DNA of 64,000 nucleotides from a virus. The translations under genes and the position numbers were made by a program. Within the stretch, counting starts at the first letter, position 1, and the number at the start of each line of letters is the position of its first letter. Of the stretch, positions 1-64,000 are shown piece after piece. The DNA is taken from positions 47,837 through 111,836 of IMG/VR virus record IMGVR_UViG_3300036715_002535. One strand, given 5' to 3'. Below the pieces are notes generated by a model that saw nothing but the letters and a program-made list of their open reading frames with translations, did not search any database and was not told where the DNA came from.

Positions 1-555
1 TACCTCAGCATCACCATGCCAGATCGCATCCAACCATCCGAAGTTTTCAAGTAGGGCTTCTCCTACACCATGGACAAGTCCCGGTCCACCAAAGATGACC
101 TTGATACGAGGATTCAGCTCTTTGATTCTCTTCGCCAGAACCAGGGAAGCAACGAACTGAGCAAGCACTATTGTGAAGCCCACAATCTTAGGATTTGATT
201 CTACGATCTCAAGAGCCAGCTTCTCCACGAATTCCGGGGTTGCCGCTTTGATGTCGAAGTACAGATCAGGAAGAATCTGCTGAAGGGTCTCAGAGTCGTC
301 TATCCCTTTGAAGGTGGGGTTAGTGAAGACCCACTCCGCGTACTCCATGCTCTGACTGATCTCTAGGTACTGTAGCCTACTGGTTACAAGCTTTCGTTCG
401 TACAGGAAAGAGTAGTAATCCAGGTTCGCGGAAAGAGACCCAACCTTGAGACCCGCTTTACTTAGAACGGTATGAACGATTCCAAGTTGAATACTTGGGT
501 CCAGAGTAACCCACGGCATCGAAACCGTTAGGAAATCTAGATCCTTTGGGATCAT
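1..555 (-). CDS. B12-binding radical SAM protein, N-terminal part (cut by window edge)
   Basis: The reading frame starts at ATG 555 and runs off the left edge, so only 185 N-terminal residues are visible. The opening (VSMPW, then PSIQLGIV) and the later FGGPGLVHGVGEALLENF and WHGDAEV segments match the cobalamin-binding domain that precedes the radical SAM core, most like the 'RiPP maturation radical SAM protein 1' group. Such enzymes use B12 and SAM for C-methylation and other radical chemistry. The CxxxCxxC cluster would lie outside the window and is not seen. The start overlaps the stop of the upstream gene (TAATG), so it is the last visible gene of the operon. The substrate is unknown. 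Confidence 0.65.
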   Translation of the reverse strand, partial: MIPKDLDFLTVSMPWVTLDPSIQLGIVHTVLSKAGLKVGSLSANLDYYSFLYERKLVTSRLQYLEISQSMEYAEWVFTNPTFKGIDDSETLQQILPDLYFDIKAATPEFVEKLALEIVESNPKIVGFTIVLAQFVASLVLAKRIKELNPRIKVIFGGPGLVHGVGEALLENFGWLDAIWHGDAEV

Positions 556-776
556 TAGTAATCCTCGGATGGACCTATTGAAGGATGACCACCGAACTCA
601 ATAGTCGTTCCACCCTTTGGTTTGATGTCGGGGAACCGGTGTCGAAAGACTTCTGGAATTGCTACAAGCCGTTCAATACACTCAAAGCAAAGAAGGGCAT
701 GGCGCTCCGCGTCTCCGATCAAAACGACCCGAGACTCCTGATGGCACTCACTGCACCAACCTTCAGTTACTCTCAA
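555..776 (-). CDS. Small zinc-ribbon-like protein (73 aa)
   Basis: Two CxxC pairs (CSEC near residue 8, CFEC near residue 31) suggest a treble-clef or ribbon zinc site. It is coupled to both neighbours by overlapping start/stop codons. No family recognised. Confidence 0.7.
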   Translation of the reverse strand: MRVTEGWCSECHQESRVVLIGDAERHALLCFECIERLVAIPEVFRHRFPDIKPKGGTTIEFGGHPSIGPSEDY

Positions 777-994
777 TCAACAATCCTTCTACTGGAAGCA
801 ATCTCGTGATGAATGGACCTCCACGCATTACCAAAGTTTACGAGCAGTTCTTCAAGTCTACCTTGCCGAACCCACCACATTTTGAAGTCGTCTTCTGTGA
901 GGGGTACATCGTTCTGAATGATTGTACGTTGATTGATTACCTCTGACTGAATAGGTTGGAAGCGATCCTGAGAATCTTTCCCAGAGCGCCTCAC
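773..994 (-). CDS. Hypothetical protein (73 aa)
   Basis: Starts at ATG 994 and overlaps the next gene by four bases (ATGA). Soluble, charged, with a WW pair in the middle. No recognisable domain. Confidence 0.6.
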   Translation of the reverse strand: MRRSGKDSQDRFQPIQSEVINQRTIIQNDVPLTEDDFKMWWVRQGRLEELLVNFGNAWRSIHHEIASSRRIVD

Positions 995-1005
995 GACCCT
1001 CGATC

Positions 1006-1299
1006 TTATATTCGGCCATTGTTGGGCTCGAGTTCTAAGTTGAGGACTCCAGTGACCGGAAGACCCTTCCGAACCGCTTTACGATTGGCACGACGCTCTT
1101 CAGCACGCTGGCGCCTACGCTCCTGACGGTTGCCCTGATAGTGATCCAAGGGAACACGACGGGACAGGACATGACCTTCGATCTTTAGTTCCTCAAGTCT
1201 TGCATCCATGGCTTCCCGAAGGGCGGTTTCGTTCGCAGCGTGAAAGACTTCCTGAAGGACCTTCTGTCCTTCAGTTGTGGTGTAGTGTGTCTCTTGCAT
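1006..1299 (-). CDS. Hypothetical basic protein (97 aa)
   Basis: N-terminal half is predicted helical; a strongly basic stretch (RQERRRQRAEERRANRK) follows and could bind nucleic acid. The start abuts the upstream gene's stop. Function unknown. Confidence 0.65.
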   Translation of the reverse strand: MQETHYTTTEGQKVLQEVFHAANETALREAMDARLEELKIEGHVLSRRVPLDHYQGNRQERRRQRAEERRANRKAVRKGLPVTGVLNLELEPNNGRI

Positions 1300-1634
1300 T
1301 ACTGTGCCTTTCCAAGGAAGCTGAGGATGCCCTTACGTGGTTTCTCTTGTTCGATATCAATCGTCTGAACCAGAGATCCGATCGAATTGAACTTGTAGTT
1401 TGGCTCCACACCCAGACACTCCTGAATGAGTGAAGGCACCGCGCCCCGAATCTCCTTCGGCATGTCCGCGAAATTGATGCAGTGAAGTGGATTCAGAATC
1501 CGATAGGCTTCGTTCTTGGGGTTGATATCTAGCATCGTAGCTACGCTATCGATTGTGCAGATACTGAAATGCCCCTTCGACATCATGTTGTTCAGTGCAG
1601 TTATTGCTACAAGTTTTTTGATGTCGTCTGCCAT
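1299..1634 (-). CDS. Hypothetical protein (111 aa)
   Basis: Reading frame with normal coding character, coupled to the 1006-1299 gene. The last ten residues (GILSFLGKAQ) form a short amphipathic tail. No family recognised. Confidence 0.65.
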   Translation of the reverse strand: MADDIKKLVAITALNNMMSKGHFSICTIDSVATMLDINPKNEAYRILNPLHCINFADMPKEIRGAVPSLIQECLGVEPNYKFNSIGSLVQTIDIEQEKPRKGILSFLGKAQ

Positions 1635-1646
1635 GATCCCCTCTAA

Positions 1647-1811
1647 TTAGGGTTGAAACCCGGAAATATTCCGAGGTCCTACCAAAGTGCCTTGCGCATC
1701 TCGGTAGTAAACGAACGGCTGACCAGAATTTACGTAGCAGATCTCAAGGTTCTTGAGAGTCGCAGGGTCTGTTCCGGTTGCTTTCCACGTGTAAGGTGCA
1801 AGATCGAACAT
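1647..1811 (-). CDS. Small hypothetical protein (54 aa)
   Basis: ATG at 1811 is preceded by GAGG at a normal distance. The product begins MFDLAPYTWK and ends ISGFQP, with a beta-hairpin-like pattern of alternating hydrophobic residues. It fills an otherwise empty gap between co-directional genes. Confidence 0.65.
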   Translation of the reverse strand: MFDLAPYTWKATGTDPATLKNLEICYVNSGQPFVYYRDAQGTLVGPRNISGFQP

Positions 1812-1828
1812 GAGAACCTCCTATCTTT

Positions 1829-2035
1829 CTAACCCATGATACCCTTGAGAGGCTCCTGAGGATTCTCAATATCATTGAGAATGAAAGTCAAGCGCTCGAT
1901 TTCCTTCAGGGGACTGAATTCTTCTAGGCTATCGTAGTCCACACCTTTCAAGGGAAGGGTGAAGATGTAACGGACCTCACCCTGAACCATACGAGGTCCA
2001 GACCAGTGTTTGGGGTCTAAGAAAGGATTTTCCAT
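1829..2035 (-). CDS. Hypothetical protein (68 aa)
   Basis: Short acidic reading frame in the middle of the minus-strand operon behind the release-factor gene. No motif recognised. Confidence 0.6.
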   Translation of the reverse strand: MENPFLDPKHWSGPRMVQGEVRYIFTLPLKGVDYDSLEEFSPLKEIERLTFILNDIENPQEPLKGIMG

Positions 2036-2051
2036 ACTGGAGTAACCAAAA

Positions 2052-2706
2052 TTACTTTCCTTTCAACCAAGAATCAAGAGGAAATTTCTGTCCTGTACGA
2101 TGATCCAGGATAAGATTGTCCTGAAACCGGTAAGTTCGGATCTTGTCTCCCCTTTGCCCAGAGCCAATCTTGTCTTTTCGTTCTCGATTGATGTCTGCGT
2201 GAGCATTATTCTTTACCAGCTCCTGAAGTTTCATCTCCAACAGCTCCAATGCAACTACACGATTCCGGATCTGAGACCTGCCATCGATCCGGACTTGAAG
2301 ACCGGTCGGCTTGTGGGTCGCAATAACACAGGATTCTACCTTGTTGCGGTGCTGCCCTCCAGGACCACTGCCCCGGGTAGTTCTAACGTCTATATCCCGC
2401 AAATTTAAAGATGCCGCGCGGTTCTGGAGCTCATAACAGGCCACGGTTATGGTAGAGGTGTGAACTCTACCCTTCTTCTCTGTAGGTGGAATACGCTGGA
2501 AGCGATGTCCTCCACTCCCTTGAAGAAATTCACCGGCGCTATCACCCTTGATGAGAAGGGAAGCGAAGCCAGGCGCCTCTTCTAAGAGTTCGGTCTCAAA
2601 GTCCCCTCCGCTCCGTCCGACGTAAATAGGCTTTCAGTTGATCCCTGACGAGTAGGACTGCATCGTCCCCACCCTCAGCAGCTCGAATCTCAAGAATGAG
2701 TTCCAT
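2052..2706 (-). CDS. Class-I peptide chain release factor (RF1-like, lacks domain 1), expressed through an apparent +1 frameshift
   Basis: The start ATG 2706 follows a strong AAGGAGG. The first frame gives MELILEIRAAEGGDDA, the RF domain 2 opening, then hits TGA at 2596-2598. Shifting +1 after CTT joins it to a frame with SGGHRFQRIPPTEKKGRVHT, the GGQ catalytic loop (GSGPGGQHRNKVES) and the RTYRFQ...DHR end, giving about 217 residues. The loop that reads the stop codon is PPT, the RF1-type PxT, so UAA/UAG specificity is expected. Domain 1 is absent, as in PrfH-type factors, but the body is RF1-like. GGAGG, three bases, then CTTTGAG reproduces the bacterial prfB frameshift signal. A one-base sequence error in the T run is the alternative. 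Confidence 0.8.
2596..2609 (-). promoter_or_regulatory. Candidate +1 programmed frameshift site
   Basis: Reading the minus strand, GGAGG (2605-2609) is followed by GGA and then CTT TGA G. In bacterial prfB a Shine-Dalgarno-like AGGGGG sits three bases before CUU UGA C and drives +1 slippage. Spacing and slip codon are the same here. The next base is G, not C. Confidence 0.7.
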
Positions 2707-2753
2707 GCTGCACCTCCTTGAGCAATTATAACCCCAAGATCTAAGAATCCGCC

Positions 2754-2781
2754 TTGACAATTAAATCGTCAAGGGTATATT
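2754..2781 (+). promoter_or_regulatory. Class I promoter with palindromic operator
   Basis: TTGACA (2754-2759), 16-base spacer, TATATT (2776-2781). The -35 is the left half of a near-palindrome, TTGACAATTAAATCGTCAA, which fills the spacer. It drives the plus-strand operon beginning at 2800. A TATAAT on the minus strand (about 2724-2729) could serve the release-factor operon. Confidence 0.85.
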
Positions 2782-2799
2782 TGATAGTGGGAGGAACGA

Positions 2800-3348
2800 A
2801 TGCTGACCATAGTGAGCTCCATCATCTGCAGCGAATTCCGGAAGGAGTTTCAATCTCCGGAGCGTCAGAAGAATGAGGGTTTCTTGTCCGAGCCCAACAA
2901 GGCCATGATGGTTCGCTTCAAGCTGACTCCGGATTTCGAAGTCGAGGAAGGCTACCGCAATCTGAGCATCCTGATCTTCGGCGCCGGCAGAAACTACATC
3001 ACCGTGATGGCGAAGCTGGACTGGACCGTGATCCAGAACGAAGACATCAACGATGATGGTGAGGGGCTCAAGAAGGGCAAGGAATACACCGAGGGTGAAA
3101 CCCCTTGGGTGCACTTCAGTTGCCATGACTCCTGCTGGACCTCGGACGGCGTGGAATCCATCATCCAGATGTTCCGCAACCGGATCAACTGCATGGATTC
3201 GCGCTTCGATCGTTGGTACGAAACGATGACCCTGACTCCCGAACAGATCAAGGATTTCAATCAGATCACTCGCGACACTCGCGAAGGCAAGCTCACCCAT
3301 TCCCGCAAGTTCGAAACCCTCGAGTTCAAGTTCCCGGTGAAGAAATGA
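2800..3348 (+). CDS. Hypothetical protein (182 aa)
   Basis: First gene behind a class I promoter; GGGAGG precedes the ATG. Soluble protein with an alternating beta pattern in the middle and a charged C-terminus. No family recognised. The minus-strand reading frame opposite it is a shadow. Confidence 0.75.
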   Translation: MLTIVSSIICSEFRKEFQSPERQKNEGFLSEPNKAMMVRFKLTPDFEVEEGYRNLSILIFGAGRNYITVMAKLDWTVIQNEDINDDGEGLKKGKEYTEGETPWVHFSCHDSCWTSDGVESIIQMFRNRINCMDSRFDRWYETMTLTPEQIKDFNQITRDTREGKLTHSRKFETLEFKFPVKK

Positions 3349-3515
3349 AGGCAGTCACCCGAGAAGCGGTCCACGCCTACCAAGAGAAGTATGGTTGTGG
3401 AATCGAAACCGCCAAGCGTGGGGTTGCACACCAGAATGCCATGGAAGCAATCGAATCCGCCACAACCGTAGAAGATCTGAAGGGTGTTCTACTTTTCCTT
3501 CTGGAGACGAAATGA
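3345..3515 (+). CDS. Small helical protein (56 aa)
   Basis: ATG 3345 overlaps the upstream stop (ATGA). The product (MKAVTREAVHAYQEK...) is predicted to be mostly helical. Unknown function. Confidence 0.65.
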   Translation: MKAVTREAVHAYQEKYGCGIETAKRGVAHQNAMEAIESATTVEDLKGVLLFLLETK

Positions 3516-3823
3516 CCGCTCCCAAGTCGAACGAGCAGATCAGAACCAGGATCAAGAAGGTCTTCGAGAAAGTATGCCGGAACAATGGATGTACCATGGA
3601 CGGACTCAGATTTTACTCTCCCAAACAGTGGAAGGAGAGGGGTGAGCGATACGGGCAGAACTCCGTCATGTCCACCATTTTCGAAGAGCATCAGGGGATG
3701 TACTACACGATGAACGCTATCGGATCCTTCAAGCTTCAGAATGAACTGGTGGAAGAGCTCGCAAAAATTGGTTACTGGTTTGAGCTGGGAAATTCCTGGT
3801 ACCTGAGCATCTACGAACTGTAG
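3512..3823 (+). CDS. Hypothetical protein (103 aa)
   Basis: ATG 3512 overlaps the preceding stop codon. Predicted helical N-terminus followed by a mixed region. No family recognised. Confidence 0.65.
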   Translation: MTAPKSNEQIRTRIKKVFEKVCRNNGCTMDGLRFYSPKQWKERGERYGQNSVMSTIFEEHQGMYYTMNAIGSFKLQNELVEELAKIGYWFELGNSWYLSIYEL

Positions 3824-3830
3824 GAGCGTT

Positions 3831-4133
3831 GTGGCAATCTTACCTCAGAGCGCCCCTTGGTTGGAGCAGTACTTTACGAATGGTCTTAAGGTGATTCGTC
3901 TGTACGCTCGTGCTTGGAAGACCGGGGAAGATCCTTACAAGGATGGTCTCTGGAGAGTCATTCTTCAACCGGTCAGCTCAAGTGGAGTGGTGCTTGCTGA
4001 ACAGGCACAAGACTTCGAGTGGACCAAGAAGGACGACGCGATTCCCTGGGCTCAGAGCCAACTAGGTCCCTCCTTCAGACCCACCCATCAAAGAGTTCTC
4101 GGAAGGGCAGATCATGGTAACCGTCACCGATAA
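3831..4133 (+). CDS. Hypothetical protein (100 aa)
   Basis: GTG start at 3831 behind GGAG. The C-terminus overlaps the phosphatase gene by 20 bases in another frame. No recognisable domain. Confidence 0.6.
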   Translation: MAILPQSAPWLEQYFTNGLKVIRLYARAWKTGEDPYKDGLWRVILQPVSSSGVVLAEQAQDFEWTKKDDAIPWAQSQLGPSFRPTHQRVLGRADHGNRHR

Positions 4134-4605
4134 AGAAAAAGCACTGGATCACTTCGATGAGTCGGATCTTTTCATTTCGATTCTCGATCCTGGTTTCAAG
4201 AAGTTTCCTCTCAAAGGATCTAAGGAGAAGCACTTTATTGCTCGATTCGAGGATACAGAACATCCCTCCGAACTAGAATGGATGAAGATGAACCGAGAGG
4301 TTCGATCAATTCTCTCATGGGTTCAACATAAGAAACCTTCTGTCGATACGAAAATTCTTGTACATTGTCACGCTGGGGTTTCAAGATCATCCGCAATTGC
4401 GTGGCTAATCCTTATCATGCAGGGAAGAGAACCTCTTGAAGCCTTCCAATCTCTTTTCAAATCGAGATCTCAAATTTGGCCGAACTTAGTTGTGCTGGGT
4501 ATAGGTTCCAAATTCCTGAACCTCGATCCCGGTTTCATGAAGCTCGCAATTCAGATCGATGAAGAAATTCGTGAAGGACGTGGTCAACTATTTGGATACT
4601 GCTGA
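4114..4605 (+). CDS. Tyrosine/dual-specificity protein phosphatase
   Basis: The sequence HCHAGVSRSS (C85, R91) is the HCxxGxxRS phosphate-binding loop of cysteine-based phosphatases; a DP motif upstream (about residue 25) may supply the general acid. At 163 residues it is the size of a compact DSP domain. It could dephosphorylate host or phage proteins; substrates cannot be inferred. It is the last gene before the next promoter. Confidence 0.8.
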   Translation: MVTVTDKEKALDHFDESDLFISILDPGFKKFPLKGSKEKHFIARFEDTEHPSELEWMKMNREVRSILSWVQHKKPSVDTKILVHCHAGVSRSSAIAWLILIMQGREPLEAFQSLFKSRSQIWPNLVVLGIGSKFLNLDPGFMKLAIQIDEEIREGRGQLFGYC

Positions 4606-4636
4606 AGATTTCGGTTCAAAAATTTGGTAAACCACC

Positions 4637-4664
4637 TTGACAATTTAATTGTCAAGGGTATATT
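4637..4664 (+). promoter_or_regulatory. Class I promoter with palindromic operator
   Basis: TTGACA (4637-4642), 16 bases, TATATT (4659-4664). The intervening palindrome TTGACAATTTAATTGTCAA is perfect here apart from its central base. Drives the SWIM / J-domain operon. Confidence 0.88.
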
Positions 4665-4684
4665 TTAAAGCCTGGAGGTAATCC

Positions 4685-4927
4685 ATGGCGCTACCAGTTG
4701 TTACCCGCCCTCGTCAGTCCGTTGCCTTACCGGACAACAGCCAGTACACCAACCGTTTCGAGATCCGCTCTGAGACTTCGAACCGGGTGTACCTCGTGGC
4801 GCAGCACAAAACCTCCCGTTGGTGGAGCTGCTCCTGCCCCGGTTGGATCCGGTTCCGCAAGTGCAAGCACCTCGCCGCCATTGGTCTTCCCGCCCAGCAG
4901 CGCCCCTACGAAGTGACGATGCGATGA
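4685..4927 (+). CDS. SWIM zinc-finger protein (80 aa)
   Basis: CSCPGWIRFRKCKHLAAIG fits the SWIM signature CxC-x(n)-CxH. SWIM fingers bind DNA or protein partners. GGAGG precedes the ATG. As first gene of a class I operon it could be an early regulator, but the partner is unknown. Confidence 0.8.
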   Translation: MALPVVTRPRQSVALPDNSQYTNRFEIRSETSNRVYLVAQHKTSRWWSCSCPGWIRFRKCKHLAAIGLPAQQRPYEVTMR

Positions 4928-4971
4928 ACTTTCTTCACTCCCCAATCCGCAGTTCAACAAGAGGAAGTAAC

Positions 4972-5307
4972 ATGAAAATCCCCGACGCCATCCGAACCCA
5001 GCACGATGCCATCATGAGCGTGAAACCCATCAGCTACCGCGGCTTCACCCTCAAGCCCCTGAGCCACATCAATCAGCCGCACTGGATCGAAGGCAAGTTC
5101 GTCTACTGGGGCTGGAACGTCTGCGATGCTTCCGGCTTCGTCAACATGGGACCTGGCTGTACCTGGGGTCGGACCATCGAGCAGGCCATGGAGATCGCTG
5201 ACTGCATCCTGGAAGCCGGCACCCATCCCACCGCGTACGAAGAACTGGATTCCTGGAACCGTCGTTTCTGGACCCTCATGCGCAACCCTTCTCTTCGGGC
5301 AGTCTAA
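4972..5307 (+). CDS. Hypothetical protein (111 aa)
   Basis: The start at 4972 is chosen because GAGGAAG lies just upstream; an in-frame ATG at 4924 is possible. The body has a compact beta-rich region (YRGFTLKPLSH...W.GWNVCD) and a helical tail. Overlaps the next gene by one base. Confidence 0.7.
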   Translation: MKIPDAIRTQHDAIMSVKPISYRGFTLKPLSHINQPHWIEGKFVYWGWNVCDASGFVNMGPGCTWGRTIEQAMEIADCILEAGTHPTAYEELDSWNRRFWTLMRNPSLRAV

Positions 5308-5654
5308 TGGCTACCAAGAGCTGCTTCGCCGATCTGTTCGCCCAGTACAAGACCTACGATCCCAAGACGGAGGGTTACGGTAACGCCTCTGAGTGGTCCG
5401 AGACCTTTTATGAGCGGATGGGGTTCGAAGAGGCGGAAGAGATCCTGTTCCAGAACGATGGCACTCCTCGCGGTATCCTGGGTGTGGGTCCGAAAGCGAC
5501 CTGGCCTGAGATCAAGAAGGCTTTCCGCGCTCGGGTGATGGAAGTCCACCCTGACCGCTGCGCCATCACCGGCCTGGATCCCAAGAAGGCATCTGATGAG
5601 TTCAAGAAGGTCACCGCGGCATTCACCATTCTCCAGAGGGAGTTCAAGAAATGA
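5307..5654 (+). CDS. J-domain (DnaJ-like) protein
   Basis: Residues 56-110 form a J domain: an ILGV-type helix I start, the invariant HPD (residues 81-83) and a helix III with FKKVTAAF. Such proteins recruit Hsp70 (DnaK). The N-terminal 50 residues are not recognised and may bind a client. It may bring the host chaperone to phage targets. Confidence 0.82.
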   Translation: MATKSCFADLFAQYKTYDPKTEGYGNASEWSETFYERMGFEEAEEILFQNDGTPRGILGVGPKATWPEIKKAFRARVMEVHPDRCAITGLDPKKASDEFKKVTAAFTILQREFKK

Positions 5655-5666
5655 CGCACCCAAGCC

Positions 5667-5897
5667 ATGACAGTACTTCCCAATACCCTCTGGAAAGACA
5701 AAGTGACCGGACGAATTGTCAGGGTTACTAAAGTCTACGTTCATACGTGGAACCGCTCTTCCTACGTACAGATGTTCAACCTCACCTCCAAACGTTCCAG
5801 TGCAAAACGGTACGATTGGTTCATCAAGGAATTCGAGGAGTACCATGATCGACCCACAGACGATGTCAGTGCAGGACTATCCTCAAGTCAAGGCTGA
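5667..5897 (+). CDS. Hypothetical protein (76 aa)
   Basis: ATG 5667. An SH3-like beta pattern (GRIVRVTKVYVHTW...VQMFNL) is visible. The 3' end overlaps the next gene by 53 bases. Confidence 0.6.
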   Translation: MTVLPNTLWKDKVTGRIVRVTKVYVHTWNRSSYVQMFNLTSKRSSAKRYDWFIKEFEEYHDRPTDDVSAGLSSSQG

Positions 5898-6087
5898 GCC
5901 CAAGAAGCACTTCCTGAACTTCTGCTTCTTGTTATACCATCCCTGGACTAAATGGACTTCACCCATTCCGCGTACCTGGGGACACGACGATCCGTTCACC
6001 GGCCAGAAGGCATCAAGTGCTGTGTATCCCACCCAATTCCGGATGTGCCCTAATTGTGGCAAGCAACAAGCTCGGAAGGTTCGCTAA
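5845..6087 (+). CDS. Small protein with C-terminal CxxC (80 aa)
   Basis: ATG 5845 follows GAGGAG. The last 15 residues contain MCPNCGKQQ, half of a zinc ribbon. Internal hydrophobic stretch FLNFCFLLYH. Function unknown. Confidence 0.6.
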   Translation: MIDPQTMSVQDYPQVKAEPKKHFLNFCFLLYHPWTKWTSPIPRTWGHDDPFTGQKASSAVYPTQFRMCPNCGKQQARKVR

Positions 6088-6093
6088 CCATCC

Positions 6094-6121
6094 TTGACAT
6101 TTTAATTGTCAAGGGTATATT
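6094..6121 (+). promoter_or_regulatory. Class I promoter with palindromic operator
   Basis: TTGACA (6094-6099), 16 bases including TTAATTGTCAA, TATATT (6116-6121). Confidence 0.88.
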
Positions 6122-6138
6122 GGTAAGTGGGAGTTATC

Positions 6139-6504
6139 TTGAGCGAGCAAACGAGAACGAAGATTCTTCATACCCACGACCAACGGTTCGGCGGCTATCC
6201 AACCTACTGGAAGATCTACTTCAAGCTATGGGGAAAGATCTTCGACATCCCTTGGGAGACCCCTTGGAAGATGGCGAGGGTCCATTCCATCGTCGGTACG
6301 ATCCTGAAGACTCCCTGGTGGCTGCTTATCAAGCCGCTGGGATGTCTATTCAAGCAACGAACGGTTCGTGATGGTGAGCACCTGAAGCTCGATGGCAAGC
6401 TCACCTCGTGGGACATTCGCAAGACCATTACCTGGTTCCTGGTAGGAATACCAGTAATGTGGTATCGCTCGAAGATGACCGAGAAGGAGCTTGCGGAGCT
6501 ATGA
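6139..6504 (+). CDS. Hypothetical protein with hydrophobic segments (121 aa)
   Basis: The TTG at 6139 lies five bases behind GGGAG and is the best start. Several aromatic-rich segments (YWKIYFKLWGKIF, PWWLLIKPLG, TWFLVGIPVMWY) suggest membrane association. Confidence 0.65.
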   Translation: MSEQTRTKILHTHDQRFGGYPTYWKIYFKLWGKIFDIPWETPWKMARVHSIVGTILKTPWWLLIKPLGCLFKQRTVRDGEHLKLDGKLTSWDIRKTITWFLVGIPVMWYRSKMTEKELAEL

Positions 6505-6755
6505 AATGGTTCGTGTACTTGGCTCGATGTGCTGATGGAAGCATCTACTGCGGCATCTCGAATGATGTACCAGCCAGGATTGAAACGCACAATAAGGGTA
6601 AGGGAGCAAAATACACAAGAGCCCGGCTCCCCATTGAGTTAGTGTGGACGGAAGAACATCCGGATAAGATTGCAGCGATGCAAAGGGAATACGTAGTTAA
6701 GAATCTCACAAGAATCAAGAAATTAGAGATGATTAATGAAAAAGCCCTTTCCTAG
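6501..6755 (+). CDS. GIY-YIG nuclease-domain protein (84 aa)
   Basis: MKWFVYLARCADGSIYCGIS carries the two half-motifs (VYL and YCG) of the GIY-YIG fold, followed by the conserved helix with HN-KGAKYTRAR. Length and layout match the single-domain YhbQ/UPF0213 group (as in the Slx1 catalytic core), not a homing endonuclease with a DNA-recognition tail. Likely a DNA nuclease; overlaps the upstream gene by four bases. Confidence 0.85.
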   Translation: MKWFVYLARCADGSIYCGISNDVPARIETHNKGKGAKYTRARLPIELVWTEEHPDKIAAMQREYVVKNLTRIKKLEMINEKALS

Positions 6756-6789
6756 AACCGTGAGTAGAGAAAATGAAAGAAGGTGAGAA

Positions 6790-7026
6790 ATGATCACAAT
6801 GAACCTGAACGACACCATCTGGGTCAAGCCCACCAAGCATGGTCTGGAAGTCTACGTGAAGTATTGGGAGAATCAGGGTGTCAAAAATCCTTGTCCTCTT
6901 AAAGTGGACTTCGAAGGTTGGGCGAAGATGCAGCTTTGGGAAGTGATGCAGACCTTCGGCCATGCAATGTACAATGGCGGTAAGGTTCCAATCGAAACCG
7001 AAATTCGTCTTACGAATGTGTACTGA
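6790..7026 (+). CDS. Hypothetical protein (78 aa)
   Basis: ATG 6790 behind GAAAGAAGG. Beta-rich start and a helical middle (MQLWEVMQTFGHAM). No family recognised. Confidence 0.7.
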   Translation: MITMNLNDTIWVKPTKHGLEVYVKYWENQGVKNPCPLKVDFEGWAKMQLWEVMQTFGHAMYNGGKVPIETEIRLTNVY

Positions 7027-7027
7027 C

Positions 7028-7401
7028 ATGCTAGACATCGGAAGACTCCTCGATGAAGTTCCTACCCGGAATATGCCTGCAAGTACTGTGGACGTATTCG
7101 TAAAGATCGAACTACGAACTGCCTTTCATGTGGCGGACACCTAGCAGAGCTCTCAGAACCCTTCATCAAGTCCCCGGAACCCTTTTCCGTCTACAAGTAC
7201 ACGACGGTCTTTGGTGGGGATGGCAAGAAGGACTACCAGCTCTTTCACAATCTCAATACCTTCAATCTCCATTGGCAGATGAACTGTGAAGATGGTTCGA
7301 TCGCAATCGTGGATCATTCCATGGACAAAGTCGATATGAATTCAGTCAGCCTCCACTTTGCCGAGCCACCTCCCAGACTGAAGATTCTTCTGTTCGGCTA
7401 A
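7028..7401 (+). pseudogene. Zinc-ribbon protein broken by a one-base loss
   Basis: ATG 7028 reads MLDIGRLLDE and then a frame that soon stops. The -1 frame continues from about 7057 with SSYPEYACKYCGRIRKDR, CLSCGGH and a long beta-rich tail to TAA 7399-7401, but has no start of its own. Restoring one base (for example an A in GAA at 7052-7055) joins them into about 124 residues. Likely a sequence error in an intact gene. Confidence 0.6.
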
Positions 7402-7438
7402 AAAAACGGGTTGGATCTGGATGGAGGACTGATGGCCT

Positions 7439-7636
7439 GTGATAAGAGATGTTTGCAATTGCAAATCTCACCTCCAGGACTTCCACCATTGCACAACAGT
7501 AGAAGGAAGAAAACCTTCCGAATGCTTTTGCGCGGATCCCAGAGGGTGGATCTGTACAACGGATGGTTCCAGAGCACACTCCGGTTGGAGTGAACATGGT
7601 GAATGCGAACTCCACGATTGGAAGGGGAAGGTATGA
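7439..7636 (+). CDS. Cys/His-rich small protein (65 aa)
   Basis: GTG 7439; residues include CNCKSH, HHC, CFC and C-x-L-H, a plausible zinc-binding set. A competing 53-aa frame from ATG 7432 sits closer to GGAGG but is less protein-like, so a frame error near the start is possible. Confidence 0.5.
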   Translation: MIRDVCNCKSHLQDFHHCTTVEGRKPSECFCADPRGWICTTDGSRAHSGWSEHGECELHDWKGKV

Positions 7637-7860
7637 GCTCTCGCAAGGATCTTCAGAAGACCAAGAACCGTCGTAAACGTGGAACTTCTTGGTTCCGTAA
7701 GCACTACATAGTCGTCAAGAATCTCACGACACTGTCCTACGAAATCTCACGAAAAGATAATATTTTCACCCTCAAAAACCAGATGGGTGAAGTGACCTAC
7801 ACCACCACCGGACGAGCTCCTAGTCATCCGGAACTCCAGAATATCAAACCAGGAGAGTAA
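7633..7860 (+). CDS. Hypothetical basic protein (75 aa)
   Basis: ATG 7633 overlaps the preceding stop (ATGA). N-terminus very basic (KTKNRRKRG), then a beta-rich region. It lies directly in front of queC. Confidence 0.65.
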   Translation: MSSRKDLQKTKNRRKRGTSWFRKHYIVVKNLTTLSYEISRKDNIFTLKNQMGEVTYTTTGRAPSHPELQNIKPGE

Positions 7861-7861
7861 C

Positions 7862-8530
7862 TTGGCAAAGGCAGTCGTTATCCTATCCGGCGGAATGGAC
7901 TCAGTCGTTCTAGCCTACTTCCTCAAGAACCAAGGCTACGAACTCAGTTGCCTGTCGTTCAACTACGGTCAGCGCCACGCGAAGGAACTCGGGTTCGCGG
8001 AGCAGTGCGCGAAGGATGTCCGGTCCCCTTGGCACCTGGTCGATCTCAGCACCATCCAGGGTCTTCTGCCTGGTTCATCTCTCACTGACAGCTCGATCGA
8101 GGTTCCCGAAGGGCACTTCGAAGCGGAGATCATGAAGGCCACGGTAGTGCCCAATCGGAATGCGATCATGCTTTCGATTGCGTGGGGCCACGCAGTTGCC
8201 ATCGGAGCGGATGTGGTAGCCTTTGGCGCTCACGCGGGTGACCATGCTATCTACCCTGATTGCCGTCCAGAGTTCTGGGAGAAGATCGAAGCCGGGTTCA
8301 AGTCTGGCAACGAGGGCTTTGGCAATCCAGAACTTCGACTGTACCCACCTTTCATCAAGATCACCAAGGCGGATATCACCAAGCGTGGGTACGATCTGGG
8401 TGTCAACTACGCGTACACCTGGAGCTGCTACAAGGGTGGGGAGAAGCACTGTGGCAAGTGTGGAACTTGCGTGGAGCGGAAGGAAGCCTTCGAGCTGGCA
8501 GGTGTTCCTGACCCAACGGTGTACGAATGA
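7862..8530 (+). CDS. queC: 7-cyano-7-deazaguanine synthase QueC
   Basis: TTG start behind GGAG. The ATP-pyrophosphatase loop LSGGMDSV (residues 8-15), the NYGQRH segment, VPNRN and the C-terminal zinc cluster SCYKGGEKHCGKCGTC are all present, and 222 residues is full length. QueC turns 7-carboxy-7-deazaguanine into preQ0. In phages preQ0-type bases are often put into DNA to resist restriction enzymes; host queuosine support is the other option. FolE, QueD, QueE and DpdA are not in this window. Confidence 0.95.
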   Translation: MAKAVVILSGGMDSVVLAYFLKNQGYELSCLSFNYGQRHAKELGFAEQCAKDVRSPWHLVDLSTIQGLLPGSSLTDSSIEVPEGHFEAEIMKATVVPNRNAIMLSIAWGHAVAIGADVVAFGAHAGDHAIYPDCRPEFWEKIEAGFKSGNEGFGNPELRLYPPFIKITKADITKRGYDLGVNYAYTWSCYKGGEKHCGKCGTCVERKEAFELAGVPDPTVYE

Positions 8531-8886
8531 TCCTGAAGATCCTGGTCGCAACAGATCTGATCTTGGTTCTATTGTTCCTTCTCTTCATGGTGGTGGCTTC
8601 CCTTTCACCTAAGATGCGTGCTGAGCAAGCGGACTTCAGCCTCAAAGGTCGTAAGGACTATCGACTAGCAAGACAGTTGCTGACTGCGTTCCTCCCTTGG
8701 GTTATGATCGGTACCCTGATCAGGGTCGCTGGAATTGCTCAAGCCAAACACCCAAGGTTCGTAGTTCCTCTCTATATTGCAGATGTTCTGATATCCATCT
8801 TGGTTCTATGCTGCTTGCTCTGGTCAATCTACTGCATCTACTACAACGCCAACCTTCGGATGAAGCATGCCACCGGTCCTAGTTAA
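8527..8886 (+). CDS. Membrane protein (119 aa)
   Basis: Three hydrophobic segments (about residues 3-26, 51-68 and 80-103) suggest an integral inner-membrane protein. Starts inside the queC stop (ATGA). Function unknown. Confidence 0.7.
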   Translation: MILKILVATDLILVLLFLLFMVVASLSPKMRAEQADFSLKGRKDYRLARQLLTAFLPWVMIGTLIRVAGIAQAKHPRFVVPLYIADVLISILVLCCLLWSIYCIYYNANLRMKHATGPS

Positions 8887-9061
8887 GTACATCGCAGTAG
8901 AAGACTATCAGGACGACATTGGTAACGGGGACTACCTCGATGCGGCAGAGTTCGATGAACTTGCCGCAGCAAAGGCTTACGCGAATGCAAATTCAAAGGT
9001 CACTCACCTCGATGCGATCAAAGTAGATGGTTGTCGCATCTACTACTGGAAGATCATCTGA
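8867..9061 (+). CDS. Hypothetical acidic protein (64 aa)
   Basis: Overlaps the end of the membrane-protein gene and abuts the next. Helical central region EFDELAAAKAYANAN. No family recognised. Confidence 0.6.
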   Translation: MPPVLVKYIAVEDYQDDIGNGDYLDAAEFDELAAAKAYANANSKVTHLDAIKVDGCRIYYWKII

Positions 9062-9339
9062 TGGGTAGAATGTACATGTGCGAGACCCACTCCTACGGTG
9101 GAAACCTTCCGTGCCCACTGTGCGCCCAACCCGTACACGTACCGTACATTCCCTACCAGCAGAACATTCTCCCAGATCCACGTATCAGTGAGTTCGAGGA
9201 TCTGTTCAATCAGATTAAGGATCGTCACAAACCCTACTGCTACATCTGCAAACGTTATGTGGAAGATGTCGAAAATGGTAAAGTAATTTACCCTGGAATG
9301 TCCCACGCGGAAGATTGCCTACTCAAGAAGTGCCCTTGA
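9061..9339 (+). CDS. Zinc-ribbon protein (92 aa)
   Basis: Two metal-binding half sites are visible: MCETH...CPLC near the N-terminus and CYIC plus H-x2-DC near the C-terminus. Starts at ATG 9061 at the upstream stop. Confidence 0.65.
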   Translation: MGRMYMCETHSYGGNLPCPLCAQPVHVPYIPYQQNILPDPRISEFEDLFNQIKDRHKPYCYICKRYVEDVENGKVIYPGMSHAEDCLLKKCP

Positions 9340-9356
9340 CATTTTAATTGTATATT
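9336..9356 (+). promoter_or_regulatory. Deleted variant of the class I promoter
   Basis: TTGACA (9336-9341) and TATATT (9351-9356) are both present but only nine bases apart; the TCAAGGG that normally completes the palindrome is missing. A standard sigma70 holoenzyme should not use this -35/-10 pair, and the operator is half gone. Confidence 0.6.
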
Positions 9357-9364
9357 GGACTTCT

Positions 9365-10105
9365 ATGAAACTTGGTTACTGCAGCGATGTTCACCTTGAA
9401 CATCTGGACTCCATCAAACAGGTCCAGGAATATCTTCTTGCCTTGAAGCCAGAAGAGAAGCTGGACGTGATGGTGTTCGCTGGTGACATCTGTAACATGA
9501 TGGAGAAGCGTACCCTCTCTGCCATCATCAAGATCATCAAGATCTTCGCAACAACGGTCATCTATGTAGATGGGAATCACGAATGGTATGGAACCAGTTC
9601 GGACTTGGATCGTTCAGTACATCTTCGACACCTCCAGAACCTTGGAGTTGTAGTTCTTTCTCGTTTCACGCAACCCGAGGTTACAATCTGTGGCCAGCAT
9701 TTCTGTGGCACGATGTTCTGGTATCCCTGCAACGACCGGACACGGCTCGCGGTAGAAACCTGGTCCGACAATCGTGCTATCGACAGTTTCAAGAAATGGT
9801 GGCCGGGTGAGTACGAGATCGAACTGAAGATCTTGAACCGGATCGTCACAGACCAAAGTATTGTGGTGACCCACTGTCTTCCCTGCTGGGAAGCGATCCA
9901 CCCAACCAAGGTTGCGAAACCTGACAACCACTTCTTCGTATCCCCTGCAATTGACATCATCCAGTGGAACGAACCCAAGGCGTGGATCTATGGGCACGCT
10001 CATACTCCCAACGAACAGACCGTCTTCAAAACGAATCTCCTGAGCAATCCCTTGGGGTACCCGAGCGAAGGGCAGGAAAGAAAGATCAAGGTGATTGAGC
10101 TATGA
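9365..10105 (+). CDS. Calcineurin-like metallophosphoesterase
   Basis: All motifs of the family are visible in order: SDVH (7-10), GDI (40-42), GNHEWY (70-75), THCLP and GHAHT. 246 residues is a single catalytic domain. It probably cleaves phosphodiesters or phosphomonoesters with two metal ions; the substrate could be a nucleotide or nucleic acid. Preceded by the shortened class I promoter. Confidence 0.9.
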   Translation: MKLGYCSDVHLEHLDSIKQVQEYLLALKPEEKLDVMVFAGDICNMMEKRTLSAIIKIIKIFATTVIYVDGNHEWYGTSSDLDRSVHLRHLQNLGVVVLSRFTQPEVTICGQHFCGTMFWYPCNDRTRLAVETWSDNRAIDSFKKWWPGEYEIELKILNRIVTDQSIVVTHCLPCWEAIHPTKVAKPDNHFFVSPAIDIIQWNEPKAWIYGHAHTPNEQTVFKTNLLSNPLGYPSEGQERKIKVIEL

Positions 10106-10284
10106 AGAAGTTCAAGACCTTCGAACGATGGAGAGTATTCTCATTCAGGCCCTGAAGAATTCCGGTTGCCAAGGATCGACCGCGTCAAGAGTCTTTCGTG
10201 ATGGATCTCAAATACTCCCCTCTGGATGCGAAGTATACCTTCATGTCCATGTCAGTAGTCCACAATCCGAAAAATCTCAAGTAG
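10102..10284 (+). pseudogene. Small gene with an in-frame TGA
   Basis: The frame from ATG 10102 reads MKKFKTFERWRVFSFRP, TGA at 10153-10155, then continues with a protein-like tail ending YSPLDAKYTFMSMSVVHN and so on. A G-to-A change from TGG would explain it. The neighbouring frame is open into the hemerythrin gene, so more complex damage is possible. Confidence 0.4.
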
Positions 10285-10304
10285 AATTAAAGCTGGGGGT
10301 ATTC

Positions 10305-10694
10305 ATGGCTTTTATAGATTGGAATGACCGTTTTAGTGTAGGTCATGCTGAGATCGACAAACAGCACAAGAAACTCTTTAAGCTGGTCAACAACGTAGCT
10401 GACCTGGTGAAGATGGGAATTACTCCGGAACTGAAGAAAATTATCGCGGATCTTACCTCGTACACCCTGGAGCACTTTCGTTTCGAAGAAAAGGTCATGC
10501 GGGATTCCGGCTACAAGGATCTCGCATCGCACATAAAGAAGCATGAAGATCTTGTCAAGGAAGTCTCGGCCCTACAGCTCAAACTCAAAGCCGGTGAGCG
10601 TGTGAGCATGATGTCCGTAACAAGATTCCTAGCGGATTGGCTGACGAACCACATCATGAAAGAAGATATGGAGTACAAGCCTTTCCTGAAATAG
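10305..10694 (+). CDS. Bacteriohemerythrin (copy 1)
   Basis: 129-residue hemerythrin four-helix domain. All diiron ligands are present: GH near residue 14, KQH, HFRFE (HxxxE), HIKKH (HxxxH) and HIMKED (HxxxxD). Hemerythrins bind O2 or sense O2/NO. ATG 10305 behind GGGGG is preferred to the longer in-frame extension. Two more copies occur at 18137 and 60348. Confidence 0.9.
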   Translation: MAFIDWNDRFSVGHAEIDKQHKKLFKLVNNVADLVKMGITPELKKIIADLTSYTLEHFRFEEKVMRDSGYKDLASHIKKHEDLVKEVSALQLKLKAGERVSMMSVTRFLADWLTNHIMKEDMEYKPFLK

Positions 10695-10725
10695 CCTCAG
10701 AAATCCAGGATTTCCAAATCTACCC

Positions 10726-10753
10726 TTGACATTTTAATGGTCAAGGGTATATT
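10726..10753 (+). promoter_or_regulatory. Class I promoter with palindromic operator
   Basis: TTGACA (10726-10731), 16 bases, TATATT (10748-10753). The right half of the palindrome is TGGTCAA here, one base off consensus. Confidence 0.85.
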
Positions 10754-10773
10754 TTTAATCCTGGGAGTTAGTA

Positions 10774-10986
10774 ATGAAAGCACTGAAGATCGAAAACGAA
10801 AAGTATTTCTTTGAGGTGGATGACTACGGTCTATTTTGCATGGATTCTAAAGGTGTAGTGTGCCCTGAGGAATCTGGCTTCCACGGTAGCATCCATAATC
10901 AATCAGATCGAATTGAACTGGCCCGCTTCCTCGCGGATGTTTCGTGTGCCTTGGCAACTCCTAAGAAGGGGAAATTAAATGTCTAA
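10774..10986 (+). CDS. Hypothetical protein (70 aa)
   Basis: First gene behind a class I promoter; GGGAG precedes the ATG. Beta-rich N-terminus (KALKIENEKYFFEV) and helical C-terminus. No family recognised. Confidence 0.7.
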   Translation: MKALKIENEKYFFEVDDYGLFCMDSKGVVCPEESGFHGSIHNQSDRIELARFLADVSCALATPKKGKLNV

Positions 10987-11659
10987 CGATCGCGTTTTCG
11001 AATCGCACCCCTCGTACGGGATGATGGGTTTCTTTCGTACTCAGTCAAGCGGTCGTGGACCTCGGCTGTTCCAGTCGCATACCGACAACAGCACCTTCAT
11101 TCACCTGGTCATCAAGCAAGCCGAGGTGAGCCACTATCTCGGTCGAGACCGGGTCCACGGCAAGGAAGTGGTCGTGGACGTGGCTCTGTCGGCTTCTCAG
11201 TTCGCAGAGCTGCTCACCACCATGAACATGGGTGATGGAGTTCCCTGCACTATCACGAATATTGGTGGGAAGTCCATTCCGAATCCCCCGACCAGCGCTT
11301 CAGTGGCTGCGAAGGTTCGTTCCAACTTCCGTAAGGAAGTGCGGACCCAGATGGAAGGTCTGGAAAGTCTTCAGACCGAGATCGCTTCGATCTTGAGCAA
11401 GCCCAACATCCTGAAGACCGACAAGGAAAAGATCTCTTCGAAGATGACGGAGTTGATAAACCTGTTCAGCTCTCACGCTCCCTTCATGCTGGATTCGTTC
11501 GAGGAGGCTACGGAGAAGGTTGTCTCTTCTGGCAAGGCAGAGTTTGATGCCTTCCTGACTCACGCCATCAACAAGGCCGGTTTGGAAGCCTTCAAGAACA
11601 ATGCTCCTTCCCTGGCCATGGATGTGGAACCCATTCAGACCCTCGAGGAGAAGAAGTGA
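10979..11659 (+). CDS. Conserved phage protein of unknown function (226 aa)
   Basis: The N-terminal half (FESHPSYGMMGFFR, then LFQSHTDNSTFIHLVIKQAE and SASQFAELLTTMNMGDGVPC) matches a family I recognise from many tailed phages. The C-terminal half is long helices, probably coiled coil. Function is not known in any phage to my knowledge. Confidence 0.8.
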   Translation: MSNDRVFESHPSYGMMGFFRTQSSGRGPRLFQSHTDNSTFIHLVIKQAEVSHYLGRDRVHGKEVVVDVALSASQFAELLTTMNMGDGVPCTITNIGGKSIPNPPTSASVAAKVRSNFRKEVRTQMEGLESLQTEIASILSKPNILKTDKEKISSKMTELINLFSSHAPFMLDSFEEATEKVVSSGKAEFDAFLTHAINKAGLEAFKNNAPSLAMDVEPIQTLEEKK

Positions 11660-11793
11660 AGTGGTCTGTCTACTACCGAACACCAATTTCTTGGGGTTAC
11701 ATAGATGTCGTGGCCAGCTCGAAAGAAGCTGCCGAGGCTGAAGCCCTCAAGAAGAATCCCATGATCATCTACTCCAAGGCGTCTGAAGTATGA
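11656..11793 (+). CDS. Small hypothetical protein (45 aa)
   Basis: GTG 11656 overlaps the previous stop (GTGA). Product MKWSVYYRTPISWGYIDVVA... has a strand-helix-strand pattern typical of tiny phage proteins. Confidence 0.65.
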   Translation: MKWSVYYRTPISWGYIDVVASSKEAAEAEALKKNPMIIYSKASEV

Positions 11794-11844
11794 GGTTTCC
11801 AGTTGGGTGATCTATTCAATGCCGAACGAGGAGAAGGTCTCCTC

Positions 11845-11937
11845 ATGAAAGTGGTTCGAAGCTTGATTGCGCTTTGCATCGCGATTTCTTTTGCAGGGGT
11901 GATGTCCTGCGTCCATTCTACTTTGGGGTTTCAATAA
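11845..11937 (+). CDS. Tiny lipoprotein (30 aa)
   Basis: MKVVRSLIALCIAISF followed by AGVMSC is a signal peptide with a lipobox-like AxxxC. The mature part would be about ten residues. A stem GAGGAG/CTCCTC immediately upstream could hide the ribosome-binding site. Confidence 0.55.
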   Translation: MKVVRSLIALCIAISFAGVMSCVHSTLGFQ

Positions 11938-12134
11938 TGCTTATCGAATCTCGCTTCGAACACAACCTTCCGGTAGGTCAGTGGAAGATGCTTCGCAAAC
12001 AGTTCTGTCACAATAATCCCAGGGTGACCGTTCGTATTGGGAGACGGTACGTCAATGTCTACGCGGACAACTTCGAAGCCTGCGAGGTTATGACCAATCT
12101 GATTCTGACTGCGCTTGCAGACTACACGAGGTAA
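11937..12134 (+). CDS. Hypothetical protein (65 aa)
   Basis: ATG 11937 overlaps the upstream TAA (TAATG). Basic N-terminus and a strand-rich middle (VTVRIGRRYVNVYAD). Confidence 0.65.
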   Translation: MLIESRFEHNLPVGQWKMLRKQFCHNNPRVTVRIGRRYVNVYADNFEACEVMTNLILTALADYTR

Positions 12135-12137
12135 CAA

Positions 12138-12473
12138 ATGAGAGATCTGGAATTCGAACTGAACATGGACCTCGTACGGCAGCGCGGGCTGACGGAGAAG
12201 GAGGTTCTTCATCTCTACGATCTGCACGAGGTTCGCGAGGAGCTATTCGAGCGCTTCGAGGCCACAGCCGATCGGGAAGAGCTACGGGAGTTGGTCAACA
12301 AGCTGGAGACCCTCGAGTTCGAGATGCAGGTCGCGTGGAGGTTCCCAGTGGACCGCAACTTCCACACCTGGTGGTACCGAGCGCCCAAGTGCCAGTGCCC
12401 TCAGATGGACAACATCGACGCCTTCGGCTCTGAACGCATCATCAACAAGCAGTGCCCTCTTCACGGGGATTGA
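12138..12473 (+). CDS. Conserved small phage protein with Cys motif (111 aa)
   Basis: Helical N-terminal two thirds, then HTWWYRAPKCQCPQMDN and a final CPLHG. The CxCPxxDN...CPLHG tail recurs in small proteins of many phages and may bind zinc. Role unknown. Confidence 0.75.
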   Translation: MRDLEFELNMDLVRQRGLTEKEVLHLYDLHEVREELFERFEATADREELRELVNKLETLEFEMQVAWRFPVDRNFHTWWYRAPKCQCPQMDNIDAFGSERIINKQCPLHGD

Positions 12474-12474
12474 A

Positions 12475-12681
12475 ATGGAAATCGTTCGACCCACATCTGA
12501 CGACATCCAACGCGGTTGGGTCACCATGCCAGATGGCATCCACGCCTTCATTACCAGCGCCAGGGTGAAGTTCGATCGTTCGCAGAACACCTTCTGCAAG
12601 GAATGTGACTGCTACACCCTCCCGATCACTGCCATCTTCGAGAATGCTGACGGTACTGTGAATCCTCTCAACGGACGGTGA
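12475..12681 (+). CDS. Small protein with CxxC (68 aa)
   Basis: FCKECDCY contains the only cysteines. Starts one base after the previous stop. No family recognised. Confidence 0.6.
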   Translation: MEIVRPTSDDIQRGWVTMPDGIHAFITSARVKFDRSQNTFCKECDCYTLPITAIFENADGTVNPLNGR

Positions 12682-12685
12682 AGGT

Positions 12686-12931
12686 ATGACCAAGAAACTT
12701 AACAACGATGTCATCGTCTACGTGAATGGAGTCATCTACAAACCCAGCGAGAACTACGCCTACCAGCTAATCTGTACGAAGACTAGTGGGTGGGAGCTAT
12801 TCACCCTGAAGGAGCTCAAGCACCTCGTGCGGCTCCTCGAACCCCTGGAAGAAGCTGGCACACTCAACGTCCCCGGCCTCGCGACCCTGAACGGCGCACG
12901 GAAGGCCATCACCGAGGCGGAGGCCAAGTAA
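12686..12931 (+). CDS. Hypothetical protein (81 aa)
   Basis: Reading frame with GAAGG upstream. Beta-hairpin N-terminus and a helical, alanine-rich end. Confidence 0.65.
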   Translation: MTKKLNNDVIVYVNGVIYKPSENYAYQLICTKTSGWELFTLKELKHLVRLLEPLEEAGTLNVPGLATLNGARKAITEAEAK

Positions 12932-12933
12932 CT

Positions 12934-13182
12934 ATGGCAAAATTGAAGTACATCAACTTCGAACACATCGGTCTGGTCATTTTCGAGACGGCCATCGGCC
13001 ACGATACCATGAAGCAGCTCGTTGGTCATACTGCCATCTCCGCGGGTTTCTGCCAGTTCCCTCATAAGGATGAATGCGGAAACGAAGCCTCGTGCTTTGG
13101 AGAATCTGTTTCCCTGAAACTCAAAGCAACAGACGAGGATACCAAGCTCCTCCAAAGGCGCCTCAACCCTTACGGTTGGTAG
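12934..13182 (+). CDS. Hypothetical protein (82 aa)
   Basis: MAKLKYINFEHIGLVIFE... The start resembles the tag described at 41674 only by chance: it continues as an ordinary strand, and no class II site is present. Possible zinc ligands H, C, H, C in the middle. Confidence 0.65.
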   Translation: MAKLKYINFEHIGLVIFETAIGHDTMKQLVGHTAISAGFCQFPHKDECGNEASCFGESVSLKLKATDEDTKLLQRRLNPYGW

Positions 13183-13211
13183 GAATTTCGGGTTTCCATT
13201 AAGAGGTGTTT

Positions 13212-13790
13212 ATGGTCTGGCTGGAGCACGCATTCGATCTCGAAGATGCGAAGAAGAAGTTCTTCGAAGCTCGGGAAGCATACATCAAGGCCAAGGACTC
13301 TCCGGTCAACAAGCCCAACTACGTGCTGGATCTTCAGGAAACCGAAGAGAAGATGAAGCTGCAGTACGAAGAACTGCAGAAGTGGAAGAACAAGAAACCC
13401 CTGACCTTTGATGTCCTGGGTCAGCTTCGACAGAATGCCCTTTCGCACCCAGATCCCAAGGTTCGAGCCAACTGTCAGATGGCAATGGCAAGTGTGGCAC
13501 AAGAAATTCTGAAGTCCAAGCCTCAGAGCTTCCAGGACGCAATCAAGATCCGAACCGACATCGGAATGCTTCACCTGATGAACCTGGGCAAGACCTGGGA
13601 AGAGATCGAAGCCAGTGCAACCGAACCGAAAGACAAGATCCTCATATTCATACGTAACTTCATCGTGAAATGTTCGGAGGAGTTCAAGAAGGACGATCCG
13701 AACTTCGAACTGACACCTCCCCTTGAAATTGCAATCATCGAACGTATGGCAGCGGATCCAGAACTACTTCAAATCACCCTCAATCGCTAA
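13212..13790 (+). CDS. Helical hypothetical protein (192 aa)
   Basis: Mostly helical and charged, with a coiled-coil-like stretch around residues 15-65. GAGGTGTTT precedes the ATG. No family recognised. Confidence 0.7.
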   Translation: MVWLEHAFDLEDAKKKFFEAREAYIKAKDSPVNKPNYVLDLQETEEKMKLQYEELQKWKNKKPLTFDVLGQLRQNALSHPDPKVRANCQMAMASVAQEILKSKPQSFQDAIKIRTDIGMLHLMNLGKTWEEIEASATEPKDKILIFIRNFIVKCSEEFKKDDPNFELTPPLEIAIIERMAADPELLQITLNR

Positions 13791-13801
13791 AGGAGCGGAT
13801 C

Positions 13802-14179
13802 ATGAAGGTCTTTCTCATCATCCTCGGAGTGCTGGTTGCCCTCGTGGGTCTGCCCTGGCTGATCCAGGGAAACGACTTCTACCTCACCAAGATGTTCGCA
13901 CCCAAGATGGAACAGGTCCGGTACGACACCTTCAAGCAGAGCAAGAGCCACATCGAAGGCAACATAGATGATCTGCGCCAGGACTACCGCATCTGGATCA
14001 AGGGTGATGCCGAACAGCGTTCCATGATCCGGACCGGAGTGATCCAGAAGATGGACAAGATCGACGAGAAGACCCTTCCGTCTGATCTGTACGAGTGGGT
14101 CCAGAAGCTCCGTCAGGAACCCACCGGTCTCGGCCAGATCAAGCCGAACCCGGTCAAGCCTCTTCAGAAGGTGCAGTAA
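13802..14179 (+). CDS. Membrane-anchored protein (125 aa)
   Basis: Residues 3-21 (VFLIILGVLVALVGLPWLI) form an N-terminal anchor; the rest is helical and should face the periplasm or cytoplasm side. It directly precedes, and is coupled to, a lipoprotein gene of a family often paired with such anchors in phages. Confidence 0.75.
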   Translation: MKVFLIILGVLVALVGLPWLIQGNDFYLTKMFAPKMEQVRYDTFKQSKSHIEGNIDDLRQDYRIWIKGDAEQRSMIRTGVIQKMDKIDEKTLPSDLYEWVQKLRQEPTGLGQIKPNPVKPLQKVQ

Positions 14180-14691
14180 TGCGTAAGGCCATTCCCCTTC
14201 GTTGCCTCACCTTCCTCCTGATCTATGGACTGGGTGTTCTGACCATCGGCTGTACCCAAACGGCAGATTCAAAAGAGCGGGACATTCAAGAAGACATCCA
14301 GGCCCAGCTCTCAGCCAAGATGGGTCTCCCCTCGGTCAAGAATGGCGCCGAGATGCGTCTGATGAATCGCATCATCGAACAGCGGGATCAGAACAAGGCC
14401 ACCTACACCTACGTGTGGTGCACCATGCAGGGCAAGTTCCGCTTCGTGGGCAATACGGTCGGCTTCCCAGTCCCCTATGCCACGCAGAGAACCAACCCCA
14501 TGAAAGCCAGTAGCAATGGGTATGCGCTCCCTCAAGCCGACCCCAGTGGCCTGTTTTACCCGGCTAGCGCCGAAGGAACCTGGATTCTGATGAAGGATCC
14601 CAACGGTAAAGATGTTGATCCTCAGTACTTCGAGGAACGGATGAACACCCTCACCTTCAAACTGCCTCCCCGGCTTGTCATTCAGGACTGA
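14179..14691 (+). CDS. Phage lipoprotein of conserved family (170 aa)
   Basis: Signal peptide with lipobox VLTIGC. The body (MGLPSVKN..EMRL, RDQNKATYTYVWC, GFPVPYATQ.TNP, then GLFYPASAEGTWI) matches a family common in phages of Gram-negative bacteria. Possibly an envelope protein for exclusion or lysis timing; the role is unproven. TAATG coupling to the upstream gene. Confidence 0.78.
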   Translation: MRKAIPLRCLTFLLIYGLGVLTIGCTQTADSKERDIQEDIQAQLSAKMGLPSVKNGAEMRLMNRIIEQRDQNKATYTYVWCTMQGKFRFVGNTVGFPVPYATQRTNPMKASSNGYALPQADPSGLFYPASAEGTWILMKDPNGKDVDPQYFEERMNTLTFKLPPRLVIQD

Positions 14692-14869
14692 TCCTGATGT
14701 CAAGAAGGTTCTGGACTTCAATCTGAATACCCCTGTCGAGCTAACTGAGGAAACGAAGTTGGTGGATCTGCAGATGGATAGTCTGGACGACTTGGAAATG
14801 GTCATGGCCCTCGAAGAGAGGTTCGACATTCAGGTAGACGATCGGGATATAGAGAAGTTCGGGACGTAG
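14675..14869 (+). CDS. Short acyl-carrier-protein-like protein (64 aa)
   Basis: VKKVLDFNLN, then VDLQMDSLDDLEMVMALEER, align with bacterial AcpP, including the DSLD motif whose Ser36 takes the phosphopantetheine arm. It ends just after helix III (DIEKFGT) and lacks helix IV. The only start is a TTG inside the upstream gene without a clear Shine-Dalgarno, so start and function are uncertain. Confidence 0.7.
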   Translation: MSFRTDPDVKKVLDFNLNTPVELTEETKLVDLQMDSLDDLEMVMALEERFDIQVDDRDIEKFGT

Positions 14870-14891
14870 TGAACTGTCTTGCAAAACTCAC

Positions 14892-14910
14892 TTGACAATT
14901 AAATTGTCAT
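14892..14910 (+). promoter_or_regulatory. Class I palindrome without a -10 box
   Basis: TTGACAATTAAATTGTCA is present (14892-14909), but no TATATT follows at 16 bases; a GGAGG ribosome site lies there instead. It may be an operator or roadblock, or a promoter relic, in front of the gene at 14928. Confidence 0.6.
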
Positions 14911-14927
14911 CCGTGGAGGATCCAATC

Positions 14928-15218
14928 ATGGTATCCAGCAACAAGCGTGGTGTGATCGTACTGAATGAGAAGTACGGCACACGTTACATCGAAGCGGATA
15001 CTCCGGAACAGAAAGGTGAGGCAGCTTGCCGAATCATTCGTGAACGCATCACCAACAAGTGGTACGATGAGCACGAAGTTGAAATGGCGAAGATGGTTCT
15101 TGACCTGGTCGATGTCGAGAAGCGCTATGCCCGTGCCTGGTCCTTCCTGAGCAAGCGAAATGGGTACGAGTACGAGGGAATCGAAATTGTTTTTCTCGAA
15201 ACGGCATCGGGGGAATGA
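14928..15218 (+). CDS. Hypothetical protein (96 aa)
   Basis: ATG 14928 behind GGAGG. Helix-rich with conserved-looking KRGVIVLNEKYGTRYIEA start. No family recognised. Confidence 0.7.
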   Translation: MVSSNKRGVIVLNEKYGTRYIEADTPEQKGEAACRIIRERITNKWYDEHEVEMAKMVLDLVDVEKRYARAWSFLSKRNGYEYEGIEIVFLETASGE

Positions 15219-15405
15219 TGTATCCCATGACCAGATTCCAGCAACGGTTGCTCAAGCGCATCTGTCGGAGACTGGTCGTACAAGGACCGGACCATCAGAA
15301 GAACATCATCATCAGATCATGGACCAAGCTGCCAAAGAGCAGTTCACAGAAGACAATGTCCCCACCCTGAGAGGGTTCCTACATGAGTGTTTCATCCATA
15401 CGTGA
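15215..15405 (+). pseudogene. Conserved small phage protein broken by a one-base loss
   Basis: ATG 15215 reads MTRFQQRLLKRICRRLVVQGP...NIII, then the frame is lost; the -1 frame continues QIMDQAAKEQFTEDNVPTLR and FLHECF to TGA 15403-15405. The joined protein (about 63 aa) matches a small family seen in many phages. Adding one C after ATCATCATC restores it. Confidence 0.65.
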
Positions 15406-15829
15406 GAAGGTCCTCGAAGTTCTGAAGGATGGTCGTTATCGAACCACCGCTGGAGTGTGGTACGATGGTAGGTTTCTCCCGCTCTTCCAACCAGCAGACA
15501 TTCGCATTGAATTAAATCTGATGGTTGATGAGGGACTAATCTCAAAGGTTCGGGATAACTTCATCGCCTACTTCTACATTCCCCAACCAGAGAAGCCCAA
15601 GAAAGTTCAGATCACCATCGCTGGCCTCACTGGATCCGGCAAGACCATCGTGGGGGCGATCATCGAGAAAGCACTCCGTGAAGCTGGGATCCAGGTTCAA
15701 CCTTTCGTTTCCAAGGATGGAGATCAGGACTTCAAGAGGGATCTCCTCGAGGATGAGAGGATGAAAGAAGTCCTCCCCACTATCTCTGTGGTTATCGAAG
15801 AGAATCAGCTTCATAAGGGTCCTCAGTGA
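15383..15829 (+). CDS. Small P-loop protein with winged-helix-like N-terminus (148 aa)
   Basis: Residues 1-55 look like a winged helix. The second half has a strand followed by AGLTGSGKT, a Walker A motif, but is too short for a complete NTPase core and shows no clear Walker B. Possibly a nucleotide-binding regulator. A distant relative lies at 48214-48432. Confidence 0.7.
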   Translation: MSVSSIREKVLEVLKDGRYRTTAGVWYDGRFLPLFQPADIRIELNLMVDEGLISKVRDNFIAYFYIPQPEKPKKVQITIAGLTGSGKTIVGAIIEKALREAGIQVQPFVSKDGDQDFKRDLLEDERMKEVLPTISVVIEENQLHKGPQ

Positions 15830-16047
15830 ACAAGCACCTTTCCGCAGATGTAGTCTGGTGGCTACACGGAAAACCCATCTACGTTGATGGGGTTCAGATC
15901 GCGGAAGTGATTCGTAGTGCGGGTCACTTTACAATCCGTAACCTTCGTCCGAATGGTACAACTGGTGTCTGCTATACATCCAACACCAAGGAGGAGCTTC
16001 GTGGTTGGCTCGACAGCAACTATCCTGGTTGGAGTCAAGAGAAATGA
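15826..16047 (+). CDS. Hypothetical protein (73 aa)
   Basis: GTG 15826 overlaps the upstream stop (GTGA). Beta-rich. No family recognised. Confidence 0.6.
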   Translation: MNKHLSADVVWWLHGKPIYVDGVQIAEVIRSAGHFTIRNLRPNGTTGVCYTSNTKEELRGWLDSNYPGWSQEK

Positions 16048-16058
16048 CCTTCGCAGAG

Positions 16059-16307
16059 TTAGTTACCACTCAAACCTGTTGTGGTTCCGCTCTCGAGGCC
16101 TAAGCGCTCTTCGACAACAGAGATCACTTTAGAACGAGATTCGTAAGGTCCAATCATCTTATCCTTCACGACCCCGAACCAGTTCCCATTCTTGAAGTTG
16201 ATCATCGCAACGGTATAGTTCTTGGTCATATCGACCAAGAATGAAATCGGTGCCCCGATGGAGTCGTTCCAACGATACCTCATAAATTCATTATAGCGGC
16301 ATTTCAT
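16059..16307 (-). CDS. Hypothetical protein (82 aa), isolated on the minus strand
   Basis: The only minus-strand gene inside the plus-strand block; it ends tail to tail with the gene at 15826. A TATAAT lies inside its first codons, so an inner ATG (MRYRWNDS...) at about 16283 may be the real start. Strand-rich protein. Confidence 0.5.
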   Translation of the reverse strand: MKCRYNEFMRYRWNDSIGAPISFLVDMTKNYTVAMINFKNGNWFGVVKDKMIGPYESRSKVISVVEERLGLESGTTTGLSGN

Positions 16308-16309
16308 CC

Positions 16310-16337
16310 TTGACGATTAAATTGTCAAGGGTATATT
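16310..16337 (+). promoter_or_regulatory. Class I promoter with palindromic operator
   Basis: TTGACG (16310-16315), 16 bases ending AATTGTCAAGGG, TATATT (16332-16337). Confidence 0.85.
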
Positions 16338-16357
16338 GGTAGGTGGGAGGTTCTACT

Positions 16358-16717
16358 TTGGATACCACAACAGATCTTGAAGTCATCCGCAAGAACGAGA
16401 ACGCTTTCACGTGGGGATACGTTCTGGAAATCTGGGACATGGGTCCCTACACGATCGTGAAGTATCGGGACCAGAAGAACGTTGCTGGCACCACGCCAAA
16501 GCTCGTTGCGAAATCCGTTAAGCATCAGCATCAGATCCTGTACGCACCTTACTTCGATGGCAAGCGGATTCCTTCTTCGTACGCCTGCCTCGAGGATGCA
16601 ATGATCGGTGCGATCTCCCACGTGCAGGGCTACGAGAGAACCTCGAACAGCGCCCAGCACTTCATTTCCAACATGCTTCAGCTCGACGAGAGACCTGTCG
16701 AATACGAGACCTGGTGA
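16358..16717 (+). CDS. Hypothetical protein (119 aa)
   Basis: The TTG at 16358 lies seven bases behind GGGAGG and is preferred. Mixed alpha/beta. First gene of its operon. The 186-aa frame on the opposite strand is a shadow. Confidence 0.7.
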   Translation: MDTTTDLEVIRKNENAFTWGYVLEIWDMGPYTIVKYRDQKNVAGTTPKLVAKSVKHQHQILYAPYFDGKRIPSSYACLEDAMIGAISHVQGYERTSNSAQHFISNMLQLDERPVEYETW

Positions 16718-16751
16718 TGTTGACCTTCCGCTTCCTTTACAAGGACTACAA

Positions 16752-16955
16752 ATGAGCAACCCTATCGTCACAGCAGATTCCCGTCGTCGTATCACCCTCG
16801 GCAACCTGGAGCCCAACAGCTTCGTGGAGATGGAGATTCTGGAAAACGGCCAGATCCACCTTACACCAGTTGAACTGATCCCCAAGCATCTGATTCAGAA
16901 GGGCCAGATGATCGAGGACGGCACTCCTTGCAGAATCATCCACGAGAAGTCTTGA
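16752..16955 (+). CDS. AbrB/SpoVT-like swapped-hairpin DNA-binding protein (67 aa)
   Basis: IVTADSRRRITLGNLEP...FVEMEILENGQIHLTPVEL follows the AbrB pattern of strand, 'RRITL', and a final beta hairpin. Such proteins bind DNA as dimers and act as transition-state regulators or antitoxins. No toxin gene follows, so a regulator is likelier. Confidence 0.65.
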   Translation: MSNPIVTADSRRRITLGNLEPNSFVEMEILENGQIHLTPVELIPKHLIQKGQMIEDGTPCRIIHEKS

Positions 16956-16995
16956 GGTATCTTCTGGCCTTTGGTCCTTTACAATTGAGGTTCCT

Positions 16996-17235
16996 ATGCG
17001 GGTTAATACAACTACTTTGATGTTCGAAGACATAACTGCCCAGGAAGCCCTGTCGCTTCGTGAAGCGATTGTACCACTGATTCTGAATGGTACGATCTCA
17101 GAACAGGCCAGAATCTACTTTGAACATTGGCGAACCGAGCTTGGATACGATGATCGGCAGGGACTGCTCTTGATGTCCACCGCTTTTCCTCAGAGGGTCC
17201 TTCTCTCTCTTCTGCAATACCACGAGGGGATATGA
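16996..17235 (+). CDS. Hypothetical protein (79 aa)
   Basis: ATG 16996 behind TTGAGG. Helical. Overlaps the next start by four bases. Confidence 0.65.
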   Translation: MRVNTTTLMFEDITAQEALSLREAIVPLILNGTISEQARIYFEHWRTELGYDDRQGLLLMSTAFPQRVLLSLLQYHEGI

Positions 17236-17495
17236 ACTACGCTTTTCGCATCAAGCTCAAAGGTAGTGATCAGTTCTCCTACCTTATGATTCCTTCTTTC
17301 TGCGATCGAGGAGTCAGTCCAGAACCTGGGGTGTTTATCGAAGCGGATCAAATCGAAGCGATCCAGTATCAAGATCTAGAAGTGCCCACGATCATGCGTA
17401 GAAAAATGGGAGAGTTGGCTTGGTCCGATATCTCCCTCGGAGAAATTGGAACGCTGTTCGAACAGCAAGCGGAACAAAGGAGACTTACTTCATGA
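17232..17495 (+). CDS. Hypothetical protein (87 aa)
   Basis: ATGA coupling on both sides. Beta-rich front, helical tail. No family recognised. Confidence 0.65.
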   Translation: MNYAFRIKLKGSDQFSYLMIPSFCDRGVSPEPGVFIEADQIEAIQYQDLEVPTIMRRKMGELAWSDISLGEIGTLFEQQAEQRRLTS

Positions 17496-17836
17496 CCACA
17501 ACCAAGGACCCACAAGAGCAGTATCTCAAGCTCATTGGCATCATCGACCAGGCTCGGTACCCTGGAGAGTCTTCCATTGATTGCCTGAATCGAATCATCG
17601 TGGGTGATGGTTACAACATCAACGTTCGAATGAACAACAACATCTCCCAGGGGGAACTCCGTACAATGAAGGGGTGGCTGTGGCAGGCAATCGAGAAGGC
17701 GGATGCCCCTCAGGTTCCACCTCCAGTCCCGAACCCTCTCCGCGAGTCCCTCATCCTGGCTTACAAGCTTGGTTCAGATGGGATTCTTCCAACGGAAGAG
17801 ATTCTTCAGCGCTGGCTCAATCTCGTCAACCCCTGA
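17492..17836 (+). CDS. Hypothetical protein (114 aa)
   Basis: ATG 17492 behind AAAGGAG. Helical front, proline-rich linker (PQVPPPVPNP), second helical segment. Confidence 0.65.
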   Translation: MTTTKDPQEQYLKLIGIIDQARYPGESSIDCLNRIIVGDGYNINVRMNNNISQGELRTMKGWLWQAIEKADAPQVPPPVPNPLRESLILAYKLGSDGILPTEEILQRWLNLVNP

Positions 17837-17843
17837 GGTCCCA

Positions 17844-17969
17844 ATGAACAAAGAAGCGATTGATGCCTTGGATGAATGCCACCAGTGCCGTCATAACCCC
17901 TTTGGCCTCTGCCCTCAAGGTGCTAAGCTGATCTTAGCCACGCAGAAAGAACCGGAGAAGAGGAAATGA
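17844..17969 (+). CDS. Tiny Cys-containing protein (41 aa)
   Basis: ECHQCRHNPFGLCPQG gives three closely spaced cysteines plus histidines, a possible zinc knuckle. Behind GAGGTC; overlaps the next gene. Confidence 0.55.
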   Translation: MNKEAIDALDECHQCRHNPFGLCPQGAKLILATQKEPEKRK

Positions 17970-18140
17970 CCGCGGAACTTCTGAGCGACAAGGACTAAGA
18001 CGCCCTTCAAGTAATCGACATCGAGAACGCTGGCGCCCTAGCACAAATCTTCAATCGTAATGGAATGGCGATGGACCGTCTGCCCTCTGTGTCACGTGGA
18101 TGACTTTACTCACGTAGAAGGTTGCAAGCTCTACCGCTAG
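17966..18140 (+). pseudogene. Disrupted small gene with in-frame TAA and zinc-knuckle tail
   Basis: ATG 17966 reads MTAELLSDKD, then TAA, then DALQVIDIENAGALAQIFNR in the same frame. A second frame from ATG 18060 ends WTVCPLCHVDDFTH.EGC to TAG 18138-18140. It looks like one small protein damaged at two points. It meets the minus-strand hemerythrin gene tail to tail. Confidence 0.4.
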
Positions 18141-18520
18141 AATTTCTGGTTGTGAAGATACAAAGCGAAAGCTTTGTCTTCTTGATCAATGTGTTCAACC
18201 AACCACTCGATCAACCATTCAATCGTTTTCTCTTCTAGATTCTCTGTATGAATCAACGCGAGTTTTGCTTTCATTCCCTGATGCAGAAGAACATGTTTCG
18301 TTAAGTCCGGGAACTTAGCACGTTTCATCATTTCTTCTTCAAGAAGGAAATGTTCTTTTGTGTAGTCATTCAGAAATTTTAACAGTCCAGGAATATCCGT
18401 ATTTGCGTGAATATGGACTGCGTTGAATAATCTCTCGACATGACCAAATAATTCTCTATGTTGAGTATCGATATCCTCAATAAAAGTATCCCACTCTGGT
18501 CGCCAGGAGAGTTCAATCAT
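18137..18520 (-). CDS. Bacteriohemerythrin (copy 2)
   Basis: 127-residue hemerythrin domain with TQH, HFLLE, HVLLH and HIDQED, so the ligand set is complete. Diverged from copy 1 outside the ligands. It follows, and overlaps by four bases, a gene of the N-terminally tagged family. Confidence 0.9.
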   Translation of the reverse strand: MIELSWRPEWDTFIEDIDTQHRELFGHVERLFNAVHIHANTDIPGLLKFLNDYTKEHFLLEEEMMKRAKFPDLTKHVLLHQGMKAKLALIHTENLEEKTIEWLIEWLVEHIDQEDKAFALYLHNQKF

Positions 18521-18918
18521 ACCTTAAAGATCTTTCTGACAGCCTTTTGAACTGCCGTGGAAAGTTCCTTGGGAACCTTCAAGTCAATGAGGGCATCCAG
18601 GATCAGGGTATCCCACTCGTCCGGGCTACCATCAGTATCCCCGATGTGCTTCTCTACGCGCTCCACCACTTTCTTTGCCCAGACATCCGCAGGAGTAACC
18701 TTTGGAGTCTTGGGAGTGACTACGCGGAGGGTACCAGAGGGCATAGTGAACTCACCCAGTCCACCCTCAATAGGCTTCAATCGAAGCTTGCCATCTGGCT
18801 TGACTTCGAGAACCTCGTATTGTACTTTCGTACCTGGCTGGGAAACAATGTCACCCACCTCGAAAACTTCGGGACCGCGCTTCTTGGCGGCTACTTTTGC
18901 GATGACATGAATCTTCAT
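18517..18918 (-). CDS. Tagged protein (133 aa), N-terminus MKIHVIAKVA
   Basis: Its start is a divergent version of the shared tag (see 41674). Residues 20-60 look like an SH3/KOW-type beta domain (FEVGDIVSQPGTKVQYEVLE). The C-terminal 60 residues are helical and basic at the end. No clear class II site upstream. Confidence 0.7.
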   Translation of the reverse strand: MKIHVIAKVAAKKRGPEVFEVGDIVSQPGTKVQYEVLEVKPDGKLRLKPIEGGLGEFTMPSGTLRVVTPKTPKVTPADVWAKKVVERVEKHIGDTDGSPDEWDTLILDALIDLKVPKELSTAVQKAVRKIFKV

Positions 18919-18937
18919 TCGAACTACCCCTTATTTC

Positions 18938-19030
18938 TTAACCCCGTGGACCCTCAGATTTGATAGTCGTACCGTAGATGTTGAACTTCTCGCTCAACAC
19001 TGGAATCGTAGTTTTTCTTCGAAGCCTCAT
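18938..19030 (-). CDS. Small basic peptide (30 aa)
   Basis: MRLRRKTTIPVLSEKFN... begins two bases after the upstream stop. The first residues recall the tag family loosely. A longer start in the same frame at 19126 would overlap the next gene almost entirely and is rejected. Confidence 0.45.
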   Translation of the reverse strand: MRLRRKTTIPVLSEKFNIYGTTIKSEGPRG

Positions 19031-19031
19031 C

Positions 19032-19169
19032 TTATTCCCCGAAAGAAGGTCGTTGGTCTTTCCAGTAAGATTCCGGGATAGCATCAGGATCGCAATCACG
19101 ACCATTTCGAACCGCCGGCTCACCACAACCCTCCTCTTTACAAATAGAACTCGAGATCCGGAATTTCAT
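19032..19169 (-). CDS. Small Cys-containing protein (45 aa)
   Basis: ATG 19169 behind AAGG, with TATAAT 16 bases further upstream. Product MKFRISSSICKEEGCGEPAV... has C-x4-C and begins with a tag-like MKFRI. Probably the promoter-proximal gene of the 18.1-19.2 kb group. Confidence 0.55.
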   Translation of the reverse strand: MKFRISSSICKEEGCGEPAVRNGRDCDPDAIPESYWKDQRPSFGE

Positions 19170-19185
19170 AGTTCACCTTAGAAAA

Positions 19186-19272
19186 TTATAAGGTCAACTC
19201 TTCTTTCTTATTTCGGTCCATCAACCACTTAATCACTCCAAAAAGAGCTGCCCAACCACCATACTCCTTCAC
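19186..19272 (-). CDS. Very small membrane peptide (28 aa)
   Basis: GTG 19272. MKEYGGWAALFGVIKWLMDRNKKEE: one amphipathic hydrophobic helix and a charged tail. Overlaps the next gene's 3' end in another frame. Low certainty. Confidence 0.4.
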   Translation of the reverse strand: MKEYGGWAALFGVIKWLMDRNKKEELTL

Positions 19273-19426
19273 CAAACGGGTGATTGAGATCTTCCTTGCA
19301 GAAGATCTCAGTTCCAATCACTACAGGGGTGATGGGTCGATCACGTTCAATGATTCGATGGGTGGCAAAAACTTGACCCAACGAACTCACTGCCACGTAG
19401 TCCCTTCGATGCTTGATCACTTGCAC
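19229..19426 (-). CDS. Hypothetical protein (65 aa)
   Basis: MQVIKHRRDYVAVSSLGQV... beta-rich; overlaps the DUF5662 gene by ten bases. The last 14 residues overlap the 28-aa peptide and may be out of frame. Confidence 0.55.
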   Translation of the reverse strand: MQVIKHRRDYVAVSSLGQVFATHRIIERDRPITPVVIGTEIFCKEDLNHPFGEGVWWLGSSFWSD

Positions 19427-20028
19427 CCTTCATCCGTCATGTCGCTAGACATGAAGTCGGAAAGAGTTCCATCATGTTCGATTGCTCGATTGACCAGGTA
19501 AGGACCTTCCAGTTCACGAATGGTGTTACGAAGGATGGTTTCGAGCTGACCGCCGATCTTAAATCTGGGTACGTGGACATCCAAACTCTTTCGGATGTCT
19601 CCATCTTTGTAACGCTTGGTAGAAGCCATCCAATCGCACATCATCTCGATCAGATCAATGAGGGACATCCCATCAATTCCATCCGTATAGTGTTCCGGAT
19701 GGTGAAGATTGCAGCGGTAGTGGTGATCTATGGCCGGCTTCATGGCGTCTAGGAACGCTTGATACTCTGGGGATCCGTATGACACACCGGAAGCCAGATG
19801 CGTGTATTTTGCGAAGTATGGGAGCTCTGGGTCGTAGAGTTTGGACCTGTCATGGGTCTGGGCACGAAAGTTCAGGCGCTCGGTCACATTGGCGATGAGA
19901 CCCTTTACCAGCTCGATGTGCTCGAGGGTAGCGCGGTTGGTGATCTTCTCCTCATGGATCAATTCGCGACCAACCGAAGATCTTGGAATGGTCTGAAAGT
20001 CCGGTCCGGTGCTATGAAGCTTCGCCAT
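19417..20028 (-). CDS. DUF5662 family protein (203 aa)
   Basis: HDRSKL, then PEYQAFLDAMKPAIDHHYRCN, HHPEHY.DGI.GMSLIDLIEM and CDWMASTKRY are the signature of DUF5662. The many histidines suggest an HD-like metal site, but no activity has been shown. Start at ATG 20028 (TGATG coupling) is chosen over a longer in-frame ATG at 20184. Confidence 0.85.
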   Translation of the reverse strand: MAKLHSTGPDFQTIPRSSVGRELIHEEKITNRATLEHIELVKGLIANVTERLNFRAQTHDRSKLYDPELPYFAKYTHLASGVSYGSPEYQAFLDAMKPAIDHHYRCNLHHPEHYTDGIDGMSLIDLIEMMCDWMASTKRYKDGDIRKSLDVHVPRFKIGGQLETILRNTIRELEGPYLVNRAIEHDGTLSDFMSSDMTDEGCK

Positions 20029-20252
20029 CACTGATCCTTCCAGAAGTAGTAGGTCATCGCGGAACCAAACCCCCAGAAGATCGTTGTGACCCACTGACGG
20101 AAGGTCCAGGCTCGATCCGTATAGGTACGACCGATCCAGTTTTCCAGATGGCGGAAGACCGGAAAGATCTTCCACATAAGCCATCCGAAGAGAAACCCAA
20201 GGAGTAACGCGATGATCTCGCGCTGGTAGCGCTTCAAGAAATTACTCCGCAC
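20028..20252 (-). CDS. Small membrane protein (74 aa)
   Basis: GTG 20252 lies behind GGAGG. One strong segment IIALLLGFLFGWLMWKIF and a weaker one near the C-terminus. Function unknown. Confidence 0.6.
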   Translation of the reverse strand: MRSNFLKRYQREIIALLLGFLFGWLMWKIFPVFRHLENWIGRTYTDRAWTFRQWVTTIFWGFGSAMTYYFWKDQ

Positions 20253-20406
20253 AGACCCTCCACTTCTTCTCGAAGGTCTTCCAGGTAACCCAACCGGTCC
20301 AGAAGCCATAGTCCATGACCTTGACCTTGGTTCCCTTGACCTCGAGAACCTTACAGAGCCGACCATTCGGATTTCTCTGTACGTACTTACCCACCAGGTT
20401 TTTCAT
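20242..20406 (-). CDS. Small SH3-like protein (54 aa)
   Basis: MKNLVGKYVQRNPNGRLCKV... strand-rich with a Trp-rich end (GFWTGWVTWKTFEKKW). Overlaps neighbours at both ends in ATGA fashion. Confidence 0.65.
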   Translation of the reverse strand: MKNLVGKYVQRNPNGRLCKVLEVKGTKVKVMDYGFWTGWVTWKTFEKKWRVCAE

Positions 20407-20498
20407 CTATTCCACTTGGCTTTCCAGTCACCTTTGAATTCCTCGACTTCCATCCTGGCGCCTTCGACCGCTCCATAAAAGAAGCGGAAGAAGATCAC
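20403..20498 (-). CDS. Tiny membrane peptide (31 aa)
   Basis: GTG 20498 overlaps the upstream TGA (GTGA), and its own TGA overlaps the next ATG. MIFFRFFYGAVEGARMEVEE... Low certainty. Confidence 0.4.
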   Translation of the reverse strand: MIFFRFFYGAVEGARMEVEEFKGDWKAKWNR

Positions 20499-20710
20499 TG
20501 GTAAGTACCAGATGAGGAGCCAGACCAGATGGTGGACTTGAGAAAGTCTCCTCGAAGGATGTCACCCTTCTTGGGAATTTGTTCCTTCCAACCAGTCACG
20601 TGGAACTTGGTCTTGTCCGTGAGGTTGGCGAAGATTGTTTCATCGTTCCACTGGATTCGGTCACCCCAACCGCCACCGATTGTGAAAGGGTTTTCCATGG
20701 TTCCGAACAT
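20495..20710 (-). CDS. Hypothetical protein (71 aa)
   Basis: Beta-rich soluble protein; one-base overlap with the upstream gene. No family recognised. Confidence 0.65.
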   Translation of the reverse strand: MFGTMENPFTIGGGWGDRIQWNDETIFANLTDKTKFHVTGWKEQIPKKGDILRGDFLKSTIWSGSSSGTYQ

Positions 20711-20982
20711 CAGAAGCCTCCAGTGATTATTTCTTCCGCCTGCTGATCTCCATGTTGCAATCGAACGGATGCGATTGCCTCAACCCATCTGGAAGGGTAC
20801 CTTTCTGGAACATCGTCGCACCGGGAGACCTTCTTCTCCGCTTCTTTTCGACCCATTTCATATTCGTCGATGCAGAGAAGTATGGCTTCTTCCTCGGTCA
20901 TTTCGAAGTGAGTGAAGTGATCCACAACTTCCGAAAATCTCGCGATCTTTCTGTTGGGTTGACGAACGAATCTCCAACCCAT
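20710..20982 (-). CDS. Hypothetical helical protein (90 aa)
   Basis: Mostly helical, acidic in the middle (EMTEEEAILLCIDEYEMG). ATGA coupling to the upstream gene. Confidence 0.65.
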   Translation of the reverse strand: MGWRFVRQPNRKIARFSEVVDHFTHFEMTEEEAILLCIDEYEMGRKEAEKKVSRCDDVPERYPSRWVEAIASVRLQHGDQQAEEIITGGF

Positions 20983-21128
20983 CAGAACCTCTTATCTTTC
21001 TTTTTGTCTTTCTTCTCTTTCTCTTTGTCCTTGAGGGCTTCTTGAATTGCAGCAGGACCAACGATGGTGGTGACCGCAGTCAACCCTTCAGCAACTGCGT
21101 AGAAAAGAGAAAGTAAGGGAAACGCCAT
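20982..21128 (-). CDS. Small membrane protein with Lys-rich tail (48 aa)
   Basis: MAFPLLSLFYAVAEGLTAVTTIVGP forms a hydrophobic helix; the C-terminus is KDKEKEKKDKKKDK. A hydrophobic helix plus basic tail is the shape of small holin- or antiholin-like proteins, which is only a suggestion. Confidence 0.6.
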   Translation of the reverse strand: MAFPLLSLFYAVAEGLTAVTTIVGPAAIQEALKDKEKEKKDKKKDKRF

Positions 21129-21129
21129 G

Positions 21130-21588
21130 TTACTCCTCCACGATCATGAAGTAGGGCATACCACCAGGTAACGCAGACCACATCTCACGAGGCATGAGAA
21201 TCCTGGCTTGTCCAGAAGCAACTCCCAGACATAGGAGCTCATCCACATTGACATGCTCACCCCACTGCTCCTCGAACCGATCCACGCACGCCTGAAGGAA
21301 AGACCACCCACCACCGGACTTCTGGCGGAAGGTCTCAGGGAGCTCCATCAGTAGAGCTTTGATCTTGCCAGAGTTCTCCTTGAGACGGCCCGGATGAAAA
21401 CCCACGTGAGCCATCACCCCATGAGCTTCCACGAATCCTTCTGGTGGTTGACCATCGGTCAACTCCTCGTCACGGAACAGGCAGTCCATGAAAACGCTGT
21501 GAACGGCTTTAGCGGTTAGCTTTGGCATCGTTGGATTCTTCGATTGAGCATCTGCGAGGATCTGGGATTCAGTCAGTTCGTCGCTCAT
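21130..21588 (-). CDS. Hypothetical protein (152 aa)
   Basis: A segment VHSVFMDCLFRDEEL...G.VAHVGFHPGRLKENSGKIKALLMELP, followed by GGGWSFLQACVDRFEEQWGEH, resembles a small family in Gram-negative and phage genomes. Function unknown. Confidence 0.7.
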   Translation of the reverse strand: MSDELTESQILADAQSKNPTMPKLTAKAVHSVFMDCLFRDEELTDGQPPEGFVEAHGVMAHVGFHPGRLKENSGKIKALLMELPETFRQKSGGGWSFLQACVDRFEEQWGEHVNVDELLCLGVASGQARILMPREMWSALPGGMPYFMIVEE

Positions 21589-21743
21589 TTGACCTTCTCC
21601 AGAAACTCATCGACTATGACCATTAGCACGAGGGTGATGCCCACCCCGATCCAGCCATTGGCATCACTTCCGGTGTTGTGTCCAATGGCACAACTGATGA
21701 AGAGACCACCGAAGAAAAAGAGAAACTTGTTAAGGTCTGTCAT
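21585..21743 (-). CDS. Small membrane protein (52 aa)
   Basis: Two hydrophobic stretches (NKFLFFFGGLFISCAIG and WIGVGITLVLMVIV). Coupled by overlapping codons at both ends. Confidence 0.65.
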   Translation of the reverse strand: MTDLNKFLFFFGGLFISCAIGHNTGSDANGWIGVGITLVLMVIVDEFLEKVK

Positions 21744-21925
21744 TTCGCCTCCGAGACTTCGATAGAATCAACATACCAGGAATTCTTCTGCACTTCTGGG
21801 TGGAACTTCTCGAACAGGTCCGCAGCGCAATGCCGAGCGAAGTAGGTCTCAGAAGACTCCACTTCGTACTCAGCAAGGGTCTTCTTGGTCTCGCGATCAA
21901 TGACCACGCACAGGAACTTGATCAC
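21740..21925 (-). CDS. Hypothetical protein (61 aa)
   Basis: Strand-helix-strand: MIKFLCVVIDRETKKTLAEYEVES...FARHCAADLFEKFHP. ATGA coupling. Confidence 0.65.
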   Translation of the reverse strand: MIKFLCVVIDRETKKTLAEYEVESSETYFARHCAADLFEKFHPEVQKNSWYVDSIEVSEAK

Positions 21926-22176
21926 TTCTTCACCCGCAGATACTTGAACTCAGGATGCTGATCTTTCGCCTTCTGCACTAGAGGAAGACCGTTGGCCACC
22001 CGCAGGACCTCGTTCCGATCTTCCTCGGACATGGATTCCGGAAAACCGGGATCCCAGGAACCATCCGGGCGGGAAGAAGGCCACTCAGGGATTTGGTCGT
22101 ACCCACGCCTCTTGCATTCATCGCGGAAGCGCTTACGTGCATCCTTGTCCGGCATATCGATGTAAATGGTGCTCAC
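21922..22176 (-). CDS. Hypothetical protein (84 aa)
   Basis: GTG 22176 lies six bases behind GGAG and is preferred over an upstream TTG. Charged, helical. No family recognised. Confidence 0.6.
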   Translation of the reverse strand: MSTIYIDMPDKDARKRFRDECKRRGYDQIPEWPSSRPDGSWDPGFPESMSEEDRNEVLRVANGLPLVQKAKDQHPEFKYLRVKK

Positions 22177-22219
22177 TTGAGACTCCAACCGTAACCAGGT
22201 TCCTCGGGACGAAGGATGG

Positions 22220-22404
22220 TCAGACCATCCGAAGTTGTTTCCACTGCAGAGCCAGGAGATGAAGAAGGTCCTGTTCGTAGTGAATCTTGCACAGGAGATC
22301 GCAGAACTTATGCTCGCCTACCATCGAGCCACTTGCCGGGCATTCCTTGCCGCAGTAGGCGCATGGTCGACGGTCAGCTTGGCATCCCGCAGCACCTGTT
22401 CCAT
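22220..22404 (-). pseudogene. Zinc-finger protein broken by a one-base loss
   Basis: ATG 22404 gives MEQVLRDAKLT; the -1 frame then carries RRPCAYCGKECPASG and FCDLLCKIHYEQDLL to TGA 22220. The second frame has no start. Adding one C in the ACC run near 22373 joins them (about 61 aa). Confidence 0.6.
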
Positions 22405-22405
22405 G

Positions 22406-22714
22406 TTAGTTCCACACTTTCTGGATGGTACGACGAACGATTTCGGTCTGGCTCTGAGCGACGGCCAACTCCCTGCCATCCCAGAGGGAACGAGCGACCC
22501 AGCGGCAACGACCTTCGTGGTGAATGACCGCAGCGGTCCCATTGCTCGGAAGGGACAGACCTTTGTGGTTGTCAGGGTTCAGCCAGAGATTGAACGTGTT
22601 GGCGTCCCGGCTCGGCTTGAGCTTGTAGTTGACCTGCCTCTGGTGCATCACAAGGCGCAGAGTGATCTCCTCCTGCTCCGTGTTGCGGTTGTGAGGTCGA
22701 CTGGTTCCAAGCAT
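22406..22714 (-). CDS. Hypothetical protein (102 aa)
   Basis: ATG 22714 behind GGAGGG, the first gene after a minus-strand class I promoter. Contains a beta-rich region with INYKLK-like and WVARSLWDGRELAVAQS segments. No family recognised. Confidence 0.7.
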   Translation of the reverse strand: MLGTSRPHNRNTEQEEITLRLVMHQRQVNYKLKPSRDANTFNLWLNPDNHKGLSLPSNGTAAVIHHEGRCRWVARSLWDGRELAVAQSQTEIVRRTIQKVWN

Positions 22715-22731
22715 AGTTCCCTCCACCTACC

Positions 22732-22759
22732 AATATACCCTTGACAATTAAATCGTCAA
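22732..22759 (-). promoter_or_regulatory. Class I promoter, minus strand
   Basis: Reading the minus strand: TTGACG (22759-22754), ATTTAATTGTCAAGGG, TATATT (22737-22732). Confidence 0.87.
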
Positions 22760-22805
22760 GGTGGAATTCCGGATTACTTCCGATACCACCTAAGAAATTC
22801 TTCCT

Positions 22806-22940
22806 TCAGGCGACGCGGTATGATCCGAATGTGGGTGGCCGAAAGCCTCTTCCACCAGCTGAAGTGTCTTCGACGCTCTCTTCCAGAACGACGGTTCCAG
22901 ATATCGCAACGTTGAAGATGATCTTTCCCTTCGATATCAT
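22806..22940 (-). CDS. Small hypothetical protein (44 aa)
   Basis: ATG 22940 overlaps the DUF3850 stop (ATGA). MISKGKIIFNVAISGTVVLEE... is a clear beta hairpin. Confidence 0.5.
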   Translation of the reverse strand: MISKGKIIFNVAISGTVVLEESVEDTSAGGRGFRPPTFGSYRVA

Positions 22941-23197
22941 GGATGGATCTGAGTGTGGGTGAAAATACAAGTACCAGGTTTCAGCAAACTGGAGTCCTCA
23001 TTGTTCATCACATATAGGATGGTGACCGGTCCGCAGGAACGTCCTGTTAGCTTGCCGCCTGGATCGCACTCATGGAAGGTGACCTGATCCCCCGCGGTAA
23101 ACGCTCGGTCCGCAGTAGAGCGAAGCTCCCACGGCTTGAGGTCCGTCGCCTTCATATCGTACCACTTGGGATGAACTCTCAGTTGATGGTGAAGCAT
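22937..23197 (-). CDS. DUF3850 (ASCH/PUA-like) protein (86 aa)
   Basis: K..DLKPWELRSTADRAFTAGD.V.F.ECDPGGKLTGRS.GPVTILYV is the DUF3850 pattern (short PUA-like beta barrel, probably RNA-binding). A second member lies at the right window edge (63648). Confidence 0.8.
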   Translation of the reverse strand: MLHHQLRVHPKWYDMKATDLKPWELRSTADRAFTAGDQVTFHECDPGGKLTGRSCGPVTILYVMNNEDSSLLKPGTCIFTHTQIHP

Positions 23198-23409
23198 TTC
23201 AACTCCTGCGCAGGATCGTCTTCGTAGGCTACACGACAGACTGCTTTCTGAGCGATGGATCTGGGATCTGTTAAAGGATCCTGATAGATTTGAAGTAGTG
23301 CTTCTTGGTAGATAACACGGTGTCTCGAAGCCTCACTCCACTCATGTCTGGCACGAAGGGTATCGTACACCAGAAAGATGATAACGAGAATCAGTAATGC
23401 GTAGATCAT
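23179..23409 (-). CDS. Membrane-anchored protein (76 aa)
   Basis: N-terminal anchor MIYALLILVIIFLVYDTL, helical cytoplasmic remainder with two cysteines. ATG 23409 overlaps the upstream stop. Confidence 0.65.
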   Translation of the reverse strand: MIYALLILVIIFLVYDTLRARHEWSEASRHRVIYQEALLQIYQDPLTDPRSIAQKAVCRVAYEDDPAQELKCFTIN

Positions 23410-23714
23410 TTCTTTCGATCCTTGAGGAACTGGATCAGCTCTGCGCAACCATTGAGATGATCGACCAGGGATTCCGCGATTTGATCTTGGCTCTTTTTGG
23501 TATTCAGACCTTTGTGATAGAGGGATACCTTCTTGCACTCCGCACGAAGCGTTTCACTAAGAGGTCCTCCAAAAGCAATCTTCGAGGGAGCTGGTGTGAT
23601 GTGAATTGTGGAGAAGGGTTCAAAGTCCAATTCAGGAATGATAGTGATTACTCCATCTTGGTAGGAGAAGATAGAAAAATCTGGGTCAGTGATGTAAGAC
23701 TTCTTCCAGGGCAT
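23406..23714 (-). CDS. Hypothetical protein (102 aa)
   Basis: Beta-rich N-terminal half, helical C-terminal half. Abuts the next gene by one base. Confidence 0.65.
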   Translation of the reverse strand: MPWKKSYITDPDFSIFSYQDGVITIIPELDFEPFSTIHITPAPSKIAFGGPLSETLRAECKKVSLYHKGLNTKKSQDQIAESLVDHLNGCAELIQFLKDRKK

Positions 23715-23944
23715 CAGGACCTCCCGAGGAGTTCTAACGGCATGTACTTGTTCGTGGTGAGGTCCGCCGCCAGCTCATCTCTCGTGGAACCTTTACCATT
23801 GGAGATCAGACCATCGCTAAGGGAGATGGAGAAGTAGGCTTGGGGACGAAGAGGGTCGTACCCAATGATCCACACCTCGTTCAGACCATCCTTAGAATAT
23901 CGACGGCCAGCTCGAATGTCGTTTGCCTCCCAGAGAACTTTCAT
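23714..23944 (-). CDS. Hypothetical protein (76 aa)
   Basis: Strand-rich (VWIIGYDPLRPQAYFSISL). ATGA coupling upstream. Confidence 0.65.
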   Translation of the reverse strand: MKVLWEANDIRAGRRYSKDGLNEVWIIGYDPLRPQAYFSISLSDGLISNGKGSTRDELAADLTTNKYMPLELLGRS

Positions 23945-24231
23945 ACCCTCACCTCCCTTTCGAGTGCCGTCAGAAATAACTGATGCATATCCTCCAGCCA
24001 GCGGAGGGTGACAGTATTCTGATCAAAGTTGACCCCTTTACTGCAGGTCCAGAATAGATCCATCGTCTTGTAGACTAGAGCGCCCAAGAGAGGATCCACT
24101 TCCTCTACAGCACGAATGGTGTCGTAGGTGCCCTCAGTCAGAGCCCCCTCCGGAAGTGGGAAGTTAGAACGAAGATTGTCCAAACTATCCTTGAAGATAT
24201 TCAAGACCTTCTGAGTGTTGGATCGGTTCAT
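23941..24231 (-). CDS. Helical protein (96 aa)
   Basis: Predicted all-helical; overlaps both neighbours by four bases. No family recognised. Confidence 0.65.
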   Translation of the reverse strand: MNRSNTQKVLNIFKDSLDNLRSNFPLPEGALTEGTYDTIRAVEEVDPLLGALVYKTMDLFWTCSKGVNFDQNTVTLRWLEDMHQLFLTALEREVRV

Positions 24232-24719
24232 GCTTCCTCCAGTTCATCTTCCCAATGGGACTGAATGTCCCGTTCGAGTCCATCGTTGCTTGCCTGCTTG
24301 AGGATTTCTAACCACTTGAGAAAGGCAGCGGCATTCGATCGTGAAGCTTTCCTTGGAAATTCCTTACGACGAGTGTCAGTCAAGAACCGAATCCGACCCA
24401 GCTCATGAACCGCAGCTCGAACTGCAAGGTTTTCCTTCGAGTGAAGCCAGTTGTCCCGGATCAGTCGTAGAAAGATCTTCTCGTAAATGACCAGGGCGGT
24501 GAGGAGCGGGTAACTATAAGAGTCCTTTAAGAAGTTCCGCTGATCCGAATTGAGTCCACGACGAAACTTCCCCCAGTTCTTCCGCTTTTCCAACTTGTAG
24601 GTGTAAATCGCACAAGCCTTCGCAGCACGGGCCTGGACGGTTACGTAGTGCTCATCGGTGACATAATGAATCATAGAGCATCCACAGCTTTTTACCCTTG
24701 CTCTCGCACCAAGGTTCAT
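24228..24719 (-). CDS. Hypothetical basic helical protein (163 aa)
   Basis: Long helices, rich in Lys/Arg. An inner start (MIHYVTDEHYV, 24674) is possible. Co-transcribed with the HD hydrolase. Confidence 0.65.
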   Translation of the reverse strand: MNLGARARVKSCGCSMIHYVTDEHYVTVQARAAKACAIYTYKLEKRKNWGKFRRGLNSDQRNFLKDSYSYPLLTALVIYEKIFLRLIRDNWLHSKENLAVRAAVHELGRIRFLTDTRRKEFPRKASRSNAAAFLKWLEILKQASNDGLERDIQSHWEDELEEA

Positions 24720-25351
24720 TTGGACCTCAAAAGTTCTGCGAGTTGGCGACCCATGTTTGACTGGGCTCGGGAATCCATTTCTGGATCGTGGTTGAAGATC
24801 TTGGGAAGGGAAAGCATCCTCACGAGGAAGTCCCTGCGACCCTCGATCATCTGGGATTCGAGGAACCTGCTGCTATACTCTTCGAACAAGAGCTTTCCAT
24901 GGTAGGTGTATTCGTCGTAGGGCAATGCGAGTGTAGCCAGATCCAGGTCACCCAGATCGTTTACAGAACCCTGGGTTTCGTAGTAGGCGGTGGAGAGGAT
25001 CATTTCACTGATTAGGGCGGCGGATCCTACAAGAGGATCAACATCCAACGCCTTGCAGTCCTCCTCGAAAAAGATCTTGCTCTGCATCTCATTGTCCGAA
25101 GCACCTGGACTGTAGATGTAATCATGATAGAAGATAGCAAGCTGAAGGTTCGACTTTCGCACCTTGGAAAGAGTGAGTTCTTCCAAATCCTGAAGCATCC
25201 GCTGAATGTGGAACAGATTGTGGTAGTGCCGACCCAACTTGCTATATTGATGAATCAGCGCCAGATACTTTCTGCGAGTCACTTCTTTGTCCGCAGAACC
25301 TTGGGAAACGACTGTCCATGCGCTATAAAAAAGATCCCACATGTCCATCAC
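24716..25351 (-). CDS. HD-superfamily phosphohydrolase (COG4339-like)
   Basis: RHYHNLFHIQRMLQDLEEL, LAIFYHDYIYSP...DNEMQSKIFFEE, DLDLATLALPYDEYTYHGKLL.EEYS and GRRDFLVRMLSLPKIFN match the predicted metal-dependent HD hydrolases of COG4339 from end to end, including the HD pair. Substrate unknown; nucleotides are possible. Confidence 0.85.
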   Translation of the reverse strand: MMDMWDLFYSAWTVVSQGSADKEVTRRKYLALIHQYSKLGRHYHNLFHIQRMLQDLEELTLSKVRKSNLQLAIFYHDYIYSPGASDNEMQSKIFFEEDCKALDVDPLVGSAALISEMILSTAYYETQGSVNDLGDLDLATLALPYDEYTYHGKLLFEEYSSRFLESQMIEGRRDFLVRMLSLPKIFNHDPEMDSRAQSNMGRQLAELLRSK

Positions 25352-25391
25352 AGAACTCCTATCGGTACGGATGAAGCGTAGCTTTACTACT

Positions 25392-25622
25392 TCATACGGG
25401 GTTGTATTCTTCTTCGTATTTGAAGGTATCAGGATCCATCGCAGCTAAGGCCATTGTTCCAGCCCATCTTCGGAACTTGTCATCAGTTCCTTTGAATGTA
25501 GCACTCAAGACTTGGATGCTCTCTAAGGCTTTCGTGTATCTAGTGGCTAGGTTGGTGTTGTTGTAGACGGCTTGAATGAGTGTAGTGCATTCTGCTTGTT
25601 GTATAGGATCATCTGACCACAT
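25392..25622 (-). CDS. Hypothetical protein (76 aa)
   Basis: Helical, cytoplasmic. It follows a class I-like promoter with an unusually long leader (about 90 bases). Confidence 0.6.
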   Translation of the reverse strand: MWSDDPIQQAECTTLIQAVYNNTNLATRYTKALESIQVLSATFKGTDDKFRRWAGTMALAAMDPDTFKYEEEYNPV

Positions 25623-25713
25623 ATAGGCTCCTACATTACTTACTTGATCCCGAAAGTGATGGCGTCTGTGTTTGGGTGAGTATAAGATCTACGGTCAATT
25701 TGCACCTCAGACT

Positions 25714-25741
25714 AATATACCCTTAATAATTAAAAAATCAA
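25714..25741 (-). promoter_or_regulatory. Degenerate class I promoter, minus strand
   Basis: TTGATT (25741-25736), 16 bases, TATATT (25719-25714). The palindrome has decayed (TTTTTTAATTATTAAGGG), so repressor binding may be weak while the promoter core is kept. Confidence 0.7.
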
Positions 25742-25780
25742 GAGCGGTTTTGCTTGTGTAGCTGATCCAGTTCGCGTCGT

Positions 25781-25978
25781 TCAAGGCCTCGCTTCATTGT
25801 ACCGTTTGAAAAGATTTGCCCACTCCCGCTTGGCGAATTCGTACAGCTCCGAAGGAGTCATACCCTTCGTTCGAAGATTGACATTGCAGAACCGCATATC
25901 CCTACGACGGTCCTCGAGTGTGAAAGTTCGATCGTTAAAGGTCACGGAGACCATATCGAATACGCGGGTTTGAGTCAT
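25781..25978 (-). CDS. Hypothetical protein (65 aa)
   Basis: Beta start (VFDMVSVTFNDRTFTLEDRRRD) then helix ending FAKREWANLFKRYNEARP. Coupled to the upstream gene by ATGA. Confidence 0.65.
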   Translation of the reverse strand: MTQTRVFDMVSVTFNDRTFTLEDRRRDMRFCNVNLRTKGMTPSELYEFAKREWANLFKRYNEARP

Positions 25979-26310
25979 TTCGCACCAAAGGCTTCAAGGA
26001 CTGGATGGAGGAGCTGCCACTTATTACCATCCGAGATGGCCTGAACGGTGGAGTCGATGAAGGCAGTTTCTGGATCCCCTTCAATCCACACCGCCACGAT
26101 CTGATCCCCAGTCTGCTCAGCTGCGAGCTTGAAAGCCTGAACAGCCTTCTGGCGATCGGAAAGATCCATTTCACCCTTGAAGGCCAGCTTGTAGGTCTTG
26201 CGAGCAGCGAGCCGCTTGGAAGATTCGAAGACATCGAAGGCGTGCATCATCGAATCCATCTGCTTGGACCCAGAGATCACGTGGATGGTTACGGGACTGG
26301 GAATCTTCAT
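25975..26310 (-). CDS. Hypothetical protein (111 aa)
   Basis: ATG 26310 behind GGAGG; the long upstream in-frame extension is rejected. Strand/helix alternation (TIHVISGSKQMDSMMHAFDVFES) suggests a small Rossmann-like fold. Confidence 0.7.
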   Translation of the reverse strand: MKIPSPVTIHVISGSKQMDSMMHAFDVFESSKRLAARKTYKLAFKGEMDLSDRQKAVQAFKLAAEQTGDQIVAVWIEGDPETAFIDSTVQAISDGNKWQLLHPVLEAFGAK

Positions 26311-26617
26311 GCTACCTCCGTGGGTCCTTCTTGGAAAGTTTTCTTGCAGACAGCATCCAGGGTTCGGGTATTGTACACCGCTACCCAAACATCCCCGATT
26401 GCTTTCTCCCAGCAACCATTGGTGGAACGGCGGTAGAGGAACATGTCGTTTCCCTCGAAGAACTGGTAGGTGCCATCTCCTCTGTAGTGATCGAACTCGA
26501 AAGCAACCTTCGACTTGGTCATCACCTTGGGAAGCTGTTCGCAGTAGAAGCAACCCTCCCGAAAATCCAGATGCGCGGAACACGCACCAGCAACTTCTGT
26601 TTGGGGATCCAGGTCAT
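26307..26617 (-). pseudogene. Cys-containing protein broken by a one-base loss
   Basis: ATG 26617 gives MTWIP, then the -1 frame reads QTEVAGACSAHLDFREGCFY and on through VMTKSKVAFEFDHYRGDGTY to the stop at 26307, with no start of its own before codon 30. One extra C in the ATCCCC run restores a 103-aa protein. The 72-aa reading from 26525 is the fallback. Confidence 0.6.
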
Positions 26618-26868
26618 TTCAACCCCTTTCGGGTAAGGTCTTCCAGAATAGTGGCACGCTGACGAACGAGCTCTTCCAGGATGCTTCCCTGCAAAGGACG
26701 GGAAGTTGTATTGAATTCCGTTTTGAAATTGTCGATGGCAAGCTCGATACGGAACAGCTTGAGCAGATCCTTGATCGTGGCATCTGCGGTCTTGCACTCT
26801 TCCAAGAGACGATCCCGTTCGTCGACCACATGGTCTAGCTCGTTATTCAAACGATCGATCTCTGACAT
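26614..26868 (-). CDS. Coiled-coil protein (84 aa)
   Basis: MSEIDRLNNELDHVVDERDR... is a clean heptad pattern over about 35 residues, then further helix. First gene behind a class I promoter. Confidence 0.7.
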   Translation of the reverse strand: MSEIDRLNNELDHVVDERDRLLEECKTADATIKDLLKLFRIELAIDNFKTEFNTTSRPLQGSILEELVRQRATILEDLTRKGLK

Positions 26869-26932
26869 TTCTACCTCAGGGTTTTAGCGAATCTTTCCAC
26901 GCGGAAAAACCACTTCATTACAAATATACGGT

Positions 26933-26951
26933 TGACGAATTAAAATGTCAA
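26933..26951 (-). promoter_or_regulatory. Class I promoter, minus strand
   Basis: TTGACA (26951-26946), TATATT (26938-26933) by the compact listing; the spacer between the hexamers on this strand is short because the -35 proper belongs to the inverted half. A strong palindrome TTGACATTTTAATTCGTCAA is centred here. Confidence 0.45.
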
Positions 26952-27139
26952 GGGTGATAGTAGTATTTCCCCACGAGGGCAATTCCACCCACGACAAGGG
27001 GAACTCCCAGTCCTAGGTGGAGCCAGATCGTATTCCGTGTACGACCTGCCTTGAGTCCGAAGTACCATCCCCAGACCCACATTAAGATGTAGAGCCAATC
27101 GAAGTAGAAAACTCCAAACTTGTGCAGGTATGTCGCCAT
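26948..27139 (-). CDS. Small membrane protein (63 aa)
   Basis: Two hydrophobic segments (FYFDWLYILMWVWGWYFG and LHLGLGVPLVVGGIALVG). Ends inside the following operator. Confidence 0.65.
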   Translation of the reverse strand: MATYLHKFGVFYFDWLYILMWVWGWYFGLKAGRTRNTIWLHLGLGVPLVVGGIALVGKYYYHP

Positions 27140-27157
27140 GGATCCTCTAACCGAAAA

Positions 27158-27550
27158 TTAAGCGAGCTTCAGCTCGTTGCGGGTCTTACCATGGAACTGA
27201 GCTTCCCCGCGCTCGGCATTGAAGGTGGTGAAGGGCAAGTTCACCCCACGTTCCTTCAACAGCTCGCAGAACTCGAAGTCGCAGGCTTCCGGGTACAGGC
27301 GCTTGTCTGGCACGTACTCGGTATTCTGTCGAACGTACTGCTCATCCTCGAAAGAAAGGATGTCATCTCCGAAGCCGTACATCACCTTGTAGATGATGCC
27401 ATCTTCGAGGTACACGTGCCATGAATGACGCTCGCATGTGTAACCCCACAGGAGGGTCCGGTCGGACTGGTTCTTCAGGTCTTCACCCTTGAGAACCACT
27501 TCCGGGATACGACGAACCTGCTGAAGTTCCTTGTACTGATCGAGCTGCAT
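27158..27550 (-). CDS. Hypothetical protein (130 aa)
   Basis: Mixed alpha/beta with cysteines at ACDFEFC. TAATG-type coupling to the gene upstream. No family recognised. Confidence 0.7.
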   Translation of the reverse strand: MQLDQYKELQQVRRIPEVVLKGEDLKNQSDRTLLWGYTCERHSWHVYLEDGIIYKVMYGFGDDILSFEDEQYVRQNTEYVPDKRLYPEACDFEFCELLKERGVNLPFTTFNAERGEAQFHGKTRNELKLA

Positions 27551-27657
27551 TACTTCCTCCAGGGAGCAGAGATGGGTGCTTGCACATTGATCTTGGCGAT
27601 GGTGACCTCACGACCACTCTTCAAACGGATCACAAAATCCACTTGAGTGTTCTTCAT
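27550..27657 (-). CDS. Small hypothetical protein (35 aa)
   Basis: MKNTQVDFVIRLKSGREVTI... forms a beta hairpin; GGAGG precedes the ATG and the stop overlaps the next start. Confidence 0.6.
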   Translation of the reverse strand: MKNTQVDFVIRLKSGREVTIAKINVQAPISAPWRK

Positions 27658-27675
27658 AAGATCCTCCACCTAACC

Positions 27676-27703
27676 AATATACTGTTGACAATTAAATCGT
27701 CAA
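27676..27703 (-). promoter_or_regulatory. Class I promoter, minus strand, possibly bidirectional
   Basis: Minus: TTGACG (27703-27698), 16 bases, TATATT (27681-27676). On the plus strand the same palindrome offers TTGACA followed 16 bases later by ACAATT, a weak match that could serve the gene at 27737. Confidence 0.82.
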
Positions 27704-27736
27704 GGCACAATTTCTAAAATCGGTGGTTAAATATTC

Positions 27737-28105
27737 ATGTTCGAAAAACTGAAAGCCTATAAACGTGAGAAGAAAATCCTGAAAGCCTGTGGCTGCGTTT
27801 GCTACTGCCCAAGCTGCAAGGAGCCCTTAAATGATGCATCCGAATGGGCAGGGGACAAAGAAGGTCTCGGAACCTATATTTGCCAGGTGTGCCGCTTTAA
27901 GAGTACATGGCACTTTGGGATTGCTCCGGTCCCCATCTGCCTGAGTGAGCCTGGGAGTGAAGAAACCGTTCGCAGATGTCCACATTGCCACAAGCCTTGG
28001 GATCGGTTGGACATTCCGGTTTCATCCTGGTGGCTGAAAATGACATTCCGACCGCACATGGCAATCATCTGCCGTTCGTGTAAAGAAATTGTAGGGTACG
28101 AGTAA
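27737..28105 (+). CDS. Multi-zinc-ribbon protein (122 aa)
   Basis: Five or six CxxC-type pairs (CGCVCYCPSC, CQVC, CPHC, CRSC) suggest three zinc ribbons in a row. Possibly nucleic-acid or RNA-polymerase binding. Single-gene unit between two promoters. Confidence 0.75.
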   Translation: MFEKLKAYKREKKILKACGCVCYCPSCKEPLNDASEWAGDKEGLGTYICQVCRFKSTWHFGIAPVPICLSEPGSEETVRRCPHCHKPWDRLDIPVSSWWLKMTFRPHMAIICRSCKEIVGYE

Positions 28106-28110
28106 CCGCC

Positions 28111-28138
28111 TTGACAATTAAATTGTCAATCGTATATT
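28111..28138 (+). promoter_or_regulatory. Class I promoter with palindromic operator
   Basis: TTGACA (28111-28116), 16 bases, TATATT (28133-28138); palindrome TTGACAATTAAATTGTCAA. Confidence 0.87.
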
Positions 28139-28155
28139 GGTAATCCGAGGTCCTT

Positions 28156-28278
28156 ATGTGCATTGAATGCGCTCACATCGCTCAGCTCACAGTTGCAGCC
28201 GCTCCAGTGGGAATCTACTGGTGCTTGAAGAAGTTCAAGATCAAACTGCCCAGTAAGAAGAAGCAGGAGGCAAAGTGA
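28156..28278 (+). CDS. Small protein with N-terminal CxxC (40 aa)
   Basis: MCIECAHIAQL...AAPVGIYWCLKK, then a very basic tail. GAGG upstream. GTG of the next gene overlaps its stop. Confidence 0.6.
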   Translation: MCIECAHIAQLTVAAAPVGIYWCLKKFKIKLPSKKKQEAK

Positions 28279-28497
28279 AGTTCGTACATCGCAAGTCCAG
28301 TTGGACTGACATCAACTGGTGCCACTGTGGAACTGATCTCTCAGTGCCAGGTCGAACATGGGCGGTTTGAGTGGACGGAAACGATCCATAGCTTCCCAGT
28401 TCGAGTACTTCGTGCCATGGTTGGGCTCTCTCGTCCTTCGACTCCAAAGATCTGGGTCAAGTGGAAGGAGTGCTCTAATCCCTCGGGGCACCAATGA
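28275..28497 (+). pseudogene. Small gene in two frames
   Basis: GTG 28275 reads MKFVHRKSSWTDINWCHCG and stops at 28370. The +1 frame, open from about 28318 to 28497, has a protein-like sequence (SQCQVEHGRFEWTETIHSF ... KIWVKWKEC). Either one gene with an extra base or a 31-aa and a 56-aa gene (GTG 28327). Confidence 0.4.
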
Positions 28498-28658
28498 GTG
28501 TAGATGTTGAGAAATTACAATTGTTGATTATCGCTGTTGCCGAAGGTCGTGCAACAGTTCCCTTGGATGAAGAGACTCCAGGGTGCCTGCGAGCTGTTCA
28601 GAAGCTACGGCAGGTCGCAGATCAAGCCAGGATGGATCTAGCTAATCTTCTTCGGTAA
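28494..28658 (+). CDS. Helical small protein (54 aa)
   Basis: MSVDVEKLQLLIIAVAEGRA... ATG overlaps the preceding TGA; meets the minus-strand gene tail to tail. Confidence 0.6.
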   Translation: MSVDVEKLQLLIIAVAEGRATVPLDEETPGCLRAVQKLRQVADQARMDLANLLR

Positions 28659-28896
28659 AGACGTGGGGGGAAACCTTCATCCACCCATCGTAAGACCCAC
28701 CGAAGTTTTCACCTTGTGGATCATCTGAATCATTGACAAGCATCTTACGTAGCTTGTCCTCGAACTGTTCGAGTGAAAGCTTCTTCTGATTGTAGATCAC
28801 CACTGTCCAACCAGTAGAGCTTTCATCCGTGTAACCGGACATATCGCATTCGCAACCACAAAGTTTCTCTACCGCCTGCTTGAGCTGCTTCCTCAA
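28642..28896 (-). CDS. Hypothetical protein (84 aa)
   Basis: N-terminal helix, CGCEC pair, then a strand region with TGWTVVIYN. Overlaps the tagged gene upstream by four bases. Confidence 0.65.
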   Translation of the reverse strand: MRKQLKQAVEKLCGCECDMSGYTDESSTGWTVVIYNQKKLSLEQFEDKLRKMLVNDSDDPQGENFGGSYDGWMKVSPHVFTEED

Positions 28897-29225
28897 CCCT
28901 GGAGCATATCTACACGGATGTACTGAGGTGCCTTGGGCTTGGCAGCTTTCTTAGAAGTTTCCTTCAACCTAGCTTGCTTCGCTTTCTTGTCGTGCTGTAT
29001 TGCCATCTTGGTGTGGTGAGACATTTCTGAATCTTTACCAATTTTCTCGTAAAGGGTTGCTGCAATTCTATGTAGGTGGGCAGCTTTGACATGGTCCTCA
29101 AACGAATTCTCTTTATCGGCTTTAGTTGTAGCTTCATTCGCTTTGATGGTAGCAGCCGCAGCTTTGTCCTTGTAGGTACCAGAGGTCAATTTTTCCGGCA
29201 CGGTTGCTTTGACATGGAGCTTCAT
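28893..29225 (-). CDS. Tagged protein (110 aa), N-terminus MKLHVKATV
   Basis: Carries the shared N-terminal tag. The rest is an alanine/lysine-rich helical protein with a strongly basic tail (HDKKAKQARLKETSKKAAK), as expected for a DNA-binding or internal head protein. A class II site lies directly upstream. Confidence 0.75.
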   Translation of the reverse strand: MKLHVKATVPEKLTSGTYKDKAAAATIKANEATTKADKENSFEDHVKAAHLHRIAATLYEKIGKDSEMSHHTKMAIQHDKKAKQARLKETSKKAAKPKAPQYIRVDMLQG

Positions 29226-29241
29226 CTGCCACCTCTATTCT

Positions 29242-29267
29242 ATTCTAACCGACATTCGTGAGGTTAA
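29242..29267 (-). promoter_or_regulatory. Class II site, minus strand
   Basis: Reading the minus strand: TTAACC (29267-29262), 14 bases, TAGAAT (29247-29242), within a GGTTA/TAACC inverted repeat like those upstream of the plus-strand tagged genes. Confidence 0.6.
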
Positions 29268-29282
29268 ATCTTTGAGGGCAAA

Positions 29283-29516
29283 ATGAAGCGTGTAATCATA
29301 GTTGCACTTCAGCAATACCTGAACAATGGACACGAACCTCGCCAGTCTGGAGCCCTCTGCAAGAACTGGCGCCAGGTACGAGAGATCCTGAGGAATGAAT
29401 ACAAAGACTGCAAGGTAACCATCTTCCGCCAGAAGTGGGCTCTACCTTACAAAGACTTCTGGGTCAAATCTGCGAGGAAGGAAGTTACCATCTATCTCAA
29501 AGGATTCAAGAAGTGA
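29283..29516 (+). CDS. Hypothetical basic protein (77 aa)
   Basis: Helical front, basic strand-rich tail. First gene of the 29.3-33.8 kb plus-strand run; no class I promoter seen. Confidence 0.65.
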   Translation: MKRVIIVALQQYLNNGHEPRQSGALCKNWRQVREILRNEYKDCKVTIFRQKWALPYKDFWVKSARKEVTIYLKGFKK

Positions 29517-29695
29517 GAGCATGGTTTCGTAGACTCGGATGTTCTTTGGGATTTCATTCTTATTGTTTCCACATGGAATACTATCCTTATGAAGAGGGTG
29601 GAATCCAAGGAACATGTGCTTGGTGGATCCACTCTTGTTGCGACACTCCCCTAGAACCTGTTGAGTACAAGGTGACCAATGATTCTGACGCCTGA
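29513..29695 (+). CDS. Small Cys-rich protein (60 aa)
   Basis: GTG 29513 (GTGA overlap). LGCSLGFHSYCFHMEYYPY and WWIHSCC give several potential zinc ligands. Confidence 0.6.
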   Translation: MRAWFRRLGCSLGFHSYCFHMEYYPYEEGGIQGTCAWWIHSCCDTPLEPVEYKVTNDSDA

Positions 29696-29879
29696 AGTAA
29701 AAGCTGAAATCGATAAGCTATCCATCTACCAGCTACTCCAAAGGAACCGCTTCGCACCTGCAGGAGACGAAATCTTCGAAGGTGAATCTGGTACCTACTT
29801 TCTGAAACGTATGTGCGAACTGCGTGATGCAAACCCTGCAGCGTACTCTCGTGCATCCCGAGACTTGGGTTGGGGATGA
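29679..29879 (+). CDS. Conserved small phage protein (66 aa)
   Basis: LLQRNRFAPAGDEIFEGESG followed by YFLKRMCELR matches a small family widespread in phages and plasmids; function unknown. Confidence 0.75.
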   Translation: MILTPEVKAEIDKLSIYQLLQRNRFAPAGDEIFEGESGTYFLKRMCELRDANPAAYSRASRDLGWG

Positions 29880-30295
29880 AACCACTTCCAATGATGATAA
29901 TCTGGATTCTGTGCGGTCTAGGCATTGCCGCGATGAGCATGGCCATCCTTATGCTGCATCGAAATCGCCTGGTGTATCAATGGAGAACTAGAGCAAATTG
30001 TTCGTGGGCAGCTCGTTCCCAACTTGTAAGTGATCTCCTGAAACAGAACCCCTACATGTGGGCTCACTTCCCGGAAGACTTTAACTGGATCCTGCAAACA
30101 AGTAGTAAGTTCTGTTGTGAGATCTATGGTACACTTCCTTCGCACTCAGCCATGATAAATAATCTCCGTGCCTGGAACTACGAACAAGCGACTGGAGACT
30201 ACGAAGTTCAACTTGAACTCACTCTCCAAACGATTCTTGATCGAGTTCACGAGGTCGAGGACAAGTACGAGTTCCTAAAACAGAGATATCTATGA
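29876..30295 (+). CDS. Membrane-anchored protein (139 aa)
   Basis: N-terminal helix PMMIIWILCGLGIAAMSMAI anchors a helical soluble part. ATGA coupling upstream and downstream. Confidence 0.65.
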   Translation: MKPLPMMIIWILCGLGIAAMSMAILMLHRNRLVYQWRTRANCSWAARSQLVSDLLKQNPYMWAHFPEDFNWILQTSSKFCCEIYGTLPSHSAMINNLRAWNYEQATGDYEVQLELTLQTILDRVHEVEDKYEFLKQRYL

Positions 30296-30633
30296 GTTCC
30301 TATGAATGTCCGGTTTGCGAGTCCAAGGGATTCGAACCCAGTCGAACTGGTTATGGTTGCGCCTTCTGTGATGGAACTGAAGGCGGCAACCCACCTAGAA
30401 ACTCCCGCGAGGAACTGGAAGCCCTACTCCAAGAAGCCAAGATCAAACTCCACCGCTGTCAGCACGAACTGAACAATCTAGTTCAGGGAGTGAAAATGAT
30501 CGAGGAACTCCTTGAAGTTGGTTATGGCGTGAAACAGAATTTACCGGAGTTTCCTGCCCCTTGGACTTGTACGGACTGCCAACAACTGGTCCCTTCTGGT
30601 CAGTACCATGATTGTAAAGGTGGAACACTGTAA
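30292..30633 (+). CDS. Zinc-ribbon protein with helical middle (113 aa)
   Basis: CPVC...CAFC at the N-terminus and CTDC...HDC at the C-terminus flank a coiled-coil-like helix. Confidence 0.7.
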   Translation: MSSYECPVCESKGFEPSRTGYGCAFCDGTEGGNPPRNSREELEALLQEAKIKLHRCQHELNNLVQGVKMIEELLEVGYGVKQNLPEFPAPWTCTDCQQLVPSGQYHDCKGGTL

Positions 30634-30833
30634 TGCCCCTGTACGTGTATACCTGCGATCATTGCCATGCTAGTCACGAACTCCTAGAATCCCTCTCAGC
30701 TCCAGTACGACACGACTGCCCTTTCTGCAACTCCCAGGATTCTATGACACGTACTATCTCCCTCCCATCTTTTACATTGAATGGTGAAGGATGGTACAAG
30801 GATGGCTACTCGAAAGGTAAGGTGAAGGAATGA
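30633..30833 (+). CDS. FmdB-family zinc ribbon protein (66 aa)
   Basis: MPLYVYTCDHCHASHELLES, CPFC and the SLPSFTLNGEGWYKDGYSK tail are typical of FmdB/YhfH-like regulatory zinc ribbons. Overlaps the preceding stop by one base. Confidence 0.85.
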   Translation: MPLYVYTCDHCHASHELLESLSAPVRHDCPFCNSQDSMTRTISLPSFTLNGEGWYKDGYSKGKVKE

Positions 30834-30869
30834 GTCTGACCTACATCCTCATGCCTAGTATCTTAGCCT

Positions 30870-31052
30870 TTGGAACCTACAGCACATTTCCTATTCCGCT
30901 TCCGAGCAGGCGCTGAAGTGACATCGAAACAAGATCGCAAACGCTTGACCAAGTCTTCACGAAGATTCTTTCGTAGAATGATCCGCAAGGGTGTTTTGAT
31001 CAAGGTTAATTCCTTGAAGCTTGGATCCGTACGGGGAGTGAACTTCGCATGA
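30870..31052 (+). CDS. Small basic protein, start uncertain (60 aa)
   Basis: The frame ending at 31052 (RFRAGAEVTSKQDRKRLTKS...) is protein-like but only a TTG at 30870 without Shine-Dalgarno is available. An ATG at 30830 in another frame suggests a lost or gained base. Confidence 0.45.
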   Translation: MEPTAHFLFRFRAGAEVTSKQDRKRLTKSSRRFFRRMIRKGVLIKVNSLKLGSVRGVNFA

Positions 31053-31228
31053 GCAACGATCAAAAAGAGTTTCTCCTCAAGCTAAATATTCTGCTTCGTG
31101 AGTACAATGTCACACTCGCCACGTGTAGAGATACTGACGGCATCTCCATCATTATGGGTGGAGAAGAGTTTGCTTGCCCCATGGAACTTCCCACTGAATT
31201 CGAATCACCTGTGAAGGGTCATCTGTGA
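31049..31228 (+). CDS. Small hypothetical protein (59 aa)
   Basis: ATG 31049 overlaps the upstream TGA. MSNDQKEFLLKLNILLREYN..., strand region ISIIMGGEEF, single CxM motif. Confidence 0.65.
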   Translation: MSNDQKEFLLKLNILLREYNVTLATCRDTDGISIIMGGEEFACPMELPTEFESPVKGHL

Positions 31229-31497
31229 AAGAGCTACGGAAGTCCGTTTTCATCAAATTTGATCCACTTGCACCGGACCCCACCCGAACCTTCGAGAAGA
31301 TGGAAACTGAGCACCCTGAGGTTGCCTTGAAGTGGATCGAGGAGATGGCAAGGGAAGAGGATGAACGCATCATCCAACACTGGGTACGCAAGTGTGATCG
31401 TAAATTCCGCAAGCAGGACTATCGCACTTGGAAGTCCCTCCAGAACCTACCCATCAAAGCACGTGTTATCAAGATGTCCACGGAGAAAGGATCCTAA
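31225..31497 (+). CDS. Hypothetical helical protein (90 aa)
   Basis: GTG 31225 (GTGA overlap). Charged helices. No family recognised. Confidence 0.65.
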   Translation: MKELRKSVFIKFDPLAPDPTRTFEKMETEHPEVALKWIEEMAREEDERIIQHWVRKCDRKFRKQDYRTWKSLQNLPIKARVIKMSTEKGS

Positions 31498-31772
31498 TGG
31501 TTTTTGATTCCACTATCCACAAGGACTCTCGTACCCACGAGATCGATATCCTCTTCAATGAAGAAGATACCGTGAATGTACCTGAGCTGATCAATCAGTT
31601 CCACCTTATTGCACTTCTCCTCAAACCAAATACGAAGAAATCTATTAAGTATCAAAATCAATTCGTACTGACCGTCCGCGCCAAGAAGAACTTCACCCCA
31701 GCAGCCTTTCTGTCCGAACATAAATCCTTCTTAGACGAACTTGCAGTACGTGGTCACATAAGGGAAAACTGA
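31497..31772 (+). CDS. Hypothetical protein (91 aa)
   Basis: TAATG coupling. Alternating strands and helices (IDILFNEEDTVNVPELINQF). No family recognised. Confidence 0.65.
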   Translation: MVFDSTIHKDSRTHEIDILFNEEDTVNVPELINQFHLIALLLKPNTKKSIKYQNQFVLTVRAKKNFTPAAFLSEHKSFLDELAVRGHIREN

Positions 31773-32116
31773 TGAGAACCCTTCGTGAGGTTTCGATTGA
31801 ACTCTATGAACTCCTGACAGAGGGAATAGATGATCCACTCAACTGGGAATCTTACGAAGATCCCAAGATGGGACCTCTCCTCCAGGAACTGCGTGCTAAT
31901 CTTTCCACCGCTTCCACGAACACCCTTGCCATTGAAGATGTGGAAGCCCTCCAAGAACAAAGATGCCGAATCAATGCGCTCCCCCTGGAATCCATCACTT
32001 GGACTGAGAAGGGATGCATCATACCAGTCACCCAACAGCAAATCGAAGATTTCAAATTCACTGGCCTGAGCAACCTGGACTTCGTTAAACTTCGATGGTG
32101 GACGGTGACCCTATGA
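31772..32116 (+). CDS. Hypothetical protein (114 aa)
   Basis: Helical front, beta-rich end. One-base overlap with the upstream gene, four with the next. Confidence 0.65.
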   Translation: MRTLREVSIELYELLTEGIDDPLNWESYEDPKMGPLLQELRANLSTASTNTLAIEDVEALQEQRCRINALPLESITWTEKGCIIPVTQQQIEDFKFTGLSNLDFVKLRWWTVTL

Positions 32117-32274
32117 TCGAACTCATCCAAAGATTACTCATTGGTCATGCCCACCAGTATACCACAATCAAAGAGGTGGAGTACAAAGCCTCCACGATCT
32201 ATCCCACGAGGTTCGTGTACGTGATGCAATGCACCCATTGTGGCAAGATCAAATCCAAGACGGTGACACCATGA
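32113..32274 (+). CDS. Small protein with C-terminal CxxC (53 aa)
   Basis: MIELIQRLLIGHAHQYTTIK... ends FVYVMQCTHCGKIKSKTV, a half zinc ribbon common in tiny phage proteins. Confidence 0.65.
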   Translation: MIELIQRLLIGHAHQYTTIKEVEYKASTIYPTRFVYVMQCTHCGKIKSKTVTP

Positions 32275-32567
32275 GCGGCGGTCACTACGATTATGCCTAC
32301 AGCAGGATCAATCAGCTCGCAACTGATATCCGAGCGGATGTCATCAAGCGCTCCCAACCTTACAAAGAAGGTTACGGCGAGTACATCGTCGAACCCCTCC
32401 CTCCGGATATCCTCGCCCACATGACCCACCTTGCCCAGTTCCTTGATCAAGCTGGAGAATCCGCAAGGGACCTCGAATGGTTCCTGTCCGGAGATTATGG
32501 CGAAGATACCCTACGCGACTGCCCCTCCTGGAAATTGAGCGAAGCCCAAAGAAAGGTGGATGTCTAG
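32271..32567 (+). CDS. Conserved phage protein (98 aa)
   Basis: MSGGHYDYAYSRINQLATDI and DLEWFLSGDYGEDTL match a small family found in many phages (SGGHF-Y-Y start, EW..SGD.GE end). Function unknown. Confidence 0.78.
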   Translation: MSGGHYDYAYSRINQLATDIRADVIKRSQPYKEGYGEYIVEPLPPDILAHMTHLAQFLDQAGESARDLEWFLSGDYGEDTLRDCPSWKLSEAQRKVDV

Positions 32568-32625
32568 TCTACCCTTCGACTTCCTTCCTGAACTGATTCC
32601 AAACGAGTACTATGACCGATTATAA
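32560..32625 (+). CDS. Possible peptide (21 aa)
   Basis: ATG 32560 to TAA 32625 bridges the two neighbouring genes with overlaps on each side. MSSLPFDFLPELIPNEYYDR. Low certainty. Confidence 0.35.
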   Translation: MSSLPFDFLPELIPNEYYDRL

Positions 32626-32776
32626 AGTCCTATTCTCCCAAACCGTAGAGGATCTCCAAGAACAAGTCAAGACCCACCTGAACGATGGCTACCAGCTCGT
32701 GGGCGGCCTGAGTGTGGATGGCTCCGGTCAGCCAAACATGTTCTATCTATACCAAGCAGTTGCCAAGCTAGCCTGA
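32612..32776 (+). CDS. DUF1737 protein (54 aa)
   Basis: MTDYKVLFSQTVEDLQEQVK, then LNDGYQLVGGLSVDGSG and a FYLYQAV end match the short DUF1737 fold. Role unknown. Confidence 0.8.
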   Translation: MTDYKVLFSQTVEDLQEQVKTHLNDGYQLVGGLSVDGSGQPNMFYLYQAVAKLA

Positions 32777-32892
32777 AGCGCGCGGTCCTATCTACCTTTT
32801 GATTGTTATTCGTGCCGGGCGAAAAATGCCTTTTCCCCTCTACTAGCAATACGAACAAGTTGGCCCTTCCCCCTACTTCAGTCGAGGTTCCC

Positions 32893-33354
32893 ATGAATGA
32901 CTTCTGCCCCACCAAGATCGTATCCCTCGAAGTCCAAGAAAATGGAATCATACGCACGCTGGATGGCAATATCTGTGCACGCCTCGTAGATGACTTTGAA
33001 TATGCACAACTCCCTCTACCCTCTAAGATAAACTATCCTGGCACCGTCATTAATGAGAAGCTGACACCCCCGCAGGGAACCCCCACTACTGCGCATGAAC
33101 TTGCCGCCCTACTCCTCCAATGCCCCGAGGGTACCCTAGTCAATGTCATTGCGAATAACTATGCCTACCCCTTCACTATCACTTATGGAGGAGGAGGAGA
33201 TAGTGAAGGCCGCTCTACCTACACCACAATCAGTTTGTACGTGGATGCCCTGAATGGCTTTGAAAAGTTGCAAAAGGTGATCGAAGAAGTAAAATCCTCT
33301 CGTACCGAGAGATTACATCTCCTGGGAGATCATCCCAGAGATCTCAAAGAGTAA
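32893..33354 (+). CDS. Hypothetical protein (153 aa)
   Basis: ATG 32893 behind GAGG; the longer in-frame start is rejected. Beta-rich with a Gly-rich loop (YGGGGDSEG). 116 bases of non-coding sequence precede it. Confidence 0.65.
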   Translation: MNDFCPTKIVSLEVQENGIIRTLDGNICARLVDDFEYAQLPLPSKINYPGTVINEKLTPPQGTPTTAHELAALLLQCPEGTLVNVIANNYAYPFTITYGGGGDSEGRSTYTTISLYVDALNGFEKLQKVIEEVKSSRTERLHLLGDHPRDLKE

Positions 33355-33360
33355 CACTTC

Positions 33361-33380
33361 GTGCTTGGGTTACCAAGCAC
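33361..33380 (+). other. Short stem-loop
   Basis: GTGCTTGG and CCAAGCAC pair perfectly around a GTTA loop, six bases after the stop of the 32893 gene. No T run follows, so it is not a typical intrinsic terminator; it may protect a 3' end or bind a protein. Confidence 0.5.
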
Positions 33381-33432
33381 CCCGGAGAATCCACGTGAAA
33401 AAAGAGACATCTTCTCGTAGCTGGGGCAGGTA

Positions 33433-33618
33433 ATGGTGATCCGCTTAGGTGGTATCAAACCCTACGAGTGTCCCTGCTGTGGGGTCAAAACCCATACTAC
33501 CACGAATAGTGAGGGCGCCATGGTAACCTATCATGGAGATCCGCGCTGCCCCTTTTATAGTAAGAAGGAGAGGACCGATGAGGGATTGCTGCCTACGCAA
33601 CCATTGCCCCCTCTGTAG
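33433..33618 (+). CDS. Small zinc-ribbon protein (61 aa)
   Basis: ECPCCGVKTHTTT and CPFYSKKE give CxxC-H...C type ligands. GGCAGG precedes the ATG. Confidence 0.6.
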   Translation: MVIRLGGIKPYECPCCGVKTHTTTNSEGAMVTYHGDPRCPFYSKKERTDEGLLPTQPLPPL

Positions 33619-33778
33619 AGGGGAGACCCATATTGATAGTTACGTTTGTCCCTGCCATAAGCAAATTACTGATGATAATTTGCCGTTAATTGAAAGTGCG
33701 CATGAGGGTAAAAATTCGGTGTCGGCGAAAAACGGCATGAGGGCAATTATACGACCTGCGCAGGATTTTCGCCGGTAG
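33578..33778 (+). CDS. Small Cys-rich protein (66 aa)
   Basis: RDCCLRNHCPLCRGETH and YVCPCHKQ look like a zinc ribbon. The 3' third runs through inverted repeats (33724-33773), so the natural C-terminus is doubtful. Confidence 0.5.
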   Translation: MRDCCLRNHCPLCRGETHIDSYVCPCHKQITDDNLPLIESAHEGKNSVSAKNGMRAIIRPAQDFRR

Positions 33779-33840
33779 ACGATATTTAGAAACACGGGGG
33801 TGGCGAAGTTTTTATAGGGTTCAACGGGGCACCCCCGTGT
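33724..33840. repeat. Inverted repeats at the convergent junction
   Basis: GGCGAAAA (33724-33731) pairs with TTTTCGCC (33766-33773), with a perfect palindrome CCTGCGCAGG between (33755-33764). ACACGGGGGTG (33792-33802) pairs with CACCCCCGTGT (33830-33840); a third CACCCCCGT lies at 33871. Plus-strand genes end here and minus-strand genes end just beyond, so a bidirectional terminator or a replication element is possible. Confidence 0.65.
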
Positions 33841-33888
33841 AGGGAACTAGGGGGTGGGCAGTCTCTAGGGCACCCCCGTCCGGAGAGC

Positions 33889-33976
33889 CTAGTCTCCTCG
33901 TGCCCCACTAGTCTCCTAGCTCTACTCTCTAGTCTCTCTAGTCTCCTAGCTCTAGTCTCCTAGCTCTAGTCTCTGC
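33889..33976. repeat. CTAG-rich tandem repeat cluster
   Basis: About nine CTAG tetramers occur in 88 bases, mostly as CTAGTCTC and CTAGCTCT units. CTAG is scarce elsewhere in many bacterial and phage genomes. The right end overlaps the last codons of the minus-strand gene at 33952. Confidence 0.65.
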
Positions 33977-34167
33977 CCAGTGAGCCAGGTGGGGAAGCAG
34001 GGAGCTCCCTGGTCCTCGTGGAGTTTGATACAGGTAGGACAGTAGGGACCCTCGCCACAGTAGTGGCACAAGGCTAAGAGACTGGAGGGGCAGGAGCACT
34101 TACAGCCAGGGCACTCTACTGTGAGAGGTACCTCAGGTCCACGCAGAGGGGTACTAGTCATACTCAT
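33952..34167 (-). CDS. Zinc-binding protein (71 aa)
   Basis: CPGCKCSC, CHYC and CPTCIKLHE give at least two zinc sites. The final codons lie within the CTAG repeats. Confidence 0.65.
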   Translation of the reverse strand: MSMTSTPLRGPEVPLTVECPGCKCSCPSSLLALCHYCGEGPYCPTCIKLHEDQGAPCFPTWLTGQRLELGD

Positions 34168-34217
34168 ACTCCCCAGGAGGGAAGGGAGGGTGCCACGTGC
34201 TGGAGGTCATCGTCCAT
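34164..34217 (-). CDS. Possible peptide (17 aa)
   Basis: ATG 34217, MDDDLQHVAPSLPSWGV, stop overlapping the next ATG. Fills the gap between two genes; low certainty. Confidence 0.3.
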   Translation of the reverse strand: MDDDLQHVAPSLPSWGV

Positions 34218-34356
34218 CTCCCAGGGTCAGGGAACCATAGGCACGCTGACGGAGCTCAAGGATCCTCTCTAGGTCCTCTGGCTTGTAGTCGAGGGACTCG
34301 AGGTGGGTACGGAACTGTAGGTCCTGAGGATCATCTAGAGGGATAGGGTTGGTCAT
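34207..34356 (-). CDS. Small helical protein (49 aa)
   Basis: ATG 34356 overlaps the upstream stop. MTNPIPLDDPQDLQFRTHLE... helical with charged heptads. Confidence 0.6.
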   Translation of the reverse strand: MTNPIPLDDPQDLQFRTHLESLDYKPEDLERILELRQRAYGSLTLGDGR

Positions 34357-34850
34357 ACTTCCACTTCTTCGATGGTGAACTCGTTGTAGGTGAACGCCAC
34401 GATGTCCCAAAAGAACTGCTCGTGCTCGTGAACGCGGGAGATAGATTTGGACCCCCACTCGGAGGAGTTACGGGCTTCCTGGGTGGCGAACTTCAGGTCG
34501 AACACCGTGGAGCAGAGATCCTTGCTGTCGTAAACCTCCGACACACGGCGCTTGGTGGCGGGCAAGTCCACAGTACTTGGGCGACCCTTGAAGGCGTCGG
34601 CAGGAAGTTTCCACTTCTCGACCCACCAGTTGATGTCCTCCTGGGCAGGGTCGATCATGCTGAGACGCTGGATCTCCGCGACCTGCTCGTCGTAGCCGGC
34701 GGTGAACCCCAGCAGGTTCTTGAAGCGTGCCCACTTGGAGGGTTCCTGCTTCGTGGCAGGGAACTCTTCCCACTTGGGACAGATGTGGTTCTGACAGAAG
34801 ATGGCGTATCCCATGTCGTCAGGCTCCTGGACAGGATCAGGCGGGTTCAT
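34353..34850 (-). CDS. Hypothetical protein (165 aa)
   Basis: ATG 34850 is chosen for its overlap with the gene upstream. Contains CQNHICPKW near the N-terminus and a long alpha/beta remainder. No family recognised. Confidence 0.7.
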   Translation of the reverse strand: MNPPDPVQEPDDMGYAIFCQNHICPKWEEFPATKQEPSKWARFKNLLGFTAGYDEQVAEIQRLSMIDPAQEDINWWVEKWKLPADAFKGRPSTVDLPATKRRVSEVYDSKDLCSTVFDLKFATQEARNSSEWGSKSISRVHEHEQFFWDIVAFTYNEFTIEEVEV

Positions 34851-35067
34851 AGGTGGCGGCGAAGATGTCGGGTTTGATCGGATAGAAATGCACTCCATCC
34901 GGTTCTGGCACAATCCAATCCCCTGCCTGGATGTAGCAGCGTTGCCCATGGATCGTGACAACATAGGGGGCGAGGTCTTCTTCCCTACGCCACACACCTG
35001 CGGGGTCGTTCATACCGTCAAACTGAACCGCTTCGATCTCAACAGGGATCTTTCGGAATCTCGGCAT
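34837..35067 (-). CDS. Conserved phage protein (76 aa)
   Basis: MPRFRKIPVEIEAVQFDG ... QAGDWIVPE and FYPIKPDIFAATYEPA match a very common small phage family (often MPRYRKKPVVIEAVQW). Function unknown. Shares a 24-base leader repeat with the gene at 35132. Confidence 0.85.
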   Translation of the reverse strand: MPRFRKIPVEIEAVQFDGMNDPAGVWRREEDLAPYVVTIHGQRCYIQAGDWIVPEPDGVHFYPIKPDIFAATYEPA

Positions 35068-35072
35068 GGCGT

Positions 35073-35096
35073 CCTTTCGAGGGTCGTGCAGCTGGA
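35073..35096. repeat. 24-base direct repeat, copy 1
   Basis: CCTTTCGAGGGTCGTGCAGC plus TGGA, directly upstream of the start at 35067; identical to 35325-35348. On the coding strand it carries the GAAAGG ribosome site. Confidence 0.8.
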
Positions 35097-35131
35097 TATT
35101 AGCAATCATCCATGTATGCCTTGCAGCAGAC

Positions 35132-35317
35132 TCACGCCTGGGGTTTCGAGAGGATGTAGACATCAATTTGCTCGGGCGTCAGATTGTCGTGATCCCACAG
35201 TTCCTTCGATGCCCTGTTCCGGCGCTCCTCACAGGTGCACAGGTAGGCGCGGCTAGGGTGCGCCCCAAGGTAGGGGCAGTTGGCGAGATGAGTGTAGGGC
35301 TGTTGGTCGAGGTTCAT
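35132..35317 (-). CDS. Small Cys-containing protein (61 aa)
   Basis: ATG 35317. LANCPYLGAHPSRAYLCTCE gives three cysteines and a histidine. The longer frame upstream overlaps the next gene and is rejected. Confidence 0.65.
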   Translation of the reverse strand: MNLDQQPYTHLANCPYLGAHPSRAYLCTCEERRNRASKELWDHDNLTPEQIDVYILSKPQA

Positions 35318-35324
35318 TGAAAGC

Positions 35325-35348
35325 CCTTTCGAGGGTCGTGCAGCTGGA
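35325..35348. repeat. 24-base direct repeat, copy 2
   Basis: Identical to 35073-35096 and placed just upstream of the start at 35317, so both genes share the same leader. Confidence 0.8.
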
Positions 35349-35354
35349 CAGGTG

Positions 35355-35579
35355 CTATATGTTGAGGAAGACGATGCGTCGTGACAGGATTTTCTCGTAT
35401 TGCTCCATGACCAGTTCCTGTTTGCACAGGAGGGATTTGTTCTCTCTGTCCAGCGAGTCGAACTCCTTGGTGTCAATGAAACTCCTGAGTTTCTCCAAGC
35501 GCTCACGCAGCTCTGTGCGCTCATTGAGGAGTCGGGCCTTCACATCCTCTTCCATCTTGTTTCCTTGAGGGTTGGTCAT
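35355..35579 (-). CDS. Conserved coiled-coil phage protein (74 aa)
   Basis: LLNERTELRERLEKLRSFID, DSLDRENKSLLCKQ, VMEQYEKILSRRI follow a small family found in many phages. Two-helix coiled coil; role unknown. Confidence 0.78.
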   Translation of the reverse strand: MTNPQGNKMEEDVKARLLNERTELRERLEKLRSFIDTKEFDSLDRENKSLLCKQELVMEQYEKILSRRIVFLNI

Positions 35580-35860
35580 TTGGTTTTCTCCTGTACGGTC
35601 TTGTAGGAGTAGTGGACTGGTGTGAGCATGACTTGTACCTTGAGGGCGCCCACCTTGAAGGTGAAGCCAAAGGGGCGCTTGATCATTTTGAGGAAGGTGC
35701 CACCAGAGGCTTCCACGACTGGCTTGAGCTGCGCACTGAAGGTCTGAACATCCTGGGAAGGATCCTTATCCCAGGACTTGAGGGCATTGTTGATGTGCCA
35801 GCGTGCATCCTGATAGACCTTGTTGGCTACCTCTCTTTGTTCCAGCGTGGGTGCTTCCAT
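35576..35860 (-). CDS. Hypothetical protein (94 aa)
   Basis: Helical front, beta-rich back (FGFTFKVGALKVQVMLTP). First gene reading leftward from the bidirectional promoter at 35950-35986. Confidence 0.65.
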   Translation of the reverse strand: MEAPTLEQREVANKVYQDARWHINNALKSWDKDPSQDVQTFSAQLKPVVEASGGTFLKMIKRPFGFTFKVGALKVQVMLTPVHYSYKTVQEKTK

Positions 35861-35948
35861 AGTGGCTCTCTCCTGTTAGGGATAACCCTAAGGATGGTTC
35901 TTCGTGATAGGTATATCTCCCAACCCCTTGAGAATCCTCCCAGATCCT

Positions 35949-35986
35949 ATTATTGCCCTTGACAATTAATATGTCAAGGGTATATT
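35949..35986. promoter_or_regulatory. Bidirectional class I promoter
   Basis: Plus: TTGACA (35959-35964), 16 bases, TATATT (35981-35986). Minus: TTGACA (35977-35972), 17 bases, AATAAT (35954-35949). The two -35 boxes are the two halves of one palindrome, so one repressor could shut both directions. Confidence 0.82.
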
Positions 35987-36002
35987 TATAGCTGGGACAA
36001 CC

Positions 36003-36248
36003 ATGGCACGCACGCTACCGCCTATCCCGAGGAGGAACAAAGTGCTAAAGAGTAACTTCAATAAGCTCAAGCCTGGAATCTATTCAGTTTACTGGAGAGG
36101 TCTTCTTGGAACGATGAGAGAACAAGATTGCTTGGCTGCCGTTGGAATCTCTGAGGATGGTACCCGCTGGATCGCTCCTACAGATAGCACTCGGCCAATG
36201 GTAGATGGAGCTCATAAAAAGATCGAAAAGATCACTAGGATCTTATAG
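36003..36248 (+). CDS. Hypothetical protein (81 aa)
   Basis: Begins MARTLPPIPRRNKVL. Promoter, leader and the first eight codons are near-duplicates of those at 37037-37107, but the rest of the protein differs. SH3-like middle (KPGIYSVYWRGLLGTM). Confidence 0.7.
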   Translation: MARTLPPIPRRNKVLKSNFNKLKPGIYSVYWRGLLGTMREQDCLAAVGISEDGTRWIAPTDSTRPMVDGAHKKIEKITRIL

Positions 36249-36284
36249 TCCACGAGTACGATTGGGATTGCACAGGAATCGTTC

Positions 36285-36485
36285 TCATACAATCACCGCC
36301 TTCACTATGGCACTCTGACCTTCAGCTCGGTCGGTATGGGTGATAGAAGTCACCTTAGCAAACTTAGCTCCACCCAACTTAGCTGAATCCTCTTTGGTCA
36401 AACGAATCATCTCTCCAGCGATAGGGACTCGTGATAATTTAATAAAGGTGGTTAATGTCTTCGTGTCGATCTTATTCTTCGCCAT
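36285..36485 (-). CDS. Hypothetical protein (66 aa)
   Basis: ATG 36485 behind AAAGGA; a longer start at 36542 lacks a ribosome site. Strand-rich C-terminus. No family recognised. Confidence 0.65.
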   Translation of the reverse strand: MAKNKIDTKTLTTFIKLSRVPIAGEMIRLTKEDSAKLGGAKFAKVTSITHTDRAEGQSAIVKAVIV

Positions 36486-36545
36486 GGTATTTCCTTTGAG
36501 GGTGTAGGGTGTGAGGTCGGGATCCAGCAGTGGTTCGAACATGTC

Positions 36546-36899
36546 TTAATGTTCGTAGTCCTTCTCGATCCGTTGGAGGGTATCGTTTTTGAATTTGCAA
36601 CCTTTCAACGTGAGGAAGGCACGGATATGTTGTTTGTAGTGTTCAGGAACTTGGGGATCGATGAGGTACAAGCGTGCTCGCATTGTTTCCATCTCATCGT
36701 CCGGATCAACTTCCTTCTTCACCTGGCTGAGGGTGTAGGCTTCATTCTCCTCGCGATACTCATCTGGGAAGGGATTGGTTACCATACCCAGGTCAGCAAG
36801 ATCATCTGTCACGCAGGAGGCTTCGAATCCATCGATGGCGAGGAACTGCATGGTGCGTTTGTAGTTGGCTTCGAGGGTGGATCTTGTCTGTAGGTTCAT
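36546..36899 (-). CDS. Hypothetical protein (117 aa)
   Basis: ATG 36899 overlaps the upstream TAA (TAATG). Acidic, helical. No family recognised. Confidence 0.7.
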   Translation of the reverse strand: MNLQTRSTLEANYKRTMQFLAIDGFEASCVTDDLADLGMVTNPFPDEYREENEAYTLSQVKKEVDPDDEMETMRARLYLIDPQVPEHYKQHIRAFLTLKGCKFKNDTLQRIEKDYEH

Positions 36900-37009
36900 T
36901 ACCATAGCCTAGTCCACCACAAGGAGATGTGCGTGTACCAAGGGATAACCGGTTTAAGATCCTCTTTCCGGATAGCTTTACGAGGTTGTCGAACAACTGG
37001 GCTCTGCAC
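36899..37009 (-). CDS. Small basic protein (36 aa)
   Basis: GTG 37009 lies five bases behind GGAGG. MQSPVVRQPRKAIRKEDLKP ... ends HISLWWTRLW. First gene leftward of the bidirectional promoter at 37027. Confidence 0.5.
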   Translation of the reverse strand: MQSPVVRQPRKAIRKEDLKPVIPWYTHISLWWTRLW

Positions 37010-37026
37010 GAGTGCCTCCACATACC

Positions 37027-37064
37027 AATATTGCCCTTGACGAATTAAATGTCAAGGGTATATT
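37027..37064. promoter_or_regulatory. Bidirectional class I promoter
   Basis: Plus: TTGACG (37037-37042), 16 bases, TATATT (37059-37064). Minus: TTGACA (37055-37050), 17 bases, AATATT (37032-37027). Confidence 0.82.
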
Positions 37065-37082
37065 TATAGCTAAGAGGTAACT

Positions 37083-37283
37083 ATGGCACGCAAGCTACCG
37101 CCTACAAGATACTCCAAGGTATCGGATGCAGGGTTGGAGTACATCATCAAGGATGCAACTGAGGCGCTGCGTGCCATCGAATCCTTCGAGGATCCCAAGC
37201 ATCCCAGTCTGGCAAAGTACACAGATCAGGTGAACGATGCTTGTACTGAGAAGTATAGGAGAAGCCAACGTCCAAAAGTCTGA
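37083..37283 (+). CDS. Hypothetical protein (66 aa)
   Basis: Begins MARKLPPTRYSKV; the first codons and the promoter duplicate those of the gene at 36003. Helical remainder. Confidence 0.68.
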   Translation: MARKLPPTRYSKVSDAGLEYIIKDATEALRAIESFEDPKHPSLAKYTDQVNDACTEKYRRSQRPKV

Positions 37284-37306
37284 AAGCTTAATGGTGGGAG
37301 GCAGAT

Positions 37307-37480
37307 TTGGAAACCTACACGGATCGGCTTGCAGGGCATCGTTCGAAGTTAGCGCTCTTTCAGAAGCAGATGTCCAATCCAGCTACCAAGCCGGAGAGGT
37401 TAGAGAAATTGAAAGTGTGGTGTAGGAAGCATGAACGTAGCATCCGCATCATTGAAATCCTTTTGGATATCAAACCCTAG
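37307..37480 (+). CDS. Small helical protein (57 aa)
   Basis: TTG 37307 sits five bases behind GGGAGG. METYTDRLAGHRSKLALFQK... is helical and coiled-coil-like. Confidence 0.6.
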   Translation: METYTDRLAGHRSKLALFQKQMSNPATKPERLEKLKVWCRKHERSIRIIEILLDIKP

Positions 37481-37488
37481 GAGGAACG

Positions 37489-37713
37489 ATGTACGATTAT
37501 GATCTGAAGTTCAAGGACGCTCAGGGGAAGGTGGTCAAGTCCATCTCCTACCAAAGTCTCATCACCCTCCTGATGGTAAGGGATGAAATGGTACAGGGTA
37601 GACCCCTCTCCGAAGGCGGTACCCCTCAGGTGGCTATGATCTCCGAAATGGTACGCAACAAGCTAGGCGCTTCGTCCGTGGATGTCTTCTTCAATGGCAA
37701 CCAGATTCTGTAA
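37489..37713 (+). CDS. Hypothetical protein (74 aa)
   Basis: MYDYDLKFKDAQGKVVKSIS..., alpha/beta; GGAGG precedes the ATG. Confidence 0.68.
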   Translation: MYDYDLKFKDAQGKVVKSISYQSLITLLMVRDEMVQGRPLSEGGTPQVAMISEMVRNKLGASSVDVFFNGNQIL

Positions 37714-37724
37714 AGGGAGAATTT

Positions 37725-37811
37725 ATGAATGGCTGGAAACTCTATATTGAAGATTCATTGAATAATGAAAAGGTGGTTCAGAATCCAGATGGGCAGTCCC
37801 TCAGAGCTTAG
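37725..37811 (+). CDS. Tiny protein (28 aa)
   Basis: AGGGAG precedes ATG 37725. MNGWKLYIEDSLNNEKVVQN... may be a decayed fragment. A 12-codon frame (37836-37874) follows. Confidence 0.4.
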   Translation: MNGWKLYIEDSLNNEKVVQNPDGQSLRA

Positions 37812-37885
37812 ACTCTAGAAAGAAAGGAATCTGTCATGGCTAAGCTTGAAGATCAATTTGAACTTAATTTGTAAGAGGCACAACC

Positions 37886-38184
37886 ATGCATCACAACACC
37901 AAATCCTTCTTAGCTCCCGGCTTCGTACCGGCAGGAACTCCCATCCTCACATCTACTGGCTATATCCCAGTCGAACTCCTGAAGGTTGGAGATGTTGCTA
38001 TTGGACTCGACGAGCATACCCTCGAACCCATCCTTGTGACCATCACTGCAATGAGTGAAGAAATGACGCACAAGCCCGAAATCGAATAAGGACTAGTGCC
38101 TCCAAGAAGTTCATCCACGCGCAGCATGCCATCGACCTGAAGAAAGATGGCCTCTACTACCTCTACCATCGCAACGAGCGCTAA
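37886..38184 (+). pseudogene. Hint/intein-like protein fragment, frame broken
   Basis: GFVPAGTPILTSTGYIPVEL followed by KVGDVAIGLDEHT matches intein/Hint block A (GTxIxT..G..I..L..GD.V.G), but the catalytic Cys/Ser at its head is missing (Val). The frame ends at 38089; the -1 frame continues SASKKFIHAQHAIDLKKDGL to TAA 38184. Either a broken Hint-domain gene or an intein relic near the active one at 40836. Confidence 0.5.
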
Positions 38185-38211
38185 TTATCCTAACTATCCA
38201 CATCACACCCA

Positions 38212-38244
38212 GTGATATACTTCCTAACCTGGGAAGTATATCAC
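38212..38244. terminator. Long perfect hairpin
   Basis: GTGATATACTTCC (38212-38224) pairs with GGAAGTATATCAC (38232-38244): 13 base pairs, seven-base loop. It lies between convergent units and overlaps the first copy of the tandem repeat. Terminator function is inferred. Confidence 0.55.
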
Positions 38245-38420
38245 GGATTAAGATTTATTTTAGTATCCGAAATACGTAAATTTTCCCAAGATTTCCACAC
38301 CACCCCGTGAGGTAATCCCTTGCCGAATGAAGAAGCCTGGGAAGTATATCACGGATTAAGATTTATTTTAGTATCCGAAATACGTAAATTTTCCCAAGAT
38401 TTCCACACCACTCCGTGAGG
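38228..38420. repeat. Tandem 85-base direct repeat (38228-38312 and 38336-38420)
   Basis: The two copies differ at one base and repeat with a 108-base period. The end motif, CACCACTCCGTGAGG, also occurs inside the topoisomerase gene at 39860-39874. Confidence 0.9.
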
Positions 38421-38633
38421 CGCTACAGTGCGCAGACAAACTGTACGGTCAAAGCCTAAGACCAAGCTGCCCAGAGAATGATCTCGAACTACTATGCCGT
38501 TTTCCTTAGGGGTTTCTTTCGAACTATTCCTTGATGAGATAGGCGAAATCTTATTCTGCGTACTAAGATCTAACTTCTTTTTGGTATTACGTGAAGTTGA
38601 TTCTAAATCATTTAACTGAGAAGGGGAATTCAC
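38349..38633 (-). pseudogene. Fragment resembling the 3' end of the topoisomerase gene
   Basis: The 94-residue frame contains LGSLVLGFDRTV, like GQRLILGFDLVP of the topoisomerase C-terminus. The DNA at about 38421-38480 and 38703-38780 is clearly related. It reads through the second tandem repeat copy at its C-terminus. Probably a partial duplication or the displaced original 3' end. Confidence 0.6.
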
Positions 38634-38705
38634 CAGGGTAGTATCCTCAGATGAGTCCGAGGAGTAGGATGGGCTTTTTCCAGGGGTTTTGATAGAAGGA
38701 ACTGC

Positions 38706-41531
38706 TTACAGTGCGCAGATAAACTCCAATCCCTCCGGTACAAGATCGAAGCCCAAGATCAAGCGCTGCCCAGAGGGATTGACACAGAAGTTCGAAGCAC
38801 CCAAGCTGAATACTGATCCATCCAACCTAGCACGCTGCTTGATATCCGTGACCTTCCCGCCTACATAGAGAAAGCCCTTGTGTGCCCGGTAAATCGTCTT
38901 GATGCCTACCTTGTGACCCAAGAGCCTGTCCTTCCAACCTACCGCTACCCTAACCGTACTCTTCTTAAGCAATTCCTCGTAGGTATGCACGAGGATCCTA
39001 CCATTGTCGAATTGTACCACTAACTTATCCGTGGGCTCCACGCAAACTGCCGTTTTAAGTGGCACCCTACTGAAAGCCCTCCTACCATTAGGACCTTCAT
39101 CCTGCAACCGGCATATCAGCGTGCCATCGCTCCCCAACCCCACCACCACCTGATCCCTATCTGGCACAACTAATAAACACTCCTGCTGCTCCCGCTCATA
39201 CCCTAACCGCTTACCTGGCGCATATACCGATACCGCTTCCATATACCCACCAGAGTCCACGAATGAAAAATAATCCTTACATTCCCCTACTAACTTACCC
39301 GTGAACCCTCTTCCTCGTATAGGCTGATCCTGAGATAACTCCCATCCCTTATCTGTCACCACTACCCAATTACTCCTGGACTCTAACTTCTTGAATTGTG
39401 GCAAATCACTCTTATCGCAATACTTGGTTGTACGTGGTAGGTCCGCTGCCTTATAAAACTCTACTAACTCATCCACCTGCTTCTTCAATTCAAATAGAGG
39501 AGAGGTCCCTTTCCAATAGATATACTTCTCCCTACTGCTTGCGTACTTGAGCTTCAACTGCTCCTCGTTCAATTTCAAGATCTGCGATACCTTCAATGAC
39601 AAAGCATAATCTACCATCCGCGGCACGATGAACTTCGCTAATTCTTTTTTCACCAACTCCAAGGTTTCAGAACTAAGCGCCTTCAAGAACTTGGCGTGGT
39701 TCTGAATGATCTTGATCTGCGTATCCAACTCTAACGACTCTTGTTCATAGGTGGCTACGAGATCCGTAATACGTAGATCCCATAGTCCCAACCTATGCTG
39801 TGTCCAATAAGAGAGAATGTCTACCAGCGAGCACATCTTGATTTCGAATGAGCTTTCTTCACCACTCCGTGAGGCATCCTCGTTCGATGCGCCTTTTCGT
39901 AAGGGTTTCTTAGACTCGGAGGGCACTACCACGTGGAACTGATAGCTCTCACGCTTGATCAGAGCAGGTAGGATCCTCGTGCTGAACAAACGTGGATCTT
40001 TCATCACTACCTGCACGCTGACCGCTTCCGTCGAAAAGTCCGCGAGCTCGATCATCTCTTTCTCTACGAGATCAGCCCACGCAGAGCTCAGAGTCGAATA
40101 GGTGACTAGGGGTGCGAACCCAGTGATGGTCACCTTAGACTGCTTGAGATCGAGCTCATATGCGCAGCAGTACGCTAGAGAGCCGACCCCAGTGCGGTAT
40201 ATCTCGGCTATCTCGTCGTGCCCACTCAAGCAATAACACTTATTTTCGAGCTGAGGCCCCTCCATCAACGCAAAATAACTTTTTTCAGTTTTACTTATCT
40301 CACGGGAGTGGTTCGGGGAAACTTCTAAATTCCCTGGAACCCCATCTTCCACATCAACAACACCGGAAACCGGTGTGGAGGGATCATTATCGGGGGTAGG
40401 GTTACCCTTAGTCTTCTTACCACCAATAGGGGACTTAGAGTCATCCAGGGTGCTAATGCGTTCCTTTGCGAGGATCTTTTCGTACTGATCATTGATATAG
40501 GCTTGGGATGTTTTGGCTACGGACAGGATATGATGGGAGGGGATACTTCCAGAGAAGCCCATGGAGATGCCAGAGTAGCCATTGACAAGGATCAGGGGGA
40601 GGAGGGAGGAGAGGACTTCAGGTTCCTTTTCTTTGCCATCAAAGTTGGGTACAAAGTGGAGATATTTTTTATCCAGGAAGTGGGAGAAGCCCAGGTCAGT
40701 GATGCCGGATTCGGTATAGCGATAGGCAGCTGGGGGGTGGCCTTTGATAGATCCATAGTTGCCCACGCTTTGGATAAGGGGGTATTTGATAGTCCAGGGG
40801 GTGGCAAGGGCAACGAGGGCTTCGTATGCGGAGGAGTTATGGGTTACGAGGAGTTGGTCACCGCTTACGATGAGGGCATTTTCATAGTCATTGACGGTAA
40901 AGTCATACATAGGTTCAGGGGAGGGGAGTTCTTCAATTTGGATTGACTTGATATAGAGGGGATGGGGGAGGGAGGATTTATCTAGGACAAGTTTATCGGA
41001 TTGAAGGAGGGAGGGGTAGTGTTGGATAACTTGGTAGGGTTTCAGGTCTTCAGCTTTTATCCAGCGTTGATTTACAAAGAAGGGGTGATTAGAGGTGCAG
41101 CGTACAGTTTGCCCATTACTTAGGTGCAGGTTGTAGATTTTGGTTGAGTATTGACCAATGCGGAAGGAGTGGGCAATAGAGGGAACTAAGCGACCTTCTT
41201 TGTTGAGGGATAGGACTTCAAGTTGGGGGGTATGGGATTCGATGAGTTGGGGGATAGTTTTGGGGATTCCATCCAGGCTGAACAGTTTGGTGTTACCCTC
41301 GAGGCAATCTCCATGGGGATTGTAGCTTCCGATTACATGTCCAATGATCTTCGCGCACTTGAGGGAGCCACGATCTGGTTTGAGGCCCATTTCGTAGGCG
41401 GACCAGAGGATGCGTCGTTGTACAGGTTTGAGGCCATCACGGATATCGGGGAAGGCGCGATTGAGGGAGATATAGTGGCCATACTCCAGGAGGTTGGTTT
41501 TGATCAGTTGTTCAGCGACTACGTGGGACAT
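38706..41531 (-). CDS. Type II DNA topoisomerase A subunit (GyrA/ParC/gp52-like) with in-frame mini-intein
   Basis: 941-residue precursor. Exteins: FPDIRDGLKPVQRRILWSAY and GSYNPHGD up to residue 75, then SSAYEALVALA from 233. The catalytic tyrosine is Tyr272 in AAYRYTES, and LILVNGYSGISMGFSGSIPS marks the core. A Lys/Pro/Ser-rich insert (about residues 380-430) and a beta-pinwheel-like C-terminal domain follow. The spliced product would be 784 residues. The subunit breaks and rejoins DNA; an ATPase partner is not in the window. GAGG precedes ATG 41531. Confidence 0.9.
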   Translation of the reverse strand: MSHVVAEQLIKTNLLEYGHYISLNRAFPDIRDGLKPVQRRILWSAYEMGLKPDRGSLKCAKIIGHVIGSYNPHGDCLEGNTKLFSLDGIPKTIPQLIESHTPQLEVLSLNKEGRLVPSIAHSFRIGQYSTKIYNLHLSNGQTVRCTSNHPFFVNQRWIKAEDLKPYQVIQHYPSLLQSDKLVLDKSSLPHPLYIKSIQIEELPSPEPMYDFTVNDYENALIVSGDQLLVTHNSSAYEALVALATPWTIKYPLIQSVGNYGSIKGHPPAAYRYTESGITDLGFSHFLDKKYLHFVPNFDGKEKEPEVLSSLLPLILVNGYSGISMGFSGSIPSHHILSVAKTSQAYINDQYEKILAKERISTLDDSKSPIGGKKTKGNPTPDNDPSTPVSGVVDVEDGVPGNLEVSPNHSREISKTEKSYFALMEGPQLENKCYCLSGHDEIAEIYRTGVGSLAYCCAYELDLKQSKVTITGFAPLVTYSTLSSAWADLVEKEMIELADFSTEAVSVQVVMKDPRLFSTRILPALIKRESYQFHVVVPSESKKPLRKGASNEDASRSGEESSFEIKMCSLVDILSYWTQHRLGLWDLRITDLVATYEQESLELDTQIKIIQNHAKFLKALSSETLELVKKELAKFIVPRMVDYALSLKVSQILKLNEEQLKLKYASSREKYIYWKGTSPLFELKKQVDELVEFYKAADLPRTTKYCDKSDLPQFKKLESRSNWVVVTDKGWELSQDQPIRGRGFTGKLVGECKDYFSFVDSGGYMEAVSVYAPGKRLGYEREQQECLLVVPDRDQVVVGLGSDGTLICRLQDEGPNGRRAFSRVPLKTAVCVEPTDKLVVQFDNGRILVHTYEELLKKSTVRVAVGWKDRLLGHKVGIKTIYRAHKGFLYVGGKVTDIKQRARLDGSVFSLGASNFCVNPSGQRLILGFDLVPEGLEFICAL
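40836..41306 (-). other. Mini-intein in the topoisomerase A subunit (157 aa)
   Basis: Residues 76-232. Block A starts with Cys (CLEGNTKLFSLDG), block B has TSNHPFF (TxxH), block F is PMYDFTVNDYENALIVSG and block G ends LLVTHN, followed by Ser +1. No endonuclease domain fits in the length. It is inserted between D and S of the PHGD-S motif, just before the serine that is the main quinolone-resistance position of GyrA. Confidence 0.9.
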
Positions 41532-41620
41532 GGGGGGACCTCAGGGGTATAACCGGAGTGGAGAGGGTTTTCGCCTTGAACGAATAAAGAGAGGAGAAGG
41601 TAGACCTTGGATCGTTTGGA

Positions 41621-41656
41621 GTAACCCCTTTGAAAGTGGGGATGCCTGGTTATAAT
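41621..41656 (+). promoter_or_regulatory. Class II site
   Basis: GTAACC (41621-41626), CCTTTGAAAGTGGGG, then GGTTATAAT (41648-41656). The spacing is longer than in the other copies because of an insertion. Confidence 0.65.
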
Positions 41657-41673
41657 ATGGGATGGAGGGTTCG

Positions 41674-42159
41674 ATGACCAAGATGCGTATTCAGGCAGCA
41701 GTAGTCAAGACCAAAACATTCAACTACAAGGATGAGGAACAGGAGGCAAAGGCTTGGGCTACGAAGATGAAGGAAAAGGGTAACGTTGTCTTCGAGGATG
41801 ACAAGGGTTCCGATACCTACTGCTTGTACGCTGCACCTTCCAAGAAGGATATTCAGGATTGGTGCGAGGAGCAGGAGCAGGAGGTCAAGTTAGTTTCTTT
41901 CACGGCTAGGGTCCAGGTTGCCTCCAACACCTCCATCTGGGCAATCTTACGGCAGGATGCTTTCGGGCAGGGGGATGCCATTACTCTAGTAACTGCGTTG
42001 AACGAGCAGGAAGCATTTTCAATCTACGCTATTGAGAGTGCAGGAAGCATAGCGCCCTCAAACGTTTCTGAGGAACAAAACAGGGCGGTGCTGGAAGAAT
42101 TTTATGGGGACTACAAGGATGGTTACTACAAAGTTCTACCAACGGAAATGATTGGGTAG
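41674..42159 (+). CDS. Tagged protein (161 aa), N-terminus MTKMRIQAAV
   Basis: Reference member of the tagged set: a short basic strand M-x-K-[LMI]-[RHK]-[IV]-x-A followed by an unrelated sequence. The rest is alpha/beta and acidic at the end. GGAGGG precedes ATG 41674; class II site upstream. Function unknown. Confidence 0.72.
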   Translation: MTKMRIQAAVVKTKTFNYKDEEQEAKAWATKMKEKGNVVFEDDKGSDTYCLYAAPSKKDIQDWCEEQEQEVKLVSFTARVQVASNTSIWAILRQDAFGQGDAITLVTALNEQEAFSIYAIESAGSIAPSNVSEEQNRAVLEEFYGDYKDGYYKVLPTEMIG

Positions 42160-42180
42160 TCGGCTCGTTTGGAGTATATG

Positions 42181-42362
42181 CTAGAGGGTTTCGCCCAAGA
42201 AGAACCTACCTTCATCGCGGGAGAGGTTCAGGAAGAACTTCTGGCCATCTTTTCGTTGGAAGCCAAGGAGGTAGCGTGCTTCGCCGGGGGTTGGTCAGTA
42301 GGGACCTGGAGTAGCTTCCGATCAAGGGATACGTGGATCAGTTCGAAGGGTCCGCCGTTCAT
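42181..42362 (-). pseudogene. Small protein broken by one missing base in a G run
   Basis: ATG 42362 gives MNGGPFELIHVSLDRKLLQV and so on; the -1 frame continues GEARYLLGFQRKDGQKFFLN to TAG 42181. Restoring the sixth base of the G run at 42286-42290 joins them (60 aa). Confidence 0.6.
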
Positions 42363-42388
42363 GTTTAGTTCCTTTGTTCAGGGTGCGA

Positions 42389-42526
42389 TCAGTTGGGTCC
42401 TAGGCTTTCAGTGCCCTTGCCAGGTTTGACGACGAGCTTGGATTCCAGCCACGCATCAAACTTTGGGAATCGTTCGCATAACTTCTCAAGAATCCAGATG
42501 AGGGGTGTTGCGAAGTTCTCTTCCAT
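42389..42526 (-). CDS. Small protein (45 aa)
   Basis: ATG 42526 behind GAGG. MEENFATPLIWILEKLCERF..., helical. Sits head to head with the class II promoter of the next tagged gene. Confidence 0.55.
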   Translation of the reverse strand: MEENFATPLIWILEKLCERFPKFDAWLESKLVVKPGKGTESLGPN

Positions 42527-42542
42527 GGGGACCTCGTGGGGA

Positions 42543-42570
42543 GTAACCCTTTTGAAAGTGGGGTTACAAT
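42543..42570 (+). promoter_or_regulatory. Class II site
   Basis: GTAACC (42543-42548), 16 bases (CTTTTGAAAGTGGGGT), TACAAT (42565-42570). The GTAACCC / GGGTTAC inverted repeat spans it. Confidence 0.75.
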
Positions 42571-42575
42571 TACTT

Positions 42576-43028
42576 ATGGTGAAGCTACGTATTGCATCCC
42601 AAGGTGAGATTAATAGGATCATGTGGACCCTCGGTCATCTGCGGAAGGCAGTGAGGGGGCTTCACAAGTACGAGTCGTCTGTCAATGTGGAGGGGAAGGT
42701 AGCTCTCAAGGCAGCGATGGGAGTTTTGTTGGAAGTAATCAAGCAGGAAGAGGGTAAGATCGAGAAATTAAAGTTCGAGGGTGAAGAACATCCTCGAACC
42801 TGGAGCATTCGGAAAACGGTAAAGAGTCTGAGTTGGACCCTTCGGAAGTTGAAGTTTGCTTCCAACGATCTACAGATCTATCTGGGTCCACACCTTCTGG
42901 GTAAGACCACGATAGGTAAGGATGCCATTCTGCGTGCGAAGGCCATCATAGATCAAGCTGTGAATGAGATGCAGGAGAAGGTTAAGGCTCTCGAGGGTGA
43001 GCTGTGGAGAGAAGTCTTTCCTGATTAG
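42576..43028 (+). CDS. Tagged protein (150 aa), N-terminus MVKLRIASQ
   Basis: After the tag the protein is entirely helical and basic (coiled-coil-like segments around residues 45-75 and 110-145). Start codon lies only five bases after the -10-like box, so initiation may use a very short or leaderless transcript. Confidence 0.72.
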   Translation: MVKLRIASQGEINRIMWTLGHLRKAVRGLHKYESSVNVEGKVALKAAMGVLLEVIKQEEGKIEKLKFEGEEHPRTWSIRKTVKSLSWTLRKLKFASNDLQIYLGPHLLGKTTIGKDAILRAKAIIDQAVNEMQEKVKALEGELWREVFPD

Positions 43029-43057
43029 TAGGTGCAGGTGTAGCACGAGAACAGTTG

Positions 43058-43093
43058 GTAATCGTTCTTCAGTAGCTGAAAGTGGGGTTACTA
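43058..43093 (+). promoter_or_regulatory. Class II site, variant
   Basis: Only the right arm is intact: GAAAGTGGGGTTACTAT (to 43093). The left arm is GTAATC (43058-43063) and too far away. Confidence 0.55.
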
Positions 43094-43099
43094 TTACTT

Positions 43100-43666
43100 A
43101 TGGTGAAGCTACGTATTCAAGCAAGTGTCAAGGCGAACATGTGGGATGATGCTTATCACCCAAGTAAGCTTGGTCCCTCTTTGACCATCAACCCTTGGCA
43201 GGAAGATCAGTTCTGGGTGGCGCCAAAGGATCCAGGTATTCCCGAGGAAACGAAGCAGCATCTGAGGGAGTGGTTGCAATACAACAACAAGAGTTTGACA
43301 GGCGAGGATCTCAATTTCTTGATGCGTAAGTACTCTTACTCCGGGACGATGTTTCGAGGGGTGGGGTTTCAGACCATGGAAGAGATGGAGGAGTTTCTAT
43401 CCACGTTAGGGAATGAGAGGCATCCTACCTCGTGGTCCAAGTCTTTTGAGGTAGCCAAGGAGTTCGCTTCGGAGGGGCAGACTCAATCCTCCCTTCCCAA
43501 TCATTGGTTGGTTCTGAAGTATAAGGGCAAGGCATTCGACTTGCACAAAATGCATTTGAAGCTCTCTCCACCCAGTCAGAAGAAGAAAGATCGTGGGGTG
43601 GTGAGGGAGCAGGAACTAGTGATCCCTGCAGGATCCTACAGCTTCGAAGTAGTGGATAAGGGTTAG
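43100..43666 (+). CDS. Tagged putative mono-ADP-ribosyltransferase (188 aa)
   Basis: N-terminus MVKLRIQASV is the tag. The rest shows the R-S-E triad of arginine-type ADP-ribosyltransferases: MFRGVGF (Arg86), TSWSKS (Ser111-115) and REQELVIPAG (Glu170-x-Glu172). Such enzymes move ADP-ribose from NAD to host proteins; T4 Alt is packaged in the head and injected, ModA and ModB are made early. Overall similarity to any of these cannot be judged here. Class II variant upstream. Confidence 0.72.
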   Translation: MVKLRIQASVKANMWDDAYHPSKLGPSLTINPWQEDQFWVAPKDPGIPEETKQHLREWLQYNNKSLTGEDLNFLMRKYSYSGTMFRGVGFQTMEEMEEFLSTLGNERHPTSWSKSFEVAKEFASEGQTQSSLPNHWLVLKYKGKAFDLHKMHLKLSPPSQKKKDRGVVREQELVIPAGSYSFEVVDKG

Positions 43667-43743
43667 TCCTGCGTGCAGGTAGGGCAATATATTGCAGCCA
43701 GGGGTGGAGCCGCATGTGGTGCAGGCGCCTTGGAGGGTTGGGA

Positions 43744-43771
43744 GTAACCCTTTTGAAAGTGGGGTTACAAT
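43744..43771 (+). promoter_or_regulatory. Class II site
   Basis: GTAACC (43744-43749), 16 bases, TACAAT (43766-43771); the sequence through the start codon is nearly identical to 42543-42590. Confidence 0.75.
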
Positions 43772-43776
43772 TACTT

Positions 43777-44367
43777 ATGGTGAAGCTACGTATCAAAGCC
43801 GGTCTATCTAATAGGGTCTACCATTTCACAACTCTTTCCTCGAAAGCATCTCAATTAGTTGTGGTGGATGTTCAGCCAGTACATCGTGGGTTCATTCACT
43901 TTGATGTTCCTAGTTTGATGAAGAAGTTCGAGGACTATGGACGGGTGCTCATTGTCTATAATGGGGCAGAGTTAGGTTACGAGGATAGTCCAAATACCAT
44001 TCAAGAGTGGTATTTGGAGGAGGGTATGAACGAAGAGGTTCATTTAGAGTTTAAAGATAAGGCTTACGGTTTTCTTCGTGGGGCAATGGATACTGGAGTT
44101 GCTGACGAGAACATCGTTGGAGCAATCAAGGTAATGCTCGAAGAAGACTTATCAGATAGCAGGGAATTATCTACCGAGATGCAAGAGCAGTTTGGTTTGA
44201 GTGAAGATACAGCTATCAGCATTCCGGATGATCTGATAGATGCCTTGAAGGATTTCAATGGGGCAGATATTTGCGGTGGTGGAGATAACGATTGTTTAAG
44301 AGAAGTGGAGTTGCTAGCTGAAGGTGCTGGCTTAAGATTCAATCGTTTGTATCGATTTGTTTATTAA
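43777..44367 (+). CDS. Tagged protein with hydrolase-like core (196 aa), N-terminus MVKLRIKAG
   Basis: After the tag, VVVDVQPVHRGFIHF and VLIVYNGAELG look like Rossmann-type strands, with YGFLRGAMDTGV in the middle and ICGGGDNDCLREVELLAEGA near the end. The layout faintly recalls isochorismatase-like hydrolases; no firm family. Confidence 0.72.
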   Translation: MVKLRIKAGLSNRVYHFTTLSSKASQLVVVDVQPVHRGFIHFDVPSLMKKFEDYGRVLIVYNGAELGYEDSPNTIQEWYLEEGMNEEVHLEFKDKAYGFLRGAMDTGVADENIVGAIKVMLEEDLSDSRELSTEMQEQFGLSEDTAISIPDDLIDALKDFNGADICGGGDNDCLREVELLAEGAGLRFNRLYRFVY

Positions 44368-44388
44368 ATACGCGGTTCCTCGTGCCCT

Positions 44389-44616
44389 TTACGATTGGGG
44401 TGGTACGAATCCCACCGAGCCAGCTTCTTGATATGCATCTGCGAGCATAGCAACAGCTTTTTCAATTTTCTCTTTGAGTGAAGGGATTGCTTCTACAAGA
44501 GGGTGGCTAGTTACATGTTCCTCAATCGTGCAAATGATAACGTGTAGACGATCCACAACCTCGTGGACATGACCGTCATCTAGACCTTCAGGCAGGGGAG
44601 GGAAGGGTGGCATCAT
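44389..44616 (-). CDS. Hypothetical helical protein (75 aa)
   Basis: Helical with a proline-rich N-terminus (MMPPFPPLPEG). Tail to tail with the tagged gene. Confidence 0.65.
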   Translation of the reverse strand: MMPPFPPLPEGLDDGHVHEVVDRLHVIICTIEEHVTSHPLVEAIPSLKEKIEKAVAMLADAYQEAGSVGFVPPQS

Positions 44617-44658
44617 CTGAGTCCTACAATAACTGCGTATAAGTATCGGGGTTCTGGA

Positions 44659-45024
44659 TCATAGTAGGTCGTGCTCTTGGCAATACTCTAGAGCAGCGAA
44701 TACGGGGCCAGTGATCCACGCTTGTTCAATTTCCTGGGAGGTCCATACTCTTCCAGCATTGTCTGGTTTGTCTCCCAGGTTCTTCATGGCTTCGCAGATA
44801 GGGCAATAGTCTCCAGTCAGGAGATAGGGTCCACCCAGTTCCACAGCTCGATTGGTGATCATCCAATGGCAAGACATCAGGGGATCGTAGGGTGCCTCAC
44901 CTCCTTTCAGTTCTGTCTGTAGGCGTGCTGCAGCTTCGCTACCACCTTGGGCTACGAGGTGTGACATACCGGTGGTTTCGATTGACTGGCGTAGGGCGGT
45001 CCAATGATATTCACAGATCTTCAT
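44659..45024 (-). CDS. Conserved phage protein (121 aa)
   Basis: MKICEYHWTALRQSIE ... YDPLMSCHWMITNRAVELGG and YCPICEA match a family present in many phages; the Cys/His pairs may hold zinc. Function unknown. Confidence 0.78.
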   Translation of the reverse strand: MKICEYHWTALRQSIETTGMSHLVAQGGSEAAARLQTELKGGEAPYDPLMSCHWMITNRAVELGGPYLLTGDYCPICEAMKNLGDKPDNAGRVWTSQEIEQAWITGPVFAALEYCQEHDLL

Positions 45025-45065
45025 GTGTTGATCCTTTAATCGTTGCTGGAGGACGATGATCGCGA

Positions 45066-45665
45066 CTAGAGCTTCTCGATAGCATCACGAAGATCAGTTA
45101 CAGGATTCGAAATTTCAGTATTCTTGATCCCCTCGGTTTCAATCTTCATGCCAATGCTGATGGCCAGAGCCGCAAGTCCAAACCACCCTTCAGGGGATGT
45201 GGGTTGAACTGGGTAAATGCGTTGTTGCCAGAAGTCTGGTGTTCCACTATCAAGGATATGCAGTGGAACGTATTTTTCTAGGCTTCGAATGCAGTCTTGC
45301 AAGCCAAGGGTTACATCCTCAGTTTGATAGTCTCCAAAGAAGATATTGTAGGTACTTCCAAAGCCTATCTTTCGACCATCGAAGATCTGTCGGTACAACC
45401 TCGTCCAAGAATCGTGGGAGTACTGATTGTCCGGCATGCCTGGAATGATCAACTGTTCTACCAAGTTCGCAGGGAAACCCAGTCCCAGAAGAATCGTTTT
45501 GGCTAGCAGGTCCGGGTACTGGGTTACCAGAACGCATTCATCGCGTTCGAACCTTACTTCGTACCCATTGCCTACCTTCTTGATGTGAACGAATCGAAAC
45601 ACTTCATCGTTTGGTAGTCCGTGGATTCCACATTTTGGCGGAACCCAGCTTTCGCTGCGCTTCAT
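45066..45665 (-). CDS. Hypothetical protein (199 aa)
   Basis: Mixed alpha/beta with a Trp-rich start and a hydrophobic segment near WFGLAALAISIGMK. No family recognised. Confidence 0.7.
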   Translation of the reverse strand: MKRSESWVPPKCGIHGLPNDEVFRFVHIKKVGNGYEVRFERDECVLVTQYPDLLAKTILLGLGFPANLVEQLIIPGMPDNQYSHDSWTRLYRQIFDGRKIGFGSTYNIFFGDYQTEDVTLGLQDCIRSLEKYVPLHILDSGTPDFWQQRIYPVQPTSPEGWFGLAALAISIGMKIETEGIKNTEISNPVTDLRDAIEKL

Positions 45666-45775
45666 AGTAACTCCATACGATAGTTTAAGGGTCCGTCGTG
45701 TCAGACCTGAATAGTTAACCCTACGTTCCTTGTTCTAGCAGGAGGGTTCTAATGGGTACCTCACGGTTGTAGGGA

Positions 45776-45800
45776 TTAACCTTGAAAGAGGGGTTACAAT
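45776..45800 (+). promoter_or_regulatory. Class II site
   Basis: TTAACC (45776-45781), 13 bases, TACAAT (45795-45800), then three ATAG units and a GGAGG ribosome site. Confidence 0.65.
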
Positions 45801-45823
45801 AGATAGATAGATGGAGGATTCCA

Positions 45824-46414
45824 ATGGGTAAGCTCAATTGTAGCAGGGAAGAAGGACCGGGTGTAAAGAAGCTTCGTATCCGTGCTGGTGTGCCTAAGAA
45901 GGCGGCACTCGTGGGCATGCCAGTCCCAGGCTGGTTCATCTTCTACAATCTGGGAAGCGGTAACTGGGAGGTCGAGGCAGCGCCCAATCCAAATACTGCG
46001 AGCCGGGAAGAACTGCAGAAGGTGATGGAAGACTTCAAGGAGTTTGGGTACAATGACAATATCAAACGGCACGGTCATAGCCGTACCTTCTATGTAGAGA
46101 TTACACCAGAGATGGTTCAGGATTGGGCTTCGGAAGGTGTGGAGAGCTGGGAAGATGATATGGTCACAGATGCCATTCAAGGACTTCCAAACACGGATAT
46201 TCGAAGAATTTTAAAGCAGAAGGGCTCCAAGAAGGCATCTGAGCTCAGGATTGTATCTGGGAAGAAGGACCAGCCCAAGAAGCGTGAAACCTTTGAGGAA
46301 GCAGTCGAGCGCGGGTACAAGGAATCCAAAGAGGTATTCGAGAAGCTTCAAAAGAAGCCGGTCCTGGTATCCGATGGGTCTACTACTTCGGACTTGGGAT
46401 CTCAGCAATCCTAA
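45824..46414 (+). CDS. Tagged protein (196 aa), tag at residues 14-23
   Basis: MGKLNCSREEGPGV precedes KKLRIRAGV, so the tag is displaced inward; a start at a later codon is not available. The body has a strand-rich domain (GWFIFYNLGSGNWEVE) and a long charged helix. Function unknown. Confidence 0.72.
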   Translation: MGKLNCSREEGPGVKKLRIRAGVPKKAALVGMPVPGWFIFYNLGSGNWEVEAAPNPNTASREELQKVMEDFKEFGYNDNIKRHGHSRTFYVEITPEMVQDWASEGVESWEDDMVTDAIQGLPNTDIRRILKQKGSKKASELRIVSGKKDQPKKRETFEEAVERGYKESKEVFEKLQKKPVLVSDGSTTSDLGSQQS

Positions 46415-46608
46415 AGAATGCGCAAATAAGACTTGCCACGGAAAGAGGTGGAATCCTGTAGCCAGGAAGGTCCTACGATGATCAGGTCTGTGCGGTTCAG
46501 GGTCTTGGCTAGTTGCTTGGGGTACTCGAGGTCATGGTTGGGCCACACATAGATGGCACGTTGTGGGGCTTTAAGCATTTGTTTTGTGGTACGGCCTGTT
46601 TGGTTCAT
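46411..46608 (-). CDS. Small conserved protein (65 aa)
   Basis: AIYVWPNHDLEYPKQLAKTL then LIIVGPSWLQDSTSFRGKSY resembles a small Rossmann-like phage family. Function unknown. Confidence 0.65.
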   Translation of the reverse strand: MNQTGRTTKQMLKAPQRAIYVWPNHDLEYPKQLAKTLNRTDLIIVGPSWLQDSTSFRGKSYLRIL

Positions 46609-46871
46609 GGTGGATCTGCGTAGAAGATCTTGCGTATGGTGCAGTTACCAAAGTCGAGGGTGCCTTCGATGAAGGTGGGTTGTCCTTCGAGGGCCACGAT
46701 CAAGCAGATCTTGCCTTCACGGTAGGTGGTCCACTGTTGCAGCCTCAGGAATCGTTTAGGGTGTAGGAGATAGAAATGGCAATGGATCTGAGCCTTGAGG
46801 ATGTGGAGTAGTCTTCTCATCTTACCATTCATTTTAGTGATTTCGTGATGAAAGTCTGGGTTCGAGATCAT
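46605..46871 (-). CDS. Hypothetical protein (88 aa)
   Basis: Basic helical front, beta-rich back. ATGA coupling. Confidence 0.62.
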   Translation of the reverse strand: MISNPDFHHEITKMNGKMRRLLHILKAQIHCHFYLLHPKRFLRLQQWTTYREGKICLIVALEGQPTFIEGTLDFGNCTIRKIFYADPP

Positions 46872-46896
46872 GATTCGCTCCGAGGGAAGTAACCCA

Positions 46897-47352
46897 CTAA
46901 AGATCCTGAAAGAGACTTCTATCCCTCACATCGCTAAGGGGGCTTCGCGTGGTGGGTTCGTTGTAGCTGGGTTCCTTCTGATCCGTGATGGTCAGATGGG
47001 CAGGGTTGTCGCCTGTTATACCCCAAGGGCCTTCTTTCAGGACAGCGAACGCAGGCCACGTGCTATTTGAGCCAGATCGAATCCAGATCGCAGTATCTCC
47101 AGGGAGAGGGGAGTTCTGAAGTAATTCGATCAAACGGTCTTTGGTCAGTACAGGGCGGTCACTCATTCGTCCAGCTTCCTTTTTAAGGGTGTCCCAGTTC
47201 TTCACTAGATTCACCAGATGGTTGGCTTTCGCCTTTTGCTGTTCGGGACTACCATAGGTTGCGCAGCACATGCATCCACCTGACAGGAGGGCGTTACGGC
47301 AGGTGCAGTTCTAGTGGCAGGGCTGGTCAGCGAGGAGGCAGGGACAGGTCAT
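46897..47352 (-). pseudogene. Cys-rich protein gene with an in-frame TAG
   Basis: ATG 47352 reads MTCPCLLADQPCH, TAG (47313-47311), NCTCRNALLSGGCMCCATYG and continues to 46897 without interruption. The cysteine pattern runs across the stop, so TAG replaces a sense codon. The last 80 residues (MSDRPVLTKDRLIELLQNSP...) look like a separate small phage protein and may start at an inner ATG. Substitution error, real mutation or stop readthrough are all possible. Confidence 0.55.
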
Positions 47353-47371
47353 ATTTTTCCTCCCTTCGGGA

Positions 47372-47563
47372 TCACTGCAGAGCAGGGTATTGGGCGCTCT
47401 CCATGACTCGATCAAACACTTTCCAGGCTAGACCAGGGTTCTTCTCACCTTCGAGATAGCGCTTGGCGTAGCCCAGGGCAGTACCTTTGTCTATTCTGCG
47501 TGAGGACCATCTGACTAGGGCTTCTGCGAGGGTATCTGCTGCGAGGTTCTCTGCTGGGGTCAT
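47372..47563 (-). CDS. Helical protein (63 aa)
   Basis: ATG 47563 chosen for ATGA coupling to the gene upstream. MTPAENLAADTLAEALVRWS... helical. Confidence 0.65.
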   Translation of the reverse strand: MTPAENLAADTLAEALVRWSSRRIDKGTALGYAKRYLEGEKNPGLAWKVFDRVMESAQYPALQ

Positions 47564-47793
47564 AGTTTCACCGGAGCAGCCTTTTGATCCTCTTCGGATC
47601 CCCAAGCGGTACGCTTTACCGTTACTTCCCAGGAGCCAGCACGAGGTCCCAGCTCTAATGGAAAGACTGAGAGGGTAGCTTCGGGGTTGAGGTTCTTCAC
47701 GAAGGAAACCAGAAAGTCCTTCCACTTCTGGGCGCACTCCGCGTCCATTTCAGCAACTCGTTTCAGGAAGAACTCTGGTAGCTGAGTGTTCAT
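47560..47793 (-). CDS. Hypothetical protein (77 aa)
   Basis: ATG 47793 behind AGGAG; a longer in-frame start at 47874 lacks one. Helical front, strand-rich back. Confidence 0.65.
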   Translation of the reverse strand: MNTQLPEFFLKRVAEMDAECAQKWKDFLVSFVKNLNPEATLSVFPLELGPRAGSWEVTVKRTAWGSEEDQKAAPVKL

Positions 47794-47854
47794 GTTGGCT
47801 CCTAGTAATGATAGAGGTTCCCTTGCTGGGGGGATTCTGCCTACGTGTTTGGGT

Positions 47855-47950
47855 TCACTTGCTTCGAAGTTCATTTTCTAGCTTCTCGACACGTTCATGG
47901 CACTGGCGAGGGACATATCGATGAACGTCAGTGCCAGAGTGGTTCCTCAA
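47855..47950 (-). CDS. Small protein (31 aa)
   Basis: TTG 47950 overlaps the upstream TGA (TTGA). HSGTDVHRYVPRQCHERVEK is a recognisable small phage motif; the start is uncertain. Confidence 0.5.
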   Translation of the reverse strand: MRNHSGTDVHRYVPRQCHERVEKLENELRSK

Positions 47951-48021
47951 TCATCCTGCCAGTTCTTCTGGAAGGCATCGAGCTCCTCCTTGGACTTGGC
48001 TACATATTCCTGAATTGTCAT
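47947..48021 (-). CDS. Tiny helical protein (24 aa)
   Basis: ATG 48021 to TGA 47947, MTIQEYVAKSKEELDAFQKN.... Coupled on both sides. Confidence 0.45.
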   Translation of the reverse strand: MTIQEYVAKSKEELDAFQKNWQDD

Positions 48022-48022
48022 G

Positions 48023-48217
48023 TTAGTTCCAATACACTAATTGAGGTGAATTCTTGACACCACAGTAAGGGCATCGAGGTTTTCCAAAGAAAGCGAATCG
48101 ATGGAAGTCTTTGTCACATCTTCCGCAACGAAGACCCCAGGTTCGGAACCATGAGATGGTCACGATCGTTGGGTAGTAGAGTTTCGTGGGTAACGCCTTA
48201 CCATCCATCTCCATCAA
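48023..48217 (-). CDS. Zinc-ribbon protein (64 aa)
   Basis: RCGRCDKDFH and RCPYCGVKN make a complete CxxC...CxxC ribbon. Confidence 0.7.
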   Translation of the reverse strand: MMEMDGKALPTKLYYPTIVTISWFRTWGLRCGRCDKDFHRFAFFGKPRCPYCGVKNSPQLVYWN

Positions 48218-48432
48218 TCCCTCTTGATAGAAAATATAACGTTTCTTTCTTTGATTGCTTCGATAGATTTTAGGATGTCCTCGTCCGAAGGGGCGGTCTT
48301 GGGGAGGTACTCCGGTCGATAAACCTTCAGATCGAATGCTTCAAGAGCCGAATGAATGATCCGAGCGATGGTGGTGCCACCATGACTACCTGGGCCTGAA
48401 ATCGTGATGGTCACGTGGATGGGTTCGGACAT
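48214..48432 (-). CDS. Small P-loop-like protein (72 aa)
   Basis: ATG 48432 behind GGGAGG. VTITISGPGSHGGTTIARII is strand plus a degenerate Walker A loop (Lys replaced). A short relative of the protein at 15383; such mini P-loop proteins are common in phages, role unknown. Confidence 0.65.
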   Translation of the reverse strand: MSEPIHVTITISGPGSHGGTTIARIIHSALEAFDLKVYRPEYLPKTAPSDEDILKSIEAIKERNVIFSIKRD

Positions 48433-48449
48433 GTGGATACCTCCCATTG

Positions 48450-48476
48450 GTAACCTTCGATGAAGAGGGTTACAAT
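48450..48476 (+). promoter_or_regulatory. Class II site
   Basis: GTAACC (48450-48455), 15 bases, TACAAT (48471-48476). Controls a four-gene tagged cluster. Confidence 0.72.
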
Positions 48477-48494
48477 AGAATATTGGAGCAATTC

Positions 48495-48728
48495 ATGGTC
48501 AAGCTTCGTATTCAGGCAAACGTACCTGGATTCATGGAAGATGATGCGATCATCCGTGATTTTGTGGGTACTGGCTTGAACGATCGTATGTTATATGAGC
48601 ACATCGTACAGCAGACTGCGAGCCATCAGATTGCCAGGTACGTGGACAAACGCCTGAAGGAGTTGAAAGAGACCCTTGGAGAAGAAGGACTTTGGAACCG
48701 TCATCTACAATTGAAAGGGACGAAATGA
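48495..48728 (+). CDS. Tagged protein (77 aa), N-terminus MVKLRIQANV
   Basis: ATG 48495 behind TTGGAG. Helical after the tag. First of four linked genes. Confidence 0.72.
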   Translation: MVKLRIQANVPGFMEDDAIIRDFVGTGLNDRMLYEHIVQQTASHQIARYVDKRLKELKETLGEEGLWNRHLQLKGTK

Positions 48729-48961
48729 CCAAGCATAAGATCACTTCTGGTAAGAAAGCGGAGTTGTTCAACGAAGGCAACTGGCAGGATCATCTAGTGC
48801 AGTTCGTCGAGTCCTGGGCACACGATCAGATCAATGCTGACGGTACAGGTCCTACGTGGAAGATGGAAATCGAAAGGGCTAAGCAGGAGCTCTTGGAGAA
48901 GCTTGAAACCACCTGCACGGAAATAGAAGAGAACCTTCACAATGGCGAGTACTACGTTTAA
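48725..48961 (+). CDS. Hypothetical protein in the tagged cluster (78 aa)
   Basis: N-terminus MTKHKITSGKKAE is a possible divergent tag. Helical, acidic. ATGA coupling to the gene upstream. Confidence 0.65.
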   Translation: MTKHKITSGKKAELFNEGNWQDHLVQFVESWAHDQINADGTGPTWKMEIERAKQELLEKLETTCTEIEENLHNGEYYV

Positions 48962-48972
48962 GGAGAAAGACC

Positions 48973-49158
48973 ATGGGTAAGCTACGTATCCGAGCCACCT
49001 TCAAGGCATTGAAGTTGCCCAAACGACTTCTGGAAGAACAGAAGAAGATGGAGAAGGACAACTCCGACATGCATTGGGTGCAGGATAAGATGAAGAACGA
49101 TACAACTCTGGAACAGCAGGAAGAAGCTACTCCAGGGGACAACGAAGGAACAGATTGA
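48973..49158 (+). CDS. Tagged protein (61 aa), N-terminus MGKLRIRATF
   Basis: AAGGAG precedes the ATG. After the tag a basic helix, then an acidic disordered tail (QQEEATPGDNEGTD). Confidence 0.7.
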   Translation: MGKLRIRATFKALKLPKRLLEEQKKMEKDNSDMHWVQDKMKNDTTLEQQEEATPGDNEGTD

Positions 49159-49850
49159 TGAAACTCCACATCAAAGCATCTCTCAAGCGTGCAGTTCTCA
49201 CGATCACCACGCTTGAGGATGTGCTGATGGCGCGTCAGTTCATCACAGAACGGGATGGTCAGTTCCAGGAAGGTGGAGCGATCATTGCACCTGAAATCAT
49301 CAAGCAGATGCAGGATCAAGGTTTGATCCACTTGCGTTGGCAGGGGAATGATTACTCTAACTGGGAGCTTACTCCTGAGGGATTGAAGGCCAAGGAAGCT
49401 CTGACCAAGAAAGTGAAGTACAAGAAAGGTGATGAGATCTGGTACTTCCAGCCCACCCAATTTCTAGATATGCCACGTGTACCCAATTCCTTTTCAGGTA
49501 TCTACGTCGCTTGCATCCTCTGTACAGTCAAGAGTTGCGGTATGAAGCAGATGACCCTTGAGCGCAAGGTGGGTGGCAAGATGATGCAATACTTCATCAA
49601 GCCAGAACTTTACAAGAAATGGGCGGTACCTGCTACTCAGTTTCATTCCGAAGCTGAAGTAGTTGCCTATGGGACAAAGCTCAGTGCAGATGAACTAGAT
49701 CGTGTGATAGAGTGGGACGAATCCCGTTGGCGAAATGCTCAGAAGAAGTACGCAGAAGATCCCAAGGGTCTAGCGTTTGAACAGAAGGTTTACGATGATC
49801 ATAGGACACTCCTTGATCTGGTGAAGCCCTTCGCAAGGATCGTAGACTAA
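49158..49850 (+). CDS. Tagged protein (230 aa), N-terminus MKLHIKASLK
   Basis: Largest tagged member. Residues 15-75 look like a winged helix (AIIAPEIIKQMQDQGLIHLR, LTPEGLKAKEAL), then a second domain with CILCTVKSCGM. Possibly DNA-binding. Overlaps the upstream stop. Confidence 0.72.
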   Translation: MKLHIKASLKRAVLTITTLEDVLMARQFITERDGQFQEGGAIIAPEIIKQMQDQGLIHLRWQGNDYSNWELTPEGLKAKEALTKKVKYKKGDEIWYFQPTQFLDMPRVPNSFSGIYVACILCTVKSCGMKQMTLERKVGGKMMQYFIKPELYKKWAVPATQFHSEAEVVAYGTKLSADELDRVIEWDESRWRNAQKKYAEDPKGLAFEQKVYDDHRTLLDLVKPFARIVD

Positions 49851-50044
49851 ATCCTGACGGTATTCTTCTCCGTCCTGGATTGGATCAGAGCTGCTGCCTG
49901 CTTCAAGGAGCCTTCGGTCCATAGATCGAATCCTTGTGCGCGAAAGAGGGAATCTCTGCAGGTATCCCCTTCAGTTGCAAGGGTGACCCCTCCAACCTCA
50001 AGATGTAGCTTACCAGACTGGGCACCCTGGTAGAGTTTGATCAT
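49847..50044 (-). CDS. Hypothetical protein (65 aa)
   Basis: ATG 50044 overlaps the upstream stop. MIKLYQGAQSGKLHLEVGGV... beta-rich then helical. Confidence 0.65.
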   Translation of the reverse strand: MIKLYQGAQSGKLHLEVGGVTLATEGDTCRDSLFRAQGFDLWTEGSLKQAAALIQSRTEKNTVRI

Positions 50045-50331
50045 CAACTCCCGGTTACGAATCCGTTTCGTAATTCGTTGACATAGTTCGATTGCTGTGG
50101 AGTAAGGGGAATGAGCTTCACTACTTGACCAACAGCGAACATTTTCTTGCAGTTGGGACACTCTACGTTGTAACAGAATTCCGCATCTACGTGGCTGTGG
50201 TGACCACATAGGCAGTGCAGATCCATGCACACACTTGTGCCCTTCCACTGTATCCAACCATGAGCGATGCCCTCAGTTGAGGTATCCTGACCATACACCG
50301 CATTGTAGTGTTCAGCCCAACTATCGGTCAT
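50044..50331 (-). CDS. Conserved zinc-ribbon phage protein (95 aa)
   Basis: HGWIQWKGTSVCMDLHCLCG ... HVDAEFCYNVECPNCKK and FAVGQVVKLIPLT match a family found in phages of several host groups. Zinc ribbon; role unknown. Confidence 0.8.
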   Translation of the reverse strand: MTDSWAEHYNAVYGQDTSTEGIAHGWIQWKGTSVCMDLHCLCGHHSHVDAEFCYNVECPNCKKMFAVGQVVKLIPLTPQQSNYVNELRNGFVTGS

Positions 50332-50762
50332 GCTCTCACCTTAGTAGATTCTTTGTGATACCACAAGAACGCGCAGTAGTTAGAAACATCCAAAGGATCA
50401 CCCTTCTCTAGATGCACCCTCAGATGTTCTCTGCACTCGTCCATCCAGTCATCTCTTGACCAGTCAGCTTCGTACCCATACTTGTCTTGAGCCTTCTTCA
50501 ACTTCTCTGCCATTGCCTGAGCAAATCCCAGGATCAGGGAAGCGGTCTTAGGGTTGAGCTCAGCAGGGATCTGTACAATCCACTGCTTCTGTAGAACTGG
50601 GCACCATTCAGGTGTAATGTAGGAATCTCCGATTGATTTTCGTTCAGGGAAGTCTGGGTGCTTGCAATAGTGATCGAATCCCGAGTCTCCCTGGCACTGA
50701 TACCTTTCCTGTTCGTGGCACTCACAACCCATGCAGTGATGTTTGATCTTAGGTCCAATCAT
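50328..50762 (-). CDS. Cys-rich conserved protein (144 aa)
   Basis: CMGCECHEQERYQCQGD and HYCKHPDF...PEWCP form an N-terminal metal-binding region; helical remainder. Confidence 0.7.
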   Translation of the reverse strand: MIGPKIKHHCMGCECHEQERYQCQGDSGFDHYCKHPDFPERKSIGDSYITPEWCPVLQKQWIVQIPAELNPKTASLILGFAQAMAEKLKKAQDKYGYEADWSRDDWMDECREHLRVHLEKGDPLDVSNYCAFLWYHKESTKVRA

Positions 50763-50977
50763 GCCAACCTCGAATGTAACCAGTCAGCGTACTCCTGCAT
50801 ACGAAGCAGGAGGATCGCGAGCAGGGGATTGTCGGTGATAGTAACTTCCCAGTGCTTTGTTTTCAGTAGGACCTTATGAGGTGTACGATCACCTTCCCAG
50901 AATACGAAGACACTGGTTCCATTGAGAACAACGTCTAAGATCTCTCGACCATAGTAGTAGTAGAAGATATCGTTCAA
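50759..50977 (-). CDS. Hypothetical protein (72 aa)
   Basis: TTG 50977 overlaps the upstream TGA (TTGA), shorter than the longest frame. MNDIFYYYYGREILDVVLNG..., beta-rich. Confidence 0.6.
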   Translation of the reverse strand: MNDIFYYYYGREILDVVLNGTSVFVFWEGDRTPHKVLLKTKHWEVTITDNPLLAILLLRMQEYADWLHSRLA

Positions 50978-51267
50978 GTTCGATCCGTGAATGTTTGAAG
51001 AAACTCTTTCTTCTTCCTTGGTCCAAAGGTGACTCCGGTTAGAGTCCAGCACTGGTAACGGTCTTCCATGAAAGTGGAATCCTGGGAATTGAGTTCCTCT
51101 CTTGTGGCTACGAACTTGTTCTGATTCGAGGCCCAGATCCCATACTTGTTCCGTACGATCTCGTAGTGTTCGAGTTGCAGGATACGAAGATCCTCCTCGT
51201 ACGCATCGGATAGTTCAAGGGTTGGGAAGTGAAGGGAGAAGCCATCCGAGCCGAAGGTAACTTGCAT
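50974..51267 (-). CDS. Hypothetical protein (97 aa)
   Basis: ATG 51267 lies six bases behind GAGG. Beta-rich (MQVTFGSDGFSLHFPTLELS). Confidence 0.65.
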   Translation of the reverse strand: MQVTFGSDGFSLHFPTLELSDAYEEDLRILQLEHYEIVRNKYGIWASNQNKFVATREELNSQDSTFMEDRYQCWTLTGVTFGPRKKKEFLQTFTDRT

Positions 51268-51280
51268 TTTGAACCTCATT

Positions 51281-51462
51281 TTAGATAACCGAAAGAGCCT
51301 GTATCTCAATAGTGGGGGTGACCTTGAAAGGGAGATGCTAGGCACCCTACTAGGGATGAGCGTAGAGCCCACTCCTTTGAAAGTTTCTCCGCCGTTCCGC
51401 TTACATTCGCAGCAGATGAGGGGTGCGATATCGTGGGTGTTAACTGGAACTGGGTTGGTCAT
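51281..51462 (-). pseudogene. CxxC protein broken by a one-base loss
   Basis: ATG 51462 gives MTNPVPVNTHDIAPLICCEC and KRNGGETFKGVGSTLIPSRV; the -1 frame then ends HLPFKVTPTIEIQALSVI at TAA 51281. One added base near 51346 joins them (about 60 aa). Confidence 0.6.
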
Positions 51463-51664
51463 CCAGCACCTGTGTATCGAGTGGAAAATCCACGTTTGGA
51501 AAGTCTGATGTTTCCGTTGGGAATGGTGTATCAAGTGGAAGGGGTCCGGAATAGAACATCCCAAGTTTGATGCACGCAGCACGAGCCTTGGCCTGCTCTG
51601 TGTAGATGCCCTCGAGTTCCCATCCCTTGTTCACAAAGGACTGACCTACGATCCAGACTTCCAT
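51440..51664 (-). CDS. Conserved small phage protein (74 aa)
   Basis: MEVWIVGQSFVNKGWELEGI ... QAKARAACIKLGMFYSGPLP matches a common phage pattern (WIVGQ...W...G.f....A...C....FvGP). Unknown function. Confidence 0.72.
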   Translation of the reverse strand: MEVWIVGQSFVNKGWELEGIYTEQAKARAACIKLGMFYSGPLPLDTPFPTETSDFPNVDFPLDTQVLDDQPSSS

Positions 51665-51786
51665 TACTTCTTCTCCGGGTAAGCTCGTTGTTCTGAGAAC
51701 GAATAGATTGAACAGAAGGCAAGATCCTGAAAGAGCTCTTGAAGTACCTTGTGGGTCTTCTGTTCGGGAGTCAGTTTGACTTTCAT
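51664..51786 (-). CDS. Small helical protein (40 aa)
   Basis: MKVKLTPEQKTHKVLQELFQ..., between two coupled genes. Its start is not the tag: a Pro follows at once. Confidence 0.6.
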   Translation of the reverse strand: MKVKLTPEQKTHKVLQELFQDLAFCSIYSFSEQRAYPEKK

Positions 51787-52103
51787 TAGTTCAACTCGTT
51801 TTCCGCGAGATTGATCAGTCCTTGAAGAAGTTCCGGATCCTGATGGTGAAGATATTCGACGACCTTCTTGGACTTCTCCAGTTCTTTAACAAGGATTGTT
51901 ATCTCGCTCAGATCCTTCGATGAGGTCATTAGACGAACTGCGTAGAAGATATCCGCAACTTCCTTCTCGAGATCTTTACGGTTCTCCCAACTGTCGTACC
52001 CATGCCGAAGGATCTTACCAGCGGCCTGGACAGCCTCCCCACACTCCTCAATGAAGAGTGCTAGTCGTTCAGCTTCTGCAGGAGATAGCTTGTTGGAGAA
52101 CAT
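51786..52103 (-). CDS. MazG-like nucleotide pyrophosphohydrolase (105 aa)
   Basis: LFIEECGEAVQAAGKILRHG ... DLEKEVADIFYAVRLM shows the ExxE...ExxD magnesium sites of the all-alpha NTP pyrophosphatase fold. It may lower (p)ppGpp or clean up modified nucleotides. One-base overlap with the upstream deoxyhypusine-synthase-like gene. Confidence 0.82.
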   Translation of the reverse strand: MFSNKLSPAEAERLALFIEECGEAVQAAGKILRHGYDSWENRKDLEKEVADIFYAVRLMTSSKDLSEITILVKELEKSKKVVEYLHHQDPELLQGLINLAENELN

Positions 52104-53233
52104 TATCGCCTCAGAACGATTGCAGCAATGTCAGGAAAGTGTTCCGTGTAGTCCCCGAAGATCTGAATCCCAAAGGAGTCCGGCTCGACCTTGCTCCAGG
52201 TAATCTTCTCCTTAAAACCTGCGCCAGAATACGATCCAAAGCTCATAGGTGAAGAGTGGATTTCGATGAAGCCCGCCCAAGGCTTAATGAATGCTTCTTG
52301 AGCTTTGATAGAAAGGTCAGCTAAATAGTCTTTCTTGAGGTGCGGAACTACGCAGATTGGGAAGTCTCCTGCAATGCCACCACCCAGCTGTAAGAAAGCC
52401 AAAGAGGTAGTTTGAGTAGTTTCTTGATACCACTCAGCAAGCTTGTGCATGTAGCGGAAAGAGTGAGCAACCACTTCGGGACTGATGGGGTGGTCTTGAG
52501 CATACTGAGAGAGGAAAGGATGTTTGCCATTGTAGGAATAGTAAGCGAAGATGTTGCCCATTGTGGAATCTTCGACTCCACCCACAATGATCTCAACTTG
52601 ATTCTTCCAGGCCCAGTAGAGCCAGCAGTCGTGGAGTTCTTCCGTTCCATGGTACTTGGACTCGATCTCCTCCAAGACCTTGAAGAAGTATTCGTGCCAG
52701 AAAGGCGCCTTGTAAGGTTTCTCTGAAACTTGATGAAACTTGGCATCTTCTTCGCGCCAGAACTTCTCGAAGAGGGGCAGAAGTACGCGAGTAGATTCAT
52801 CTTCAGGCAGGAAGGTATCGGTGATACGGCGGAAGCCCTTATGATCGAGTTCCTTCTCCTGCTCGGAGGTCAGTTCAACGTAGTCAGGAATGTAAGCGTA
52901 GTGCTCGTTTGCGACCAGACGATAGAGGGATTCTTCCAGATTGGCGCCCGTGACCGAGATGCCTGAGATCTTGCCTGCGCGGATCAGATCACTGATGATG
53001 ACCCCTTGCTGGAACGAAGAACCCGCACCAGACATGGACAGGAAGATCTTGCCGCGATGGACGCAGTGGTCACGAAGCCAGAGGCCAGCGTCTATCGTCT
53101 TGCCACCATTACAGTGACGCTTGGTATGTACGAGATAGTTCGTGACTGGAGTGAGATGAGATGGGATATACTTACGTTCTCCCAGGAAGATCTTCTTCCG
53201 GAGTTCCGGGGAAAGGGTATCGAGCTTGTTCAT
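52103..53233 (-). CDS. Deoxyhypusine/homospermidine synthase-like protein (376 aa)
   Basis: FLSMSGAGSSFQQGVIISDL, IRAGKISGISVTGANLEESL, RITDTFLPEDES, LGGGIAGDFPICVVPHLKKD and SGAGFKEKITWSKV follow the DHS family in order. The final WSKV corresponds to the WGKI that carries the catalytic lysine. These enzymes move an aminobutyl group from spermidine to eIF5A or to putrescine; bacteria lack eIF5A, so a polyamine or another acceptor is likely. ATG 53233 behind GGGAG. Confidence 0.85.
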   Translation of the reverse strand: MNKLDTLSPELRKKIFLGERKYIPSHLTPVTNYLVHTKRHCNGGKTIDAGLWLRDHCVHRGKIFLSMSGAGSSFQQGVIISDLIRAGKISGISVTGANLEESLYRLVANEHYAYIPDYVELTSEQEKELDHKGFRRITDTFLPEDESTRVLLPLFEKFWREEDAKFHQVSEKPYKAPFWHEYFFKVLEEIESKYHGTEELHDCWLYWAWKNQVEIIVGGVEDSTMGNIFAYYSYNGKHPFLSQYAQDHPISPEVVAHSFRYMHKLAEWYQETTQTTSLAFLQLGGGIAGDFPICVVPHLKKDYLADLSIKAQEAFIKPWAGFIEIHSSPMSFGSYSGAGFKEKITWSKVEPDSFGIQIFGDYTEHFPDIAAIVLRR

Positions 53234-53276
53234 TGAGAACTCCCAGGTTGACTTTCGTGAATGGATTGGATACCCA

Positions 53277-54254
53277 TCAGTATGGTTTGTCCGACTTTCC
53301 AGCAAATCCAAGAGCAGGGGCATCAGTTGGATTAAACTTCTTCTTGTGCATGGACTTCATACGATCGACTGTTTCGTTGATGTCTTTACCGTAGCACTTG
53401 ATGGAGATGATCATTTCCTTGAGGTGGGGAATGGTCAGGCCATCGGAGAACTCAACCCACTGATCCAACTCTTCTGGAGTGAGGGAAGGTTCCTTCTTTT
53501 CGAGGTAGAAGCGGCGAGCAGCGTCAGACGGCATCCCAATGTAACGAATGAGATCAAATCGACTGGGACGGTCAATAAAGCGAGCATCAAGCCGTTCTGG
53601 GTAGTTGGTGGTTGCTAGGTGAACGATGTTGTTCACCTGGGACTCTCCATCGAGTAGGGAGAGGAAACCATTCTCATCGTACCTACGGACCAAGCTATCC
53701 AGATCCTCGAAGATGGCAATAACCGGGCGGTTGGGCTCGATCTTGCGAATCATCTTCAGACCATCATCACCCAGTCCAGGGTGTTCGACCATGAGAACAA
53801 TACCATCCAAATCTTTGATTACTGACCGAATGATTAGTTGGATCGTGGAAGTCTTACCAGAACCCGGAGGACCCCACATGAGAATTCCACGCTTGTGTAG
53901 GAATCCACGTTTTAGGAACTCATCCTTGAGAGCCCAGAACTGTGTGAAGTCCTCAAGAATTCTTTTGGAAGAATCGTCTGGTAGAACTAAAAGGTCATCC
54001 GTGATAAGGGGGATGGCTTCGAGATAGGGACCGGTGTTGGATGATTGTGCCCGGTAGCATTGAGAAGGAAGCGATTGAAAGGTCTTTCCGATGCCCCAGT
54101 AATTGTCACCGGTGTTGGCCCAGCAACTAAGGTTCTCCACTTTTTTGGCATTAGATGTATCAGACCCCTCGATGGGAGTGCAATCTGGAGGTGGATGAGG
54201 TAAGGGGGATTCCACCTGAGTGCCGATCACTTCGGAAATGTTTGGTTCACTCAT
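53277..54254 (-). CDS. AAA+ ATPase (BCS1-like type)
   Basis: Walker A GPPGSGKTS (128-136), Walker B VIAIFEDLDSL (178-188), sensor 1 LATTNYPERLD and the arginine finger region RPSRFD. The N-terminal 100 residues are unique and Cys/Pro-rich. Single AAA domain, no protease. Remodels a protein or DNA complex; the target is unknown. Confidence 0.87.
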   Translation of the reverse strand: MSEPNISEVIGTQVESPLPHPPPDCTPIEGSDTSNAKKVENLSCWANTGDNYWGIGKTFQSLPSQCYRAQSSNTGPYLEAIPLITDDLLVLPDDSSKRILEDFTQFWALKDEFLKRGFLHKRGILMWGPPGSGKTSTIQLIIRSVIKDLDGIVLMVEHPGLGDDGLKMIRKIEPNRPVIAIFEDLDSLVRRYDENGFLSLLDGESQVNNIVHLATTNYPERLDARFIDRPSRFDLIRYIGMPSDAARRFYLEKKEPSLTPEELDQWVEFSDGLTIPHLKEMIISIKCYGKDINETVDRMKSMHKKKFNPTDAPALGFAGKSDKPY

Positions 54255-54601
54255 ACCGCACCAACCTTGAGGCGCTCTGCAAGATCCTTTGCGTACTTGG
54301 TGATGTAGCCGTTGCAGAACGGTTCAGTTTCAGTTCGTTCTCCTATGGTAGGGACTGTGTCTCTTTCCGAGCTGATACCCCATCTCAAGAGATAAATTGG
54401 TTTTCCATCTTGAAGGATTTCAGTCATTCGTTCGATTTTCCACTTGGGGTGTACGTTTGTTGTCTTCTTGGTCAGATCGTACTTGAAGCGATACCACTTG
54501 CCCCTACAACCTACGATTGTACCTGGGCATCCATCGACTAGAACTCTCGCACCCTTCTTGAATGAGATGCCATAATTTAGGATGATGTATTTCTGATCCA
54601 T
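54251..54601 (-). CDS. Hypothetical SH3-like protein (116 aa)
   Basis: GARVLVDGCPGTIVGCRGKW is a KOW/SH3-type barrel strand pair. Coupled to the AAA+ gene. Confidence 0.68.
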   Translation of the reverse strand: MDQKYIILNYGISFKKGARVLVDGCPGTIVGCRGKWYRFKYDLTKKTTNVHPKWKIERMTEILQDGKPIYLLRWGISSERDTVPTIGERTETEPFCNGYITKYAKDLAERLKVGAV

Positions 54602-54619
54602 GAATTCTCCACAGTAAGA

Positions 54620-54647
54620 GTAACCTCACAACAAGTCGGTTTATAAT
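54620..54647 (+). promoter_or_regulatory. Class II site
   Basis: GTAACC (54620-54625), 16 bases, TATAAT (54642-54647). Confidence 0.7.
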
Positions 54648-54665
54648 TGAATGAGGGGATTGTAT

Positions 54666-54911
54666 ATGAAGCACAAGATCGCACGTCGCCCACGTCCCAT
54701 GAAGCAGATCATTCTGAATGTGATCGACGATGAAGATTCTCTTGAGAGAATGTTGAACGCAATCAAAGAGTGTTCCGACCCTGGACATTCCTTCGATGTG
54801 GTAGTCGATCCAGATGGAACAGAGGAGGAAGGTGGCAATCTATCCTTCGGGATTGATGGTGATGGTGCCTTCCGACTCGTAGACATCAAGATCAAAGAGG
54901 TGGTAGCATGA
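54666..54911 (+). CDS. Hypothetical protein, possible divergent tag (81 aa)
   Basis: N-terminus MKHKIARRPRPMK is tag-like. Acidic alpha/beta remainder. First of two genes behind a class II site. Confidence 0.65.
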   Translation: MKHKIARRPRPMKQIILNVIDDEDSLERMLNAIKECSDPGHSFDVVVDPDGTEEEGGNLSFGIDGDGAFRLVDIKIKEVVA

Positions 54912-55201
54912 AGCTCAGAGTCAAGGCCAACCTACGAAAAGCTACCCCAGTAGAGTTCTCCCGCGAATACGAAGTCGAGACTGGCTCCTACGAGCGAGAT
55001 GAGGACTCTGGAGATCTTTATGAGATCAAGCTAGACCTGCAGTTCACTGCGTTCCAGGAAGCAGATGGCAAGTGGTACGCAGATGTTGAAGGCGGCTACC
55101 ACTCTGACTACGACTTCGGAAGCATCGTTGAAGAGTACAAGGGTACCTTTGCCCAGGATCTTCAGGAAGCTTTCCCCGGCGCCGTAATCGTCTGGGCTTA
55201 A
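54908..55201 (+). CDS. Tagged protein (97 aa), N-terminus MKLRVKANLR
   Basis: After the tag a beta-rich acidic domain. ATGA coupling upstream; tail to tail with the minus-strand gene. Confidence 0.72.
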   Translation: MKLRVKANLRKATPVEFSREYEVETGSYERDEDSGDLYEIKLDLQFTAFQEADGKWYADVEGGYHSDYDFGSIVEEYKGTFAQDLQEAFPGAVIVWA

Positions 55202-55377
55202 AGTCCTGCCACGGTTTCTGCTACCATCTTAAGCTTCACGCAGATGATCTCGGACGTATTGACTCCTGCGCCTTGGGCATTCTGGAGTGCGCTGAGCATG
55301 TCATTCCCCATGATTTCCTTTGTCTGAATCTTGGGTGTCATGTAGGAGCTGAAGGTATAGACAATGAACGTATTCAC
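55198..55377 (-). CDS. Hypothetical protein (59 aa)
   Basis: GTG 55377 overlaps the upstream stop. MNTFIVYTFSSYMTPKIQTK ... beta start then helix. Confidence 0.62.
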   Translation of the reverse strand: MNTFIVYTFSSYMTPKIQTKEIMGNDMLSALQNAQGAGVNTSEIICVKLKMVAETVAGL

Positions 55378-55769
55378 TTGGGCTCCCTGAAGAGGCGAAG
55401 GTCTACTAGTCCCAGAGCGCTTCGAGGACCATCGTGAAGTTTGTTTGCAGAAGTCTGCTGCTGGATCTGAAAGTCGATTGGAAGTCCAGTCATCTGTTTA
55501 CCCAATGAGGAAAAGGCTAGGCACATTGCAACCCACTTCCCATTCCGGTGTGCGTCTTTGGGATCCCCGAATCCTTGATTCGCATATTCATTGTCGTCGA
55601 GGATAAGACGAACATCTATATCTCTCCAACCTTTGCCATAGAGAGCAGAACCCACTAGGTAAGGTGGGCATCCAAAGGCGGACCAGACAGTGGAGCCGAA
55701 CTCATCCAAGAGGAGAGCTGCAGGCATTCCAACCCCTGGATTGATCTGTCGACCTTTTTTGGTTATCAT
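55374..55769 (-). CDS. Nucleotidyltransferase-fold protein (131 aa)
   Basis: CPPYLVGSALYGKGWRDIDV is the GS...D-x-D core of the minimal nucleotidyltransferase fold, followed by MTGLPIDFQIQQQTSANK, seen in a family common in phages. Could modify nucleotides, RNA or protein. Confidence 0.8.
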   Translation of the reverse strand: MITKKGRQINPGVGMPAALLLDEFGSTVWSAFGCPPYLVGSALYGKGWRDIDVRLILDDNEYANQGFGDPKDAHRNGKWVAMCLAFSSLGKQMTGLPIDFQIQQQTSANKLHDGPRSALGLVDLRLFREPK

Positions 55770-55940
55770 CAGTAGAACCTGAATTGAATTTTGTAGTTGA
55801 GGTCATAGATTGGGTACGAACGAAATACAACTTTCAGAACGTACTGCAACAAGGAAGGGTAGATACTTGTAGAACGGAATCACAAAGATAACTTCGTCAT
55901 CAAAGATGAACAAGTTGAAGTATTTCCACTTGAACTTCAA
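55769..55940 (-). pseudogene. Small protein broken by one extra base
   Basis: TTG 55940 (TTGA coupling) reads MKFKWKYFNLFIFDDEVIFV.PFYKYLPFL; the +1 frame then reads LKVVFRSYPIYDLNYKIQFR to TGA 55769. Removing one T near 55849 joins them (about 56 aa). Confidence 0.6.
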
Positions 55941-56092
55941 TCGGGTTCTCCCCTTTGGAAGTACTCGATTGCATCCTCAACCTGATCCCTAGTGAAGACA
56001 GGTTCTCCCTTGGGATTTCGTTGGGTGGATTTCTTACCCTTCATCACGTGGTATCCGAGGAGCTTCCATTCCTCGTAGGTCTTCATCTTCAT
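55937..56092 (-). CDS. Small protein (51 aa)
   Basis: ATG 56092 (or 56086). YEEWKLLGYHVMKGKKSTQR... small charged phage protein. Confidence 0.62.
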   Translation of the reverse strand: MKMKTYEEWKLLGYHVMKGKKSTQRNPKGEPVFTRDQVEDAIEYFQRGEPD

Positions 56093-56307
56093 GGATTATC
56101 AACTCCCTCAACAAGAGTCACCGGACCCTCAAACTGGAAAGGGATTTTCTTGAAGTGAATGATTGCATCGCACAGATCGTTGATTCCCACAACGATTTCG
56201 ATTCTCTGAACAAGTCCGATCAAGGAACCATCCGGTCCAATGACTCTAGTACCTTCAGAAGTACCATCGGACTCAATTCGAAGGGTGGATACAGCACTCT
56301 GGGTCAT
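56089..56307 (-). CDS. Hypothetical beta-rich protein (72 aa)
   Basis: TRVIGPDGSLIGLVQRIEIV pattern of alternating strands. AAGGAG precedes the ATG. Confidence 0.68.
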   Translation of the reverse strand: MTQSAVSTLRIESDGTSEGTRVIGPDGSLIGLVQRIEIVVGINDLCDAIIHFKKIPFQFEGPVTLVEGVDNP

Positions 56308-56318
56308 GGAAACTCCTT

Positions 56319-56426
56319 CTAGTTATAACCTCTATCTTGAAGTCCAAAGAAGATCTTGGCATGTTCCTTGGTAATGTAGATCGCACCTTCTTCGGTTCCA
56401 ATCACCATGCAGTGACCAAGATCTAT
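56319..56426 (-). CDS. Small protein (36 aa), start uncertain
   Basis: MIDLGHCMVIGTEEGAIYIT... The frame is open upstream to 56561 (VDWTIQVVHGH), so the natural protein may be longer with a hidden start. Confidence 0.5.
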   Translation of the reverse strand: MDLGHCMVIGTEEGAIYITKEHAKIFFGLQDRGYN

Positions 56427-56458
56427 CATGTGACCATGAACAACTTGGATGGTCCAGT

Positions 56459-56830
56459 CTACCTCACCTTGGCAGACTGCTTTGAACTCTTCGTGCTCTT
56501 TGGTCGGTACGCTATGTTTATTTGAAGTGTGAGACCTGCAGGAACCAGAACTTGGAACCACTCTTGAATTCTTGCGAGATTTCCCAGTTTACGAAGCATC
56601 TTCGTGTACATGTAGAAGTCGTAGGGTACCTTCAGATCTGAATGCATACGAAGCAATAGAACATTGTTCATATGCTCATCTACCGAAATACCTAGGTATG
56701 TCGACTCACGTTCCATTTTCTCCCATAGGAGAGGTGGAAGTCTTACAGGAAGATCAACAAAACCCTTCGGGCACCGTTTTGGTTTACCGACTCTAATGCT
56801 TTTCTCGAGATCGCTTAGCTTTTTCGTCAT
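56459..56830 (-). CDS. Hypothetical protein (123 aa)
   Basis: GFVDLPVRLPPLLWEKMERE resembles a ribbon-helix-helix opening, then a helical region. Possibly DNA-binding. Confidence 0.62.
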   Translation of the reverse strand: MTKKLSDLEKSIRVGKPKRCPKGFVDLPVRLPPLLWEKMERESTYLGISVDEHMNNVLLLRMHSDLKVPYDFYMYTKMLRKLGNLARIQEWFQVLVPAGLTLQINIAYRPKSTKSSKQSAKVR

Positions 56831-57087
56831 AGTTTCCTCAGAATGTCCTGAAGGTCGTAAATCCGTCTAGCGTGTACATCTATATTATCGCTAGGTTCTA
56901 GTGCCCAGTTGCAACAAACTTTTAATCCACGTCGCTCTGTTCTCCAGATGGTCATCACGAACCCCGCAACTCTTCGTTTTGTTCCAGCAGGTGGACGAAA
57001 CCACTCTAGAGATTCTAGCTGACAACCAAACCAACCCGACCAGCGATAGGTCACACCATCGATCCGATATTGGACGTGGTCTCTCAT
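56827..57087 (-). CDS. Hypothetical protein (86 aa)
   Basis: Beta-rich, Trp-rich front; helical end. Overlaps both neighbours by four bases. Confidence 0.65.
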   Translation of the reverse strand: MRDHVQYRIDGVTYRWSGWFGCQLESLEWFRPPAGTKRRVAGFVMTIWRTERRGLKVCCNWALEPSDNIDVHARRIYDLQDILRKL

Positions 57088-57383
57088 GGCTTGGAGAAGA
57101 AGAACTGTGGAGCCACTGCAAACTCCATTCTAAGGATACTCGGATCATCTTCCTTAGCGGTCATCACAGTATAGCCCCACAAGGTGCCTAGCACCCCTTG
57201 GTTTCGAAGAAGGGCGGAAGACTCTGGATCGAATCCAGAGTTCAGGTTGTAAAGGTGTAGCATTCGAATTGTATGCCCATTGGACTTCAGAATCATTTGT
57301 TCTGGAGTCCAGTCCGGGTTTTCCATCTCATGAGATACTTGCTTGAGAATCTCTTGAAGTTCGTGCTTCACTCCGTTGCTCAT
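57084..57383 (-). CDS. Hypothetical protein (99 aa), paralogue of the next gene
   Basis: EMENPDWTPEQMILKSNGH... LGTLWGYTVM aligns with the 57328-57663 product (AAWKGDWNPTTHILRLTQ... LLGYRIKVQE): a local duplication. Confidence 0.68.
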   Translation of the reverse strand: MSNGVKHELQEILKQVSHEMENPDWTPEQMILKSNGHTIRMLHLYNLNSGFDPESSALLRNQGVLGTLWGYTVMTAKEDDPSILRMEFAVAPQFFFSKP

Positions 57384-57663
57384 GTACCCTCTCAAATTTG
57401 TGCTTTGACTCGTTGAAACGTGATTCTTGAACTTTGATCCTGTATCCCAATAGGGAACCTCTCCAACCAGCATCAAGGGCTTCCTGCTTAGTTTCAGGAT
57501 CGATCATTCCGGGAGTATGTTCATGAATGAGATCGATCAAAGACTGGGTCAAACGAAGGATATGTGTTGTTGGATTCCAATCCCCTTTCCAAGCGGCAAT
57601 CTCGAGAGAAATATGGTGAAGATACACTTCAACTTCATTCTTCCAGAATGCTTCTTGAGTCAT
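57328..57663 (-). CDS. Hypothetical protein (111 aa), paralogue of the previous gene
   Basis: Same architecture as 57084-57383. The last 19 residues overlap that gene in another frame, so the natural stop may be earlier. Confidence 0.65.
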   Translation of the reverse strand: MTQEAFWKNEVEVYLHHISLEIAAWKGDWNPTTHILRLTQSLIDLIHEHTPGMIDPETKQEALDAGWRGSLLGYRIKVQESRFNESKHKFERVHEQRSEARTSRDSQASIS

Positions 57664-57830
57664 GCCTTCTCCCGAGCTTCTTTGAACGCAAGGATCTTTT
57701 CAATCGGAATCACCTCTTTGCCAAGAATTCGTTCTGCTTCGAGTGAAAGTGGCACGCATGATGGTTTGCTTCGAGACCTTCAAAAAAATCTTGAAGCCTG
57801 AGACTGGATCAAATGTGAGGGGAGTTCCAT
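57660..57830 (-). pseudogene. Small protein broken by two small indels
   Basis: ATG 57830: MELP, then frame -1 LTFDPVSGFKIFLKVSKQTI MRATF, then back to the first frame LEAERILGKEVIPIEKILAF to TGA 57660. One missing C in CTCCCC and one extra base about 57738 explain it. Confidence 0.55.
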
Positions 57831-57847
57831 AATTTATTAACCCACGT

Positions 57848-58093
57848 TTAAATCGTTTTTACGTGGCGATTTTTCTTGACAGACCCTTGATAGGGCATCG
57901 AGGGATCAAACGAACCAAAGGCCCAGTAGCCAACGACTCCACATACCGGACAGTAAACTTCATATTCAGAAACTACATGATCCCCTTCAAACGACTTAAT
58001 AGTTTCTCGAACATTCCGTTCGTGACAGATGGGACAATCTCCAAGTGGAAACCAGTATCTCCACACTCTCTTGATGACTTGCCAGAAGGTCAT
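57848..58093 (-). CDS. Conserved zinc-ribbon phage protein (81 aa)
   Basis: FWQVIKRVWRYWFPLGDCPI, CHERNVRETI, VYCPVCGVVGYWAFGSFDPS: a family present in many phages. ATG 58093 overlaps the upstream stop. Confidence 0.8.
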   Translation of the reverse strand: MTFWQVIKRVWRYWFPLGDCPICHERNVRETIKSFEGDHVVSEYEVYCPVCGVVGYWAFGSFDPSMPYQGSVKKNRHVKTI

Positions 58094-58290
58094 AGCTGTT
58101 TCCACGAATGAATATCCTGCATTGCGAAGTCTCTGGTGTCATTCTTCTCCGCGTCAGTCGCCTTGAGGAAGAATTGGGCACCCAGATGATGTGCAGTCTC
58201 TCCCCACCATAGGAACTGAGGGTAAATTCCCCGGATTCTTCGTTCCCCTCTCCAGTTCGTGTAGTCGATCTCCACTAGGACTCGTTCCAT
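58090..58290 (-). CDS. Conserved WYL-like small phage protein (66 aa)
   Basis: LVEIDYTNWRGERRIRGIYP ... HHLGAQFFLKATDAEKNDTR and FAMQDIHSW is a very common phage family reminiscent of the WYL sensor fold. ATG 58290 behind GGAG. Confidence 0.8.
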   Translation of the reverse strand: MERVLVEIDYTNWRGERRIRGIYPQFLWWGETAHHLGAQFFLKATDAEKNDTRDFAMQDIHSWKQL

Positions 58291-58384
58291 TCGAGACTCC
58301 ACTGATATTCCCACCAGCGAACAGATCCGGATGGGTGGGGTTACCACAGGTGCAGGAGAAGGGTTCGCATCTTACGCAGGCCAT
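58275..58384 (-). pseudogene. Zinc-binding small protein broken by one missing G
   Basis: ATG 58384: MACVRCEPFSCTCGNPTHPD LFAGG, then the -1 frame EYQWSLEWNES to TAG 58275. Adding one G to the run at about 58310 restores 36 residues. The uncorrected frame runs on to 58154 without protein character. Confidence 0.55.
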
Positions 58385-58644
58385 CAGGGCTTCGTGAAGA
58401 AATCTGCAACTTCACGATTGAGAATTCCTCTCATTTGCTCCAAGAGCTGTTCGATCTCCGCATTTGTTCTCTGCAGATCTAGCAGGCTAGGAGCACCCTC
58501 ATATTGAGGATCTTTCCGAGCATGGTCGGAGGGTCTGAACATCTCTCCGTAGTGCAGCTTCATGCAACGCTCACACATGGGAAGGTGTTCTCTTCCCCAG
58601 AGCATTTTCAGGTTGCTATGGCAGTTTGGACACACTAGGCTCAT
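58384..58644 (-). CDS. Zinc-ribbon protein with helical tail (86 aa)
   Basis: MSLVCPNCHSNLKML and MCERCMKLH form the metal site; the C-terminal half is a coiled-coil-like helix. Confidence 0.7.
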   Translation of the reverse strand: MSLVCPNCHSNLKMLWGREHLPMCERCMKLHYGEMFRPSDHARKDPQYEGAPSLLDLQRTNAEIEQLLEQMRGILNREVADFFTKP

Positions 58645-58993
58645 GTTGAGATAACCTCTTCTCTCGGTACTCTTCGAGGGCTTTAATTGCTTCGGTACGA
58701 TTGAGGAATGGTCCAAGCTTGTTCTTCATGTTCAGCTCTTCAGGGTGGGCGAACCAATCGAACTTGAACTTGTGACCAGCAGCGACCTTCCGAACGATCC
58801 CTAGCTTGGGGTGAATCCAAGACCCATCGAGCAGGTTCTCCCAACGATCGTAGTTCCTCTTGTTCCCACCACCAGTTCCTTTTTCTTTGTGGGTTTCAAG
58901 AAGGGTTGGCATCTGCGTCATATTTTCAGACCTTTCCACCTTTGCGTTATGAATCTCAATGTGGTTAGGCCAAACATCTGTCAGGTCCCTCAA
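58616..58993 (-). CDS. Hypothetical protein (125 aa)
   Basis: TTG 58993 or ATG 58921 may be the start. NYDRWENLLDGSWIHPKLGI is beta-rich; NRTEAIKALEEYREKRL is a final helix. Confidence 0.6.
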   Translation of the reverse strand: MRDLTDVWPNHIEIHNAKVERSENMTQMPTLLETHKEKGTGGGNKRNYDRWENLLDGSWIHPKLGIVRKVAAGHKFKFDWFAHPEELNMKNKLGPFLNRTEAIKALEEYREKRLSQHEPSVSKLP

Positions 58994-59036
58994 ATCCCCT
59001 GTTTACGATTACTCAGAGCGAAGGGGAAGTTCTCGA

Positions 59037-59230
59037 TCAAGGTGATCCGAGGATCAGAATCACCATAGCAATTCCAAAGATCCACATGAACCCAGGATTA
59101 CCTTGCTTGAGGTTGATGTAGGCTACTGCGAAGTGGCAACCAAAAGCGATGGGCGCCAACACTGCGTAAGACCTAGAAGAGGTCTAGTTTCTTTGGGAGC
59201 CTGGGACCAGATCTTACGAAGGAGATTCAT
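59037..59230 (-). pseudogene. Small membrane protein broken by one missing base
   Basis: ATG 59230: MNLLRKIWSQAPKETRPLL, then the -1 frame RSYAVLAPIAFGCHFAVAYI and GFMWIFGIAMVILILGSP to TGA 59037. Two membrane helices. The second frame has no good start. Confidence 0.55.
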
Positions 59231-59594
59231 GCTTCATCACTTTACATTGTGGGCAGTTGGAATCCTTCTCCAGTGAAGCTAAGCACATCTGGCAGATTGC
59301 GACTCCAAAGTTTGAAAGACCAACCTCACCCTTGAGGATGTGCTTACCACAGAGGAGGCATCCTGGAAGATGGCTCTCCATGAATGCTTCGTGGGTTTTA
59401 CTCTTGACTGAAGGGACTTCACGATACTCGTAGTTGATACACCCTTCACGGCAGTCGCATGCCCTTCGCTCCATCCACTCCCACCAGACCATCTTCTGAC
59501 CTTCACGAAGAGGGTAGGTTCCGACTGGACGAGGCTTCCAAGCGAAGTAACGCTTCCATTCCTTGTCAGGTGGTTCCGAGTGAAACCAGAACAT
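59214..59594 (-). CDS. Trp-rich protein with C-terminal zinc ribbon (126 aa)
   Basis: EWKRYFAWKPRPVGTYPL ... VWWEWMERRACDC resembles a small phage beta family; the C-terminus has CLLC...CQMC...CPQC. Possibly two small proteins fused. Confidence 0.65.
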   Translation of the reverse strand: MFWFHSEPPDKEWKRYFAWKPRPVGTYPLREGQKMVWWEWMERRACDCREGCINYEYREVPSVKSKTHEAFMESHLPGCLLCGKHILKGEVGLSNFGVAICQMCLASLEKDSNCPQCKVMKHESPS

Positions 59595-59674
59595 TAGTGC
59601 TCCTGCTTGTCCAGACGAAGTTTGGCGTGCTCGTTGGTGTAGCCACCAGGGTAACGCTTCATCAACTTAGTCAT
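59594..59674 (-). CDS. Duplicate of a MazG tail (26 aa)
   Basis: MTKLMKRYPGGYTNEHAKLR... repeats residues 150-175 of the MazG-like protein upstream almost exactly. Start overlaps that gene's stop and its own TAA overlaps the next ATG. Confidence 0.5.
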   Translation of the reverse strand: MTKLMKRYPGGYTNEHAKLRLDKQEH

Positions 59675-59882
59675 GTTCGCTTTCGATGACTTGCTTGGAA
59701 TCGATCTTTCATCTGAATGCAGCTTTCTTTGAATGTCAAACCACCCTCGTGCACCAACCTAGGCTTAGGCGGAGCAGGAGGTTCAGGAGCATGCTCCTGT
59801 TTATCAAGACGAAGTTTCGCGTGCTCGTTGGTGTAGCCACCAGGGTAACGCTTCATCAACTTAATCATGTTAGCTTCAATGA
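59594..59882. repeat. Direct repeat of about 92 bases (59594-59685 and 59789-59882)
   Basis: The two copies match at roughly nine of ten positions. The upstream copy encodes part of the MazG-like protein; the downstream copy encodes the 26-aa peptide. Confidence 0.85.
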
Positions 59883-60315
59883 CCTGCTCATCAGTTACGT
59901 TGAACCTGCGACACATTTCTTCGTAGTGGATGCCAATGTTGTAGAATTTGCGACGAATCTCCTCCCTTGAAGACTTTTCGTCTACGGTTTGATGCGTCAA
60001 AGAAAGAGCTGCTGCCGTTCGAAGAAACAACTTCAAGTTATCCCATCCGGAGAAGTAGATAGAAAGATTCTTAGGATCCACAGACTCGAAGATCTGGTTC
60101 AGTTCAGTGAGCCCAACCTGGAGATAGAAACGGAAATCCCCAAGCTCCTCGAGGATGTTCTTCTTGTCGAGAGGCTGCTCGTAGATGGTATGCTTCTTCC
60201 AAGCATCTGCGAGCTCACCAAGCTCTCCCAGCATGCCAATGAACGAATGATCCATTCGCTCACGATAGGTTGATTGTGGCTTTGCAAGGGTAGCAACAAA
60301 GTCTGGATAGTTCAT
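59671..60315 (-). CDS. MazG-like protein with extended C-terminus (214 aa)
   Basis: HSFIGMLGELGELADAWKKH, NILEELGDFRFYLQVGLTEL give the ExxE...ExxD sites. RYPGGYTNEHAKLRLDKQ typical of phage MazG tails follows, then a proline-rich and basic extension. The last eight residues may be out of frame because of an extra A near 59691. Confidence 0.8.
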   Translation of the reverse strand: MNYPDFVATLAKPQSTYRERMDHSFIGMLGELGELADAWKKHTIYEQPLDKKNILEELGDFRFYLQVGLTELNQIFESVDPKNLSIYFSGWDNLKLFLRTAAALSLTHQTVDEKSSREEIRRKFYNIGIHYEEMCRRFNVTDEQVIEANMIKLMKRYPGGYTNEHAKLRLDKQEHAPEPPAPPKPRLVHEGGLTFKESCIQMKDRFQASHRKRT

Positions 60316-60347
60316 TAGTCCCTCATGGTCTAATGAGTAACCCTTGT

Positions 60348-60710
60348 CTAGTCAGCTTTCCAGGTAAAGTAAGCTTCATCCCAAGTCAGAATGTGCTGCA
60401 AGAAGTTGGTTCGAATGAATTCCAGAATCTTCTCAGAATTATCGTTCAGAACGCACTTCAAAGCGTGATCAACCATGAATTGAAGAATTCTTTGATGCTC
60501 GTTCTTGTGGGATTCGTAGAGAGGATACTTCGAATCCTTCATCTCCTGCTCTTCCTTGAAGAAGTGAGCAGTACAGTAGTCGATCAAGCGCCGAGAGAAA
60601 TCCCTTCGAATCCGAAGGTCCAACTCTTCTCCAACGTGTACCTTCGAACGGAGATCTTCGTACAAACGAAAGATCCCTTCATGGTCCTGAATCAGTTCAA
60701 TCCTACTCAT
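60348..60710 (-). CDS. Hemerythrin-like protein (copy 3, divergent)
   Basis: DHEGIF, HFFKE (HxxxE), HKNEH (HxxxH) and HILTWD (HxxxxD) are all present in 120 residues, although overall sequence is far from the other two. A TATAAT lies upstream (about 60764-60769). Confidence 0.85.
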   Translation of the reverse strand: MSRIELIQDHEGIFRLYEDLRSKVHVGEELDLRIRRDFSRRLIDYCTAHFFKEEQEMKDSKYPLYESHKNEHQRILQFMVDHALKCVLNDNSEKILEFIRTNFLQHILTWDEAYFTWKAD

Positions 60711-60763
60711 TTCTCACCTCTATCTGCACAAAGGATCTCTCAACAGTTAGAGGTATCGCACAT

Positions 60764-60809
60764 TCCATTATAGCCGTTCGGGAACACAAAAGGAAGTCCT
60801 TTCATATAA
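60764..60809. promoter_or_regulatory. Divergent -10 boxes
   Basis: TATAAT on the minus strand (60769-60764) faces the hemerythrin gene, and TATAAT on the plus strand (about 60804-60809) faces the metallopeptidase gene. No class I palindrome or class II repeat is present. Confidence 0.5.
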
Positions 60810-60827
60810 TAGAAGGGAGGTATTTCC

Positions 60828-61247
60828 ATGAGCAACCTGAAACAAAAACCATGGTGGCTTCCAATTTACGGCAGATGGGTAACGATGTATCCTTACATCT
60901 ACTACCCTTCAAGTGTGAACGGTGAAGAGTACGCACTCAAGTACCCTTGGGTGATCGCACACGAAACAGTTCATCTTCGCCAGCAGAAAGAGTACAGTGG
61001 TGGTTTAACCAAGTGGTACATCAAGTACCTCACGGACAAGAAATTCCGTTTGGCAGCAGAGGTAGAAGCCATTGCGGTTGAATTGAACTACAATCTGGCT
61101 CGAGATCCTCGTTGGGTTGAAACTACCCTGATGCAGTACGCAGACGAGCTTTCCGGCTCCTCCTACTCCCACGCTGCGGATTCGAAGAATGAGGCAGTTC
61201 ATCTTCTCCGGACGGAACTGGGTAGAATTTCTGGAACTGTAATATAA
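60828..61247 (+). CDS. Zincin-like putative metallopeptidase (139 aa)
   Basis: VIAHETVHLRQQ (residues 42-53) is HExxH, with an acidic RLAAEVEAI helix about 30 residues later as third ligand. A compact phage family. GGGAGG precedes the ATG. Substrate unknown. Confidence 0.75.
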   Translation: MSNLKQKPWWLPIYGRWVTMYPYIYYPSSVNGEEYALKYPWVIAHETVHLRQQKEYSGGLTKWYIKYLTDKKFRLAAEVEAIAVELNYNLARDPRWVETTLMQYADELSGSSYSHAADSKNEAVHLLRTELGRISGTVI

Positions 61248-61266
61248 TTGATCAATGGGGGATGGC

Positions 61267-61575
61267 ATGGCTAAGCTAAAGATCATCGCAAGAATCCTAG
61301 AGCCTTCAGACTATCTCTGGCACGCTTACGATTCGGATCAACCGATGTCTCTGACAACACGCAATGGTCACAAGACCATTTCGATGCGGAAGGGAACCAA
61401 ATACGGAATTAGACCATCAACTAGTGGTTCTGCAATCCGAATGATAACGGAGATGTATGGACCAACCATCGTCTTTACCCTCACGATGGATGAGAAGCGT
61501 GCCCTTCTAGCTAAGTCCGTTCCCGCTCCCAAAGGGACTCTTCAGCAGGTGGCCCGGGTTCGAGCAGGTAAATGA
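61267..61575 (+). CDS. Tagged protein (102 aa), N-terminus MAKLKIIARI
   Basis: Variant of the tag. Alpha/beta remainder with a basic end. Behind the sequence GTAATATAATTG, which has a -10-like box but no GTAACC arm. Confidence 0.68.
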   Translation: MAKLKIIARILEPSDYLWHAYDSDQPMSLTTRNGHKTISMRKGTKYGIRPSTSGSAIRMITEMYGPTIVFTLTMDEKRALLAKSVPAPKGTLQQVARVRAGK

Positions 61576-61874
61576 CCTCTGAAGAACAAGAACGTGCTGA
61601 AAGAGCAAGCCATCTGCAGCTATCTACGGATATGCTTCGTGAGCAGCGGCATTGCCTGGCTATTCAATTTCAGATGATGAAGGATGCCCAGGAAAGACTA
61701 GAGCATCTGTCCACTTTCGCAGAGAACGTTGAAATCCTTCTGCCAACACTACAAATGAAGATTGTTAATCTGATCGGAATGATAGATGATTTAGAGGATG
61801 AGGTCAAGAAGAAAGGTCTCCTTCAACAAGAGAAAAAGACTTTTCTTTCTAAGCTCAGATCACTCTTTCGGTAA
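61572..61874 (+). CDS. Coiled-coil protein (100 aa)
   Basis: Long heptad-containing helix (residues 5-85), ATGA coupled to the tagged gene. Confidence 0.7.
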   Translation: MTSEEQERAERASHLQLSTDMLREQRHCLAIQFQMMKDAQERLEHLSTFAENVEILLPTLQMKIVNLIGMIDDLEDEVKKKGLLQQEKKTFLSKLRSLFR

Positions 61875-62057
61875 CATTACAGTTTGACCTCGGAAGTCTT
61901 CCAAGAGTCTCTTCCAGAAGAGCATGTCCGAGACCTTACCACTGGTCTCCCAAGTCTTGTACCAGGGCTTAAGAAGATTTGCAAGCTGGGAGATATCAAT
62001 GTTCTCGAACTTACGAACTAGGAGTCGATTGTAAAGTTCTTCAATCTCTTTGTTCAT
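61860..62057 (-). CDS. Hypothetical helical protein (65 aa)
   Basis: MNKEIEELYNRLLVRKFENI... tail to tail with the coiled-coil gene. Confidence 0.65.
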   Translation of the reverse strand: MNKEIEELYNRLLVRKFENIDISQLANLLKPWYKTWETSGKVSDMLFWKRLLEDFRGQTVMLPKE

Positions 62058-62439
62058 AAATCCCCAGAGTAGCTTGTTGCGGATCTACGGATAGAATTTT
62101 GTTGATAGCTGGACAAGCGCTCATGCTTCTAATGATGGCGTCAAGCTTACAGTCTGGCTTGTGACCGGCAGATCCCTTGTAAGCCTCTACCAGTTCAGGA
62201 AGAGCTGCGTTTGGATCGTCCGGATCAAGACCACTGCAGACTGGGCAGTTGCTCAGAAGCATGATTGGACCTCTCCCCGTGATCAAAGAGAGCTTACCAA
62301 ACCATTCGAAGTAGAGCAGCATGTCTAGAGGAGTATGCACATCCTCGATGTTCATTTCCTTCTTACGGTCCTTGAGAAAGACCATCCCATCCTGAACTGT
62401 TGGTCTGCCCTCGGAGATATGTCTTAGCTTTTGGTTCAT
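62041..62439 (-). CDS. Hypothetical protein with CxxC (132 aa)
   Basis: LLSNCPVCSGLDPDDPN and HKPDCKLDAIIRS may form a zinc site. One-base overlap upstream. Confidence 0.68.
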   Translation of the reverse strand: MNQKLRHISEGRPTVQDGMVFLKDRKKEMNIEDVHTPLDMLLYFEWFGKLSLITGRGPIMLLSNCPVCSGLDPDDPNAALPELVEAYKGSAGHKPDCKLDAIIRSMSACPAINKILSVDPQQATLGIYEQRD

Positions 62440-62696
62440 CAGCTCAACCTTCCGACTTCGAGGAGTCGAACGAAGACTCTAGGAATTGGTTCCTTGCGAA
62501 CTAGCTCAGCCGCAACAGTCATCACGTTCACATCAACCGAGACGCTTACATTCGTAGCTTCACAAACACGAATGCAAGGATCTGGATCCTTTGGAAAGTT
62601 GATGGAATACTCCACACCCTTTACTGGGAAATGATCTAATTCAACGTCCCGATAAAGTATGTACTTTTCTTTTGAAAGCATGAACCGAACAAGCAT
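62439..62696 (-). CDS. Hypothetical beta-rich protein (85 aa)
   Basis: ILYRDVELDHFPVKGVEYSI ... beta sandwich-like. Common layout among phage proteins; no named family. Confidence 0.68.
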   Translation of the reverse strand: MLVRFMLSKEKYILYRDVELDHFPVKGVEYSINFPKDPDPCIRVCEATNVSVSVDVNVMTVAAELVRKEPIPRVFVRLLEVGRLS

Positions 62697-63454
62697 TAAT
62701 CCTCCACCTTATACGCAGTCTCGAACAGATTCCGAATTTCTTGGTCGCCTTCGAATTCAATCTCACGAGTCTTTGGATTGACATGGAGCAGGCAATGCTT
62801 CCAGTCGTTCGTGTACTTAGCGGAGCTAATTTTGAGGTATTCGAAGTGCTTGATGACATATTCTACGAAGATCTTCGCGGATTCGTCAGCTTCTCCCTCG
62901 AATTTCGCAGGAATAGTTCCAAAGTCAAATGAACCAACCTTCTGGTTGTTGGCTCCAAAGAACGTGAGGTTACCATAGGAAGCAACCTCTGAGTGGAACT
63001 CGTAACCTGTGTTGTCTCCCACCAAGTTGCTCTCATGCAGCTTGACGAGTTGGAGAGCTTCCCTCAGGTACTTGGGTAGATGAGGAGCATCTAGAATATC
63101 GTTGGTGAGTGCCGTGTTGAGATGTTGCCAAAGTAAGCGAGCAGTCTCTAGGCGGTTGTCGAAGCTAGCCATCTTCAACACCTGCAGGGCATTTACAATT
63201 CCTTCATATGCTACAAAGTCCCAGATTGGTTCTTTACGAAGGGACTGGGTAAACAACTCCAAGACCCTCTCTTTGTGATTTTCAAGTTTGAGAGGGGAGA
63301 CCATCGAGTGCCGCAAGTCAGAGTCCCATTCCCAGATTGCTCCTTCTTTCGTGGTACCAGAACTAGAGAAGGCACAAGAGGTACAACTTGCAATCCAGAT
63401 TTCTCCCTCCTGAGAGACCTTACCAGGCATTCCGCATGTTGGGCAGTTTTTCAT
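62696..63454 (-). CDS. Zinc-ribbon fusion protein (252 aa)
   Basis: N-terminal CPTCGMPG...CTSCAFS is a Lar/restriction-alleviation-type ribbon (residues 4-45). The rest is a helical region and a beta-rich C-terminal domain not recognised. Confidence 0.7.
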   Translation of the reverse strand: MKNCPTCGMPGKVSQEGEIWIASCTSCAFSSSGTTKEGAIWEWDSDLRHSMVSPLKLENHKERVLELFTQSLRKEPIWDFVAYEGIVNALQVLKMASFDNRLETARLLWQHLNTALTNDILDAPHLPKYLREALQLVKLHESNLVGDNTGYEFHSEVASYGNLTFFGANNQKVGSFDFGTIPAKFEGEADESAKIFVEYVIKHFEYLKISSAKYTNDWKHCLLHVNPKTREIEFEGDQEIRNLFETAYKVED

Positions 63455-63651
63455 GATAGTAGTTTCCTTAGATCGTCTTCGTTGAGTCTATGAAGCTCTG
63501 CACCAAGTTCGGTCAAAAGTACCTGTAGGATCCGTTCCCTCTCTGCTTTGGGTGCGCAGACCCAGCATAAACATTCCCCGGAAATGTTAACATTTCCCAT
63601 GGACTCCTGCGTCCACTTCCTGAAGCAAACAGGGCACTTCAGGCTGATCAT
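63451..63651 (-). CDS. Small zinc-ribbon protein (66 aa)
   Basis: ISLKCPVCFRKW and CLCWVCAPK. ATG 63651 overlaps the upstream stop. Confidence 0.66.
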   Translation of the reverse strand: MISLKCPVCFRKWTQESMGNVNISGECLCWVCAPKAERERILQVLLTELGAELHRLNEDDLRKLLS

Positions 63652-64000
63652 GTCAGGCTCACCCTGGACTGCCAGAAGTCTACCAGCGTCCAAGTGGGAG
63701 GGGCACCAACTTCTCTCAGCCTATGCTCTTCGGTTGTAGCGTCCACAAGGTCTTCGATCATCAAACCCTGTGGCATAGAATGGGTGAAGATATCGTAGTG
63801 CCCTTCGTACTTGTGGGCGATGTAGGTAATGGTCACAGGACCCATGAACCGACCAGTGTATTCTTCGCGAAGGTGGTCATACTCTCTGAAAGTGACCAGA
63901 TCCCCTTCACTGAAGGTTCGATCGTGGGTATCTCTCCACTCCCAGGGTTTGATACCCTTGAGTTTCGCTTCGAAGTAGACCGGCCAGATCTTAAGTTCGT
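63648..64000 (-). CDS. DUF3850 protein (cut by window edge)
   Basis: The frame is open to the right edge. LKIWPVYFEAKLKGIKPWEW, RTFSEGDLVTFREYD and TGRFMGPVTITYIAH match DUF3850 and the protein at 22937. Start outside the window. Confidence 0.8.
   Translation of the reverse strand, partial: ELKIWPVYFEAKLKGIKPWEWRDTHDRTFSEGDLVTFREYDHLREEYTGRFMGPVTITYIAHKYEGHYDIFTHSMPQGLMIEDLVDATTEEHRLREVGAPPTWTLVDFWQSRVSLT

What the first reader, a model, noticed from the sequence alone, without database searches (positions are those of the whole stretch)
43100..43666. Tagged mono-ADP-ribosyltransferase, a possible Alt-like injected effector
The protein has an R-S-E type triad (Arg86, Ser111-115, Glu170-x-Glu172) behind the tag. 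T4 Alt is an ADP-ribosyltransferase carried in the head and injected. A transferase bearing the tag fits the idea that the tag directs effectors into virions.
Basis: partly seen in the sequence, partly recalled or inferred. Interest (0 to 1): 0.72.

Follow-up and report, generated by a model that had tools for sequence, protein, structure and literature searches.

The report
Tagged Mod-type ADP-ribosyltransferase in jumbo phage
This phage gene encodes an enzyme of the same family as the T4 host-takeover enzymes ModA and ModB, and it begins with a short peptide that the phage also puts on at least 15 other proteins, which may be an address label that loads them into the virus particle.

Summary
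Window 43100-43666 encodes a 188-residue mono-ADP-ribosyltransferase (ART) with the full R-S-ExE triad (R86, S111, E170/E172). It is a Mod-type ART (T4 ModA/ModB), not Alt-like: a Mod profile scores 24.4 bits (best of 20,000 shuffles 8.2), while an Alt catalytic-domain profile gives -2.5 bits. The "tag" is real. M-x-K-L-[RH]-[IV]-x-A-x-[LVYF] starts 14 ORFs in the 111.8-kb contig (null 0.05), 16 with two variants. The bodies are otherwise nearly unrelated; they include this ART, a GNAT-type acetyltransferase and a KMPT-N domain protein. New here: the inverted-repeat element TAACC-N-GGTTA[CG]AAT occurs six times in the contig, each 32-47 nt upstream of a tagged gene; TATAATTGA occurs four times, each serving a tagged gene. 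So the tag belongs to a co-regulated set of modular, probably host-directed genes. Virion delivery is plausible but unproven. The tag has the length and position of T4's capsid-targeting sequence, and [IV]-x-A|small resembles prohead-protease sites (the phage encodes such a protease). But Mod enzymes are normally made in the cell, no identified structural protein carries the tag, and the relatives examined lack it. Verdict: ART confirmed, Alt-like rejected, injection open.

The parts
43100..43666 (+). Tagged Mod-type mono-ADP-ribosyltransferase, 188 aa; R86-G87, S111-W-S113, E170-Q-E172
43100..43126 (+). N-terminal tag MVKLRIQAS of the ART; hypothetical cleavage after Ala8
   Evidence: cleavage is inference
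43067..43099 (+). Upstream cassette of the ART gene: right half (TGAAAGTGGGGTTACtATTACTT) shared with the 42576 and 43777 genes; left half replaced by another inverted repeat (CTTCAG...CTGAAAG)
42544..42570 (+). Inverted-repeat element TAACC-N-GGTTACAAT upstream of tagged gene 42576
42576..43028 (+). Tagged gene, variant tag MVKLRIASQ, 150 aa, unknown function
43745..43771 (+). Inverted-repeat element upstream of tagged gene 43777
43777..44367 (+). Tagged gene MVKLRIKAG, 196 aa; a weak homologue in a 634-kb phage lacks the tag
41674..42159 (+). Tagged gene MTKMRIQAA, 161 aa; upstream GGTTATAAT at 41648
45777..45800 (+). Inverted-repeat element upstream of gene 45824
45824..46414 (+). Gene with the tag at an internal in-frame start (KKLRIRAG at 45863)
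48451..48476 (+). Inverted-repeat element upstream of the 48495 gene cluster
48495..48728 (+). Tagged gene MVKLRIQAN, 77 aa
48973..49158 (+). Tagged gene MGKLRIRAT, 61 aa, probably in the same operon
49158..49850 (+). Tagged gene MKLHIKAS, 230 aa
54642..54650 (+). TATAATTGA element upstream of the 54660-54911 gene, which overlaps the start of tagged gene 54908
54908..55201 (+). Tagged gene MKLRVKAN, 97 aa
61243..61251 (+). TATAATTGA element upstream of tagged gene 61267
61267..61575 (+). Tagged gene MAKLKIIAR, 102 aa, KMPT-N domain (PF20294, E=4.5e-5, below the curated cut-off); the homologue in phage Motura lies next to the portal gene
29242..29266 (-). Inverted-repeat element upstream of tagged gene 29225
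28893..29225 (-). Tagged gene MKLHVKAT, 110 aa
18517..18918 (-). Tagged gene MKIHVIAK, 133 aa

Best explanation
The gene encodes a Mod-family mono-ADP-ribosyltransferase that takes ADP-ribose (or an NAD-capped RNA) from NAD and puts it on host proteins, probably on arginine, most likely parts of the transcription or translation machinery. Family and catalytic residues are shown by sequence; catalysis and targets are inferred from T4 ModA and ModB. Its first 8-9 residues are a tag shared by at least 16 otherwise largely unrelated proteins of this phage, made from co-regulated promoter-plus-tag cassettes (tag and shared upstream elements shown; promoter role inferred). The best guess for the tag, marked as inference, is a capsid-targeting propeptide: it draws the protein into the prohead and is clipped after [IV]-x-A by the phage's prohead protease, so that the enzyme is injected with the DNA.
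For: ART: PHROG 832 match; Mod profile 24.4 bits, E=1.5e-6 in the contig, beats 20,000 shuffles; invariant R, G, S, E, E; AlphaFold2 with 19 sequences gives pTM 0.57 and its first four Foldseek PDB matches are ART structures, led by Vis bound to agmatine; five viral models at E<0.001. Tag: 14 strict copies, null 0.05; synonymous codons differ between dispersed copies, so the peptide is what is kept. Co-regulation: 6 of 6 inverted-repeat elements and 4 of 4 TATAATTGA elements serve tagged genes. Targeting idea: T4's capsid-targeting sequence is the first 10 residues, is clipped by the prohead protease, and sits on otherwise divergent proteins (PMC9026906); this contig encodes a head maturation protease; the relative of a tagged KMPT-N protein is the gene after the portal gene in phage Motura; one tagged protein has a GNAT-type relative; phage ARTs are often packaged (PMC9503650).
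Against: The T4 Mod enzymes, the closest family, are early gene products and not packaged. Terminase, portal and protease of this phage do not carry the tag. Five other jumbo-phage records with related terminases lack it. Conservation runs one or two residues beyond the presumed cut (A-x-[LVYF]), which a simple propeptide would not need. The major capsid gene was not found in the contig, so the cleavage motif could not be checked. The structural model is of moderate confidence (pLDDT 61) and its single best PDB match is not significant on its own (E=0.065).
Confidence: 0.47

Rival explanations
1. Mod-type ART made in the infected cell from its own promoter, like ModA and ModB. The tag is not a virion signal but serves the whole co-regulated set in another way, such as docking to a phage scaffold or compartment, protection, or efficient translation start.
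For: The Mod family is not packaged in T4 (PMC10468400). The promoter-like elements GGTTA[CGT]AAT and TATAATTGA look like host-type -10 boxes and are nearly specific to tagged genes. Tagged genes lie scattered outside the structural block.
Against: Does not by itself explain why the peptide, rather than the DNA, is kept across largely unrelated proteins. T4 supplies a known precedent for short N-terminal virion tags, and none was found here for the alternatives.
Confidence: 0.42
2. Alt-like injected ART, in the sense of kinship with T4 Alt.
For: Same RSE clade; PHROG 832 pools Alt and Mod proteins.
Against: Alt catalytic-domain profile scores -2.5 bits and ranks the protein amid its shuffles; BLASTP with Alt E=15 against 6e-4 with ModB; no Alt N-terminal part; the PHROG match lies in the part of the profile that Mod proteins occupy.
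Confidence: 0.03
3. Tag and upstream element are just the trace of recent tandem duplication of a gene start, without any function of the peptide.
For: Three neighbouring genes (42576, 43100, 43777) share nearly identical DNA across the start.
Against: Other copies are scattered over 106 kb on both strands, with different synonymous codons and near-unrelated bodies; the elements vary in loop length but keep both arms.
Confidence: 0.05

Closest known systems
T4 ModA / ModB (Mod family of RSE-clade ARTs)
   Same: Size, single domain, RG motif (ModB R73-G74), S-[FW]-S followed by A-x-x-F-A, E-x-E followed by IPxG; catalytic residues invariant
   Different: About 20% identity; N-terminal tag absent from Mods; longer segment before the RG strand; non-T4 jumbo phage
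T4 Alt
   Same: RSE-clade ART; the idea of an injected enzyme with a clipped N-terminus
   Different: No profile similarity detected; lacks the roughly 400-residue N-terminal part; different phage lineage
T4 capsid-targeting sequence of internal proteins IPI-IPIII
   Same: Short N-terminal peptide on otherwise divergent proteins; possible protease site ending in a fixed residue
   Different: Sequence unrelated; predicted cut after Ala, not Glu; packaging and cleavage not shown here
Promoter-stem-loop cassettes (PeSLs) of T4-type phages (from memory)
   Same: Repeated promoter plus inverted repeat in front of variable small genes
   Different: Here the cassette extends into the coding region and carries the tag

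Membership tests
Mod family (RSE-clade ART) | Catalytic R, S and E-x-E at the right spacing | tested here: met
   R86, S111, E170, E172 invariant in A6
Mod family (RSE-clade ART) | Significant match to a profile of known Mods | tested here: met
   24.4 bits, E=1.5e-6; best of 20,000 shuffles 8.2
Mod family (RSE-clade ART) | Single-domain protein of about 200 residues | tested here: met
   188 aa against 200 and 207
Mod family (RSE-clade ART) | ART fold with NAD pocket | tested here: inconclusive
   Model pTM 0.57; top PDB matches are ARTs but E=0.065 or worse
Mod family (RSE-clade ART) | NAD-dependent transfer to protein | not testable with these tools
   needs biochemistry
Alt family | Match to the Alt catalytic domain | tested here: not met
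   -2.5 bits, rank 8021 in its shuffles
Alt family | Large N-terminal part before the ART domain | tested here: not met
   ORF is 188 aa; T4 Alt 682
Alt family | Present in virions and injected | not testable with these tools
   no proteomics
Capsid-targeting sequence | Same short N-terminus on several otherwise different proteins | tested here: met
   16 genes with near-unrelated bodies
Capsid-targeting sequence | Cleavage by the phage's prohead protease | not testable with these tools
   protease present; specificity unknown
Capsid-targeting sequence | Sends a protein into the capsid | not testable with these tools
   needs a fusion experiment

The most novel reading that the evidence does not exclude
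A jumbo phage uses a new 8-9-residue N-terminal signal, unrelated to T4's, built into mobile promoter-plus-tag cassettes, to load at least 16 different effectors (an ART, an acetyltransferase, a KMPT-N protein and many unknowns) into its capsid and inject them.
Probability: 0.38. Interest if true: 0.85.

Novelty: new variant of a known kind. Interest (0 to 1): 0.6.

Why it matters
Short capsid-targeting peptides are well worked out for T4 but not for most other large phages. A tag readable from sequence would allow the injected effectors of this phage, mostly unknown proteins, to be listed at once, and could serve to load foreign proteins into phage heads. The tag-specific upstream elements give a second, independent way to find members of the set.

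Tried and rejected
Kinship with Alt: rejected by profile. Homologues of the ART by direct search: none in phages, viral contigs or GTDB genomes; L005 was a chance 8-mer match. Single-sequence AlphaFold2: useless (pLDDT 35). PHROG 832 search of 28 jumbo-phage records: nothing, but the controls also rang nowhere, so uninformative. Tag in other phages: a degenerate DNA pattern gave 14 scattered single hits without a second tagged gene in the loci read; five other records at background for the strict tag, though NCTB had 8 hits against 1.9 expected with a looser pattern. Known RNA families in the window: none. An ordinary sigma-70 promoter with a fixed -35 box: spacing between the arms varies, and a consensus scan found no excess, so not supported. 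Major capsid protein in the contig: not found with JA11, NCTB or Aura proteins. The first shuffle test failed for a command-line reason and was redone.

Full report
Setting. The window is part (47837-111836) of a 111,836-base virus record. The record encodes a terminase, a portal and a head maturation protease of a jumbo-phage lineage. The nearest relatives listed, Dickeya phage JA11, phage NCTB, Erwinia phages and Pseudomonas phage Aura among them, are only about 25-37% identical in these proteins.

The enzyme. The ORF at 43100-43666 is as described. Pfam and NCBIfam give nothing relevant, but PHROG 832 matches with E=9.6e-6. That family mixes Alt and Mod proteins, so I built separate profiles. 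Seven Mod proteins from Straboviridae give 24.4 bits (E=1.5e-6 against all contig ORFs; best of 20,000 shuffles 8.2), while six Alt catalytic domains give -2.5 bits. Pairwise BLASTP agrees: ModB 6e-4, ModA 7e-4, Alt 15. In the 19-sequence alignment the residues R86, G87, S111, A119, F122, E170 and E172 are invariant. R86-G87 corresponds to R73-G74 of ModB, where R73A inactivates the enzyme (PMC10468400).

Structure. With the 19-sequence alignment AlphaFold2 gives pLDDT 61 and pTM 0.57, with much of the core at about 70-80 and residues 1-43, tag included, at low confidence. The top four PDB matches are ADP-ribosyltransferases, individually weak (best E=0.065). Five viral models match at E<0.001. 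This supports the ART fold without proving the NAD pocket.

The tag. The consensus is M-(x)-K-L-[RH]-[IV]-x-A-x-[LVYF]. K is fixed in 16 of 16, L in 14, A in 15. The 14 strict copies compare with 0.05 expected. The dispersed copies use different synonymous codons, so selection acts on the peptide. All-against-all comparison of the bodies finds only marginal similarity (best E=0.003). A homologue of the 43777 protein in a 634-kb phage lacks the tag, and Mod proteins lack it, so in these cases it is an added N-terminus.

Company. A tagged protein at contig 30973-31716 has a 42%-identical relative that Pfam recognises as a GNAT acetyltransferase (E=2.6e-5). The tagged 61267 protein matches KMPT-N (E=4.5e-5, below the curated cut-off), and its Motura relative (8.6e-20) is the gene directly after the portal gene. 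ART and GNAT domains are among those reported in proteins that some phages inject (PMC7824862).

Co-regulation. TAACC-N(3-14)-GGTTA-N-AAT occurs six times on the two strands of the contig and never in 30 Markov shuffles. All six lie 32-47 nt before a tagged gene. TATAATTGA occurs four times (null 0.13), three directly before tagged genes and one before a gene that overlaps a tagged one. The ART gene has a variant: the right half of the cassette is kept, the left half is a different inverted repeat. Arm spacing varies, so the element is not a simple dimer site with a fixed -35 box; I call it promoter-like by inference only.

What the tag does. Known precedent: T4's capsid-targeting sequence, ten N-terminal residues that load otherwise divergent proteins into the head and are removed by the prohead protease (PMC9026906). 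The SPN3US protease cuts after A-x-E with serine preferred next (PMC10052503); herpesvirus assemblin cuts after [VLI]-x-A before serine (from memory). Here [IV]-x-A|[NSTG] would be an analogous site. In NCTB two adjacent genes between protease and tail sheath genes start MKIISISA and MKIVSISA, but they look like paralogues, so this is only suggestive. Against: Mods are not packaged, no identified structural protein bears the tag, relatives lack the strict tag, and conservation continues past the presumed cut. I put packaging at a little under even odds.

Verdict. An ordinary enzyme family in an unusual setting. The ART is a new, divergent Mod-type member; the tag-plus-element set is the part that could be new.

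Noticed in passing
window 38706-41531 (-): Type II topoisomerase A subunit with an intein splicing domain (PF14890, E=1.3e-12) inserted near its start.
   Followed up: partly
window 10095-10694 (+) and contig 29932-30315 (L003:9932-10315): Two hemerythrin-like genes in one phage contig (PF01814, E=2e-16 and 1.7e-13).
   Followed up: partly
window 7862-8530 (+): QueC-like gene (E=9e-63), as in phages that make deazaguanine-modified DNA.
   Followed up: no
window 52103-53323 (-): Deoxyhypusine synthase family protein (PF01916, E=3e-25), odd in a phage.
   Followed up: no
window 53277-54254 (-): AAA+ ATPase closest to Cdc48/VCP-type ATPases.
   Followed up: partly
window 2052-2444 (-): By reading only: short release-factor-like protein with a GGQ motif.
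   Followed up: no
window 4114-4605 (+): Dual-specificity phosphatase-like protein (PF00782, E=2e-7, below the curated cut-off).
   Followed up: no
phage NCTB, L006:20214-23183: Two neighbouring head-region genes start with MKIISISA and MKIVSISA; looser N-terminal [IVLM]-x-[IVL]-x-A hits in NCTB are 8 against 1.9 expected.
   Followed up: partly
contig 30973-31716 (L003:10973-11716): Tagged protein related to a GNAT acetyltransferase of a 485-kb uncultured phage.
   Followed up: yes
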